Shown here one piece after another: positions 1-46,551 of a stretch of DNA of 46,551 nt. Numbering within the stretch: position 1 is the first letter of the stretch; each line of letters opens with the position of its first letter. The DNA is taken from contig REEQ01000157.1 in the NCBI GenBank assembly GCA_007695005.1, positions 1-46,551 of the forward strand, in the 5' to 3' direction. The stretch comes from Wenzhouxiangellaceae bacterium (GTDB taxonomy: Bacteria; Pseudomonadota; Gammaproteobacteria; Xanthomonadales; Wenzhouxiangellaceae). A program made the position numbers and the translations under genes. Under the pieces are notes generated by a model that was not told the DNA's origin, ran no database searches, and was given only the letters and a program-made list of their open reading frames with translations.

Positions 1-3000
1 CACTAGAGCCAGAGCCCTGTCCATCGCCAGGCCGACAAGACGACTTTCCAGCAAGGGCCAGCGCAGCAAGTGCACGGGGCAATCGGCGTATTGCCAATCA
101 ACCACCTTGCGGTAAGGCACATCAAGGCGCACGATGTAGCCGCTCGCCGCCAACCACTGCTGCAAGACTGGATCCTCGAGCGGCGCCCGCTCTCCGACCA
201 GGAGCATATCGGTGGCCGCGGCCGGCCGGTTGCGGGCATCAATGACCGCAAAGCCCCAACGTCTGCCCAGTCGGCGCAGCACTCTCAAGGTGGGCGCATC
301 CAGCCAGGCAGCCAGAGACTGGCCCTGCAGCAGGCTGCTCAAAGGTCGAACCGGCAACGGCCCTTTAAGCACCGGCAGACGAAGTTCGAAACGGCTGCCG
401 CGCTGGCCTTGCTCGGCGAGATGCAGGCTGCCGTCCATCGCTGCAACCAGTCGCCGGCAGATGGCCAGGCCCAGGCCCGACCCGCTGTGGGCGCGCGTGA
501 TTGAGGCATCGAGCTGGACGAAGGGCTCGAACAGCCGCGCCCGGTCAGCTGCCGCGATACCCGGACCGGAGTCACTGACACCCAGACAAAGCCACTGCCC
601 ATCGCATTCAGCGCTCAGTTCGATGCCGCCGGACTCGGTGAACTTCACCGCATTGGACAGCAGATTGCCAAGCACCTGGGCGATGCGATCACCATCGCCG
701 AAGGCCAGCACGGGAAGATCGGCGGCCATGCGCAAGCGCAGGTCAAGAAACTTGCGTGCGGCGTTCGGCGCGTGCAGGTCCACGACCTGCTCAAGCAAGG
801 AAACCAGCTCGAAGGCCTGCGCTTCAAGGTTGAGACGGCCGGCCTCGATCCGGGATATATCAAGCACATCGTCAATGATGCGCTGCAGCTGCTGCCCCGA
901 TTGGCGCAGCGTGCGCAGCAGGGCCTGTTGACCGGGGCTGGCCTGATCGTCGTCCAGCAACTCCACCATGCCCATGACCCCATGCAGGGGCGTGCGAATC
1001 TCGTGCGACATGGTCGCCAGGAACTCCGACTTCGCCGCACTGGCCTGCTCGGCACGTTCGGCCAGGGCCCGAACCCGTTCGATCAGCAGCAGGTTCTGGA
1101 GCGCCTGAGCGGCCATTTCAACCAGCAGACCCAGGCGCTCGGCATGATCGGCATCGAAGCCGGGCGAATCAGCTTCGAGCAGGCAGCTGGCCACCCGCTG
1201 TTCAGCCACCCGCAGCTCAACCACGGCCAGTTGGCGGTCGTCGGCTGCAGCCGCCCGGGCCTTCCAGGCATCGCGACTCAGCCGTTCACTGGCGCGCCCC
1301 AGGGGAATGGCGTGTTTCGGCAGGCGCTCATGCTGGTACAGGAACCAGCCGCGACCGGCCCGACAGACTTGCAACAGCTCCGATCCGATAACCCCGGCGA
1401 GCGCTTCAGGCTCGAGGTTGGCATTCAGGCGCTCGATAACCTTGCGCTGCTCTTCGGCCAGATCGCGCTTCTGGCGTGCCTCACGCATGTCTCGACGACG
1501 CTGGCGAAGGCCCAGCAGACCGCGCCACCCGGCACCGGTGACAACGAGAAGAAACAGTCCGTAGGCAAGCAGGGCCGGCATGGTGCGCCAGGGTGGCGTT
1601 TCGATCAGCAATTCGAGCTGATCGATGGCATCGCCCCATCGGCCTTCGGCAGAGGCTGCCTGAACCTCGAATCGATAGCGGCCTGGGCGAAGATTGCTGT
1701 AGTAGTGGCGGGTCTGACCGAGCAACTCCAGCCAATCGTCATCCCAGCCCACCAGGCGCAGACGAAAACGGGTCCGCGCCGGCGCGACGAAAGTCAGTGC
1801 CGTGTAGTCCACCGCAAGGGCCGTGACTCGGTAATCCAGCACCACCCGCTCCCGCTGGTTCGGCGCCAGCGCAATGTAGTCTTCACCGACCTGGATACCC
1901 GAGATCAGCACCGGTGGTGCCTCGGCGACACCAACGGCCCGATCAGGATTGACCATGACCAGGCCACGTGCGCTGCCGATCGCAATGCGCCCGTCGGCCA
2001 AACGAACGGCGGCATGTTCGGGAAACTCGGCTGCGGCGAGGCCGTCATCTCTGGAGAACCGACGCAGCCGGCCGGTCAAGGGATCAAAACGCGCCAGGCC
2101 GTTCGATAGCACCAACCACAGCTCACCGGCCAACCCCGGGAAGATGGCATTGACCCGGCCGCCAGCTCCGCCGGTCAGACTCTGATGCTCGGCTTCGAGC
2201 ACTGGATCACCATCGGTCAAGGTCCAGAGCGACAGGCCCAGATCGGTCGCAATCCACAGCTGTTCACCGAGCCAGGCCATGGCCAGGATCGGACCCTGAT
2301 CCAGGGTGATCGCCGCTTCGAAACCGCCAGCGGAGCTCTGTCGATACACCGTCTGTCTTCCGGCCAGCCACCAGCCGCCGGGCCCCTCGGCCAGGGCATT
2401 GACCCTGAGCTCTGGCCAATGATGGCGCCCGACACCGGCAGGGTGGAAGTGCTCGCGCAAGCCATCGCTCAAGCGCACCCGAAACAAGCCGGCGTCGAAA
2501 CTGGCAATCCAGACATGCTCCGCACTGTCGGTGCGTATGAAGCTGAAGGTGCCCTGATCAACCTCCTCACGCGCCAACAGCGAACGCAGCTCGGCTTCGA
2601 CCGGATCGTACATGCGCACATGACTGGACCAGGCCATGATCAGACGCTGGCCAGAGCGGGCCAGACCGGTCACCGGACCGATTTCGGCAAGATCCGAATT
2701 CTCGAAAACCTCGTGCAACCACTGGACCTGGCCAGAGCCCAGATCCAGCAACTGAACCCCGCCGTCGCGACTGCCCAGCCACAGGTGGTCAGCCTCCGCA
2801 GCCGCCACTACTGCGGCCACCGAGCGCAAGCCCAACCCATCGTCACGGCCCGGAACAGGCTGATAACGACCAAAGGCAGCGTGGTCGGGCGGCAGATAGG
2901 CCAGGCCCTGCCGCGCGACCGCCAGCCACAGCCCTCCTTCTGCATCCAGCATCAGATCCAGCAGGCTGCTGGCCGGCAAGCTGTCCTCGATGCCGTCCAC

Positions 3001-3915
3001 GGCCAGGATGCGCTCCCGCAGCCCATCCACCGGATGCCAACGCAGCAGCCCGTTGTAACTGCTCATCAGCAACCAGCCGTCTTCCTGTTCAGCGAAGCCG
3101 GTAATGGTGGCACCGGCATCAAGCACCAGCTCTGAGCTCAGATCAGAACCGAGTCGGTGCAGCCTGGCCAGCTGAGCGATCAGAATTGACCCGTCACGAG
3201 TCTGGGTCAACGCATTGAAGATAGGTTCGCCGTTTTCGCGATTGCGGCGCAGCACCGGCACGAAGCGATCGGCTTCTGAATCCGCGAGTACTGAAACCTG
3301 CTCACTCTGAACCACCCATATCCGGCAATCGGCATCGACCTTGACCGACATCTGAAACCCGGTCTGGGCGAGACCATGATCCTCATCCTGATCGAAATGG
3401 CGCAGCGCTCCGGTAGCCGGATCGAGTCGAGCAACACCGCCACGCATGAACGCCAGCCAGATGCAGCCGGCACAGTCTTCGGTCATCGACCAGACGTTAT
3501 CACCGGCCAGCTCACCGCCGCTGTCTTCGGATTGCCAGTGGCCCAGTACTCGCAGATTGGGGCCGATGCGAACGACGCCCTCACCGCCGATTGCAGCCCA
3601 TACAGAACCATCCGAGCCGGCCAGCAGACTCATCACGTTGCTGCCAGGCAAACCGTCGACGCCGCCTGGATCATGCGCAAGCAAGGAAAGTTCAGAGCCG
3701 GACAGGCGAACCAGGCCGCTTTGGGTGCCCACCCAGATATAGCCAAAGCGATCCTGCACCATCGATTCGACCCGGCTGTCCGGCAAGCCATCGACCACGC
3801 CGAGGCTACGAAAAACCGGGCCCAAATCGCTGTGCGCGAAGACGCTCGCCGAGGCCAGCAACAGCCACAGACAAATCCATGCGCTAACCATCCGAGCAGT
3901 TGGTCCAGCGGGCAT
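1..3915 (-). CDS. Hybrid two-component sensor histidine kinase with periplasmic propeller (partial, 3' end outside window)
   Basis: The frame is open from the start to the window edge (1305 codons, no stop), so the gene is cut by the window and not broken. A signal peptide (hydrophobic WICLWLLLASASVFA) leads into about 650 residues of two-component-regulator propeller repeats (for example GYIWVGTQSGLVRL), a Y_Y_Y domain (GWDDDWLELLGQ, LRPGRYRFEVQA) and a membrane segment near 775-795. A GAF-like stretch (about 830-935) precedes HisKA (SHEIRTPLHG, phospho-accepting His about 971) and HATPase_c (N box LSNAVKFT, G boxes SDSGPGIA and SGLGLA). The last ~100 residues look like a degenerate receiver (DMLLVGERAPLED); a true receiver and any output domain would lie beyond the edge. 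ATG 3915 is chosen because GAGGG sits 5 nt upstream; ATG 3927 and ATG 3891 are alternatives. Inferred role: sensing a periplasmic ligand, in other bacteria often an oligosaccharide. The ligand is unknown. Confidence 0.9.
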   Translation of the reverse strand, partial: MPAGPTARMVSAWICLWLLLASASVFAHSDLGPVFRSLGVVDGLPDSRVESMVQDRFGYIWVGTQSGLVRLSGSELSLLAHDPGGVDGLPGSNVMSLLAGSDGSVWAAIGGEGVVRIGPNLRVLGHWQSEDSGGELAGDNVWSMTEDCAGCIWLAFMRGGVARLDPATGALRHFDQDEDHGLAQTGFQMSVKVDADCRIWVVQSEQVSVLADSEADRFVPVLRRNRENGEPIFNALTQTRDGSILIAQLARLHRLGSDLSSELVLDAGATITGFAEQEDGWLLMSSYNGLLRWHPVDGLRERILAVDGIEDSLPASSLLDLMLDAEGGLWLAVARQGLAYLPPDHAAFGRYQPVPGRDDGLGLRSVAAVVAAAEADHLWLGSRDGGVQLLDLGSGQVQWLHEVFENSDLAEIGPVTGLARSGQRLIMAWSSHVRMYDPVEAELRSLLAREEVDQGTFSFIRTDSAEHVWIASFDAGLFRVRLSDGLREHFHPAGVGRHHWPELRVNALAEGPGGWWLAGRQTVYRQSSAGGFEAAITLDQGPILAMAWLGEQLWIATDLGLSLWTLTDGDPVLEAEHQSLTGGAGGRVNAIFPGLAGELWLVLSNGLARFDPLTGRLRRFSRDDGLAAAEFPEHAAVRLADGRIAIGSARGLVMVNPDRAVGVAEAPPVLISGIQVGEDYIALAPNQRERVVLDYRVTALAVDYTALTFVAPARTRFRLRLVGWDDDWLELLGQTRHYYSNLRPGRYRFEVQAASAEGRWGDAIDQLELLIETPPWRTMPALLAYGLFLLVVTGAGWRGLLGLRQRRRDMREARQKRDLAEEQRKVIERLNANLEPEALAGVIGSELLQVCRAGRGWFLYQHERLPKHAIPLGRASERLSRDAWKARAAAADDRQLAVVELRVAEQRVASCLLEADSPGFDADHAERLGLLVEMAAQALQNLLLIERVRALAERAEQASAAKSEFLATMSHEIRTPLHGVMGMVELLDDDQASPGQQALLRTLRQSGQQLQRIIDDVLDISRIEAGRLNLEAQAFELVSLLEQVVDLHAPNAARKFLDLRLRMAADLPVLAFGDGDRIAQVLGNLLSNAVKFTESGGIELSAECDGQWLCLGVSDSGPGIAAADRARLFEPFVQLDASITRAHSGSGLGLAICRRLVAAMDGSLHLAEQGQRGSRFELRLPVLKGPLPVRPLSSLLQGQSLAAWLDAPTLRVLRRLGRRWGFAVIDARNRPAAATDMLLVGERAPLEDPVLQQWLAASGYIVRLDVPYRKVVDWQYADCPVHLLRWPLLESRLVGLAMDRALALV

Positions 3916-4011
3916 GTCGGCCCTCATCGTTCTGCAATCCCCATCGTCGCCGCCTTTCAGCTTACCGCCAGCGGCGCCGAAATCAAAGCGTCGACCGATG
4001 CCCCAGACAGC

Positions 4012-4043
4012 AGAAAGCCCGATGGTGAGCCATCGGGCTTTCT
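4012..4043 (-). terminator. Hairpin terminator of the TonB/ExbBD operon
   Basis: A perfect 14-bp stem (agaaagcccgatgg paired with ccatcgggctttct) closes a 4-base loop, about 60 nt downstream of the TPR gene stop. On the minus strand the 3' arm ends in TTTCT. The symmetry could also serve read-through from the other side. It separates the operon from the hybrid kinase, whose start lies about 100 nt further on. Confidence 0.75.
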
Positions 4044-4103
4044 ATACCATGCTTCAGCGAGAGAGGTCGCCAGAGCGGCCTCAGCCCGGATGATCCATTG
4101 TCA

Positions 4104-5531
4104 TCAATCGGTGTCTGTTGGCTCCACCTCGCCCGCCGACTGCAGCACCTCCTGACACTCGGCAGAGAGTTCACGACCGGCAATCTGCAGCGCCCGACAA
4201 GACTGCAGGAAACGCTCTTCGGCCGCGGCGGCAAGACGCTCGCTTTGCTCCTGCTCCAGCAGGGCCTGGCGAGTTTCGGTTTCATTGATGGCGCGGATGT
4301 AGGTCCGCCAGTCACGCGCCTGCTGGCGATTCTGGGCAAAGCGTTCCGCCTGGGCAAAAGCCTGGTCAGCCAGACGACGCTGATCACGATCACCCGGGCC
4401 GGACTGATTGAAACGCGCCGTTCCCATCAACATCCACAGCTCGGCCTCACTCGATGAGCTCAAACCGCCAATCCGCAGGGCATTGTCGAAAGCCGTTTCG
4501 GCTTCCTCGTTGCGCTCGTCGGCCAGCAGCGACTGTCCCAGCCGAAAATACAGCTCACCAGTTTCGGACATGCCGGCCGCTTCGCGCAGCACGGGAATTG
4601 CCCGTCTGTGCTCGCGAGCCTGGCTCCACAGCTGCGACAGCAACTCGAGATTGCGCACGTTGCGCTCGACCCGACCACGCTCCATTTCCGCCTCGATCAG
4701 CCGTGCGCCACGATAAGGGTTATTGAAAGTGGAGTAAAACTGCGCCAGGATGATGAGATCGTCTGCCGACTCCAACAGGCCCGCCAGATAGGCCGACTCC
4801 AGAGTTGCAAAGGACTCCATCTGCATGTCCTGGTCAATGTACAGGCCGGACAACTGGCGCCAGTAAGAAAGCTCACCGGGCCACAGGGCAACCATTTCTT
4901 TCATCAACTGCGTGCGCGCCTCGACCCGATTCAGCTCGCTGAGCAGAATGTTCTTCAGGTCGAAGTCACGCCGATTCGGCTCTGGAGACAGTTCGATGGC
5001 CCGATCAATGTGGGGCAACGCCTCGGCAAACTCGTCAAGCTGGTAATGCGCAGCCGACAGCATGAAAAAGGTGTTGGCTGACGGCTCAACATCACCCTCC
5101 AGCCAGCGGTTGAAAAAGTCAATGGACTCTCGAAAACGTTCCGTGGCGAAGTACAGCTGGGCCAGGTTGAAGCGAAGACGCTCGTTCTGATCCGATGGCA
5201 AGGCCCCGATTCGAAGCGCCTCTGCAAAATCGTTCAAGGCATCATCCATATTCTCCAGGTTCGCGTGCACCGCGCCCCGAATCTGCAGCACCGAGGCGCG
5301 ATCAAAATCGGTCATCCGATCGCCGCGCTCGCGCATCAAGCGGTTCAGCCGGCTCAGCGCTTCCGGATAGTTTTCCTCTTCCATCTTCTCGTAAGCCGCC
5401 AGCAAATCCTGGGCAACGTTCGCACTCAGGGTACGGCTCTGCTGGGAACGACGATCATCGGCAAACGCCACAGACAGGCCGAACACGGCGAGCACCAGCA
5501 GCACAAGGCATCTAGAAAGACGGGTGTTCAT
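4104..5531 (-). CDS. TPR-repeat periplasmic protein of the TonB2-type operon
   Basis: 475 aa, last gene of the energy-transduction operon. An N-terminal signal peptide (LVLLVLAVFGLSVAFA) is followed by helical TPR-like units across most of the chain (for example YPEALSRLNRLMRERGD and EEAETAFDNALRIGG). The tail is Gln/Glu-rich and contains a pair of Cys residues (SCRALQIAG, SAECQEV). ATG 5531 is preceded by GGAG inside the end of tonB; a GTG at 5540 overlapping the tonB stop is less likely. Vibrio TonB2 clusters also end in a TPR protein downstream of tonB, which supports a role as an accessory to the TonB complex, perhaps a scaffold towards the outer membrane. No enzymatic motif is visible. 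Confidence 0.85.
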   Translation of the reverse strand: MNTRLSRCLVLLVLAVFGLSVAFADDRRSQQSRTLSANVAQDLLAAYEKMEEENYPEALSRLNRLMRERGDRMTDFDRASVLQIRGAVHANLENMDDALNDFAEALRIGALPSDQNERLRFNLAQLYFATERFRESIDFFNRWLEGDVEPSANTFFMLSAAHYQLDEFAEALPHIDRAIELSPEPNRRDFDLKNILLSELNRVEARTQLMKEMVALWPGELSYWRQLSGLYIDQDMQMESFATLESAYLAGLLESADDLIILAQFYSTFNNPYRGARLIEAEMERGRVERNVRNLELLSQLWSQAREHRRAIPVLREAAGMSETGELYFRLGQSLLADERNEEAETAFDNALRIGGLSSSSEAELWMLMGTARFNQSGPGDRDQRRLADQAFAQAERFAQNRQQARDWRTYIRAINETETRQALLEQEQSERLAAAAEERFLQSCRALQIAGRELSAECQEVLQSAGEVEPTDTD

Positions 5532-5536
5532 GGCTA

Positions 5537-6133
5537 TCACTCCAGTCCGAAGTCAATCGCGGTGCGGACGCCGAAACGCGGCTGGGCGACCTCATTGACG
5601 ATTCGCGGCTGATACCGCCAGCGCTCGACGGCGCGCATGGCTGCGCGATTGAAACAGGAATTGGTGGAATCGATCACCCGCGGGTTGATGACCGTGCCCT
5701 CGGGCGTCACGTCGAACTCGACAACCACAGTTTCCAGCGGTCGCGCCATGCGTTGGCACTGGCCCGGGTATTGCGGTGGAATTCGCACCAGCGGTTGGGC
5801 ATCACGATCGGGATTGAAGCCGGTACCAATGTCGATGCTGGTGGAAATATCCGGCACCGAGGCAATCTGACCCGACAAGGTCGGACGGAAGGACGGATCG
5901 CTGACCATCGGCGGCGGCGGCGGTGGCTGGTCGAGCACGGGCCGCTGGAAATCCTCCGGCCGCTGCTGGGTACGATCCTCCAGCTGGCGGGTGACGTTGA
6001 TCTGAACAGAGCGATCATCAGTCAGCTGAACATCCTGGTGGCGGGTAATGACCGATGCCAGCAAGAGAAACAATCCGACGGTCACCACGATCGCCAGGGG
6101 CAGGCCTGTCAGTGTACGTATGCTTGTGTTCAT
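5537..6133 (-). CDS. tonB: Energy transducer TonB
   Basis: 198 aa, near the length of the short TonB2-type transducers. One N-terminal membrane anchor (LAIVVTVGLFLLLASVI) is followed by a short periplasmic linker with a run of six prolines (DQPPPPPPMV) and a C-terminal TonB fold (about 110-198: RIPPQYPGQCQ, VEFDVTPEGTV, CFNRAAMRAVERWRYQP). TonB carries proton-motive-force energy from ExbB/ExbD to outer-membrane receptors. The linker is much shorter than in E. coli TonB, so reaching the outer membrane may need the neighbouring TPR or DUF3450 proteins (inference). The start ATG overlaps the upstream exbD stop by 4 bases (ATGA), which implies coupled translation. Confidence 0.93.
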   Translation of the reverse strand: MNTSIRTLTGLPLAIVVTVGLFLLLASVITRHQDVQLTDDRSVQINVTRQLEDRTQQRPEDFQRPVLDQPPPPPPMVSDPSFRPTLSGQIASVPDISTSIDIGTGFNPDRDAQPLVRIPPQYPGQCQRMARPLETVVVEFDVTPEGTVINPRVIDSTNSCFNRAAMRAVERWRYQPRIVNEVAQPRFGVRTAIDFGLE

Positions 6134-6537
6134 GAGCGCCTCGTCGATACCGCTATGGTTTCCTGAACGCCGGCATCACGGATCTGGTGCAGTACCCGAA
6201 TCAGATACTCGCTGTCGGCATCTGCATCGGACTGAATCACGGCGCTGCCGCGGGGATTTTCCCGCCGCAGACGTTCAACGGCGACACGCACGCCTTCAAG
6301 CGGCGTCTCGTCGCGATTGATCCAGATACGATTATCGGAATCGATGGCAACCAGAACCGACACCAGACGCTGTTCTTCAGCGCTCTGCGCCGGCGGGCGC
6401 TGGACCTGGACACCGGGTTCCTTGATGAAGGTCGCCGTCACGATAAAGAAAATCAACATGATGAAGACAATATCCAGCAGCGGCGTGACGTTCACGTCGC
6501 CTTCGTCTTCATCGCCTGATCTGCGTCGTCTAAGCAT
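6130..6537 (-). CDS. exbD: Biopolymer transporter ExbD (second copy)
   Basis: 135 aa, a normal ExbD/TolR length. It has a short cytoplasmic charged tail (LRRRRSGDEDEGDV), a single membrane helix with the conserved Asp of the proton path (NVTPLLDIVFIMLIFF, Asp22) and a periplasmic ExbD domain. It lies 12 bp downstream of the ExbB-ExbD fusion gene, so the operon encodes two different ExbD domains. In known complexes two ExbD chains sit inside an ExbB pentamer; here one may come from the fusion and one from this gene (inference). Its conserved Asp is intact, so it appears functional. Confidence 0.92.
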   Translation of the reverse strand: MLRRRRSGDEDEGDVNVTPLLDIVFIMLIFFIVTATFIKEPGVQVQRPPAQSAEEQRLVSVLVAIDSDNRIWINRDETPLEGVRVAVERLRRENPRGSAVIQSDADADSEYLIRVLHQIRDAGVQETIAVSTRRS

Positions 6538-6549
6538 TTTTGTCTATCT

Positions 6550-7512
6550 CTATCGTCTTTCCTGCAGAGCCACTGCAGGTTCCACACCAGCTACACGTGT
6601 TTGATCCAGAACCAGCACGGTAGTTTCAACGCGTGCGTCACGGGCAGCACTGATCAGCACCACGCCGTTCGGGTTCTCGGCCCGGAAAGCCTCCACGATC
6701 GGGGTCACCGAACGCGGATCCACCAGCCGAACATCGTCGATCAGCACGAAGCCATCGTTGCGCACGCTCAGGATCAAGGTCGGCGGCGGACGCTGCAGCT
6801 CTTCAGGCGGATCATCTTCCGGCGAGCTCAGCCCGATACCGATTTCATCGAGAAAGGTGGCTGTAACTATGAAGAAGATCAGCAGGATGAAGACGATATC
6901 CAGCAGCGGCGTGATGTTGACCTCACCGGCTTCCAGCGAGGACCCGGTCAGGCGCCGATGAGAACCATGACCCATCCCCGCCTCGACCTTCAGCCCTTGC
7001 GAGAGGCGGGCAATGGACTGGGTGTGCTTTCTTTCCAGGTAGTTGATCGCCAGCACACCGGTCAATGCCACGGCCAGACCGGTCATGGTCGGGATGGTGG
7101 CTCGGGAAATTCCCGAAGCCATCAGGCGGGCATTTGACGCGCCGGTGTCGACAATGACCTGAAACACCTCGAGCATCCCGGTCACCGTCCCGAGCAGCCC
7201 CAGCAGGGGCGTGATCAGGATCAGCGCCCGAATAACGTTCAGGTTTCGCTGGTTCTCGATCCGGACCTGTGAGATCAGGCGCTCGCGGTAGGCATAAGCC
7301 TCCCAACTGCTGCGCTCATCGCGCTGGCCCCAGGACGAGTTGGCCTTGCCAACAATGCCCCGGTGCCAGAAAGCGAAATACAGCGCCCGCTCGCTGATCA
7401 GCACCCACATCAGGAAAGTGCTGATCAGGAGCGCAACCACCACCGGGCCACCGGCATTGATGAAACTGCCGATGGCGTCGATGGCGTTGGCTGGAATCAG
7501 TAGCTCTAACAC
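6550..7512 (-). CDS. ExbB-ExbD fusion protein (single-chain proton channel component)
   Basis: 320 aa. Residues 1-179 form a complete ExbB2-type MotA/TolQ/ExbB protein: helices near 21-40, 95-120 and 140-158, with the conserved TPLLGLLGTVTGM loop and the RATIPTMTGLAVAL motif. Residues 180-320 form a complete ExbD starting at an internal Met (MGHGSHRR), with the membrane helix and conserved Asp205 (NITPLLDIVFILLIFF). The two are normally separate genes. The frame runs through the junction without a stop. The internal ATG (6975) is preceded by GAGGCGGGG, so a separate ExbD could also start there. The start is GTG 7512, with AAGGTG 8 nt upstream; no better ATG exists in frame. A second, separate ExbD gene follows. 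A lost stop codon, a real fusion or an assembly error cannot be told apart here. Confidence 0.88.
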   Translation of the reverse strand: MLELLIPANAIDAIGSFINAGGPVVVALLISTFLMWVLISERALYFAFWHRGIVGKANSSWGQRDERSSWEAYAYRERLISQVRIENQRNLNVIRALILITPLLGLLGTVTGMLEVFQVIVDTGASNARLMASGISRATIPTMTGLAVALTGVLAINYLERKHTQSIARLSQGLKVEAGMGHGSHRRLTGSSLEAGEVNITPLLDIVFILLIFFIVTATFLDEIGIGLSSPEDDPPEELQRPPPTLILSVRNDGFVLIDDVRLVDPRSVTPIVEAFRAENPNGVVLISAARDARVETTVLVLDQTRVAGVEPAVALQERR

Positions 7513-7540
7513 GATACTGTCACCTTAGCGATACGTGGCA

Positions 7541-8962
7541 TCAAGCGTTGTCGGTATCGGGCTCGGCAACCAGGCTGATCGACTGCTGCTCGAGCACCTG
7601 GCCAAGCCGACGTGCAGTGCCGGATGCAAAGGCATGCAGCAGCAGCAGCGGGATCGCGGCGATCAGACCGAGTACGGTGGTGACCAGCGCCTGGGAGATA
7701 CCACCGGCCATCAATCTCGGGTCACCGGTACCAAACAGGGTAATGGCCTGGAAGGTGACGATCATGCCGATCACGGTACCCAGCAGACCCATCAACGGAG
7801 CGACGGCGGCGAGCACCTTGACCACGTTGAGGCCGCTTTCCAGACGCGGCAGTTCACGGAGCACGGCATCGTCGAGACGCATCTGCAGGGTTTCGAGGTC
7901 CTCGGTACGGTTTTCCTCGTAGGCGATCATGATGCGACCCAGCGGGTTGCCGGACGACGGGGTCGACGAGCGCATCTGGGCGCGAACGCGCATTGCGGTA
8001 ATCGACAGCAGTGCCCAGCGCAGCAGCGCCAGCAGGATACCGAAGATGGCGACGATGATGATTGCGTAACCGATACCGCCACCCTGGTCGATACGCTCGC
8101 GCAGGTTCGGGGTTTCGACGACCATGCCCAGCAAGGTACCGCGCGACGGATCGATCAGGCCGCGAGTAACGCCGGAGCCGGAGAAGTTGTAAACATCGCG
8201 GGCAGCGCGCACCGCACCACCGGCCGGCTGGCGGACGAGGTAGCGCAGGGTGCCGTCACGCGGGATCAGGAAGCCCTGCTCGGTAAAGGCTGAGAACGGA
8301 CCGATACGGACCACGGTTTCCTGGGCGGACTGGTTGTCACCGCGGATCACCGGCGCCTGGAATCGAGCGACCTTGCCCTGCTCGCTGGCTTCCTGGAGCA
8401 TCGTGAACCACAGGTATTCCAGTTCCTCGATCGTTGGCAGCGAACCGGACTGGGCCATGCGGGACAAGGCGTCTCCACGATTCGGGAACTGGGCGGAAAC
8501 CAGCGAGTCGGCCAGGTTCTCGTTGAGGTCGGCAGCGGCAGCACGCGCCACGCCGAACAGCTCGCCGAACTCGCCCTGCCGCTCGGCCAGGGTCGAACGC
8601 AGATCTTCCAGCTCGCGGTCAAGGCGGTCGCGCAGGTTTTCCAGACGCTCGGCCTCTTCTTCGGCCGCACGCACTTCGCGCCGCAGCCGATTAAGCTCGG
8701 CCTCCTGGGTGGCCTGCTCGCGACGGAAGCGATCTTCCCGCTCCTGGTTGGCGCGAGTCACCGTACGGCGCTCGCTCTGCATCGCCTGCAGTACTTCTTC
8801 AATCGACTGCGGCTGGGTATCGGCCAGCGCGTTCGGCGCCAGGCCGAAAGTGGCAAAGCCGAAGGTCAGGATGGCAATCAGCACACCCTTGATGGTTTTG
8901 TTATTCATGAGTGTTCCAGCCTGAACGGTTGAACGACTTTCGTTGTTGGTTGGCGTGTTCAT
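7541..8962 (-). CDS. Large MotA/TolQ/ExbB-family protein (TtpC-like)
   Basis: 473 aa, far longer than plain ExbB. A signal sequence (about 19-47, ending APNALA) is followed by a charged coiled coil (about 55-125), a periplasmic domain, a membrane helix near 293-318 (IGYAIIIVAIFGILLALLRW) and a C-terminal ExbB core with the loop VAPLMGLLGTVIGMIVTF and a last helix (VTTVLGLIAAIPLLLL). This is the architecture of Vibrio TtpC, an ExbB-like protein needed by the TonB2 system. ATG 8962 has a strong GGAGG 7 nt upstream; an inner ATG at residue 19 would give a shorter signal peptide. The gene is 14 bp downstream of the DUF3450 gene and 28 bp upstream of the ExbB-ExbD fusion. Confidence 0.9.
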   Translation of the reverse strand: MNTPTNNESRSTVQAGTLMNNKTIKGVLIAILTFGFATFGLAPNALADTQPQSIEEVLQAMQSERRTVTRANQEREDRFRREQATQEAELNRLRREVRAAEEEAERLENLRDRLDRELEDLRSTLAERQGEFGELFGVARAAAADLNENLADSLVSAQFPNRGDALSRMAQSGSLPTIEELEYLWFTMLQEASEQGKVARFQAPVIRGDNQSAQETVVRIGPFSAFTEQGFLIPRDGTLRYLVRQPAGGAVRAARDVYNFSGSGVTRGLIDPSRGTLLGMVVETPNLRERIDQGGGIGYAIIIVAIFGILLALLRWALLSITAMRVRAQMRSSTPSSGNPLGRIMIAYEENRTEDLETLQMRLDDAVLRELPRLESGLNVVKVLAAVAPLMGLLGTVIGMIVTFQAITLFGTGDPRLMAGGISQALVTTVLGLIAAIPLLLLHAFASGTARRLGQVLEQQSISLVAEPDTDNA

Positions 8963-8976
8963 TGACAATCCTCCCC

Positions 8977-9759
8977 TTAGTCGGCCGTTTGCGGTGCGGT
9001 GACCGGAATGAACATCAAATCCGGCGGAATCTGCTCACGCGCGATGCGCGATGCCGTCTTGACGTAAGGCAGGAAGGACATGTCCAGGTCGACCCAGCGA
9101 CCGCTTTCGCTGTCGAAGCGCTTCAGCACCCGATCATCATCAGTGCGGAAGATCAGGGCAATGCGACCGATGCGCAGGAACTCGACGTTTTCAAAGCGGC
9201 GACCGTCAACTTCGATGTCCTCGCGGTAGGCCTCGATCGTGCGACCCAAATCATTTTCGATCTGGTAGGCCTCGACCACCAGGCGGTAGCGCTGGGCCGG
9301 CGAACGGCCCGGATCGTCCATGATGCCGCGCAGGCGCTCGACGCGTCCGCGACGCTCTTCCAGCAGCATCGGGATATCTGCCTCGACCAGATCAGCCAGC
9401 GCTTCGACCATGTCTTCCATCAGCGGCTGGACGGCACGCTGGAGGCTGGCGATGTTGTTGATGTCGCGTTCCAGAGAGGCGATTTCGCGTCGCTGGGCGT
9501 CGACCTGACGCTGCTGGGAAGCGTTGTAGCGATTGAGCTGCTCCAGCTGCTTCAGATTGGCCCGATAATCGCTGAGCAGGTTCTGGGTGCGAGAGTCAAG
9601 CTGGTCGATGCGCTCCTGGGAGCGACCAGTTTCCTGAACCACGGCACGGCTGGTATCCAGCACAGGCTCCACTTGCTGGGCGTGGACATGCAGCCCTGCC
9701 AGCATTACACCAAGTCCGGCTGCCAGGCAGGCACCCATGCCAATCGTCTGTCGTTTCAT
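8977..9759 (-). CDS. DUF3450 periplasmic coiled-coil protein, first gene of the TonB2-type operon
   Basis: 260 aa with a clear signal peptide (MKRQTIGMGACLAAG... ending VHAQ), then a long Gln/Arg/Glu-rich coiled coil (about 30-110, for example NASQQRQVDAQRREIASLER) and a C-terminal beta-rich part (GRIALIFRTDDDRVLKRF, SGRWVDLD). Proteins of this family regularly precede TtpC-like ExbB genes, which is the order seen here. The role is probably structural, spanning the periplasm alongside the TonB complex. ATG 9759 is chosen because it starts the signal peptide and has GGGA 8 nt upstream; the frame continues upstream without signal-like sequence. Confidence 0.88.
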   Translation of the reverse strand: MKRQTIGMGACLAAGLGVMLAGLHVHAQQVEPVLDTSRAVVQETGRSQERIDQLDSRTQNLLSDYRANLKQLEQLNRYNASQQRQVDAQRREIASLERDINNIASLQRAVQPLMEDMVEALADLVEADIPMLLEERRGRVERLRGIMDDPGRSPAQRYRLVVEAYQIENDLGRTIEAYREDIEVDGRRFENVEFLRIGRIALIFRTDDDRVLKRFDSESGRWVDLDMSFLPYVKTASRIAREQIPPDLMFIPVTAPQTAD

Positions 9760-10221
9760 ATGATAAATCCCGAAAAAAGGTCGAGTCGAACAATGTAAAG
9801 CGAGGAGACTAGCCGATGAATGGCCAAGACTCAAGCCCCAATGAAGCAGAGAGATTCTTGATTCAAGGCTCACAAATGTCAACCGGGCGCGCCGGGAACG
9901 CCCCCAGCTGTAACGCTGGTTCGCCCCCTCGAGCCTGCCTGCCGGCGTCCCGATCGCCTGCCGGGATCAGCATTTGCCGAACTTTTGAAAGCTTGCCCCG
10001 ATCAGGCCCGGCCGGTACGCCATCATGATCCGGGCTCCTGTTGTCGCGCTGCTCCCAACCGGCTCTGAAGCTCTGAATGCCTGTTGATCATTGATCTCTT
10101 CAAGCTAAGGTCGTGGTGAATGAAACTGCTATCATTGCCGGCCCGGGTTGCGCCTTACCTGTTCTGGCGCAAAATCATTCGCCCATGACCACCAACATCC
10201 AAAGCTGCAATTTTCCCAATC
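9760..10221. other. Divergent intergenic region between the TonB operon and the TPR/sulfotransferase gene
   Basis: 462 bp with no convincing gene; a 70-codon plus-strand frame at 9816-10028 has no domain and a skewed composition. It carries a likely minus-strand promoter (9854-9882) with an inverted repeat over its -10 element. On the plus strand an extended -10-like TGCTATCAT (hexamer 10130-10135) lies about 90 nt before the next gene, with no recognisable -35. I see nothing else. Confidence 0.6.
9854..9882 (-). promoter_or_regulatory. Putative sigma-70 promoter of the TonB/ExbBD operon with overlapping inverted repeat
   Basis: On the minus strand a perfect -35 TTGACA (9877-9882) is spaced 17 bp from AAGAAT (9854-9859), giving a leader of roughly 90 nt before the DUF3450 start. 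The inverted repeat CTTGA-T-TCAAG (9857-9867) overlaps the -10 and could bind a repressor. It does not resemble a full Fur box. Assigned by eye only. Confidence 0.45.
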
Positions 10222-12303
10222 ATGAGTCACGAATCCAGCGTCATCGACCAGGCCAGAGAGCAATTTCAGGCGGGCAACTTCACGACTGCCGAAGCGCTGT
10301 TCCGGGAAGCCCTCAGAGAAAAAGGCGATGATCCTCGACTGATGATGATGATCGGCCTGTGCCTGCAGCGCTCGGGCCGCGCCGAAGACGGCCTGGAGCA
10401 ACTGCAGGCCGCCGCGGCACTGGACCCGGACGATCCCGGCATCCAGCATCAGCTGGCCAGTGCCCTGGTCGATCTTGGCCGGCCCGAGCAGGCCCGGGCG
10501 CCGTTGAAGCGCTGCCTGACAGCCGACCCCAACCACCTGCTGGCCCGAACCCTGCTCGGCCATCTGGAACTTGCCGACCAGCAAACCCGTGCGGCAGCCG
10601 ACTGCTTCCAGGCAGCGCTGCGCATTGATCGCGACCATCCGCCCGCGCTGACCGGGCTGGCTATGGCCCAGCTGCGACTCGGCCAGCCCGAAAAGGCCCG
10701 CGCCCACGCCGAACGCGCCGCTGCACAAGAGCCCGGCAACGCGGCAGCACAGTTTGCCCTGGCCCAGGCCTATGATGCGCTGGGGCATTCGGGATTCGCC
10801 GAGCAGTGCCTGCGCAATGCGGCCCAGATCCAGCCCGACTCCGGCCGCATCTGGGCCGCACTCGGCACCTTGTTGGGGCGTAACGGTCAGTATGCCGATG
10901 CTGTCCAGGCCCTCAACCGGGCGCTTAAGCTTGGTGCCGGCACGAACCGGGTCTGGCTCGGCCTGGCCAGCAGCCTGCAACAGCTCGGTCGACTAGACGA
11001 AGCCCAGACCATGGTGGAACGTTTCCTGCAGCGTGTGCCTGACAATCCCGTTGGCCAGGCCCTGCTCGTCGAGCTCCTGCTCGACCGGGGCAAAACCGAG
11101 CAGGCGCGCACGGTCATCCAGCGGCTGGCCGCGGAGCAGGGCCCGCGCATCACCTTGCTGCGCGCCCGCCTGGCTGAAGCCACTGGCGAGCTGGATCAGG
11201 CCCACGCGCTGGCCAGCGAGCTGCACCATGCCGACGAAACGGCGCTGGCTGATGCCGCGCGGCTGCTCTCCGGTCGCGTTGCCAAGGCACGCGGTACCGC
11301 CGTCATTGCCCGCAAGGCGCTGCAGCCGCTGATCGAGGCCGGTCGCCACGAGCCTGCATCCTCGTCTCTGCTGGCAGACACCATCGCCGCCGGGGGCCAG
11401 ATCGACCGCGCCCGCGATGTGCTGGAGCGACTGGTGAATGATCAGGCCCGCTACACCCCCAGCGTCAGGGCGCGCGGTGCCAGACACCTGGCCAGACTGC
11501 TCGACCGGGCCGGAGAACATGCCGACGCCAGTCAGTTTCTCGAGCTGCCGGGCTGGCATCACTGCGAGCTGTTGCAGCGATTGGCAACGGATTCCCCGGC
11601 CGCGCTGCAGGCGGCCTGGGACCAGGAGACCGATTTCGGCGAGAAAACAGCAGCCATCGAGGACGGCCGAAGCAACCCGATCTTCATCCTTGGCTGGCCC
11701 GGCAGCGGGCGCGACCTGCTGCTGGCAGCACTGGACAAGCAAGCCGGGGGGGTTCAGCTGAGCCAGGAGCGGGAACGCAACCGTCGCGAAGCACTCGGCC
11801 TGCCCCTGGAGCCCGAGCAGCTACGGCAACTGGACGAGGGCCGGCTCCGCCTCGGGCGCAAGCGCTTCCTGGGCGAGCTGCGTGGTCGCTCGGACAGCGC
11901 AGGCAAGCCAGTCATCGATACCAGCTGGTGGGAAATGACCGCCCTGCCGGCGCTGGCCCGCCACTTCCCGGGGGCGAGCGTGATCGTCCCGCGGGCCGAC
12001 ACCGAAGCCCTGGCCTTTTTCTGGCTGCTGGCCGGCTATCGTGATCTTGATCGCATGCAGTCCGAGTATGCGGCCGAGCGTCGACGCTTCCTGCATTTCA
12101 AGCCCCGACTGAACCTGAATTTCGTTGACCTTGGCCTCAAGGACTTGCTGGATCAGCCCGCCGAGACGCTGGCCACGCTGGGCGCATCGCTGGGACTGAA
12201 CTTCGATGAGCCGGCCCTCCAGGGGCTGGCATCCGCCCGCCGGGACACCCCTTACGACAACATGCACAACTGGCCGCATTATCGCCAGAAAACGGTGGAC
12301 TGA
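10222..12303 (+). CDS. TPR protein with a C-terminal sulfotransferase-like domain
   Basis: 693 aa, no signal peptide, probably cytoplasmic. Residues about 5-440 are tandem TPR units (for example GNFTTAEALFREALREKGD, GQYADAVQALNRALKLGAG). From about 485 a sulfotransferase-like domain begins: NPIFILGWPGSGRDLL sits where the 5'-phosphosulfate loop normally reads like GMPRSGTTL. The end (NMHNWPHYRQKT) matches the family's C-terminal region. The loop has lost the usual Arg and Thr, and the 3'-phosphate motif (VIVPRADTEALAFFW) lacks the expected Ser, so activity is doubtful. TPR-sulfotransferases often lie near TonB receptors and 2-oxoglutarate oxygenases, as here, but the substrate is unknown. The next gene is convergent, 26 bp away. 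Confidence 0.8.
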   Translation: MSHESSVIDQAREQFQAGNFTTAEALFREALREKGDDPRLMMMIGLCLQRSGRAEDGLEQLQAAAALDPDDPGIQHQLASALVDLGRPEQARAPLKRCLTADPNHLLARTLLGHLELADQQTRAAADCFQAALRIDRDHPPALTGLAMAQLRLGQPEKARAHAERAAAQEPGNAAAQFALAQAYDALGHSGFAEQCLRNAAQIQPDSGRIWAALGTLLGRNGQYADAVQALNRALKLGAGTNRVWLGLASSLQQLGRLDEAQTMVERFLQRVPDNPVGQALLVELLLDRGKTEQARTVIQRLAAEQGPRITLLRARLAEATGELDQAHALASELHHADETALADAARLLSGRVAKARGTAVIARKALQPLIEAGRHEPASSSLLADTIAAGGQIDRARDVLERLVNDQARYTPSVRARGARHLARLLDRAGEHADASQFLELPGWHHCELLQRLATDSPAALQAAWDQETDFGEKTAAIEDGRSNPIFILGWPGSGRDLLLAALDKQAGGVQLSQERERNRREALGLPLEPEQLRQLDEGRLRLGRKRFLGELRGRSDSAGKPVIDTSWWEMTALPALARHFPGASVIVPRADTEALAFFWLLAGYRDLDRMQSEYAAERRRFLHFKPRLNLNFVDLGLKDLLDQPAETLATLGASLGLNFDEPALQGLASARRDTPYDNMHNWPHYRQKTVD

Positions 12304-12329
12304 CCCCTCGCTCGCAACCGCTCTCAGGG

Positions 12330-13619
12330 CTAGTCCGAGCGGCTGGGCGGCTGGCGAGACAGGCTCCACAAGGCGGCGTACTTGTCGAAGGTATAGGCTG
12401 CATAAACGGTGGCCATGAGCAGGCCACGGCGGCCGTCAAGACAACCCATGCGGCGAACGTAGAGCAACAGAAAGCTCCCCAAGCCCCGTAGCCAGGCCTT
12501 GCCCGGACTTGCCTTGCGGCCGCGCCGGTGCATGGCCCGGGCGCTGATCAGACTGTAGTCGGTGAACTTGGCCCGCATGTGGGCGTAATCGCGGAAGGTA
12601 TCGTGGCAGACCGGCGCGCCCAGGGTCGCCACCCGGCCATCCAGCACGACATCTTCATGGACATCGGCATCGTTGAAGCGTGCGCCCTCGCGCCGAAACA
12701 GGCGCTTGTGATAGCGTCCATCGGCACCGAAGTAGACCAGGCCGTCAAAAACGCGCGACACCCAGGGTATTCGAAAGGCGACGATATTGCCGGGCTGTGC
12801 GAGGCGGGCATCGATCTCGCGCTTCAGTTCCTCGCTGAGATATTCGTCGGCATCAATATTGAGCACCCAGTCCCCGCTGCAGCGCTCCAGCGCCCGCTGT
12901 TTCTGACGACCATAGCCGGGCCAGTCAGTCTCCCAGACCCGATCGGTATACCGTCTGACCCGCTCCAGGGTGCCGTCGGTGCTGCCCGAGTCGAGCACCA
13001 CGATCTCATCGGCCCAGCCTGCCACCCGCCCCAGGCACTCATCAATGCGATCGATCTCATCCTTGCACACCAGCAGCACCGAGATCCTGCCCTGGCGTTG
13101 CGCGGGCGAGGCCAGCCAGCGCCGGCGCAAGTGCTCCAGCAAGCCGAGCACCAGGCCCAGCGCCAACGGCGTCAAGGGTATGACCGCAAGCAGCGAAAGC
13201 GGCAATGCCCAGGCCCAGTAGGCCGCCGCCAGCAAGGCCAGCAGCACTATCGTTACTCCGCGCAACAGGCCGGCGACCATGCCTGGCACGGCCCACAGGT
13301 GATTGAGATTGAGCAGAATGATCACCAGCGGAAAATACAGCGCCACCAGCCACTGCCACCAGGGCAGCGGCCCCGGCGGACCCAGCCAGAGAACACCCGC
13401 TGCCAACAGCAGACAGGCGAAGGTCGCGGCCAGCCGGTGCCAGGCTGACACGGACATCGCGGCCAGGTAGCCGGCCGACAGACCGATCATGGCCAGGCTG
13501 GCTGACCAGGCCGGGACCAGCAGCAGCGCCGACAGCAGGCCGGCCATGACCAGCATGCGGTGGCGACGCTGGAAGCGCCCCGGCTCGACCGCCGCCGTCA
13601 ATGCGGCTGGACGCGACAT
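12330..13619 (-). CDS. Membrane-anchored family 2 glycosyltransferase, WaaE/KdtX-like
   Basis: 429 aa. The first ~175 residues are very hydrophobic (several helices, for example MLVMAGLLSALLLVPAW and GVTIVLLALLAAAYWAWALP). The rest is a GT2 domain: ISVLLVCKDEIDRID, DEIVVLDSGSTDGT and the metal-binding LNIDADEYLSEEL. The stretch TDWPGYGRQKQRALERCSGD and the late HEDVVLDG and YAHMRAKFTDYS segments resemble LPS core beta-1,4-glucosyltransferases of the WaaE type, which are normally about 250 aa and lack the membrane part. It probably acts at the inner membrane on LPS or another surface glycan. ATG 13619 has a poor ribosome site; GTG 13646 is the alternative. The gene lies 74 bp after the S9 peptidase on the same strand. 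Confidence 0.85.
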   Translation of the reverse strand: MSRPAALTAAVEPGRFQRRHRMLVMAGLLSALLLVPAWSASLAMIGLSAGYLAAMSVSAWHRLAATFACLLLAAGVLWLGPPGPLPWWQWLVALYFPLVIILLNLNHLWAVPGMVAGLLRGVTIVLLALLAAAYWAWALPLSLLAVIPLTPLALGLVLGLLEHLRRRWLASPAQRQGRISVLLVCKDEIDRIDECLGRVAGWADEIVVLDSGSTDGTLERVRRYTDRVWETDWPGYGRQKQRALERCSGDWVLNIDADEYLSEELKREIDARLAQPGNIVAFRIPWVSRVFDGLVYFGADGRYHKRLFRREGARFNDADVHEDVVLDGRVATLGAPVCHDTFRDYAHMRAKFTDYSLISARAMHRRGRKASPGKAWLRGLGSFLLLYVRRMGCLDGRRGLLMATVYAAYTFDKYAALWSLSRQPPSRSD

Positions 13620-13693
13620 GTCAGCCACAGGCAAGCGCGCTGCCACAGGAGCGCTGCGGCAACACGCCTCCCAATGGCCGGCATGAACGGGTC

Positions 13694-15655
13694 TCAGTCG
13701 AGGCTGGCGGTACGCTCGTTGTCATCCCGCGGCCTCCAGCGCGAGCCGATGGTGCGATCGAACATGTCGAGCGCGCGGGAGTAGAGCTTGACATTGTTTT
13801 CCAGCTTGTAGAAACCGTGGCCCTCGCCGCTGACGAACAGCTTGTCATGCGCAATGCCAGCCCGCTCCAGCGCCTCGATCAGGACATGATATTGATTGTA
13901 GTGGGCCTGCTCGTCAGCCGCACCATGGGCTATGAACAAATCGGCCTGTATGCGATCGACATGGTGAACCGGGGAGTGGGCGCGCAGACGCTCGCTGTCG
14001 GTGCCGATGGCGCGATCCAGATAAGCCCGGCCAAAACCGACTCGGCGGGCAATGTTGCCCTCGCGACGCGCCCTCTCCAGGTCATAAACGCCGACAAAGG
14101 CAAAGGCGCAACGGTAGAGCTCCGGTTCCCGGATCACGCTCATCATCGCCGAATAGCCGCCGTAGCTGGCGCCGGAAATGCAGACCCGGTCGGGGTGGGC
14201 AATGCCCTCGTCGATCGCCCAGCGCACGGCATCGGTCAGGTCATCCTGCATCTTGTCGCCCCAATGCAGGTAGCCGGACTCCTCAAACTGCTGGCCATAA
14301 CCGCCTGAGCCGCGGAAATTGACCTGAAGCACGGCAAAACCCCGGTTGGCCATGGCCTGAACCCAGGGATCCCAGCTCCAGGTATCGAAGGGCCCATGCG
14401 GACCGCCATGGACTTCAACCACCAGCGGCAGGTCCTGCTCCTCGAGGCCATTGGGCACGGTCAGAAAGGCTGTCAGCTTAAGCCCGTCCCGGGCCGTAAT
14501 CTGGACCGGCCGCATCGCCGCCATGCGTTCGGCGTTGACCCATTGCCGCGCGGCCACCAGCTCACTCAGGGCCATGGTCTCGGTATCGAGCAGCATGAAA
14601 ACCCCGGGCTCGCGATCGCTGGCCAGACGGACAACGGCACGCCGGTTGTCATCGCTGTAGTTGCTGACAGTCACGTTGTAGTTCGGCAGCGCATTCATCA
14701 GACTGCGCACCAGGCGGGCGGTAGGATGATCCGGCTCGATCCAGCGCGCCTCGGGAATCGGCGTATTGAAGACTGCGCCGATGATCCGGGTCTGGTCCAT
14801 GTCCCAGATCGGCGCCAGCATCTCGTAACGCTCGTCGGTCAACACCGCTTCACTGCGCCCGCTGGCCAGGTGCAGGCGGTGCAGCCCCATCCTGGTTTGA
14901 TCGCGGGTGCTGACATAGGCGTAGTCACCGCTCTCATCAAAACTGTGGAACGCCACGGTGCCGCCGAATGGATTGTCAAAGGTACGCCAGCTGTCATCCG
15001 GCGTGGTTCGATAGGCAAATTCGAACTCGTAGTCATCGGTAATGCCGAAGGCAAACAGCACCTCACCGCGGGCATTGGTGCCAAGACCGCCGCGCGACAG
15101 CGGCGAGGTAGCCACCGTTCGGCCGCGCGCCTCGCTGATGATATTCATTCGACGTGCAACCGGGCGCTCACTGTCATGCGTGCGCTCGATCACCAGCACA
15201 TGGTTACGGTCATCGGGCAGGCGATGAATGATTTCCACCCAGCGACCGACCATCGAACCGCGGCGGAAACCCTGGTAGATCAGGCGCCGATTGCTGCCGT
15301 CGGCATTGGTCGCGTAAACCCGGCCGGTTGGAGTGGGTGCTGCCAGGCTGCCGGCCTGACGGGTCGAGGTCATCAACAGGCGCTCTTCGGTGGCCCAGAA
15401 CAGGCCGCCCAGGTGCTCTTCACGATCGGGCGAGAACTGCGACAGGATGCTGACATCCGGGTAGTTGCGAATATCCAGAATGGCCAGTCCGGTGCGATCT
15501 TCCTGCGGTACGGTGACAGCCAGGTAATCGCCGCCCGGCGAGATCTGGATGGCGCGAAACTCCGGGTGCCGGAAAAAGTCTTCAAGGTCAATCAGTTCGG
15601 CACGCAATGGGCAAAAAACCGCGAGCAGGCCAAGGGCAATGATCAGAAAGCGCAT
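13694..15655 (-). CDS. Secreted S9 family (prolyl oligopeptidase-type) peptidase
   Basis: 653 aa with a signal peptide (MRFLIIALGLLAVFCPLRA). An N-terminal seven-bladed propeller-like half (about 20-400) is followed by an alpha/beta hydrolase domain. The triad is visible: nucleophile in GASYGGYS (Ser497), Asp581 in AHGAADEQ and His613 in GEGHGFYK. HGGPHGPFDTWSWDP is the typical oxyanion-side segment. These enzymes cleave short peptides in the periplasm. ATG 15655 has AGGGA 6 nt upstream and starts the signal peptide. The neighbourhood (TonB receptor, oxygenases) would fit peptide uptake and degradation, but this is inference. Lasso-peptide isopeptidases have a similar fold; no lasso precursor or maturation genes are nearby. 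Confidence 0.92.
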   Translation of the reverse strand: MRFLIIALGLLAVFCPLRAELIDLEDFFRHPEFRAIQISPGGDYLAVTVPQEDRTGLAILDIRNYPDVSILSQFSPDREEHLGGLFWATEERLLMTSTRQAGSLAAPTPTGRVYATNADGSNRRLIYQGFRRGSMVGRWVEIIHRLPDDRNHVLVIERTHDSERPVARRMNIISEARGRTVATSPLSRGGLGTNARGEVLFAFGITDDYEFEFAYRTTPDDSWRTFDNPFGGTVAFHSFDESGDYAYVSTRDQTRMGLHRLHLASGRSEAVLTDERYEMLAPIWDMDQTRIIGAVFNTPIPEARWIEPDHPTARLVRSLMNALPNYNVTVSNYSDDNRRAVVRLASDREPGVFMLLDTETMALSELVAARQWVNAERMAAMRPVQITARDGLKLTAFLTVPNGLEEQDLPLVVEVHGGPHGPFDTWSWDPWVQAMANRGFAVLQVNFRGSGGYGQQFEESGYLHWGDKMQDDLTDAVRWAIDEGIAHPDRVCISGASYGGYSAMMSVIREPELYRCAFAFVGVYDLERARREGNIARRVGFGRAYLDRAIGTDSERLRAHSPVHHVDRIQADLFIAHGAADEQAHYNQYHVLIEALERAGIAHDKLFVSGEGHGFYKLENNVKLYSRALDMFDRTIGSRWRPRDDNERTASLD

Positions 15656-15709
15656 GATGGATCCCTGGTTGGGTTGCAGGAGTGAGCTGTCAAGTTTATC
15701 GCAGCCCGG

Positions 15710-15737
15710 TTCGGCGCCCAAGTCCGCGTGCTAGACT
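15710..15737 (+). promoter_or_regulatory. Putative promoter of the first 2OG-Fe(II) oxygenase gene
   Basis: TTCGGC (15710-15715) is spaced 16 bp from TAGACT (15732-15737), which is preceded by TGC as an extended -10. Transcription would begin near 15744, about 33 nt before the ATG at 15777. The same 120-bp spacer must also carry the divergent peptidase promoter; on the minus strand TTGGGC and TAAACT are spaced 17 bp. Confidence 0.4.
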
Positions 15738-15776
15738 TTGGCGCCGTTGAGTGAATCGAGTCCGAAACAGGCCGTC

Positions 15777-16436
15777 ATGCTGCAAATCAAACCCGGTTTC
15801 GCCGTACCCCTGGGGTTTTCAAGACTGGAGGGCTCCTCGGCTCTGAACGAAGCCCTGCGCAGCCTGTTCCTGGCGCGGGAAAAGGAAGGCCCACGCTGGG
15901 CCAACCCCAACCCTTACACGCATCGCAACAAGGCCCTCTACGAGAGCCACTTCGACCTGTTCAAATGGCCGGACGCGCCGGTACAGCATCTCAAGGCCTT
16001 CTGCTGGAACCAGCTGCTGGAGCTGGTCGGACGGCTCAATGGCTATCAGCCCGGCTACCTGCAAGGCCTGCGCATCGGTGCCGATGCCTGGTTTCACATT
16101 ACCCGGCGCGGCGGCCAGTTCGGCATTCACAATCACCCGATGGCCTCGTGGTCCGGCGTCTATTGCGTGGCCGGTGGCGACCATGACGAGGGCCGCGACG
16201 ACAGCGGCTTGCTGACCTTCATCAACCCCTTCATCATGACCACCATGTTTGTCGATGCCGGCACCGCACAGATGCAGGAACCCTACAGCATCAACAGCCG
16301 CTCTTACCGCCTCGAACCCGGCATGCTGGTGATGTTCCCGTCCTGGCTGCTGCACGAGGTCAAGCCTTTCCACGGCGAAGGCGAACGCATCACCGTGGCC
16401 TTCAACACCTGGTTCTATCCGCCGCAGGGCGGCTGA
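15777..16436 (+). CDS. Putative 2OG-Fe(II) oxygenase (2OG-FeII_Oxy_5 type)
   Basis: 219 aa. The fold-defining segments are GGQFGIHNHPMASWSGVYCV (His118, His120 region), then MLVMFPSWLLHEVKPF (His193) and GERITVAFN (Arg204). Together they match the double-stranded beta-helix oxygenases of the TIGR02466/PF13759 type, where two His plus an acidic or His ligand hold Fe(II) and the late Arg binds 2-oxoglutarate. No signal peptide. Its substrate is unknown; family members are often encoded near TonB receptors and TPR-sulfotransferases. ATG 15777 is preferred over an upstream in-frame codon at 15738, which lies at the predicted transcription start. It is convergent with another, unrelated-subfamily 2OG oxygenase 26 bp away. 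Confidence 0.8.
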   Translation: MLQIKPGFAVPLGFSRLEGSSALNEALRSLFLAREKEGPRWANPNPYTHRNKALYESHFDLFKWPDAPVQHLKAFCWNQLLELVGRLNGYQPGYLQGLRIGADAWFHITRRGGQFGIHNHPMASWSGVYCVAGGDHDEGRDDSGLLTFINPFIMTTMFVDAGTAQMQEPYSINSRSYRLEPGMLVMFPSWLLHEVKPFHGEGERITVAFNTWFYPPQGG

Positions 16437-16462
16437 GCCTTCACCGTCGCGCCATTCAGCGG

Positions 16463-17455
16463 TCAACTGGCCAGCAGGCCGCTGCGGTTCCAGAGAGGGC
16501 GGGCACGGTACCAGAGGGTGGCGATCCACTTTTCGCCGCGCTTGACCGGCGCGCCGCGGTGGATGGATTCAGGCGCCAGGGAGCCGTCGGCGCGAACACT
16601 GGAGAAGCTCAGGCATTGACCGGCACCGGGTCGCAAGCTCAAATTCCAGTCGCGAAACTCGGTTTCTCCGCCGTCGAAATCCGCGCTGAGGTAGGCGATC
16701 ACGGTATGCACGCGCTGGCCGAAACGGCGAATTTCCTCGACCAGCTCGGGCGTGGTCGGCTGAATGTAGTCGCGATGCCAGCGGTACTGCTGTCCAGGCC
16801 GGTAGCGCAGGATCACCAGCGGCTCGGCTGCCGCCAGCCCTTGCCCGGTGGCCGCAGCCATCATCCGTTCCAGCGAAGCCAGCAGGCAGTCCGAGCTCGG
16901 AGGCGGCAAGATCGCCTGATCGCTGTCGCGGATCTGCTGCTTGCGCTCGCCACGCTGCTGACCGTACACCTCGGCCGGTCGCAGATGCGGACGAGCCCGG
17001 GCGCGGACCAGGCCGAGACGGCCCGGCTTGATTGGCAAACCGGCTGTCGCGACCGGCGTATCGCTGTCGACCGACGGCCGAGGCAGCCCGCTCATCCGCC
17101 CCCAAAGGTCGACATGCCGAGCATCCAGCGACAACCCGTGGCCTGCCAGACGATCGCGCAAAGCTGAAGGCAGCCCGATGCCAGGCGTATTGACCGCATC
17201 CCAGAAACGGATCAACTGATCCAGTTCATCCGGTGCCTGGCTGACAGCCAGGGCCATGGCCAGGGCGAGTTCCGCAGCGCTGGTCTCGCTGCCAATGGCA
17301 TGGGCCAGCCAGGCCCGGGCAAAAGCAGGCAACTGCCTGCCCAAGGCCAACAGCTGCTCCTCCGGCACAGCACGCCCGGCGAGGCGGTGCTCGAGTGCCT
17401 CGATCACGGCCTGTCGGGCCAGTTCGGCCGCGCTTGCGTGCGCTACTTGATTCAT
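16463..17455 (-). CDS. Prolyl 4-hydroxylase-like 2OG-Fe(II) oxygenase with helical N-terminal domain
   Basis: 330 aa. The C-terminal half carries the full P4H signature: YRWHRDYI (His227, Asp229 as iron ligands), ADFDGGETEF, SIHRGAPV (His299) and GEKWIATLWY (Lys309 for 2-oxoglutarate). The first ~180 residues are Ala/Leu-rich helices that look like TPR/Sel1-type repeats and could present a protein or peptide substrate. ATG 17455 has AGG 6 nt upstream; the TTG directly before it is unlikely to be used. It lies downstream of the TonB receptor on the same strand, but two hairpins in between make co-transcription unlikely. Confidence 0.88.
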   Translation of the reverse strand: MNQVAHASAAELARQAVIEALEHRLAGRAVPEEQLLALGRQLPAFARAWLAHAIGSETSAAELALAMALAVSQAPDELDQLIRFWDAVNTPGIGLPSALRDRLAGHGLSLDARHVDLWGRMSGLPRPSVDSDTPVATAGLPIKPGRLGLVRARARPHLRPAEVYGQQRGERKQQIRDSDQAILPPPSSDCLLASLERMMAAATGQGLAAAEPLVILRYRPGQQYRWHRDYIQPTTPELVEEIRRFGQRVHTVIAYLSADFDGGETEFRDWNLSLRPGAGQCLSFSSVRADGSLAPESIHRGAPVKRGEKWIATLWYRARPLWNRSGLLAS

Positions 17456-17637
17456 CAACGACCTGCTCAGGATTGATTTGTCGACCCGTCGACGGAAAAT
17501 CGCGGGCTGACCCGCATCAGGTGCAGACCCCCCAGTCTAAGCCACCAAGGCTGGCAGGCCAAGACCCCTCGACGACGGCCGCGAAAGCGAATGCGCCCGG
17601 CAATCCCGACACTGCCGAACCATGGAGCGGTACGCTC

Positions 17638-17670
17638 AAAAAAAAGCACGGCCCCCAGGGGAGGCCGTGC
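17638..17670 (-). terminator. Rho-independent terminator of the TonB-dependent receptor gene
   Basis: Stem gcacggcc (17646-17653) pairs with ggccgtgc (17663-17670). On the minus strand it is followed by eight T residues (17645-17638), about 65 nt after the receptor stop. Confidence 0.88.
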
Positions 17671-17694
17671 CAGAGTCGATCAACAAACCTTCGC

Positions 17695-17722
17695 CATCGA
17701 ACCCGGAAGACCGGGTTCGATG
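17695..17722 (-). terminator. Perfect 12-bp hairpin just after the receptor stop codon
   Basis: CATCGAACCCGG and CCGGGTTCGATG flank the 4-base loop AAGA, only 12 nt past the receptor stop and 24 nt before the T-tract terminator. It has no T-run of its own, so it may stabilise the 3' end of the message or act in tandem with the next hairpin. Confidence 0.6.
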
Positions 17723-17733
17723 CTTCAGCGCGA

Positions 17734-20625
17734 TCAGAAGCGCTGCTGGTAGCTCATCCAGTAGTACCGGCCCGGAATGTCGTAGGCCTGGTCGAAGGAA
17801 TTGGCGAACGGCGTCAGCATGAACGGCGGATCCTTGCGGAACAGGTTACGCACACCCACGCGGACAGTGGCATCCCACGGTGCTTCCCAGGAACCGGAAA
17901 GGTCGTGGTAAGTCACGCCACCGACCTTGTTCCAGCCATCTGCCAGGTTGTCGAAGTCCGGGTTCGAGCACAGCTGGCGGGTAGAAATGCCGGCGTCGAA
18001 CAACAGGGCGTCGGAACCGCAGGGCTCGAACAACTTGTGCAGGTAGCGAATGCCGTAGGTCAGGCCGAAGTCACCCATGGTCCAGTTGACCTGAGCATTG
18101 GCACGCCAGCGCCAGGTCGGACCACCAAAGGCGCCGATGGCCTGGCTGACGAGGTTGTTCGCCTCACCCAGGGTACCGGCGGTGACCTTGGCGCTGGAGG
18201 TATAGGTCGCGTTCAAACGGAACGCGAAGTTACCAGCGTTTTCGGTCAGCAGGCGGTAATTGATATTCGAGTCGTAACCCTTGACTCGAATCTGGGCCAG
18301 GTTGAACTGACCGGTACGAACGGTGAGCACTTCACCGGTGACCGGATCACGGTCGATACGACCGCAGTCTTCCTGATCGCCGTCGAAGATGCAGCCCTGC
18401 AGGACCGAGCCAATGCCACGAGCGGCCAGACCACCGTCAAGCTTGACATCCCAGTAGTCCACCGACATGTCAAAACCGTCGACAAAGCTCGGGCTCCAGA
18501 CAAAACCGATGGTCTTGGTGTCGCCTTCTTCCGGCTGCAGCAGCGGGTTACCGCCGGACAGCGAACGCAGCTGCGAGGTCTGCTGGGCGGAACCGCCCTC
18601 CGGAACACCGTTCGCCAGACAGCGTGCCTGCTGCTCAGGCGTCAGGCTGGCAAACGGGTTGGCTGCGAAGCCTGCGTTGGTGCAGGGATCAATGGCACCG
18701 GGGAAGCCTTCGCCACCACCGGCAAACAGGTTACCCACGGCCGGGGCACGGAAGGTGTCGGTGTAGTTGGCGCGCAGCAGCAGGTCATCGAACGGCCGGT
18801 ACAGAATGCCGTACTTGACGCTGGTGTTGTCGAAGCTCTGCTGAACGACGTCGTTGCCGACGAAGCCGCGGTTGGTGAAGTCCGAGTAACGGGCAGCCAC
18901 CGAGACTTCCAGGTACTGGGCACCGGTCACACCGCTGAGCAGCGGGATAGCCAGCTCGGCATAGACTTCTTCAGCCAGCTGACGACCCTGGGTAGCTTCG
19001 CGGAAGTTGTTGGAGTTGATACCGGCGGCAATGGTCGAGTCCGGATCGTCACGATACGTGGTGTGACGGCGCTCGGCACCAACGGCAAAGCCCAGCGGGC
19101 CGGCCGGCAGCTCGACGATCTCGCCTGCCAGGTTGAACTGCCACTCGGCCAGGCCGGAGCGAACGACTTCAACCAGGTCCTGATTCAGGAAGTCACGCAT
19201 TTCCTGGGTCAGGCCGGTCAGGCCGTTGAAGAAGTTGACCGGAACGCAGGTCCGACCGTTCAGGAACGGGGTCGGATTGTCCGGCGTACCGCAGACCGGG
19301 CGACCGGTAGTCGGGTCGAGGAAAGACGGACCCACGCCCTGGGCCAGACGCAACAGGTTGACGTAGTTCTCGCCCGTCTCGGTACGGGTAGCCAGGCCAC
19401 GTGAGTAGGACAGGTCCCAGTTGAACATGCGGCCAGCGGCAGTGAACTCGCCGTCCAGGCCAACGGTGGTGAAGTAGGCGTCATAGTCCTGGATTGAGCG
19501 ACGCGGCTCCGGCATGCGGAAGCCAAAGGCCGGCAGATCCACACCCCACGGGTTGAAGACGCTGTCACCCGAGTACGGAATGTTCCACTGCGGGCCGGAG
19601 AAACCGGCAACCAGCGGCACTTCGGCGATCTGGGTGACCGACTTGCGCTTGTTGTAGCTGAACGAGCTGAAGAAGCGCACGTAGTCGTTGATTTCGTAAT
19701 CACCGCTGGTGAACACGCTCAGACGATCCGACGGGGTCAGCAGATAGTTGGTCGGCGCGAAGTTGTAACGGACCGAGTCACCGAAGGGGATGAAATCTTC
19801 CGGGGTGCGGGTGCCCGGGCCTTCGCGGCTCGGATTAAGAGCTCTCAGGCCAACTCCCGGAACAGAGAAGATTCCGAAAAGACCGAAGGCCGAACCGAAG
19901 AATTCCGGCACGAAAGCAACCGGGAGTTCGGAGATTGACCGGTCACCGGCAAAAATTTCTTCCTGGTTGACCCTGTTGATGTTGAAGAACATGCCGCCGC
20001 GCTCGCCACGGTGGCCGTAGCTGACCCCGTAGGTGGTGCGTTCGCCGTCGCCCTGGGAGAACTGGGCGTAGCCGAAGTCGACTTCAAAGCCTTCAAAATC
20101 GGTGCGCAGGATGATGTTGATCACACCGGCGATGGCGTCGGAGCCGTAAACGGCCGAAGCACCGTCGCCCAGCACTTCAACGCGCTCGATGACAGCCAGC
20201 GGAATCTGGGTGGTGTCAACCTGGCCACTGGCCAGACCCAGCCAGCGACGGCCGTTGACCAGAACCAGGGTACGGGTAGCACCAAGGCCGCGCAGGGACA
20301 CGGTCTGGGTACCGTCGTTGGCGTTGGTCGAGCTGGTCAGGTTGGACAGACCCAGCGAGTCAGCCTGGTTCAGGCTGCGCAGCAGGTCGCCAACGTTGGA
20401 CAGACCGGTGGTCTGGATTTCTTCGCGGCTGAGAACGGTGACCGGCGAGGTGTTCTCAATGTCGGCGCGCATGATTCGAGTACCGGTGACCTGAACACGA
20501 TCAAGGTCCGCGGCCTCCTCGTCCTGGGCAGCGACCGGCGCAGCGGTCATTGCCAGGCCGGCGATCATTCCCGCCCCGAGGGCGTAATGAATTGCCGTGG
20601 CAAGTGGGTTACGGTTGTGCTTCAT
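17734..20625 (-). CDS. TonB-dependent outer-membrane receptor
   Basis: 963 aa. A signal peptide (ending MTAAPVAAQ) precedes a TonB-box-like stretch (DLDRVQVTGTRI) and a plug domain (about 50-170: VTVLSREEIQTTG, VSLRGLGATRTLVLVNGRR, DGASAVYGSDAIAGVINI). A 22-strand barrel follows and ends in an aromatic residue (YYWMSYQQRF), the usual outer-membrane sorting signal. Paired Cys residues in extracellular segments (CIFDGDQEDC, CGTPD/TCV) may form disulfides. Length and sequence are of the large Xanthomonadales/sphingomonad type, which import diverse nutrients as well as siderophores; the substrate cannot be read from the sequence. ATG 20625 is set by GGAG 6 nt upstream and the signal peptide. Confidence 0.95.
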   Translation of the reverse strand: MKHNRNPLATAIHYALGAGMIAGLAMTAAPVAAQDEEAADLDRVQVTGTRIMRADIENTSPVTVLSREEIQTTGLSNVGDLLRSLNQADSLGLSNLTSSTNANDGTQTVSLRGLGATRTLVLVNGRRWLGLASGQVDTTQIPLAVIERVEVLGDGASAVYGSDAIAGVINIILRTDFEGFEVDFGYAQFSQGDGERTTYGVSYGHRGERGGMFFNINRVNQEEIFAGDRSISELPVAFVPEFFGSAFGLFGIFSVPGVGLRALNPSREGPGTRTPEDFIPFGDSVRYNFAPTNYLLTPSDRLSVFTSGDYEINDYVRFFSSFSYNKRKSVTQIAEVPLVAGFSGPQWNIPYSGDSVFNPWGVDLPAFGFRMPEPRRSIQDYDAYFTTVGLDGEFTAAGRMFNWDLSYSRGLATRTETGENYVNLLRLAQGVGPSFLDPTTGRPVCGTPDNPTPFLNGRTCVPVNFFNGLTGLTQEMRDFLNQDLVEVVRSGLAEWQFNLAGEIVELPAGPLGFAVGAERRHTTYRDDPDSTIAAGINSNNFREATQGRQLAEEVYAELAIPLLSGVTGAQYLEVSVAARYSDFTNRGFVGNDVVQQSFDNTSVKYGILYRPFDDLLLRANYTDTFRAPAVGNLFAGGGEGFPGAIDPCTNAGFAANPFASLTPEQQARCLANGVPEGGSAQQTSQLRSLSGGNPLLQPEEGDTKTIGFVWSPSFVDGFDMSVDYWDVKLDGGLAARGIGSVLQGCIFDGDQEDCGRIDRDPVTGEVLTVRTGQFNLAQIRVKGYDSNINYRLLTENAGNFAFRLNATYTSSAKVTAGTLGEANNLVSQAIGAFGGPTWRWRANAQVNWTMGDFGLTYGIRYLHKLFEPCGSDALLFDAGISTRQLCSNPDFDNLADGWNKVGGVTYHDLSGSWEAPWDATVRVGVRNLFRKDPPFMLTPFANSFDQAYDIPGRYYWMSYQQRF

Positions 20626-20667
20626 CAGACTCTCCAAAGTTGTCTTTTGATTTTGCAATTTAAGCAT

Positions 20668-20683
20668 TCGATACTAGTATCGA
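20668..20683. promoter_or_regulatory. 16-bp perfect palindrome in the receptor leader, possible operator
   Basis: TCGATACTAGTATCGA is self-complementary and lies 43 bp upstream of the receptor ATG. Just downstream is an extended -10-like TGCTTAAAT, so a protein bound here could block a second promoter or act in the leader. CTAG is usually rare in proteobacterial DNA; its 8-base core GATACTAG recurs at 20768-20775. Confidence 0.45.
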
Positions 20684-20768
20684 CAGCAAAGTGTCGGAGC
20701 AAAGGATCCCGCCAATCAGGGTCGCCGCAACAGCAGCAGGCTCGGAAAGACCCTCCGACTCGCGGCTG

Positions 20769-20797
20769 ATACTAGCACCATCCAGTGGCAATGAAAA
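20769..20797 (-). promoter_or_regulatory. Putative promoter of the TonB-dependent receptor
   Basis: On the minus strand TTTTCA (20792-20797) is spaced 17 bp from TAGTAT (20769-20774), which has a TGC extension. The transcript would carry a leader of about 135 nt containing the 16-bp palindrome. Confidence 0.4.
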
Positions 20798-20953
20798 GGG
20801 GTTTGTTAAAGTCTTGTAAACCTCGCAAGAATCTGGATTGAACACTCATCTTGCTGAATTCACAGTCCAATTCCCTTGTTGCCAGCCATGCGGCCACCGG
20901 CAATACACCGCCGGGCCGCCTGTTCGGCGCCTGCATGAACAGCGCCGATCGGG

Positions 20954-22738
20954 TCAGCCCAGGGCTGCCCTGACTCGTTCCAGCTCGGCTTTCATGAGGG
21001 CCGGTACCCGCGGCTCGAAGTCCTTCAAGAACCCGTCTATCGCGGCCATCTCCTCACGCCAGCCAGCCTCGTCGACAGCCAGCAGGCTGTCGAGGTCCGG
21101 CACCTGCGCCAGCCCGTCCAGGTTGATATCGCCCGCTTCAGGCAACAGGCCAACCGCAGTTTCACGCGCGCCAACCTGATCCCGACAGCGCGCCAGCACC
21201 CATTCCAGCACCCGCAGGTTGTCGCCAAAGCCGGGCCAGATGAATCTGCCCTCGGCATCGCGACGGAACCAGTTGACCTGGAAAATTTTCGGTGGCCGGG
21301 TCAGCTTGTTTCCGATGCTGAGCCAGTGCGCCCAGTAGTCACCGAAATGGTAGCCGCAGAAGGGCTTCATCGCCATCGGGTCGCGGCGAACCACGCCGAC
21401 CTGGCCGATCGCGGCAGCCGTGGTCTCCGAGGCCATGGCGCCGCCTACCAGCACGCCATGTTTCCAATCACGCGCTTCCATGACCAGCGGCGCCAGCGTC
21501 GCCCGGCGGCCACCGAATATGATCGCATCGATCGGCACACCGGCCGCATTCTCGGCCTGGTCGGAGTAGCTGGGGCAGCGCTTGATTGAAACCGTAAAGC
21601 GCGAATTCGGGTGCGCGGCCGGCCCGTTGCGCGGATCGAAGTCCCGTCCGCGCCAGTCGGTGGCCGGGGTGCGATCATCAAGGCCTTCCCACCAGGGCTG
21701 ATTGTCCTCGGTGGTAGCAACATTGGTGAAAATCGCCTCGCGGTCCAGCATCGCCAGCGCATTCGGGTTGGTCTTGTCGCCGGTGCCGGGTGCGACGCCA
21801 AAAAAGCCGGCTTCCGGGTTGATCGCGTACAGGCGACCGTCCTCGCCGGGATGCAGCCAGCAGATGTCATCGCCGACCGTCCAGACCTTCCAGCCCTGCT
21901 CGCGATAGGCCTCGGGCGGAATCAGCATCGCCAGATTGGTCTTGCCGCAGGCTGACGGGAAGGCGGCGGCGATATAGCGAACCTCGCCTTCCGGGTTCTC
22001 GATCCCGACGATCAGCATGTGCTCGGCCAGCCAGCCTTCGCTGCGCGCCTGGAAGCTGGCAATGCGCAAGGCGTGGCACTTCTTGCCGAGCAAGGCGTTG
22101 CCGCCGTAACCGGAGCCGAAGCTCTGAATGCTGAGCTCTTCAGGGAAATGCATGATGTAGCGACGGTCCGGATCGAGATCGCCGGTTGAATGCAGACCCT
22201 TGACGAAGTGACCGTCGCGCTCGATGCGCTCCAGCGCTGCCTGTCCCATCCGCGTCATCAGCCGCATGTTGACGGCCACGTAGGCGCTGTCGGTGATCTC
22301 CACCCCGCAGCGCGACAGCGGCGAGTCGATGGGCCCCATGCAATAGGGCACCACATACAGGGTTCTGCCCTCCATGCAGCCGGCGAACAGGCCGTTCATC
22401 AAGGCATGGGCCTCGGCCGGGTCCATCCAGTGATTGTTCGGGCCTGCGTCTTCCTTGCGCGCGGTGCAGACAAAGGTCAGGTGCTCGACCCGGGCGACAT
22501 CGTTCGGATCCGAGCGGTGCAGATAGCAGTCCGGATGCGTGTCCGGATTCAAGCTCAGCAGGTCACCGCTGGCGAGCATCTGCTCGACCAGGCGACGATA
22601 CTCGGCATCGGAGCCATCACACCAGTGAACCTGGCTGGCGCGCGTGTGCGCACTGACCTGGTCCACCCATTCATTCAGGGCGGCAAGCGTTGAAGTCATC
22701 TCTACTGTACGGGGACTGGTCTGGTCTTGGGAACTCAT
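20954..22738 (-). CDS. pckG: Phosphoenolpyruvate carboxykinase (GTP)
   Basis: 594 aa, full length for the GTP-dependent family. It converts oxaloacetate plus GTP to PEP, CO2 and GDP, the entry step of gluconeogenesis, in the cytoplasm. Visible signatures: the reactive-Cys P-loop FPSACGKTNLAML (about 263-275), VGDDICWLHPGEDGRLYAINPE, the FFGVAPGT segment, IIFGGRR and PFCGYHFGDYWAHWL. ATG 22738 has GGGGGG 7 nt upstream; the open frame further upstream lacks family sequence. It stands alone, flanked by the receptor leader and a divergent CsgG-like gene. Confidence 0.97.
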   Translation of the reverse strand: MSSQDQTSPRTVEMTSTLAALNEWVDQVSAHTRASQVHWCDGSDAEYRRLVEQMLASGDLLSLNPDTHPDCYLHRSDPNDVARVEHLTFVCTARKEDAGPNNHWMDPAEAHALMNGLFAGCMEGRTLYVVPYCMGPIDSPLSRCGVEITDSAYVAVNMRLMTRMGQAALERIERDGHFVKGLHSTGDLDPDRRYIMHFPEELSIQSFGSGYGGNALLGKKCHALRIASFQARSEGWLAEHMLIVGIENPEGEVRYIAAAFPSACGKTNLAMLIPPEAYREQGWKVWTVGDDICWLHPGEDGRLYAINPEAGFFGVAPGTGDKTNPNALAMLDREAIFTNVATTEDNQPWWEGLDDRTPATDWRGRDFDPRNGPAAHPNSRFTVSIKRCPSYSDQAENAAGVPIDAIIFGGRRATLAPLVMEARDWKHGVLVGGAMASETTAAAIGQVGVVRRDPMAMKPFCGYHFGDYWAHWLSIGNKLTRPPKIFQVNWFRRDAEGRFIWPGFGDNLRVLEWVLARCRDQVGARETAVGLLPEAGDINLDGLAQVPDLDSLLAVDEAGWREEMAAIDGFLKDFEPRVPALMKAELERVRAALG

Positions 22739-22963
22739 CAGGGTACCCCCCAGAGACTGGTTTTGGCAAGTGCTCGGGAATACATGGGAAGCTGCTTGCC
22801 CGACTCGGGCACCGGCGCTAAGCTGGCGTCGGCAGGGACGACCTGAACCGCGCTGGCGCATTCCGGTCCGACCTTGATATGGCGGCAGGTTTTTCCTTGG
22901 TTTCCCGTAACTGCAACTACATCGGAACACCCGCCCTGATTCAAACTGTCTGGAGGTCTAGCA

Positions 22964-23710
22964 ATGAAACGTATCGTGTTCACCCTGAGCCTGGCCGTCA
23001 TCCTCGGCTGCGGTCTGTCGGCCGCACCCGCCATGGCCGACCGCCCGGTCCTCGGCGTGGCCGAGTTCACCAACGAGGCCACCGGCGCACGCTGGTGGCG
23101 GCGTGATGTCGGCTGGGAGCTGTCGAGCATGCTGGCCAACGAGCTGGCTGCCATTGGTGCCTTTACCGTGGTCGAGCGGACCAACCTGGAAGCCGTCATG
23201 CGCGAGCAGGACCTGGGCTCATCCGGCCGGGTTCGCCCTGACACGGCCGCCCAGGTCGGCCAGCTCACCGGGGCCGAGTACATCGTCCTTGGCACCGTCA
23301 CCTCCTATTCGGAAGAAACCTCGCGCACCGGCGGTGGTGTCAACCTGCGCGGCGTCAACATCGGTGGCCGCAGCGCCAACATAGGCCTTGGCGGGAGTCG
23401 CACCCAGGCCTATGTTGCGGTGGATATCCGGGTCGTCAATGCCAACACCGGCGAGCTGGCCCATGTCCGCACCATCGAAGGTCGCACGTCTGACACCGGC
23501 GTCAGCCTGCGCGCCCAGCGCGGCTGGATTGGCGGCAATCTGGCTCATGAGGAAAACACCCCGGCTGGCGAGGCGATTCGGGCTGCCCTGATCGAGATCA
23601 CCGACTTCCTCGAATGCGAGATGGTGCTGCAGACAGCAGCCTGTCGCGCAACCTACCAGCAGCGCGAAGACACCCGCCGCGAGCGCACTCGCAGCCGCCT
23701 GAACTTCTGA
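22964..23710 (+). CDS. CsgG/HfaB-family secreted protein
   Basis: 248 aa with a signal peptide ending APAMA. The fold signature of CsgG-like proteins is clear: VLGVAEFTNEATG, LANELAAIGAFTVVERTNLE, GAEYIVLGTVTSY and VAVDIRVVNANTGELAHV. CsgG itself is a lipoprotein pore for curli export; this one has no lipobox Cys at the cleavage site and no curli genes nearby, so it is more likely a soluble periplasmic relative. A Gly-rich insertion (GGGVNLRGVNIGGRSANIG) sits where CsgG has its membrane hairpins. GGAGG lies 8 nt before the ATG. It is transcribed alone and ends at a strong terminator. Confidence 0.85.
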   Translation: MKRIVFTLSLAVILGCGLSAAPAMADRPVLGVAEFTNEATGARWWRRDVGWELSSMLANELAAIGAFTVVERTNLEAVMREQDLGSSGRVRPDTAAQVGQLTGAEYIVLGTVTSYSEETSRTGGGVNLRGVNIGGRSANIGLGGSRTQAYVAVDIRVVNANTGELAHVRTIEGRTSDTGVSLRAQRGWIGGNLAHEENTPAGEAIRAALIEITDFLECEMVLQTAACRATYQQREDTRRERTRSRLNF

Positions 23711-23737
23711 TCGGCTTCCCAACGCATCACACCCATG

Positions 23738-23763
23738 ACGCCGCCCCCTGGGGCGGCGTTTTT
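23738..23763 (+). terminator. Rho-independent terminator of the CsgG-like gene
   Basis: Stem acgccgcccc/ggggcggcgt (10 bp, 2-base loop) is followed directly by five T residues, 28 nt after the stop codon. Confidence 0.9.
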
Positions 23764-23875
23764 CGCAAGCCCGCACAGCCAGGCTCAGGCAAAGGCAACG
23801 CGTTCACCATCAAGCGCCGGGCACGTCGGGCCTGCGCATCACCCCACATTGCACAACACCGCAGACCACCCCAGC

Positions 23876-24115
23876 GCAGGTTGGAGGGCAGGTGCGGTTT
23901 GCCGTAGGCAAGAAGCGCCTGCCCGGAAACCGTCAAGCGCGTGCAGGTTGGAGGGCAGGTGCGGTTTGCCGTAGGCAAGAAGCGCCTGCCCGGAAACCGT
24001 CAAGCGCGTGCAGGTTGGAGGGCAGGTGCGGTTTGCCGCAGGCAAGAAGCGCTTGCCCGGAAACCGTCAAGCGCGTACAGGCTGGAGGAAGGCTGCGGTT
24101 TGCCACAGGCAAGAA
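23876..24115. repeat. Tandem array of a 67-bp structured repeat (three full copies plus one partial)
   Basis: Units begin at 23876, 23943, 24010 and 24077, exactly 67 bp apart. Copies 1 and 2 are identical, copy 3 differs at two positions and copy 4 is degenerate and stops near 24115. Each full unit can fold into an outer 10-bp stem (gggcaggtgc with gcgcctgccc, allowing a G-U pair) around an inner stem TTGCC/GGCAA. The inner stem is kept in all four copies while its 3-base loop varies (GTA, GTA, GCA, ACA). The units are contiguous, without spacers. Confidence 0.92.
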
Positions 24116-24252
24116 CCATGCTTTGGCAAGCCGGTCGACCTTGCGGCCGGCGCTCCATGCCGGGCATATCTCCAAAACTCACCCACGCCAGCAAGCCCGA
24201 AGCGAACCCCAACAGACCGTGCCACGCCTGGCCGGGCTGTCGATGGACTGGA

Positions 24253-26256
24253 TCAGTGATCGAGGTGGGCGCTGATGCGCGGTAACTGGCGGGCAATGGA
24301 TTCACGGGCCAGACGGGTCGCGCTCAAGGCCGTGTATTCGATCTGCTCAAGCTCCGAGGCATCGATGCGGCGACGCGCTGCCAGGTCATAGGTCACGGTC
24401 TCGAATTGCACCGTGTAGGCTGTGTCGGTGCGACCGTGATAGTGCAGCTGACGCTGCCCGGCCGGCATCGCGCGGGCGACCACGGCAAAGCCTGCCCCGG
24501 CATCGATGGCGGCCCGCGACAGGGCCGACAGATCCAGTTCACTATCGGCCAGCAAACGAGACAGGCCAGCAACGAAACCGCGCTCGACGATGTCATGACC
24601 GTCTGCGCGCAGGGCTTCCTCGATCTCGCGCACCACCGGGTCAACGAAGACGGGGTCACCCATGCCAAGCACCAGCACGCCACCAGGCGGCGCCGGCCGG
24701 CGCTCGACTTCCGGCTCAATCCTGCGTGCGGGGCGCTCCGGCGTGCGCACCATGGCCAGCGACTGGTCCATCTCCTCAGTCCTGGGTTCAGCAACCACCA
24801 ATGGTGCATCGGCCGGCGACGCCGTCGGTGGCACGGTGCTTGCTCGTTCGGCAGTCTGGCCCGGCTCGTCGGCAAGGAGCGCCGAAGCAGCGCTGAGCGG
24901 GGGCTCAAGCTCGGCTTCGGCTTCAGCCAATGCGGCCGCGGCTGACTCATCCGAAGACCAGTGGCCGCCGTCACCGATGTCTTCGGCCTGACGATCATCC
25001 GGCGCTTGGGCCGCCTCTTCAGCCGACGGCCGCATGGCGATACGATCCACCAGCTCAAGATCCGCGGCCGGGAATGGCTCCGGTGCGGGCGACTCGATCG
25101 CCGCCTGCTCCGGCGCCTCCGCTTCCGGCGCGCTGGTCGCGCTGAACAGGGCTGTCACCGGCTCGAAGCGCTCTGGCATCAGGATCACCAGGCTGGCAAC
25201 AGCCGCCCCGACCAGCAAGAACAGGGCGGCAGCCAGACCGAAGAACAGCCCCAGGCCGCCGCCGCGACGCTGCGATGGCGGCGCGGACGAGGCCGTGGCA
25301 GGCGGCGCGGTCGCGCCCGGATTGACCGCTTCGGTAGGCGGCATCTCGGCCGATGCCGAAGCAAGGACACGACCGGACTCGGCCAGGCGGGTGGGCTCGT
25401 CACCGGTCGGGGGGGCAGCCTGACGCACCGCTGCCGCCGCCGGGCTGGCCGATTCCTGCTTGAGATCGGCCAGCAGGGAATCGTAATCCTGATAGCGCTT
25501 GGCCGGATCCTGGGCCAGCATGCGCCCGAGCACGCCGAAGGTGACCTCGTCGATCTGCTCGTCGAGGTCGGCCAGCACCGGAAAGTCCGAAGCCAGCAGG
25601 GTGCGGGCAGTATCTTCGATATCCCGGCCAGGCACCAGTCGCCGACCGGCCAGCATCTCGTAGTAGACCGCGCCAAGGGCAAAAATGTCACCGCGGTGGT
25701 CGGCCGGCTGCCCGGTCATGACTTCTGGCGGCAGGTAGCCGGGCGTACCCATGATGTATTTGCTGACCTTGGGCTGCTGGTCGGGATGAACGATGCTGGC
25801 AATGCCGAAGTCAGTCAGAATGGCGCGGCCGCGACGGTCGATCATGATGTTGCCGGGCTTGATGTCGCGGTGGACGATGTTCTCCTCGTGCGCGGCCTTC
25901 AGCGCTTCGGCCGACTCGATGATGATGCGACGGGCTTGCTCCGGCATCAGGCGCTTGTCACGCGCCAGGCGCTCGGCCAGCGACTCACCGTCAATGAACT
26001 CCATGACGAAGTAGGGCCGACCCTCATCTTCATCGGCCAGGAATATCTGGGCGATGTGGGGATGGTTGAGGGCGGCGACGTTGCGCGCTTCGCGCAGGAA
26101 GCGGGTAACGGTGATCTCGTCTTCGCTGAGCTCGTCGCTCAGGCACTTGATCGCAATGAAACGCTCCAGCTTCGGGTCGACGGCCTTGTAGACCACGCCC
26201 ATGCCGCCGCGACCGAGCTCGCTGATGATGTGGTATCGACCCAGTACCTTGGCCAT
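24253..26256 (-). CDS. Membrane-bound eukaryotic-like Ser/Thr protein kinase
   Basis: 667 aa. The kinase domain (about 6-270) is complete: glycine loop ELGRGGMGVVYK, AIK Lys37, catalytic NIVHRDIKPGN (Asp131), DFG Asp149 and GTPGYLPPE. A Pro/Ala-rich juxtamembrane stretch leads to one helix near 332-355 (LFFGLAAALFLLVGAAVASL), an acidic low-complexity periplasmic linker and a C-terminal folded domain (about 520-665, starting GGVLVLGMGDPVF) that may be CsgG/LpoB-like. It is therefore a receptor kinase with a periplasmic sensor. ATG 26256 has a strong AGGAGG upstream. The divergent neighbour carries two FHA domains, which bind phosphothreonine, so it is the obvious substrate (inference). Confidence 0.93.
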   Translation of the reverse strand: MAKVLGRYHIISELGRGGMGVVYKAVDPKLERFIAIKCLSDELSEDEITVTRFLREARNVAALNHPHIAQIFLADEDEGRPYFVMEFIDGESLAERLARDKRLMPEQARRIIIESAEALKAAHEENIVHRDIKPGNIMIDRRGRAILTDFGIASIVHPDQQPKVSKYIMGTPGYLPPEVMTGQPADHRGDIFALGAVYYEMLAGRRLVPGRDIEDTARTLLASDFPVLADLDEQIDEVTFGVLGRMLAQDPAKRYQDYDSLLADLKQESASPAAAAVRQAAPPTGDEPTRLAESGRVLASASAEMPPTEAVNPGATAPPATASSAPPSQRRGGGLGLFFGLAAALFLLVGAAVASLVILMPERFEPVTALFSATSAPEAEAPEQAAIESPAPEPFPAADLELVDRIAMRPSAEEAAQAPDDRQAEDIGDGGHWSSDESAAAALAEAEAELEPPLSAASALLADEPGQTAERASTVPPTASPADAPLVVAEPRTEEMDQSLAMVRTPERPARRIEPEVERRPAPPGGVLVLGMGDPVFVDPVVREIEEALRADGHDIVERGFVAGLSRLLADSELDLSALSRAAIDAGAGFAVVARAMPAGQRQLHYHGRTDTAYTVQFETVTYDLAARRRIDASELEQIEYTALSATRLARESIARQLPRISAHLDH

Positions 26257-26401
26257 GAAAACCTCCTGCAGGAAACCAGACTGACCGGCACGCCGGCCCA
26301 TCGTATCAGTGTCACCCCCTTTTACGCAGTTGGCAAAGGCTTTCCGCCACAATCCGGGCGCAACTTGCGTAATGATGGGCGGATGCCACAGAGGCGCTGG
26401 A

Positions 26402-28393
26402 ATGATCGACGACGAAAAGCACAGCGCATCCCTGCGCGCCCTGCACCCGGGACCCTTGCCCAGCGAAATCCGACTGCCGCCGCAGGGCCTGGTGCTGGGG
26501 CGCGATGCCGCTGTCGCCGGCGTCCTGATCAGTCGGGACGGGGTGTCGCGCAGACACTGCTGGGTCGGCCCGGATGGCGACGGCGGCTGGCTGGTCCGGG
26601 ACCTGGATTCACGCAACGGGGTATTCGTCAACGGCCAGCGCATCTCCGGGCATCATCCTTTGGTGAGCGGCGATGTCATCGGTCTCGGCCGCTCGCGCCT
26701 GGGCGATGTCGAGCTGGGCGTCAACGGCGGCGAACGCGAGCGGGTGCTGTCCGGCAACGGTCCCTGGCAGCTGGGCCGCGCACTCGACTGCGAACTGAGC
26801 CTGCCGGCTGATCCCGGGGTCAGCCTGGTCCATGCCCGCCTTGAGCGCCGCGGGCAACAGCTGGCGCTGCGTGACCTGGGCAGTCGCAACGGCTGCTGGC
26901 AGAACGGCCGGCGCGTCCACCGCAGCCTGTTGAGCGCGGGTGACACCCTGGAGCTTGCCGGCAGCCGCCTGCTGATCCGCTCGATCGGCGACGACATCCG
27001 TTTGCTGATTGGCCCGACCCAGCGCGCCCTGGGCGCACGGATCGAGGGCTTGAGCGCCACCGCCGATCGGCGCGGCGGACTGAGCATGGCGCTGCTTCCG
27101 GCCCGTCTTCAGCTCGCCGTCATTGCCGATTCCGAGCAGCGTCGTTCGCTGTTGGACATGCTTGCCGGCATGCGCGCCGCGCGCGCCGGCCGGGTGCACT
27201 GGAGCGAGCCGTCGCTCGACCAGGGGCGCGAGCGGCTGCGCTTTCGGGTGGGTCGTGTCACCGAGCTGGACCTGCCAATCTGTGGGCTCAGCGGCTCCCA
27301 GTGGCTTGAACAGCAGGCCAGCCTGGCCGCCGCCGGCGACCTCGACGCCGCGGCGCGCCGCCAGCGCACCCAGGCCGCGCTCGATTTGTTGGGCGCAGCC
27401 CATCTGGCCGACCTGGGCCTGGACCGCATGACCCGGCTGGAACAGCTGTTGATGCTGATCGCCGCGGAGCTTCTGCCCCGACCAGGCCTGCTGGTGCTGG
27501 ATCTGCCCGCGCTGGTCGACGGCAAGGACGACCGGGCCGAGTTGATCGACCGCCTGCAGCGCGCTGCCGGCAGCACCCTGACTGTACTGCTGGCCAGCGA
27601 TTCGCCGCTGGAGGGAATGCCCGAGGCCAGCGACTGCCCGGTCAGCGATGCGCAAGTAGCAGCAGCGGCACAGGCACCGGGCAAATTGCCGCGGGCGCGC
27701 GGCTTTTCCCGGGCGGCCTGGTTGACGCTGCTTGGCGAGCAGCTGCGCGGCTGGCGCCGGCAACCGCTGATGCTGATCGAGGCACTGGCCCTGCCGCTGG
27801 TGCTGCTGGGTGGTCTCTGGCTGGCGCTACCCGACCTGGAGATGAGCTGGATTCTGCCGATCAGCGTTGGCCTGGCGGCCGCATTGGGTGCGGCCTTTCA
27901 GGTCAGTCGGCGGCCAGGCCGCTTGCTGCGTGCGGCGCGCCGTCATCTGCTGCTGGATGATGCCTTGCTGGCCATGTTCAGCGCCGCTGCACTGGTCGTG
28001 CTGTGCCAATTGCTCAGCGCCCTGGCCTTGCTTGTCCTGTTGCCGGACACCCGCCTGACTGGAGCGCTGGCAGCAGCGGCTGCCCTGACTGCGCTGGCAT
28101 CCTGCACCCTGGGCTTGAGCTGTGGCCTGATCGCCGGGGCGCGCGCGGAGCTGGCACTGGTACTGGTTACAGTCGCCGCCGGCTTGAGCGTGCTCGCCGG
28201 CAGCCTGGCCGATGCCGAGCAGCTGAACAGCAGCCTGCGCGCTGCCGCCAGCCTGATCAGCCCGAGCTACTGGGGCCAGCACCTGGCTGCCAGCGGCTGG
28301 GACGGCGGCGCCATCCTGGCTGGCAGTTTGCTGCTGATCCAGACCCTGCTGCTGCTGCTGCTCAGTCGACGGCTGCTGCGCCGGCGGCTTTGA
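26402..28393 (+). CDS. Double-FHA protein with degenerate ABC ATPase and ABC2-type membrane domain
   Basis: 663 aa. FHA1 (about 25-105) has LGRD, VSRRH and SRNG; FHA2 (about 115-195) has LGR, SLVH and SRNG. Residues about 200-420 line up with an ABCG-type nucleotide-binding domain: AVIADSEQRRSLLDMLAG replaces Walker A, LDLLGAAHLADL precedes a lost LSGGQ signature (DRMTRLEQL), LLVLDLPALVDG replaces Walker B without its Glu, and LLASDSP replaces the H-loop. From about 455 six hydrophobic helices form an ABC2-type permease. The FHA-FHA-NBD-TMD order matches mycobacterial Rv1747, but all ATPase motifs are lost. ATG 26402 is chosen over earlier in-frame starts because FHA1 begins soon after; its ribosome site is weak. 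It is divergent from the kinase across 145 bp. Confidence 0.85.
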   Translation: MIDDEKHSASLRALHPGPLPSEIRLPPQGLVLGRDAAVAGVLISRDGVSRRHCWVGPDGDGGWLVRDLDSRNGVFVNGQRISGHHPLVSGDVIGLGRSRLGDVELGVNGGERERVLSGNGPWQLGRALDCELSLPADPGVSLVHARLERRGQQLALRDLGSRNGCWQNGRRVHRSLLSAGDTLELAGSRLLIRSIGDDIRLLIGPTQRALGARIEGLSATADRRGGLSMALLPARLQLAVIADSEQRRSLLDMLAGMRAARAGRVHWSEPSLDQGRERLRFRVGRVTELDLPICGLSGSQWLEQQASLAAAGDLDAAARRQRTQAALDLLGAAHLADLGLDRMTRLEQLLMLIAAELLPRPGLLVLDLPALVDGKDDRAELIDRLQRAAGSTLTVLLASDSPLEGMPEASDCPVSDAQVAAAAQAPGKLPRARGFSRAAWLTLLGEQLRGWRRQPLMLIEALALPLVLLGGLWLALPDLEMSWILPISVGLAAALGAAFQVSRRPGRLLRAARRHLLLDDALLAMFSAAALVVLCQLLSALALLVLLPDTRLTGALAAAAALTALASCTLGLSCGLIAGARAELALVLVTVAAGLSVLAGSLADAEQLNSSLRAAASLISPSYWGQHLAASGWDGGAILAGSLLLIQTLLLLLLSRRLLRRRL

Positions 28394-28432
28394 TCAGCGC
28401 GCCGCGCTTTCGTCACTGGAGATAAGAGAACC

Positions 28433-30037
28433 TCATTCGGCCTGGTCGACATACACGGTGACTTCGCGGGTAGCACGGAAACTGATCTCCGGATGGCGCT
28501 CCTGGGCCAGCTGCAGGTTGACCCGGGTCGGGGCCAGGTAGACCAGCTGGCCGCCGCCGTCTTCGGCCAGGTGCTGTTCGTTCTTGTTGCGGAATTTCTC
28601 CAGCGCGCGCTCATCGTCGCAGCTCACCCAGCGGCAGGTCGCCACGTTGACCGCCTCGAAGCGCGCCTCGACGTTGTACTCGGATTTCAGGCGATAGGCG
28701 ACCACGTCGAACTGCAGCACGCCGACCGCGCCCAGGACCAGGTCGTTGCCGATCAGCGGCTTGAAGAACTGGGTGGCGCCCTCTTCCGACAGCTGGGTCA
28801 GGCCCTTGGTCAGGGCCTTGAGTTTCAGCGGATCGCGCAGCTGCACGCGCCGGAACAGTTCGGGCGCGAAACTGGGAATGCCGGCGAACTGCAGGTTCTC
28901 GCCTTCAGTGAAAGTGTCACCGATGCCGATGGTGCCGTGGTTGTGCAAACCGACAATATCGCCGGGATAGGCCAGCTCGGCCGCGGCGCGCTCGTCGGCC
29001 ATGAAGGTCAGGGCGCCGTGGGTGCGCTGCTCTTTGCCCAGGCGCACGTGATGGAGCTTCATGCCTTTTTCGAACACGCCGGAACAGATGCGCATGAAGG
29101 CCATGCGGTCGCGGTGGGCCGGGTCCATGTTGGCCTGGACCTTGAAGACAAAACCGGTCAGCTTGTCTTCCCCGGGCTGCACGGTGCGACCGAGCGTGGC
29201 CCGCGGCTGCGGCGCAGGCGCATAGTCGACGAATTCATCGAGCAGCGGGATCACCCCGAAGTTGTTCAGCGCCGAACCAAAGAACACCGGCGTCTGCTCA
29301 CCTTTCAGGTAACGTCCCAGATCAAAGTCATGGCTGGCACCCTTGACCAGTTCGATCTCGTCTCTGAGCTCGGCAGCCATCGCGCCCAACGCTTCGTCAG
29401 CCTCGGTGCTGTCCAGCCCGTGAATGATCCGCGGCTCCTGGCGCATGTAGTTCTTGCCCGCCTCGTAGAGATGAATCTCGTCGCGGAGCAGATGATAGAT
29501 ACCCTGCAAGCGGCGGCCCATGCCGATCGGCCAGGTCACCGGCGCACACTCGATACCCAGCACGTCCTCGACTTCGTCAAGCAGCTCGATCGGCTCGCGA
29601 CCCTCGCGGTCGAGCTTGTTGATGAAGGTGAAGATCGGCGTGTCGCGCAATCGGCAGACCTCCATCAGCTTGATCGTGCGCTCCTCCACGCCCTTGGCAC
29701 AATCGATCACCATCAAGGCCGAATCGACCGCGGTCAGCACCCGGTAAGTGTCTTCGGAAAAATCGGCATGGCCGGGAGTATCGAGCAGGTTGACGACGCG
29801 GTCCTTGTACGGAAACTGCATCACCGAGGAAGTGATCGAGATGCCGCGCTCTTTCTCCATTTCCATCCAGTCGGAAGTGGCATGACGCGAAGCCTTGCGC
29901 GACTTCACCGATCCGGCCAGCTGAATCGCCCCACCGAACAGCAGGAACTTCTCGGTCAGCGTGGTCTTGCCCGCATCGGGGTGCGAAATGATCGCAAATG
30001 TCCGGCGGCGGGCGATTTCGTCGGCAAGTCTTGGCAT
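28433..30037 (-). CDS. prfC: Peptide chain release factor 3
   Basis: 534 aa, full length. RF3 is the GTPase that recycles RF1/RF2 from the ribosome after peptide release. All G motifs are present: [15 protein letters not shown] (G1), the RGISITSS switch (G2), [14 protein letters not shown] (G3) and NKLDREGR (G4). The RF3-specific [20 protein letters not shown] and C-terminal [18 protein letters not shown] are also clear. It starts at ATG 30037 and is convergent with the FHA gene, 39 bp away. Confidence 0.97.
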
Positions 30038-30245
30038 GGTGCGGTTTCAGCGGAAAAACCGGGCATTGTAGCGCAGCCGGACGGCAAGGCAATTGGTAGG
30101 CAGTTCCAGAGCGAGGGTCGGTCAGGCTACGGTCCGGACACGGCCGCCGGTCACGCCGGCCATTGGCCCCGATTCACCCCATGATCTGCACCGCGACCAG
30201 CGCCGGGGGATGTCCATCGGGGGTCGCTTCGGCAGCGGGCTGACC

Positions 30246-31187
30246 TCAGTCGACGGCGCTCACCCGCCTGCCGGCTCTGGGGATGAAGGCTTCGCCATTC
30301 GGCCCCTGGAATTCAAACGGCACGGAGACCAGCTGCATGTCGCGGTTGACCTGGACAACAAAGTGCAGGTGAGGCCCGGTCGAAAAGCCGGTGTTTCCCG
30401 AGCGCCCGATCACCTGCCCGCGGCGGACCTGCTGACCTGGCCGCACTGATACCCCGTTGTAGTCCAGATGGGCATAGACGGCCATGCTGCCGTCGTCGTG
30501 CAGGATGCGCACGTAGTTGGCGCGGTGGCCGTGGTAGTCACGGCGGGTACCCGAGCTGCTGAACCAGCGCGCCTTGTCCATGACCACTCCGGCGCGGGCC
30601 GCGTGGACGGGTGTACCAATCGGCATGCTGATATCGACGGCATGGTAGTTGGCCGGCTCGTTGTGGCTGAACTCCCCGCCAAAGGCCTGGCCGATCAGAA
30701 ATTCACCCTCCGGCGGCAGCGGCAAGCGATACGGTTGCTCCGGGTTGTGGCGCGCGCCGGGCCGGCCGGGCACGGTTTCGGTCTTGAGCTGGTAGCGCCA
30801 CGAGCGGCGCGGGTCGAATGCGCCGATAGTGACCAGCTCCCGTTCGCTGCCCGGCTCCAGCACGAACACACCCGGCAGCGCCGGCTCGCTGACCACGTTG
30901 AACGCATCAGCCAGATCAACCCGGACCGCCAGCGGGCCCTGGGTCCGATTCTGGAACCACCACACCGGTGCCTCATCGGGACCGGTCCGCCGCACCGTCA
31001 GCAGGGTCCGAGGTTCGGGCGTCGCCCGTTGAACCCGCACCTCGATATCGGTATCCGGCTTGCGGTCGGTGAAATGGGTGACGCCGTTTTCGTCGGTGTA
31101 GCTGTAGATGGTCTGCGCGCTCGCTGCTGCCGGCAAAACCAGCAACAGCGCGAGAACAAGAGAGGCAAAGCGGGAAGAGGATGGCAT
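30246..31187 (-). CDS. DUF4124 and M23 (LytM) domain peptidase
   Basis: 313 aa with a signal peptide (LVLALLLVLPAAASAQ). A DUF4124 segment (YSYTDENGVTHFTDRKP) is followed by a beta-rich middle region and an M23 metallopeptidase domain with zinc ligands in NYHAVDISMPIG (His, Asp) and GPHLHFVVQ (HxH). Intact ligands suggest an active cell-wall endopeptidase in the periplasm. ATG 31187 starts a normal signal peptide but has a weak ribosome site; GTG 31235 has AGGGGAG 5 nt upstream and would add 16 residues, so the start is uncertain. It is followed at 208 bp by RF3 on the same strand. Confidence 0.9.
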   Translation of the reverse strand: MPSSSRFASLVLALLLVLPAAASAQTIYSYTDENGVTHFTDRKPDTDIEVRVQRATPEPRTLLTVRRTGPDEAPVWWFQNRTQGPLAVRVDLADAFNVVSEPALPGVFVLEPGSERELVTIGAFDPRRSWRYQLKTETVPGRPGARHNPEQPYRLPLPPEGEFLIGQAFGGEFSHNEPANYHAVDISMPIGTPVHAARAGVVMDKARWFSSSGTRRDYHGHRANYVRILHDDGSMAVYAHLDYNGVSVRPGQQVRRGQVIGRSGNTGFSTGPHLHFVVQVNRDMQLVSVPFEFQGPNGEAFIPRAGRRVSAVD

Positions 31188-31265
31188 ACCAGCAGCAGAC
31201 TCGGAGAACATCACAAGGTTCAAACCTGCCCTCACTTCTCCCCTCTCACCTCTTCCCGCATTCCA

Positions 31266-32636
31266 TCAACACTCAATCACATTCACCGCCAGCCCGCCGC
31301 GGGAAGTCTCCTTGTACTTGCTCTTCATGTCACGGCCAGTGTCACGCATGGTCTTGATCACCTTGTCCAGCGACACTCGATGCTTGCCATCGCCAGCCAT
31401 TGCCATGCGGGTGGCATTGACCGCCTTGACCGCGCCCATGGCATTGCGTTCGATGCAGGGAATCTGGACCAGCCCGGCGACCGGGTCGCAGGTCAGGCCC
31501 AGGTTGTGCTCCATGCCGATCTCGGCGGCGTTCTCGACCTGGCCCATGGTCCCGCCCAGCGCGGCGGTCAGGCCACCGGCCGCCATCGAACAGGCCACGC
31601 CGACCTCTCCCTGGCAACCAACTTCGGCACCGGAAATCGAGGCGTTTTCCTTGTAAAGAATGCCGATGGCGCCGGCCGTGAGCAGAAACTCGATCACGCC
31701 GTCTTCGTCAGCGCCGGCAACAAAGCGGCGGTAGTAATGCAGCACGGCGGGAATGATGCCGGCCGCGCCATTGGTCGGCGCCGTCACCACCCGGCCGCCG
31801 GCCGCATTTTCCTCGTTCACCGCCAGGGCATACAAGTTGATCCAGTCAAGCTGGTCGAGATTGTCCTCGCGCGCGCGGTGCTTGAGCTTGCGGAACAAGG
31901 TCGGTGCGCGCCGGGCCACCTTCAGCCCGCCCGGCAGATACCCGGTCTGCTCGAGGCCGCGCTCGACACAGTTCTGCATGGCCTGCCAGATCGCCAGCAG
32001 ACCGCTGCGAATCTCCTCTTCGCTGCGCCAGGCCTGCTCGTTGGCCAGCATGACATCACTGATCCGCAAGCCCTCGTTGTCGCAGATCGCCAGCAGTTCA
32101 TCGCCAGTTCGATAGGGATAGGCCAGCGGCGTCCGGTCGGCAACGATGCGATCAGCCGCCGCTTCGTCGGCATTGACGACGAAACCGCCACCGACCGAGT
32201 AGTAGTCACGACTCAACAGGGTGTCGCCGGCGGCGTCCAGGGCGGTGAAGCGCATGCCGTTGGAGTGGTGCGGCAGGGTCTGGCGCTTGTGGAAGATCAG
32301 GTCATCGCGCAGGTGAATGGCGATCTCGTGCTCACCGGCCAGTCGCAAGCGGCCAGCGTCGACAATCTCGGCCATGCGCCGGGTGATGTGATCCGGGTCC
32401 ACCCGGTCCGGCAGCTCGCCTTCCAGCCCCAGCAACACGGCTCGATCAGTGCCGTGGCCGCGGCCGGTGTGACCCAGCGAGCCGAACAGATCAATCCGGA
32501 CCCGGGCCACGCGCGGCAGGCAATCGGCCGCGCTCAGGCGCTGAAGAAAAGTGGCCGCGGCCCGCATCGGTCCCACGGTGTGGGAACTCGACGGGCCAAT
32601 GCCGATCTTGAACAGGTCGAATATGCTGACAGCCAT
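31266..32636 (-). CDS. sdaA: L-serine ammonia-lyase, iron-sulfur type
   Basis: 456 aa, the normal single-chain length. It deaminates L-serine to pyruvate in the cytoplasm using a 4Fe-4S cluster. Motifs: [16 protein letters not shown] near the N-terminus, the cluster-region cysteines in [28 protein letters not shown] and the tail [16 protein letters not shown] -10-like element ends 7 nt before the ATG and no ribosome site is visible, so the message may be leaderless. It shares its upstream region with the divergent glutaredoxin-led operon. Confidence 0.96.
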
Positions 32637-32643
32637 GCCGCGA

Positions 32644-32649
32644 ATTCTA
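32644..32649 (-). promoter_or_regulatory. Putative -10 element of a leaderless sdaA promoter
   Basis: On the minus strand TATAGAAT ends 7 nt before the sdaA ATG, placing the likely transcription start at or next to the start codon. The -35 region is weak. Confidence 0.35.
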
Positions 32650-32756
32650 TACGCTTACAGGCACCGAACCACGTCTATCGGTGATACCCGCCGCGACTGG
32701 ACGCCCGGCGCCGACAATGGAATACTTGCCGTCCGTTCGAAACCGACAACCCGATC

Positions 32757-32987
32757 ATGAGCGTATACCTCTATTCACGCGCCGACTGCAGCCTCTGCGA
32801 CAAGGCCGAAGCCCTGCTTGCCGAAGGCGGCTTCAGCAAGCGCTACGAAAAGATCGACATCGAAACCGACCTCGAGCTGCTGCAGCGCTACGGCGATCAG
32901 ATCCCGGTCCTGTTCAAGGAGGAGACCGGCGAAAAGCTGGCCTGGCCCTTCACCGCTTCACAGGTTCGCACGCTGATCGATGGCTAG
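32757..32987 (+). CDS. Glutaredoxin-like (DUF836) thiol protein
   Basis: 76 aa, a complete small thioredoxin-fold protein with the redox motif DCSLCDKA (Cys11, Cys14) and the cis-Pro segment DQIPVLF. It probably exchanges disulfides with glutathione or an unknown partner in the cytoplasm. It starts the run of genes up to ubiA and its stop overlaps the next start by 8 bp, suggesting coupled translation with the fatty-acid-kinase fusion. Confidence 0.88.
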   Translation: MSVYLYSRADCSLCDKAEALLAEGGFSKRYEKIDIETDLELLQRYGDQIPVLFKEETGEKLAWPFTASQVRTLIDG

Positions 32988-34809
32988 CAGCACGATTACC
33001 CATATCGACGCGCCGCGCTTGTCGCAGGCCCTGCTGTCGGGGATCGCCAACGTACTCAGCCGCCGTGACTACATCAACAGCATCAACGTCTTTCCGGTGG
33101 CCGACAGCGACACCGGCACCAATCTGGCTTTCACCCTGGCCAGCGTCCGCGGCGCCATAGAGCAGCACAGGCAGGGCAGCCTGCCGGAGCTGCTGGACCA
33201 GATTGCCGACGCCGCCATCAGCGGCGCACGTGGCAATTCCGGGGCGATCATGGCGCAGTACTTCCAGGGCTTGAGCGACAGCAGCCGCGAGTTCCAGGTG
33301 CTGGATGCAAAGCGCCTGGCAACGGCTTCCACTGCGGCCGCCCGATCGGCCTGGGGCGCCATGTCACAACCGGTGCCGGGCACCCTGCCTACGGTGCTGG
33401 AGGACTTTGCCGACGAACTGGCGCGCCTTACCGAGCAGGGCATGGCCGATATCCGGGAGCTGTTCCAGCTGGGTCTGAAGCGCGCGCGCAAGTCGCTCGC
33501 CGCCACGCCCGATCAGCTGCCCGTGCTGCGCGAGGCCGGCGTTGTTGATGCCGGCGCCCAGGGATTTGTCGATTTCCTGGAGGGCATCTGGCGCTACATG
33601 CGATCGGGCAAGTTACTGCCCATGCCGAAGGGCTCGGGAAGCGGCGCGATCGGACAGAGCACGTCGGCCGCCGCCCTGGCCGAAGCACCGGGTGAGCATC
33701 GCTATTGTACGGAGTGCCTGATCGAAGGTCAGGCGCTGGATGTGGCCGGTCTGCGCTCCCGCCTTGAAGCACTGCCAGCCAGTTCCCTGGTCGTCGCCGG
33801 CGGTGGCCGGCGCGCCCGTATCCACATTCACACCGACGCGCCGGGCGATGTCTTTCGCATCTGCAACGAGTTCGGCGAAATTCGTCAGCAAAAAGCCGAC
33901 GACATGAGCCGCCAGCACGGGCTGATGAACCAGCATGGTCGGGTTGCCATCGTTACCGACTCGGCCGCGGACCTGCCGGCAGAGGAGGTTGACCGACTGG
34001 GTATTCACGTGGTGCCGGTGCGCCTGAATTTCGGCGACGAGGAGTACCTCGACAAGCTCAGCATTTCCCCGGCCGATTTCTACCGCAAGCTCGCTGACAG
34101 CCAGGTGACGCCGCGAACCTCGCAGCCGCCGCCGATCGACTTTCAGCGTCAGTTCGAGCTGCTGACCTCGCACGGACTGGAAGTGCTCGCGATCCAGATT
34201 TCCGGCCAGCTCAGCGGCACCAGGCAAGCAGCCGAGACGGCCGCGCGCCGGGTTGATCCCGAACGCATCGAGGTATTCGATTCGTTAAACGGTGCCTGCG
34301 GCCAGGGCTTGATGGTGCTGTGGGCGGCCGAGGCCGCGGCCCGCGGCTGGGAACGCCTGGCGATCGTCCGGCGGCTTGAGGAAATGCGCGATGAGTTCGC
34401 GACCTACGCGCTGGTCCGCGACCTGTCCTGGGGAGTGCGCGGCGGGCGCATCAAGCCATGGATGGAAACCGTGTCACGGCGCCTGGCCTTGCAGCTGGTA
34501 CTGGCCCGCACCACCCAGGGCACGCTGGGGCCAAAGGGTGTTATCGCCGGGCGCGGCAACGTGGTCCAGCGCTTCGGCCGGCGGCTACTGAAGACAATGC
34601 GCAGCGACCTCAGCTACCGCATCGTCATCAGCCATACCAATGCGCTGGACGATGCCCGCCTGCTGCGTGACCAGCTGCTGGCCGCACACCCCAGGGTCGA
34701 CGGCTGCTGGCTGGAGGATGCCAGCCCCGCCATCGGTGTCCATGCCGGCCCGGGCAGCCTGCTGGTCGGCCTGCAGCCCTGGTCGCCGCCGGAGGACCGC
34801 CGTGCTTGA
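32980..34809 (+). CDS. DAK2-DegV fusion, putative single-chain fatty acid kinase (FakA-FakB)
   Basis: 609 aa. Residues 1 to about 310 match FakA: INVFPVADSDTGTNL (Asp42, Asp44, metal/ATP), GARGNSGAIMAQ, EAGVVDAGAQGF and the middle-domain YCTECLIEG and IHIHTDAPG. From about 322 a DegV/FakB acyl-binding domain follows: VTDSAADLP, TSQPPP, SGQLSGTRQAA and SWGVRGGRI. In Gram-positives FakB presents a fatty acid and FakA phosphorylates it to acyl-phosphate; here both parts lie on one chain. The next gene is plsY, which uses acyl-phosphate, and its start overlaps this gene by 8 bp. This supports a route for recycling free fatty acids into phospholipid (inference). Confidence 0.88.
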   Translation: MASSTITHIDAPRLSQALLSGIANVLSRRDYINSINVFPVADSDTGTNLAFTLASVRGAIEQHRQGSLPELLDQIADAAISGARGNSGAIMAQYFQGLSDSSREFQVLDAKRLATASTAAARSAWGAMSQPVPGTLPTVLEDFADELARLTEQGMADIRELFQLGLKRARKSLAATPDQLPVLREAGVVDAGAQGFVDFLEGIWRYMRSGKLLPMPKGSGSGAIGQSTSAAALAEAPGEHRYCTECLIEGQALDVAGLRSRLEALPASSLVVAGGGRRARIHIHTDAPGDVFRICNEFGEIRQQKADDMSRQHGLMNQHGRVAIVTDSAADLPAEEVDRLGIHVVPVRLNFGDEEYLDKLSISPADFYRKLADSQVTPRTSQPPPIDFQRQFELLTSHGLEVLAIQISGQLSGTRQAAETAARRVDPERIEVFDSLNGACGQGLMVLWAAEAAARGWERLAIVRRLEEMRDEFATYALVRDLSWGVRGGRIKPWMETVSRRLALQLVLARTTQGTLGPKGVIAGRGNVVQRFGRRLLKTMRSDLSYRIVISHTNALDDARLLRDQLLAAHPRVDGCWLEDASPAIGVHAGPGSLLVGLQPWSPPEDRRA

Positions 34810-35446
34810 CATCCTGGTCATGGTCGCCGGCGGCTACCTGCTGGGCTCGCTGTCGGGCAGCCTGCTGTTGGGAATGCTCAAGGGCGTCGACATCCGCCAG
34901 ATGGGATCGGGCAATGCCGGCGGCACCAATGCGCTGCGCTCGGTCGGGTGGGTCTTTGCCCTGGGCGTCGTGCTGATCGACCTCGGCAAGGGCGCGCTGG
35001 CGGCCTGGGGCCTGCCGATGCTCTGGCTTGCGCTGACCGCCAGCGCTGCCGATGGCTTGGTGCTTGGTGTCAGCGCCGGCCTGGCCGCGGTGATCGGACA
35101 TATCTGGCCGCTCTACTTCCGCTTTCGCGGCGGCAAGGGAGCCGGCACCGCAGTCGGCGCCATCGCCGTGCTTGCACCCTGGTGTATTCTGCCTTTGCTG
35201 CTGGTCTGGATCGTGACCATTGTCGGCACCGGCTATGTCGGACTGGCCACCATACTGGCCGGTCTCAGCCTGGTCCCGGCGATGTGGTTGCTGGGCCCTG
35301 AGCCGCTGCCGCCCGCGCTGGGAGCGCTGGCCATTGCCATGGCAGTCCTGCTGCTGTTCACCCACCGCAGCAATGTCGGGCGTTTGCTCAGCGGTACGGA
35401 AAACCGGTTCGAGAAGGCGCGCCTGCTCAAGCGTCGCCGGCGATGA
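34802..35446 (+). CDS. plsY: Acyl-phosphate:glycerol-3-phosphate acyltransferase
   Basis: 214 aa, polytopic inner-membrane protein. It transfers the acyl group of acyl-phosphate to glycerol-3-phosphate, the first step of phospholipid synthesis. The three conserved loops are present: GYLLGSLSGSLL, the glycerol-phosphate-binding GSGNAGGTNALR and the FRGGKGAGTAVG phosphate loop. The start is GTG 34802 with GGAGG 6 nt upstream, overlapping the fusion gene by 8 bp; an earlier ATG at 34640 would lie inside that gene. Its stop overlaps the birA start (ATGA). Confidence 0.95.
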   Translation: MLDILVMVAGGYLLGSLSGSLLLGMLKGVDIRQMGSGNAGGTNALRSVGWVFALGVVLIDLGKGALAAWGLPMLWLALTASAADGLVLGVSAGLAAVIGHIWPLYFRFRGGKGAGTAVGAIAVLAPWCILPLLLVWIVTIVGTGYVGLATILAGLSLVPAMWLLGPEPLPPALGALAIAMAVLLLFTHRSNVGRLLSGTENRFEKARLLKRRRR

Positions 35447-36396
35447 ACACAACCGAAGCCGTGCTGCGTCGCCTGGGCGATGGCCGGGCGCACCAGCCTG
35501 GTCTGCTGCGCGATGAGTTTGGGTTGTCTGCAGACGCGTTCGCACGGGTACTGGACGAGCTGGCCCGGCTGGGTCTGCCCGTCCACCAGCTCGGGAGTGA
35601 TGGCATTCAGCTGGACGGTCCCATCGACTGGCTGGACGGCACACGCCTGGCAGGCCGCGCCAGGACCCTGGGTCTGGATTTGACCCTGGAGTGGCTGTGC
35701 GAATCCACCAATTCCCGACTGCACGATGCGCTGCACCAGGGCAGGATGCCCTGCGTACTGCTAGCCGAAGCACAGAGCGGCGGCCGCGGGCGACGCGGGC
35801 GCGGCTGGGTGTCGCCGCCAGGCGCCGGCCTGTACCTGTCACTGGCCTGGCGCAGCACACGGCCGCCGGCCGAGCTGGCGCCGCTGGCCCTGATCGTCGG
35901 CATGGCCGCCGCCGGCGTACTGCGCGAGATTGGCGTGGCGGCGATGGTGAAATGGCCCAATGACCTGCAGGTTGACGGTTGCAAACTGGGCGGCTGCCTG
36001 GTCGAGGTAGCGGCCGCCGGCAGCGGCCCCAGCGACCTGGTGCTGGGCCTGGGGATCAATTGCCGCCTGCCCTCGACCACCGAGCTCGACCAGCCCTGGA
36101 CCGACCTGCACCGACTCGGTATCAGCACAGACCGCACCGAACTGGCCATCCGCCTGATCGATGGACTGGTCGAGGCGCTCAGGCAGTTCGATCGCGAAGG
36201 TGCCGGTCCTGCGCTGGCCCAGTGGTCAGGCTTCGATGCGCTGGCAGGGCGCATGGTGGATGTCGTCTGGGACCACGGCCGCCAGCTCAGCGGACCCGCA
36301 CTGGGCATCGATCAGGCCGGCCGGCTGCTGGTCGGTCAAGGCGAATCCGCCCTGCCCCTGCACAGCGGAGAGGTCCGTGTCCGCAGCACTGCCTGA
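35443..36396 (+). CDS. birA: Biotin protein ligase and biotin repressor
   Basis: 317 aa. An N-terminal winged-helix region (about 1-60, VLRRLGDGRAHQPGLLRDEF) suggests repressor function as well as ligase activity. The catalytic domain has the biotinyl-AMP loop GRGRRGRGW (114-122), KWPNDLQVDGCKLGG and GLGINC. It attaches biotin to the carrier subunit of acetyl-CoA carboxylase. The ATGA overlap with plsY couples biotinylation and lipid synthesis in one transcript. The bioC gene, also in the biotin pathway, lies 3 kb downstream on its own. Confidence 0.95.
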   Translation: MNTTEAVLRRLGDGRAHQPGLLRDEFGLSADAFARVLDELARLGLPVHQLGSDGIQLDGPIDWLDGTRLAGRARTLGLDLTLEWLCESTNSRLHDALHQGRMPCVLLAEAQSGGRGRRGRGWVSPPGAGLYLSLAWRSTRPPAELAPLALIVGMAAAGVLREIGVAAMVKWPNDLQVDGCKLGGCLVEVAAAGSGPSDLVLGLGINCRLPSTTELDQPWTDLHRLGISTDRTELAIRLIDGLVEALRQFDREGAGPALAQWSGFDALAGRMVDVVWDHGRQLSGPALGIDQAGRLLVGQGESALPLHSGEVRVRSTA

Positions 36397-37120
36397 CTTG
36401 CTGCTCGACCTGGGCCACAGCCGGGTCAAGTGGGGCTGGGGCCGCCACGGTCAACTGCTGGAGTCAGGCACCGGTGCCTGCCCGCTCACGGATCTGGCCC
36501 CGCTGGCCGGGGCGCTGGCCACCGCGAATGGGCGGCGCGCCCTGCTGTCCGGGCAGTCGCGTATCGAGGTCGTGAACGCGGTCACGACCTTGATCGAGGG
36601 CTGCGGGTTATCCTTGCAGCGGATCGAAAGTGGAGCGCCTGAATTGCTCGTCAAGCCTGCCTACCCATCGCTGGGCTGTGATCGCTGGCTGTCTTTGCAG
36701 TGGCCCTGGCAACAAGCCCAACAGGCCTGCTGCGTCATTGACTGCGGCACGGCCATTACCGTTGATCTGGTCGATCAGAACGGCCTGCACCGGGGTGGCT
36801 GGATCATGGCCGGCCTGGGCAGTTTGCAGCGCGGCCTGCTCAGCCTGGCACCTGGACTGCCGCCACCGAAAGCGCCAGCAGGCACATCCCTGCAGGCGGC
36901 AACGAACTCGGCAGCAGCCATCACGGCCGGCATCCTTTGCCAGCTGCTGGGAGGCATCGACCGGGCCCTGGATCAAGCTCGACGCACGCTCGGCTCGGAC
37001 CCGCAGCTCTGGCTCACCGGCGGCGACGCCGAGCTGATCGAGGCGCATCTGGACCGTAGTCTGATCCGTGACCGGCACCTGGTACTGCGCGGCCTCGCTC
37101 TGGCAGCGGATGCGCAATGA
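36377..37120 (+). CDS. coaX: Type III pantothenate kinase
   Basis: 247 aa. It phosphorylates pantothenate, the first step of CoA synthesis. The family motifs are visible: LLLDLGHSRVKWG (phosphate loop with Asp11), LGCDRWLSLQW (pantothenate binding), DCGTAITVDLVD and WIMAGLGSLQRGL. The start is GTG 36377 with GGAG 6 nt upstream, overlapping birA by 20 bp; a longer frame from 36161 would be mostly inside birA. The birA-coaX pairing is common in gammaproteobacteria. Confidence 0.94.
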   Translation: MSAALPDLLLDLGHSRVKWGWGRHGQLLESGTGACPLTDLAPLAGALATANGRRALLSGQSRIEVVNAVTTLIEGCGLSLQRIESGAPELLVKPAYPSLGCDRWLSLQWPWQQAQQACCVIDCGTAITVDLVDQNGLHRGGWIMAGLGSLQRGLLSLAPGLPPPKAPAGTSLQAATNSAAAITAGILCQLLGGIDRALDQARRTLGSDPQLWLTGGDAELIEAHLDRSLIRDRHLVLRGLALAADAQ

Positions 37121-37770
37121 ACAGTGGCCTGTGGCGTGTGCTGGTGCTCGGCCTGCTGGCTGCCAACATCGGCCTGCTGTTCTGGGTCGTGCTATGGCCG
37201 CGCAGCAGCAGCGAGCCGGTCGAGCGCCAGGTACCGGCGCTGGACCCGGCCTTGCCGCGACTGGAACTGGTCGCCGAAGTCAGCGATCGCGAGCGCGAGC
37301 GCGCAGGCGGCGATCTCTGCTTCACCATCGGCCCCCTGGCGAATACGCAGGCACTGCAACGTGCTGAAGAGCGACTGTTGCCATTCGCTGATCGCATGCG
37401 TCATCGCCAGACCGAGGCCGACAGCGAACGGGGCTGGTGGGTTTTCCTGCCCGCCGGCAGCCGCGCCGAAGCCGTGGGGCTGAGCCGCGAACTGGCAGAG
37501 CGCGACGAAGGTGATTTTTTCATCATCACCAGCGGGCCGCTGGAGAACATGGTCTCGGTAGGCTTGTTTGAAAGCGTCGACAATGCCCGCCTGCGTCTGG
37601 CCCAGATGCAGCGTCTGGGCTTCGATGCCCGCCTTGAGGTACGGCGCGAAACCCTGCCGCAGTACTGGCTCGACTATCGGATTGGCAGTGAAGAGCGCTC
37701 GCCCTGGCGCTTTATCGTGCGCTCCTCGCCAGGCGCACAGCATCGGGAGATTCCCTGCTGGGATGACTAG
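37117..37770 (+). CDS. SPOR-domain-like membrane protein
   Basis: 217 aa with one N-terminal membrane helix (VLVLGLLAANIGLLFWVVLW) and a periplasmic part. The stretch about 125-175 (GDFFIITSGPLENMVSVGLF, NARLRLAQMQRLGFDARL) has the pattern of a SPOR domain, which binds denuded peptidoglycan at division sites. A Cys in each half could pair. It follows coaX with an ATGA overlap, an arrangement known in Xanthomonadales. The exact role is unknown. Confidence 0.75.
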   Translation: MNSGLWRVLVLGLLAANIGLLFWVVLWPRSSSEPVERQVPALDPALPRLELVAEVSDRERERAGGDLCFTIGPLANTQALQRAEERLLPFADRMRHRQTEADSERGWWVFLPAGSRAEAVGLSRELAERDEGDFFIITSGPLENMVSVGLFESVDNARLRLAQMQRLGFDARLEVRRETLPQYWLDYRIGSEERSPWRFIVRSSPGAQHREIPCWDD

Positions 37771-38665
37771 CGAGTTCAGGTTGCGGTCGGCCATTTTCGG
37801 CAGCCCGATGGGCGCCTGGCTTCGGCTGATGCGTTTTGACCGGCCGATCGGCATCGTGCTGCTGCTTTGGCCGACCTGGTGGGGCCTGTGGCTGGCCGCC
37901 GGCGGTCTGCCCAGCCTGCGCAACCTGATCATCTTCACCGTCGGCGTGGTGGTGATGCGGGCCGCCGGCTGCGTGATCAACGACTACGCTGATCGTGACA
38001 TTGATCCACAGGTCGCGCGCACCCGATCTCGGCCCATCGCCAGCGGTGAAATCCGTCCCGGGCAGGCCCTGGCCCTGTTCTTCGTTCTGCTGCTGATCGC
38101 CCTGGGCCTGGTCCTGATGACCAACCGGCTGACCGTATTGATGGCTTTTGGCGGAGCCTTGCTGGCCGGCAGCTATCCCTTCTTCAAGCGCTTTACCCAC
38201 TACCCGCAGATCGTGCTTGGCGCGGCTTTCGGCTGGGCCATTCCGATGGCATTCGCCGCCGAGGCCGGCCAGATACCGGCGGCAGCCTGGTGGCTATTTG
38301 CTGCCAACCTGGTCTGGACGGTGATCTACGACACCCAATACGCCATGGCCGACCGGGCCGACGACATCAAGGCCGGAGTCAAGTCGACGGCGATTGCCTT
38401 CGGGCGCATGGATGTGCCCATCATTGGTGGCTTGATGGGCTTGATGTTGGCACTGCTGCTGTTGATCGGCCTTCAATTCCTGCCGCACCCCATCTATTTC
38501 ACCGCCGTCGCCTTGACCTTCCTGCATCTCCAGCTGCAGCTGTGGCGAATCCGCGAACGTGATCCCGTCGCCTGTTTTCAGGCATTTTTAAGCAATCACT
38601 GGGTCGGCTTGTTTGTGTTTGTCGGGATTGCGGGGAGTCTATGGAGAAGCCAGGTTTACGGTTGA
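37763..38665 (+). CDS. ubiA: 4-hydroxybenzoate polyprenyltransferase
   Basis: 300 aa, polytopic inner-membrane enzyme that joins the polyprenyl tail to 4-hydroxybenzoate in ubiquinone synthesis. Both Asp-rich motifs are present: CVINDYADRDIDPQVARTRS (about 70-89) and YDTQYAMADRADD. The RFDRPIGIVLLLWPTWWGLW segment is typical. ATG 37763 overlaps the SPOR-like gene by 8 bp; a longer frame reaching back to 37568 is out of phase with that gene's protein and has no UbiA sequence. This is the last gene of the run. Confidence 0.96.
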   Translation: MTSEFRLRSAIFGSPMGAWLRLMRFDRPIGIVLLLWPTWWGLWLAAGGLPSLRNLIIFTVGVVVMRAAGCVINDYADRDIDPQVARTRSRPIASGEIRPGQALALFFVLLLIALGLVLMTNRLTVLMAFGGALLAGSYPFFKRFTHYPQIVLGAAFGWAIPMAFAAEAGQIPAAAWWLFAANLVWTVIYDTQYAMADRADDIKAGVKSTAIAFGRMDVPIIGGLMGLMLALLLLIGLQFLPHPIYFTAVALTFLHLQLQLWRIRERDPVACFQAFLSNHWVGLFVFVGIAGSLWRSQVYG

Positions 38666-38717
38666 CCCTCAACGAAAGAGCGGGCCGGTCATTGGCAAAA
38701 CGTAAACCGGGCGCCTT

Positions 38718-39446
38718 TCAGGCCCTCGCCACCACCCAGACATCAACCCGTTCGACCCCGGCACGCTTCAGCGCCCGTGCACACTCATCCAGGGTCGCCC
38801 CGGTCGTCATCACATCGTCGATCAGCGCGACATGGCGCACCCCCGGCGGCAGGCGACGCACGACAAAAGCGGCACGCACGTTGCCGCGGCGACGCGCGGC
38901 CGGCAAGGCTGACTGAGCATGGGTAGGTCGACGGCGGCGCAGCGCGCTCAGCCAGGGCAGGTCATCGAAGTGACGGGACAGATCCCGGCATAGCAGTTCG
39001 GCCTGGTTGAAGCCCCGCCACAGCCGGCGCCTGAAGTGCAGCGGCACTGGTACCATCAGGTCAGGCCGGGCGGCGCCCTGCAGCATCAGCCGGCGCGCCA
39101 GCAGCGCGGCCAGCAGGCGACCAGCAGCCAGATCGCGCTGAAACTTGAAGCGATGAACAAGACGTTCGATCTCTCCGCCCCAGGCAAAACCCGACCAGGT
39201 CGCCGAAAAGTGCGGCAAGCGTCTCAGACAGCGTCCGCAGCGCGCCACCGGACGGGCGGTTGCCAGTCCGCAGGTCGAGCAGGCTGCCTGGACCACGGCC
39301 AGCTCGTCTTCACAGGGCTGGCAGCAATCGATCCGGGCACGCCCGTCCAGGCCGCAGACGAGGCACAGCGGCGGATAAATCCAGTCCAGCAGCGAACGAC
39401 CGGCCGATACCGACGCGCGCGCATTCCCTGTGCCTCTCGTCACCAT
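38718..39446 (-). CDS. comF: ComF family phosphoribosyltransferase-like protein
   Basis: 242 aa. An N-terminal zinc-finger-like region has CxxC pairs (CLVCG, CCQPCE, CSTCG, CGRCLR). It precedes a type I PRTase fold with VPVPLHFRRRLWRGFNQAELL and the PRPP-binding ALIDDVMTTGATLDE. ComF proteins are linked to DNA uptake during natural transformation; the reaction, if any, is not settled. ATG 39446 is chosen because the matched sequence begins soon after and an earlier start would overlap the divergent bioC. The comF-bioC divergent layout is common in gammaproteobacteria. Confidence 0.9.
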   Translation of the reverse strand: MVTRGTGNARASVSAGRSLLDWIYPPLCLVCGLDGRARIDCCQPCEDELAVVQAACSTCGLATARPVARCGRCLRRLPHFSATWSGFAWGGEIERLVHRFKFQRDLAAGRLLAALLARRLMLQGAARPDLMVPVPLHFRRRLWRGFNQAELLCRDLSRHFDDLPWLSALRRRRPTHAQSALPAARRRGNVRAAFVVRRLPPGVRHVALIDDVMTTGATLDECARALKRAGVERVDVWVVARA

Positions 39447-39523
39447 CACGCCATTATGCTCAGGCCCGCTGCAACGACAAGCGTCGGCAGCGAACCCGGA
39501 CAGCTGCGGTATCTTTACCAGCC

Positions 39524-40417
39524 ATGAGCAGACCAGCAAATCGCGCTTCAGCTTTCCCGCGACAGGCCTTTGACCGTGTCGCCAGTCGCTACGATGACCA
39601 CGCGGCATTGATCAACGAGGTCGGCAAGCGCTTGCTGGAGCGGCTGGATGGCCTGAACTTCACGCCGACCAGAATTCTTGATCTGGGCTGCGCCACCGGT
39701 TATCAGTGCCTGGCCCTGCATGAGCGCTTTCCCCATGCCGGAATCATTGGCCTGGACCCCAGCGGTCCGATGCTGGCGCAAGCTCGACGGAAACGAGGTC
39801 GGTGGCGGCGGCGTTTCGAACTCGTCGCCGGCGCCCTGCCCCACCTGCCGCTGGCCGCCGACAGCATCGACCTGGTCTATGCGAATTTGAGCCTGCACCA
39901 CTGCCAGGAGATCGCCGCGGCACTGGCTGGCACGCGCCGGGTGCTCAGGCCTGGCGGCCTGCTGCTGCTGTCGGTGCCAGGCATGGACACCCTGAAGGAG
40001 CTGCGCCTGGCCTGGCATCGGGTGGATCCTGAAGCGCTCAGAGTCATGCCCTTCACCGACGCCCAGCGCCTCGGCACGGCCCTGACACAAGCCGGGTTTG
40101 CCGAACCGGTGATCGATACCGACTGGCTGCAAAATCGCTTCCCGCACCCGCGTTTGCTGCTGGAAATGCTCCAGGGCATGGGCTTTGTCAATCAGCACCC
40201 GCAGCGGCCGCGAGGTCTCATGACGGCACGGCAAGTGGACAAACTGCTTCGAGCGCTGAGCGATCAGGCCGACGCCGAAAACGGGATAGGTGTGAGCTGG
40301 GAAGCCGTTTATGCCTCGGCCTGGGCACCGGAACACGGCCAACCGCTCCGTTTCGGCGGCATTGATGAGGTCAGCATTCCGATTGACCGGATTCCGGTCA
40401 GGCGCCGGGACCCATGA
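39524..40417 (+). CDS. bioC: Malonyl-ACP O-methyltransferase
   Basis: 297 aa. It is a class I SAM methyltransferase that masks malonyl-ACP as its methyl ester to start pimelate synthesis for biotin. Evidence: AFDRVASRYDDHAALINEVG at the start, typical of BioC, then ILDLGCATGYQCLAL (SAM motif I), DSIDLVYANLSLHHC and RPGGLLLLSVPGMDTLKEL. ATG 39524 begins the family sequence; no other start gives a sensible N-terminus. Its 3' end overlaps the convergent diguanylate cyclase gene by 20 bp. Confidence 0.9.
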   Translation: MSRPANRASAFPRQAFDRVASRYDDHAALINEVGKRLLERLDGLNFTPTRILDLGCATGYQCLALHERFPHAGIIGLDPSGPMLAQARRKRGRWRRRFELVAGALPHLPLAADSIDLVYANLSLHHCQEIAAALAGTRRVLRPGGLLLLSVPGMDTLKELRLAWHRVDPEALRVMPFTDAQRLGTALTQAGFAEPVIDTDWLQNRFPHPRLLLEMLQGMGFVNQHPQRPRGLMTARQVDKLLRALSDQADAENGIGVSWEAVYASAWAPEHGQPLRFGGIDEVSIPIDRIPVRRRDP

Positions 40418-41312
40418 GGCGGTCGCGCCCGGCGCTTTTCGCTTCGTAAAGATAGGCATCAGCCTGCTTGAGCAGTTCCGATACCGTTTTCAGCTCAGCG
40501 TTCAGGCCGGCGTAGCCGATGCTGATGGTCACAGTCTCCAGTCGGCCCTCCCCCAGATCAAAGCGGCTTTCAGCCACGGCCTTGCGCAGCCTTTCACACA
40601 CCTCCCGAGCCGCTGCCAGACTGGTCGCCGGCATCAACACCGCAAACTCTTCGCCGCCAATCCTGGCCAGGGTGTCACCGGCCCGAACCCGTTCGGCCAG
40701 AATCCTGGCAAGCTGACGCAACACGGCGTCACCGGCCAGGTGGCCGATACGGTCGTTGATTTCCTTGAAGTAGTCGACATCGATGATCGCAATGACCAGG
40801 CTGGCGTTTCGCTGCCGCACCGCCTCGGCCACGGCCTCGTCGAGCACCTCCATGAAATGGCGCCGGTTGTACAGATCCGTCAAGCCGTCCCGCACTGCGT
40901 GTTCCCTGAGCTCCTTTAGATAACCGGCTTCCAGGTTGCCGGCCGCCAGGTACTTGAGCACCGATTTGCCGATACGAACCTGATCGCCATCGCTTAGCCG
41001 GTGGCGCTCGATCCGTGCCTCATTGACGTAGGTGGCATTGGTCGAGCGCAGGTCCTCGATCCAGAAAGCATCGGCTTCGGACACGATTCGACAGTGCGAG
41101 CGCGAGACGCTGCGAGAAGGAATCTGGAAGTCGGCGTCACTGCCCCTGCCGATGACCACCGGACTTTCATCCAGCTCGATCCGGGCGCCCAGGCGATCGC
41201 CGCGAATCACCACCAGGCAGGCACCGAGCCGGCCCGACTCCTGAGAGGCGGCATCGGGCAGCAGCAGCGTGCATGGGTCGGTCTGTTCGCCGGATCGAGA
41301 GCCGGAACTCAT
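40398..41312 (-). CDS. FHA-GGDEF diguanylate cyclase
   Basis: 304 aa, soluble. An FHA domain (about 45-122: VIGRG, SVSRSHC, STNATYVN) is joined to a GGDEF domain (about 135-304). The active site is intact (GGEEF, 219-223) and the product-inhibition site RxxD is present (RAGD, 210-213). It makes cyclic di-GMP, presumably controlled by binding of a phosphothreonine protein to the FHA domain; a Ser/Thr kinase is encoded 14 kb away. ATG 41312 has GGAAG 7 nt upstream. A TAGAAT -10-like element (41393-41398, minus strand) lies about 80 bp upstream. Confidence 0.93.
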   Translation of the reverse strand: MSSGSRSGEQTDPCTLLLPDAASQESGRLGACLVVIRGDRLGARIELDESPVVIGRGSDADFQIPSRSVSRSHCRIVSEADAFWIEDLRSTNATYVNEARIERHRLSDGDQVRIGKSVLKYLAAGNLEAGYLKELREHAVRDGLTDLYNRRHFMEVLDEAVAEAVRQRNASLVIAIIDVDYFKEINDRIGHLAGDAVLRQLARILAERVRAGDTLARIGGEEFAVLMPATSLAAAREVCERLRKAVAESRFDLGEGRLETVTISIGYAGLNAELKTVSELLKQADAYLYEAKSAGRDRLMGPGA

Positions 41313-41679
41313 CGGGATGCTTCCTGCAAGGCAGCCTGGGGCCGGTTCGGGCCGGAATAACGCCCTGCCCGACAGCGAGGCCGAAGCCCGGAATTCTAAC
41401 CTGCAAGCTGCCTCATTGCCATCTGCACGCATGCCACGGCGAGTCAGCCCCTGCAAGGTGATCTGCTGTCATCTGCCTTCCGCGTGGACGGGATCCGGGC
41501 AAAAAAAGGGCCGGCCTCGTTACCCAAGACCGACCCAGCCCCGCTTGCATTACCCCTACATCGACAAGCCCACTTCTCGCCGCTGCCACTACAGGTTCAG
41601 TCTAGCCTGCGACCCGGCAACTGGTATTGACCGGACGCGACAATCGATTGTCACTTTGCGACAGCCTTGCGCCAATAGC
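41313..41679. other. Intergenic region between the hybrid kinase and the diguanylate cyclase
   Basis: 367 bp on the common minus strand. It contains a T-tract terminator for the kinase gene (41501-41541) and a putative -10 for the cyclase (TAGAAT at 41393-41398, with ATGGCA 18 bp upstream as a weak -35). No gene is supported. Confidence 0.6.
41501..41541 (-). terminator. Terminator downstream of the propeller/AraC hybrid kinase
   Basis: On the minus strand GGGCTGG (41541-41535) pairs with CCGGCCC (41514-41508), one G-U pair and a 20-base loop, followed by seven T residues (41507-41501). It lies about 140 nt after the kinase stop. Confidence 0.6.
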
Positions 41680-44600
41680 CTAAGCCGACTGGCGTTCCTG
41701 CCGCCAGCGCTGCGGCGGACTGCCATATTGCTTGCTGAACAGGCGGGTGAAGTGCTGCGCGCTGGCAAAACCACTGTCCAGCGCAATCTGGTTCACCGAC
41801 AGCTCGGTGGATTCCAGCAAGGCCATGGCATGCTGCAAGCGCTGATGGCGGATAAAGGCCGCCGGGGTCAGGCCCGTCATCGCCTTGAGCTTGCGCTGCA
41901 GGGTACGGCGCTCGACGTTGGCCTGCTCGGCCAGTTGCTCGACCCCGTAACCCGGATCCTGGAATCGTGCTGCTACATGGCGGCGCACCGCGGCCAGGAA
42001 TTCGACATCGCCTTTGATCAGGTCAGGAAGCTTCGGCGCGGACGATGGGCCATCAGCTGGCGCGCCCTGCAGCCGCCGCCGCAGACGTTCCCGGTTATCA
42101 AGCATGCGACGCAGGCGCAGGACCAGCTCGGTAGCATCAAAGGGCTTGGCCAGGAAGTCATCGGCACTCAGACTCAATCCTTTCAGGCGCGTGGCCTGGT
42201 CCTGGCGTGCAGTCAGCAGCAGCACCGGGATATGGCTGGTTGCCAGATCGTTGCGCAGCTGCGCCAGCAAGGCAAAGCCGTCCATGCCCGGCATCATGAT
42301 GTCACTGATGATCAGATCCGGCAGCTCGCAGCGGGCCAGGGCCAGGGCGCTGTCACCATCGGCGGCCTCCAGCACCTGCCAGTGCGGCTTCAGGATTCGG
42401 CAGATATGGGCTCGCAGGTCGGCATGATCCTCGACCAGCAGCAAGGTGCCGGCGCGGCGTGCGCTGGCCGGCTCGGCGGCGGCATCGTCTCCGACCCGGC
42501 CGGCAAGCGGCTGCAGCAAAGCCGAATCCAGCGCCAGCGTCTCCATGCTGATCAGGCGCGCCGGCTGCTGCCGGCCGTCGCCACGGAACCCTGGGAAATG
42601 GACACTGAAGCGGCTGCCGCAGCCGGGCTGACTGGTCAGGCCTACGCTCCCGCCCATGGCCAGACTCGCCTCCCGCACCAGGGCCAGGCCGATGCCTGCA
42701 CCGGCAATACCTGCCTGGTCAGACCATTCCAGCCGCTGAAAACGCTCGAAGATGCGCTCCTGATCCTGCTCGGGAATACCCGGGCCCGTATCCCTGACTG
42801 CCAGCTCCAGGCCCTCGTCACTGCCCTTGAGCGTGACCTCGATCTCACCACCGCCGGGGCTGAACTTCAAGGCGTTGGTCAGCAGATTGAGCAAAATCTT
42901 TTCGACATGGGTCTGACTGCAGCGGGTCATCCAATCGTCTTCCAGACTGACCCGCAGGCGAATGTCGCGTTGCTCGGCCAGGGAACGAAAAGCCGCCGCG
43001 GTGGCCGCTACCACCGGCGCCACCGTCCACGGCTCGTCCTGGACTGCCGCCTCGCCCAGGCGCAGGCGCGACAAGTCCAGGAGCTGATCAACCAGACGCA
43101 ACAGGTGGCGCAGATAGCGGCGACCACTGGCAATTGCCTCAGCAGACCCACCGTCCTCGTCGAGCTGGTCCAGGCTGGCCTGAATCAGGGTCAGCGGCGT
43201 CCGGAACTCATGCGACACATTGGCAAAGAACAAGGTTCGTGCCTCCAGTGCGCGCTCAAGTTCCAGCGCCTGGCGGCGACTGAGCGCCTGCTGCCTGGCC
43301 AGCTCGGCGGTACGGCGCTGAACCAGCGCCTCCAGCTCTTTGCGGCGATTCAAATGCAACAGCCAGGCCAGGAACAGCAAGCCCAGGGCAATGACGGTGT
43401 AGGCGGTGTAGGCCAGGCCCGTTTGCCAGGGCGGCGGGCGCACGTGCATGGCCACCAGCAGACGCTCTTCGGACCAGACGCCATCGCTGTTGGCAGCCCG
43501 CGCATAAAAGCGATAGCGCCCCGGCGCGAGTCCGGCATAGCGAACCTGGCGCTGGTTGCCGGCATCAACCCAGTCATCGTCCAGCCCGGCCAGTCGATAG
43601 GCGTAGCGCACCCTGGTCGGGTCGCTGAACTGCAGGCCGACGAAAGCGATCTCGATATCGTTCTGGTCATGTCCCAGGATCAGGGCGGGCGCATGGTGGA
43701 GCTGCCCTCGCCACGGCTGACCACGCACACTGATCTCCTGCAAGTGCAGGCGCGGGGGACGGGCGAGTTCGGCCACCTGGCCGGGCATGAAGCGATTGAC
43801 ACCATTGATACCGCCGAAGAAAAACGCGCCATCGGCGCCGACATGGGCGACGGTATTGTTGAATTCCAGCGACTGGATACCATCGGGCATGGTGAAGTGC
43901 CGAACCTGTCCGGAGCCTGGATCCCAGCGCATCAGGCCATTGTTGCCGCTCATCCAGAGCTGCCCGTCTTCCTGGGGCAGAATGGCGTAGATGGTCATAT
44001 CGACCAGGCCATCCTCCAGCCCGTACCAGACCAGCCGTGGCTCGCCATCCCCCCAGTCGAGGTGGGCCAGACCGAACTCCCGGGTCCCCAGCCACCAGCC
44101 GGACTCATGATGCGCGGCCAGACCGTAGACCTCGGTCGCCCCACGTTCAAAATGTTCATTACCATCGAGGAACCAGCTCGCCCCCGGATCAGAAGGATCG
44201 TGCAGACCGACGCCGTCACGCGCCCCGGCCAGCACCTGACCATTGGCCGTGACCAGCAGCGACATCAGCGACCGTCCAGGCCAGACCGGCTCGACCTCGT
44301 CCTTGCTCAACTCGCGCCTGTCAGCACTGATCCGGACCGACCGCAATCCAGCGCTGGTTGCAAGCCAAAGTCGATCCATTCCCGCAGACCAGGCCATGGC
44401 ATTGTTCGGCGTCGACCCGCGGCCAACTGCCAGCTGCGTGACCACCTGATTGCTTGTGGCATCAATGCCAACCAGATGGTATCGCTCCAGCACCCAGACC
44501 ATGCTGCTGTGCGGGTCGGCCAGCACGCCCCAGACGGCATTGCCCGGCAAGCGCTGTTCCGGCTCGGCAAGGGCATGGAAACTGGCAGTGGTCTCGTAGC

Positions 44601-45951
44601 CACCATCGCTGCGTCTGCGCATACGTCGCAGGCCACCGTGATCCAGCGCCAGCCACAGATATTCGCGATCCTGCAGGCGCTGCTCGGCAATACCCCGCAC
44701 GATGTTCAGACCGGCAAAGGGAACTGTGCCCAGCGCACTGCGATCGGCAATGTGCTGAAACCGATGTCTGCTGGCAGAGTAACGCGCCAGGCCACCCAGC
44801 CGACTGCCCACCCATACCGAACCGTCCTCATTGACGAAGGCAACGTAGCCGGCACCCAGCGTCGTCGGTGGGATGCTGTAGCTGTCACGCGGATCATGAT
44901 TGAACACCTGAAAACGGTCTGTAGCCGCAGACCAGCGGGCGACGCCGTACTGACTGGTAAACCAGAGATCCCCGTTGGGGTGCTCGACCATGCGGATGCG
45001 CTGGCGGGTATTCTCATCCTGGCGGATGCGGCCACCGGCATATATCAGCTCCCACCGATCCGATCCTGGCCAATACCGCACCAGATGGGTCGACATGAAC
45101 AACCACAAAGCGCCATCGCTGCTGACATGCACCGCGCTGGTGCGCTCGCCCTCCAGCCCCAGGCGCTCCAGGCTCACCCGTCGCTTGATCGTCTCGGTCA
45201 CAGGGTCAAACAGGGCCAGCTCCTCATCCAGAGCCAGCGCCAGCAAACCGTCAGCACTTACAGCAACCGCACTGTGAATCCGGTACTCCGGCGCCCGATC
45301 CAGAGCCAGCACCCGGCGCAGCCCGGTGTCCTCGGCTTCATGGACCCACAATCCGGCACCGTTGAGCAGCCAAAACCTGCCGACCTGATCAACTACAGCA
45401 GAGCGTCGTGAGTGTTGCTGACGCTGCACCGGCTCGGCAAAGGGCAACCAGTGGATCGACTGCGTCTCGGGCCGCCAGACGCCAACCCCGTCCGACCCCT
45501 CCAGATACAGCCGCTCATCGACCGCTTCACCCAGGATGCGCAGAGATCGTGACCCCTGCGCAGTTGCTGATGCCGGCAAGGGGAATCGCTCGGCCCGGCC
45601 AGAACGGGTGTCGAATCGGTTCAGACCATCGCGAGTCGCTACCCAGAGCAGACCATTGCCAGCAAGCTTCAAATCAGAGATGGCGCTATGGCTCAAGGAA
45701 CCGGCATCGGCAGGGTCATGACGCCAGGAAACGAAACGGTAGCCGTCGAAACGATCGAGCCCGAACTGGGTGCCAAACCAGAGAAAGCCGTCACGGCACT
45801 GGGCAATCCCGTGTATCGACGACTGCGACAAGCCGTGGGCCATGGAAATGCGCTGAAAACGGACCTCATCATCAAGGACCAGCTCGGCAAAGGCACTCGG
45901 CAACCAGGCCATGGCAGCCAGGACCAGGCCACTCAGTTGAATCCTGTTCAA
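41680..45951 (-). CDS. One-chain hybrid two-component system: propeller sensor, kinase, receiver, AraC output
   Basis: 1423 aa from the chosen start. A signal peptide (LSGLVLAAMAWLPSAFA) precedes periplasmic propeller repeats over ~650 residues (GFLWFGTQFGLDRFDGY, GLLWVATRDGLNRFD) and a Y_Y_Y domain (AGLDDDWVDAGNQRQ). Then come one membrane helix, HisKA (NVSHEFRTPLTLIQ, His914), HATPase_c (GPGIPEQDQERIFERF, GIGLALV), a receiver (LIISDIMMPGMDGF, Asp1217) and a C-terminal AraC helix-turn-helix (IALDSGFASAQHFTRLF). This is the layout of the hybrid systems known best from Bacteroides, which sense glycans. TTG 45951 is inferred from the signal peptide and AGGT upstream; no in-frame ATG is suitably placed. 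Confidence 0.92.
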   Translation of the reverse strand: MNRIQLSGLVLAAMAWLPSAFAELVLDDEVRFQRISMAHGLSQSSIHGIAQCRDGFLWFGTQFGLDRFDGYRFVSWRHDPADAGSLSHSAISDLKLAGNGLLWVATRDGLNRFDTRSGRAERFPLPASATAQGSRSLRILGEAVDERLYLEGSDGVGVWRPETQSIHWLPFAEPVQRQQHSRRSAVVDQVGRFWLLNGAGLWVHEAEDTGLRRVLALDRAPEYRIHSAVAVSADGLLALALDEELALFDPVTETIKRRVSLERLGLEGERTSAVHVSSDGALWLFMSTHLVRYWPGSDRWELIYAGGRIRQDENTRQRIRMVEHPNGDLWFTSQYGVARWSAATDRFQVFNHDPRDSYSIPPTTLGAGYVAFVNEDGSVWVGSRLGGLARYSASRHRFQHIADRSALGTVPFAGLNIVRGIAEQRLQDREYLWLALDHGGLRRMRRRSDGGYETTASFHALAEPEQRLPGNAVWGVLADPHSSMVWVLERYHLVGIDATSNQVVTQLAVGRGSTPNNAMAWSAGMDRLWLATSAGLRSVRISADRRELSKDEVEPVWPGRSLMSLLVTANGQVLAGARDGVGLHDPSDPGASWFLDGNEHFERGATEVYGLAAHHESGWWLGTREFGLAHLDWGDGEPRLVWYGLEDGLVDMTIYAILPQEDGQLWMSGNNGLMRWDPGSGQVRHFTMPDGIQSLEFNNTVAHVGADGAFFFGGINGVNRFMPGQVAELARPPRLHLQEISVRGQPWRGQLHHAPALILGHDQNDIEIAFVGLQFSDPTRVRYAYRLAGLDDDWVDAGNQRQVRYAGLAPGRYRFYARAANSDGVWSEERLLVAMHVRPPPWQTGLAYTAYTVIALGLLFLAWLLHLNRRKELEALVQRRTAELARQQALSRRQALELERALEARTLFFANVSHEFRTPLTLIQASLDQLDEDGGSAEAIASGRRYLRHLLRLVDQLLDLSRLRLGEAAVQDEPWTVAPVVAATAAAFRSLAEQRDIRLRVSLEDDWMTRCSQTHVEKILLNLLTNALKFSPGGGEIEVTLKGSDEGLELAVRDTGPGIPEQDQERIFERFQRLEWSDQAGIAGAGIGLALVREASLAMGGSVGLTSQPGCGSRFSVHFPGFRGDGRQQPARLISMETLALDSALLQPLAGRVGDDAAAEPASARRAGTLLLVEDHADLRAHICRILKPHWQVLEAADGDSALALARCELPDLIISDIMMPGMDGFALLAQLRNDLATSHIPVLLLTARQDQATRLKGLSLSADDFLAKPFDATELVLRLRRMLDNRERLRRRLQGAPADGPSSAPKLPDLIKGDVEFLAAVRRHVAARFQDPGYGVEQLAEQANVERRTLQRKLKAMTGLTPAAFIRHQRLQHAMALLESTELSVNQIALDSGFASAQHFTRLFSKQYGSPPQRWRQERQSA

Positions 45952-46062
45952 AGCACTACCTGAAATCAGACATGGCAATCCCCTGTGATCCAAGGCAGCT
46001 GACAAAATGACGCGCCAAACCCGGCCTGTCAACCATACGCAACCCACATCAGCGCGATCATC

Positions 46063-46089
46063 TTGGCTGCCGGACGAGCATGCTAAACT
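46063..46089 (+). promoter_or_regulatory. Putative promoter of the DUF3144 gene
   Basis: TTGGCT (46063-46068) and an extended -10, TGC followed by TAAACT (46084-46089), are spaced 15-16 bp. The transcript would start near 46096, about 70 nt before the gene. Confidence 0.35.
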
Positions 46090-46163
46090 ATCGTGCTCGC
46101 TGGCCCTGACTAACCCGCAGGCGCGCAGCGGTTGTTTCAAAGACTTCAGGAATGCAAGCGCTC

Positions 46164-46490
46164 ATGTCAGACAATCAGCAACAGATCGAAGCTCACGCCA
46201 AGGCCACCGACCAGTTCATCCAGCTGGCCAACCGCATGGCCAACGAAGAAGGCGTAGACATCAAGATGGTCTCAGCCGCGCTGATGGCCGCCTCGGGCGT
46301 CTATGCCACCTTCATGGCCGCCGGCAACCAGGGCTTCCTCGCGCCCGGCGGAGTCGAACGGGTCGCCGAGGTCTACAAGCGCAATCTCAGCTACATCCAG
46401 GAGCGCAAAAAAGCAGAGCTCAAGGACCAGGGCCTCGAGGCCAAGCCAGTCGGCCAAATTCAGGCCGAAGCCGAATCCGGCACCCATTGA
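46164..46490 (+). CDS. DUF3144 family small protein
   Basis: 108 aa, helical, soluble, no signal peptide. The stretch DQFIQLANRMANEEG, the Ala/Met-rich middle (VSAALMAASGVYATFMAAG) and VYKRNLSYIQERKKAEL match the DUF3144 family, whose function is not known. The start is taken at ATG 46164 (MSDNQQQ), the usual family N-terminus; ATG 46152, four codons earlier, sits directly behind AGGA and is less likely. A tRNA gene begins 9 bp after the stop. Confidence 0.82.
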   Translation: MSDNQQQIEAHAKATDQFIQLANRMANEEGVDIKMVSAALMAASGVYATFMAAGNQGFLAPGGVERVAEVYKRNLSYIQERKKAELKDQGLEAKPVGQIQAEAESGTH

Positions 46491-46499
46491 CCCCCTCCC

Positions 46500-46551
46500 G
46501 GGCCCTTAGCTCAGTTGGTTAGAGCAGCCGACTCATAATCGGTAGGTCGTA
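46500..46551 (+). tRNA. tRNA with CAU anticodon (elongator Met or Ile2), 3' end outside window
   Basis: The acceptor 5' strand GGGCCCT (46500-46506) is followed by a D-arm GCTC...GAGC, an anticodon stem GCCGA/TCGGT with loop CTCATAA (anticodon CAT) and the variable region. The initiator hallmark (three G-C pairs next to the loop) is absent. The choice between elongator tRNA-Met and the lysidine-modified tRNA-Ile needs the missing 3' part. Confidence 0.9.

Follow-up and report, generated by a model that had tools for sequence, protein, structure and literature searches.

The closest described system is Rv1747 of Mycobacterium tuberculosis and its neighboring Ser/Thr kinase, PknF. Rv1747 is described as an ABC subfamily G half-transporter with the order FHA-FHA-NBD-TMD (PMC3908365). 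It is reported to have Walker A, Walker B, and signature motifs and ATPase activity in vitro (PMC5549992, PMC3908365), and a disordered linker between its FHA domains (PMC9312465).

ABC proteins with altered ATP sites or altered roles have also been described. Reviews report degenerate ATP sites that occur beside a working site (PMC7756269, PMC7756502), and human ABCG8 has a degenerate Walker A motif (GSSGCGRAS; PMC7756502). In FtsEX-type signal transmitters, the ABC architecture is described as serving signaling and not transport (PMC11627006). The portions available to us of the open-licence PubMed Central literature hold no FHA-ABC protein that lacks ATPase motifs, and the available text of the paper on Wenzhouxiangella AB-CW3 (PMC7691419) mentions neither a kinase nor FHA nor an ABC transporter.

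The gene pair and the kinase

We analyzed a 46,551-nucleotide stretch of DNA (the window) from a Wenzhouxiangella-type gammaproteobacterium. An earlier note had pointed out a kinase gene beside a gene for an FHA-FHA-NBD-like-permease protein, and this observation is confirmed, including the domain order. The genes are also divergent, as had been claimed, but the start positions put 142 bp between them, not 145 bp. The features are:

26402..28393, + strand: FHA-FHA-pseudoNBD-permease protein, 663 aa; open frame from ATG 26402 with AGAGG 7 nt upstream; homologue alignments start at about the same point
26492..26689, + strand: FHA domain 1 (Pfam stretch), with GR, SRRH, and NG residues that are invariant in the 9-row alignment A1 and vary little or not at all in the 17-row alignment A2
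26756..26956, + strand: FHA domain 2 (Pfam stretch), with GR, S..H, and NG residues that are invariant in A1
27044..27601, + strand: NBD-like (putative pseudo-ATPase) region, residues 215-400, from hhalign to intact NBDs and the profile's PDB match to ABCG8
27122..27148, + strand: Walker A relic IADSEQRRS (canonical GPSGAGKTT), residues 241-249, from the motif table
27428..27448, + strand: signature relic MTRLEQL (canonical LSGGQRK), from the motif table
27485..27508, + strand: Walker B relic GLLVLDLP, with the Asp kept (D367) and the Glu lost, from the motif table
27599..27601, + strand: H-loop position, where Asp400 replaces His (motif table and hhalign alignment)
27698..28390, + strand: ABC-2/ABCG-like membrane domain with about 6 hydrophobic segments (hydropathy and TMD profile comparison)
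24253..26259, - strand: Ser/Thr kinase, 668 aa, with one predicted TM helix; its C-terminal domain presumably lies outside the cytoplasm; open frame from ATG 26259 with AGGAGG upstream on its own strand
25492..26235, - strand: kinase catalytic domain (Pfam Pkinase)
25237..25491, - strand: juxtamembrane segment that contains PPTEAVNP and the acidic-Thr motif GDEPTRL, which motif comparison marks as candidate docking sites for FHA domains
25180..25236, - strand: predicted single TM helix of the kinase, residues 342-360 (hydropathy)
24256..24690, - strand: kinase C-terminal domain without a Pfam match
26260..26401, no strand: divergent intergenic region of 142 bp between the two starts

A promoter scan of the intergenic region found no sigma-70-like site. 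A CsgG-family gene adjoins the locus at the end where the kinase's C-terminal domain lies.

The window protein shares its domain order and a neighboring Ser/Thr kinase with Rv1747; we compared the two by way of one FHA domain (PDB 6cah) and published descriptions, not the full sequence. Rv1747 forms an operon with pknF, whereas the window pair is divergent. The window protein has almost no space between its FHA domains and lacks the long linker reported for Rv1747. Unlike in the Rv1747-type pair, the motifs of an active NBD are absent (see below).

The kinase appears to be intact. It matches Pkinase (3.3e-49) and has the catalytic motifs GRGGMG, AIK, HRDIKPGN, DFG, and GTPGYLPPE. In its juxtamembrane segment, an acidic residue lies 1-2 positions before [PA]-T in all eight kinases of the window's clade; counterparts of this motif also occur in kinases without an FHA-ABC neighbor. 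The C-terminal half (query 24256-25140) was matched in 24 of 43 genomes of the family. The CsgG-family gene next door had suggested a CsgG/LpoB-like fold for the C-terminal domain. However, none of three copies has a Pfam match, the best PDB match (E = 0.0095 across 34 residues) was not convincing, and a profile comparison with eight CsgG proteins gave a probability of 0.65%, so we did not retain this assignment.

Ancestry of the NBD-like region and loss of its motifs

Pfam recognizes the FHA domains of the window protein (5.2e-31, two stretches, with phosphothreonine-binding residues present in both), while its matches to ABC_tran (0.04) and ABC2_membrane (0.013) are below their cut-offs. A profile of 10 degenerate NBD-like regions matched 387 distinct PDB sequences at E ≤ 0.01, of which ABCG8 was the best (2.8e-21), and aligned to the NBDs of intact FHA-ABC proteins with hhalign (99.9%, 5.9e-32). 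These values are so strong because other relatives were included, above all those of clade B, where LDRPLDGLD is still present; for the window's four-member subclade alone, homology is weaker (hhalign 98.7%, 4.7e-16; best PDB match 5.1e-5). The proposal that this region is a degenerate ABC ATPase thus holds up, and its descent from an ABC NBD, nearest to ABCG, is well supported by these sequence comparisons.

The earlier note's motif replacements need some correction. The signature relic and the loss of the Walker B glutamate are as it described, but Walker A aligns as IADSEQRRS and the H-loop histidine is replaced by aspartate, not serine. By alignment to intact NBDs, the Q-loop glutamine is also missing from the window protein. 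Walker A, the signature, the Walker B glutamate, and the H-loop histidine are absent from all 10 relatives that cover the region, so this is not the decay of one copy. (In G006, the contig stops short of the NBD; this copy was counted for adjacency and left out of motif counts.) In the table of named rows, the motifs are retained in 29/29 non-degenerate rows. As 28 of the named rows had been picked partly by Walker A, we added a census made without reference to any motif, which covers 80 named loci (the top 80 of 363 relatives). It gave 36 frames with FHA and NBD: Walker A and signature were lacking in 7/7 from Wenzhouxiangella and were both retained in 29/29 outgroup frames. The NBD tree separates the degenerate and intact sets with support of 100/98.

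Intact FHA-FHA-ABC proteins of other groups share the domain order at 19-27% identity to the window protein (nine in A2). Both Walker A and the SGGQ signature are present in all 29 named frames, in G033 (a genome of the same family), and in three gammaproteobacterial proteins.

Could the protein still be a transporter subunit, with an intact ABCG-type half-transporter from another locus as its partner, much as ABCG8 has ABCG5? Degenerate sites are described as common in heterodimeric ABC exporters (PMC7756269, PMC7756502), clade B shows good conservation of the permease, and in genome G000 an NBD match also occurs in several further long frames (619-751 aa). However, ABCG8 and ABCG5 have one inactive nucleotide site, and the window chain lacks both Walker A and signature. 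Given the architecture of ABC proteins, such a chain would complete neither composite ATP site with any partner. Also, the seven PF01061 matches in G000 lie in frames of 258-415 aa, which is short for a fused NBD-permease, and profile A1 finds one family member in that genome at 1e-20. We consider this pairing very unlikely. FtsEX-type transmitters also differ from the window protein: FtsE signals via its ATPase activity, for which the window protein lacks the motifs.

Selection and the membrane domain

If the motifs are gone, the gene might be decaying toward loss. It is missing from 19 of the 30 genomes of the genus (several of which are incomplete), two losses would fit the kinase tree, the NBD and TMD diverge faster than the FHA domains in clade A, and pairs that include the window gene have higher dN/dS for the NBD-like region (0.41, 0.45, and 0.52, at near-saturated dS). 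On the other hand, the gene was kept in both kinase clades, and there are no internal stops in any of the 11 copies (9 are full length and 2 are cut by contig ends; for G008, whose permease is truncated, 58 codons were used). For the NBD-like region, dN/dS (by NG86 throughout) was under 1 in all eight pairs: the other five values were 0.24, 0.15, 0.33, 0.25, and 0.28. In three resampled pairs, none of which includes the window gene, dN/dS was below 1 in every domain, with bootstrap intervals for the NBD of 0.17-0.39, 0.09-0.23, and 0.16-0.37. In five genomes that lack the gene, tblastn of the stretch between the kinase and prfC gave no credible trace of it (E = 0.06 at best). Evolution is thus not neutral and frames are not broken, so the gene lacks the marks of a pseudogene. 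Decay of a single copy is ruled out by the dN/dS values and by the motif loss shared across all 10 relatives. The substitution patterns show purifying selection on the FHA protein, which makes simple decay unlikely; decay toward loss seems improbable to us.

The pattern of constraint is inverted relative to the intact proteins. In the intact groups that we compared, the NBD is more conserved than the FHA domains: identity was higher in the NBD in 94/94 pairs, which were formed within three taxonomic groups and drew on 22 of the 29 intact rows. In the degenerate set, this was so for one of 45 pairs.

The claim that the permease survives is right as to its roughly six hydrophobic peaks, which are kept, but in the window's clade it is no better conserved in sequence than the NBD-like region (40% mean identity). 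A TMD profile from nine degenerate relatives together matched intact TMDs at 97.7% (1.9e-12), while the window's four-member subclade alone gave a weak match (62.2%) and the window permease alone had no match in PDB. In clade B, the permease is tighter (70% identity between G029 and G018, versus 58-62% for FHA). These data bear on whether the protein is an ATP-independent conduit, in which phosphothreonine binding by the FHA domains would switch the permease, as in a phosphorylation-gated channel or lipid scramblase. The six or so helices, their tightness in clade B, and the conservation of the FHA domains and the kinase are consistent with this. The looseness of the TMD in the window's clade, where dN/dS is 0.42 for the pair G028 and G012, fits an anchor better than a pore, and we think that a conduit is quite unlikely.

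Kinase linkage and a proposed role

The kinase is adjacent to and divergent from the FHA protein gene in all 11 genomes of the genus that have that gene, so the linkage that had been noted for the window extends to other genomes. The FHA-ABC architecture is not confined to Actinobacteria and the window's lineage: Desulfobulbaceae, Acidobacteriota, Actinomycetota, and other Gammaproteobacteria have intact forms. The unusual feature of Wenzhouxiangella is the loss of the ATPase motifs, not the architecture. Searching 299 genomes of the order with the A1 profile (4 candidates scored in each) returned only the 12 family genomes already known, and 369 genomes of the class (3 candidates in each) yielded three FHA-ABC genes beyond these, none of which has lost its motifs. 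The A2 profile, run on samples of the class and phylum with 2 candidates scored per genome, found mostly ordinary ABC ATPases, which we left out of the counts.

The two genes might be neighbors only, with the FHA domains reading the phosphoproteins of other kinases. G000 has 26 Pkinase matches, the genes are not arranged as an operon, and the C-terminal half of the kinase is found in 19 genomes of the genus, 8 of which lack the FHA protein gene. Among 28 named loci with intact FHA-ABC genes, 23 have no adjacent kinase (some with short flanks) and five do. Against this, besides the consistent adjacency within the genus, a kinase homologue is linked to the intact gene in G033, with a vWA gene in between; kinase homologues adjoin an FHA-EAL-like gene in three g6 genomes (G061, G034, and G063; Pfam EAL was checked on the G034 copy only); and a kinase lies beside 3/3 intact genes from other Gammaproteobacteria that have all domains in one frame. 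(At locus L163 in G238, which is excluded from these three, FHA and intact ABC are in separate frames with a kinase beside them.) Overall, we consider it unlikely that the two are mere neighbors. The kinase link may not be ancestral: in the NBD tree, which has some open forks and long branches, the Desulfobulbaceae genes, which have no kinase beside them, branch nearer to the degenerate set than G033 does.

We propose, with moderate confidence, that an Rv1747-like FHA half-transporter became an ATP-independent membrane scaffold that reads phosphothreonines (a pseudo-ABC half-transporter). An FHA-FHA-NBD-TMD ancestor of the Rv1747 kind would have lost its motifs for ATP binding and hydrolysis, as seen in the sequences. 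A single loss before the split of the two carrier clades of Wenzhouxiangella is most parsimonious, but the motifs may also have been lost separately in clades A and B. The protein, which is under purifying selection, would since have been retained for its FHA domains and its membrane location. The neighboring kinase most likely senses something via its C-terminal domain outside the cytoplasm and would phosphorylate other proteins as well as its own juxtamembrane tail, in both cases on threonines. The phosphothreonines would serve as ligands for the two FHA domains, and the pseudo-NBD and permease would form an ATP-independent platform in the inner membrane that brings the kinase together with its targets. 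A more tentative and rather doubtful idea is that an ABC exporter lineage turned into a true pseudo-transporter, whose membrane domain is no longer switched by ATP but by phosphothreonines that the kinase provides and the FHA domains bind.

Here, a half-transporter whose ATP sites no partner could complete is maintained under selection in two clades of one genus, beside a receptor kinase. It offers a natural experiment on how the FHA module and the membrane domain of kinase-coupled ABC proteins act once transport is removed, and it bears on whether the main job of Rv1747-like proteins is clustering or export.

The gene pair and its surroundings

Two genes with divergent starts that are 142 bp apart make up the pair, and a plausible ribosome site precedes each start:
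24253-26259, minus strand: membrane Ser/Thr kinase (668 aa)
26402-28393, plus strand: FHA-FHA-NBD-like-permease protein (663 aa; the FHA gene)

The kinase carries the catalytic motifs typical of such enzymes and is predicted to span the membrane with a single helix. Its C-terminal domain (24256-24690) is conserved in the family, yet a Pfam search returned no match and we found no convincing match in PDB; it is possibly a new sensor domain. Among the best 80 of 363 relatives, the closest named ones are mostly Wenzhouxiangella MAGs (Gammaproteobacteria). The window is one contig of a draft genome (3.3 Mb, 91% complete); across that genome, kinases of the Hanks type gave 26 matches at E ≤ 1e-8.

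A CsgG-family gene lies beside the kinase (22964-23710; PF03783, 6e-45). More distant CsgG-like genes (31-39% identity) adjoin the kinase in several genomes of clade B, the second Wenzhouxiangella clade with the FHA gene, and in G033, a genome from the same family with an intact FHA-ABC gene, so the CsgG-kinase link recurs. Elsewhere in the window, an FHA-GGDEF protein (40404-41465, minus strand) fuses phosphothreonine recognition to a diguanylate cyclase. A TonB-type energizing cluster with an apparent ExbB-ExbD fusion (6133-9966, minus strand) comprises DUF3450, MotA/ExbB, a single frame that combines MotA_ExbB with ExbD, and another ExbD. Reg_prop/Y_Y_Y regions occur in two sensor histidine kinases of very large size (1-4041 and 41683-46161, minus strand), the latter ending in a response regulator and an AraC-type domain.

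An ABC ATPase-like region lacking ATPase motifs

Pfam gave a marginal result for the NBD-like region (ABC_tran, 0.04). A profile built only from ten degenerate regions, that is, from FHA-ABC relatives without ATPase motifs, matched the NBDs of intact FHA-ABC proteins (99.9% / 5.9e-32 over 196 columns). In PDB it found 387 different sequences at E ≤ 0.01, with ABCG8 at the top (2.8e-21). The window's four-member subclade alone gave 98.7% / 4.7e-16 in the profile comparison and a best PDB match of 5.1e-5. The homology of the middle region to ABC ATPases is well supported by these profiles, in agreement with the earlier note, which called it NBD-like.

Walker A, the signature, the Walker B Glu, and the H-loop His are absent from all 10 relatives that cover the region, and Walker A and the signature are retained in 29/29 other rows, including same-family G033. 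This comparison set was chosen partly by Walker A, so we repeated the census blind to motifs, by searching every frame of at least 200 aa in the 80 named loci (the best 80 of 363 relatives) with FHA and NBD profiles. Among the 36 frames with both domains, the seven from the Wenzhouxiangella set all lacked Walker A and the signature, whereas the 29 others all had both. Three further gammaproteobacterial FHA-ABC proteins also retain the two motifs. The motif loss that was first seen in the window is thus shared by its Wenzhouxiangella relatives. The H-loop position is Asp or Glu in all seven members of the window's clade (clade A). In clade B (G018, G029, and G008), the D-loop persists as a remnant, GLD. 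A tree of the NBDs separates the degenerate and intact sets with support of 100/98, on long branches. Walker A and the signature of one chain belong to different composite sites of the dimer, and both are lost, so reasoning from ABC architecture, no dimer partner could complete an ATP site.

Kinase linkage and selection

Across 43 genomes of the family, the FHA gene is present in 11 of the 30 genus members and in G033, and the C-terminal half of the kinase has matches in 24 (19 genus members and 5 others). The kinase adjoins the FHA gene, divergently, in 11/11 genus genomes that carry the gene, so the pairing proposed from the window alone holds within the genus. Eight genus genomes have a kinase match without the FHA gene. 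In five of these, the kinase match is 144-191 bp from prfC (G003, G024, and G011) or the slot holds about 1.8 kb of other sequence (G027, with DUF1565, and G016). A search of these five gaps for an FHA-gene remnant found nothing convincing (best E = 0.06). On the kinase tree, which is midpoint-rooted and has long branches, the FHA gene requires two changes, either two losses or two gains; we prefer two losses because the degenerate copies group together on the NBD tree. In G019, a 46-residue match to the C terminus of prfC adjoins the kinase (L142, 4520-4657) and the full prfC is near csgG and pepck on a separate contig (L268), which suggests a rearrangement.

In G033, a vWA gene and the kinase homologue accompany the intact FHA-ABC gene. 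Desulfobulbaceae branch nearer to the degenerate set than G033 does on the NBD tree, so the link in G033 may be independent of the link in the genus. For intact FHA-ABC genes elsewhere, a kinase is next door in 5/28 named loci, some with short flanks, and in 3/3 gammaproteobacterial cases with all domains in one frame. In G061, G034, and G063 (genus g6), the kinase homologue adjoins an FHA-EAL-like gene (identified by Pfam in G034 and by eye in the other two). Each of these FHA-EAL-like proteins (L145 7803-9047, L146 7179-8324, and L147 4817-5911) has an acidic-Thr motif after the FHA domain (DEMTQI, DDATRI, and DEATRV).

None of the 11 members has an internal stop, although two are cut by contig ends. 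In the NBD-like region, NG86 dN/dS was below 1 in 8/8 pairs (0.15-0.52), and resampling three pairs gave 0.24 (0.17-0.39), 0.15 (0.09-0.23), and 0.25 (0.16-0.37). The highest values (0.41-0.52) are from pairs with the window's own gene, for which dS is near saturation. The NBD is more conserved than the FHA part in 94/94 intact pairs (taken within three taxonomic groups and covering 22 of the 29 intact rows) versus 1/45 degenerate pairs, so constraint is reversed between the two sets. As judged from these alignments, the gene is under purifying selection and its FHA part is conserved. In the window's clade, the permease and the NBD-like region are equally loose (mean identity 40% each), and in clade B the permease stays tight.

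A possible role in signaling

In the work described in PMC3908365 and PMC9312465, the yeast two-hybrid interaction of mycobacterial Rv1747 with its neighboring kinase PknF needs both FHA domains, and phosphorylation by PknF promotes condensation of the FHA part of Rv1747. The window's protein may work like the FHA side of Rv1747/PknF. But it lacks the ATPase motifs, so in functional terms we do not class it as an ABC transporter; "pseudo-ABC protein" is the most fitting name, with an origin in the Rv1747/PknF-type family.

The kinase would autophosphorylate and label partner proteins, and the FHA domains would bind those phosphothreonines. A juxtamembrane acidic-Thr motif, present in 8/8 kinases of the window's clade, is a candidate docking site for the FHA domains; similar Thr motifs also occur in kinases with no FHA neighbor. 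The former transporter would serve as a membrane platform, and clustering without an ATPase would be the half of Rv1747's job that was retained.
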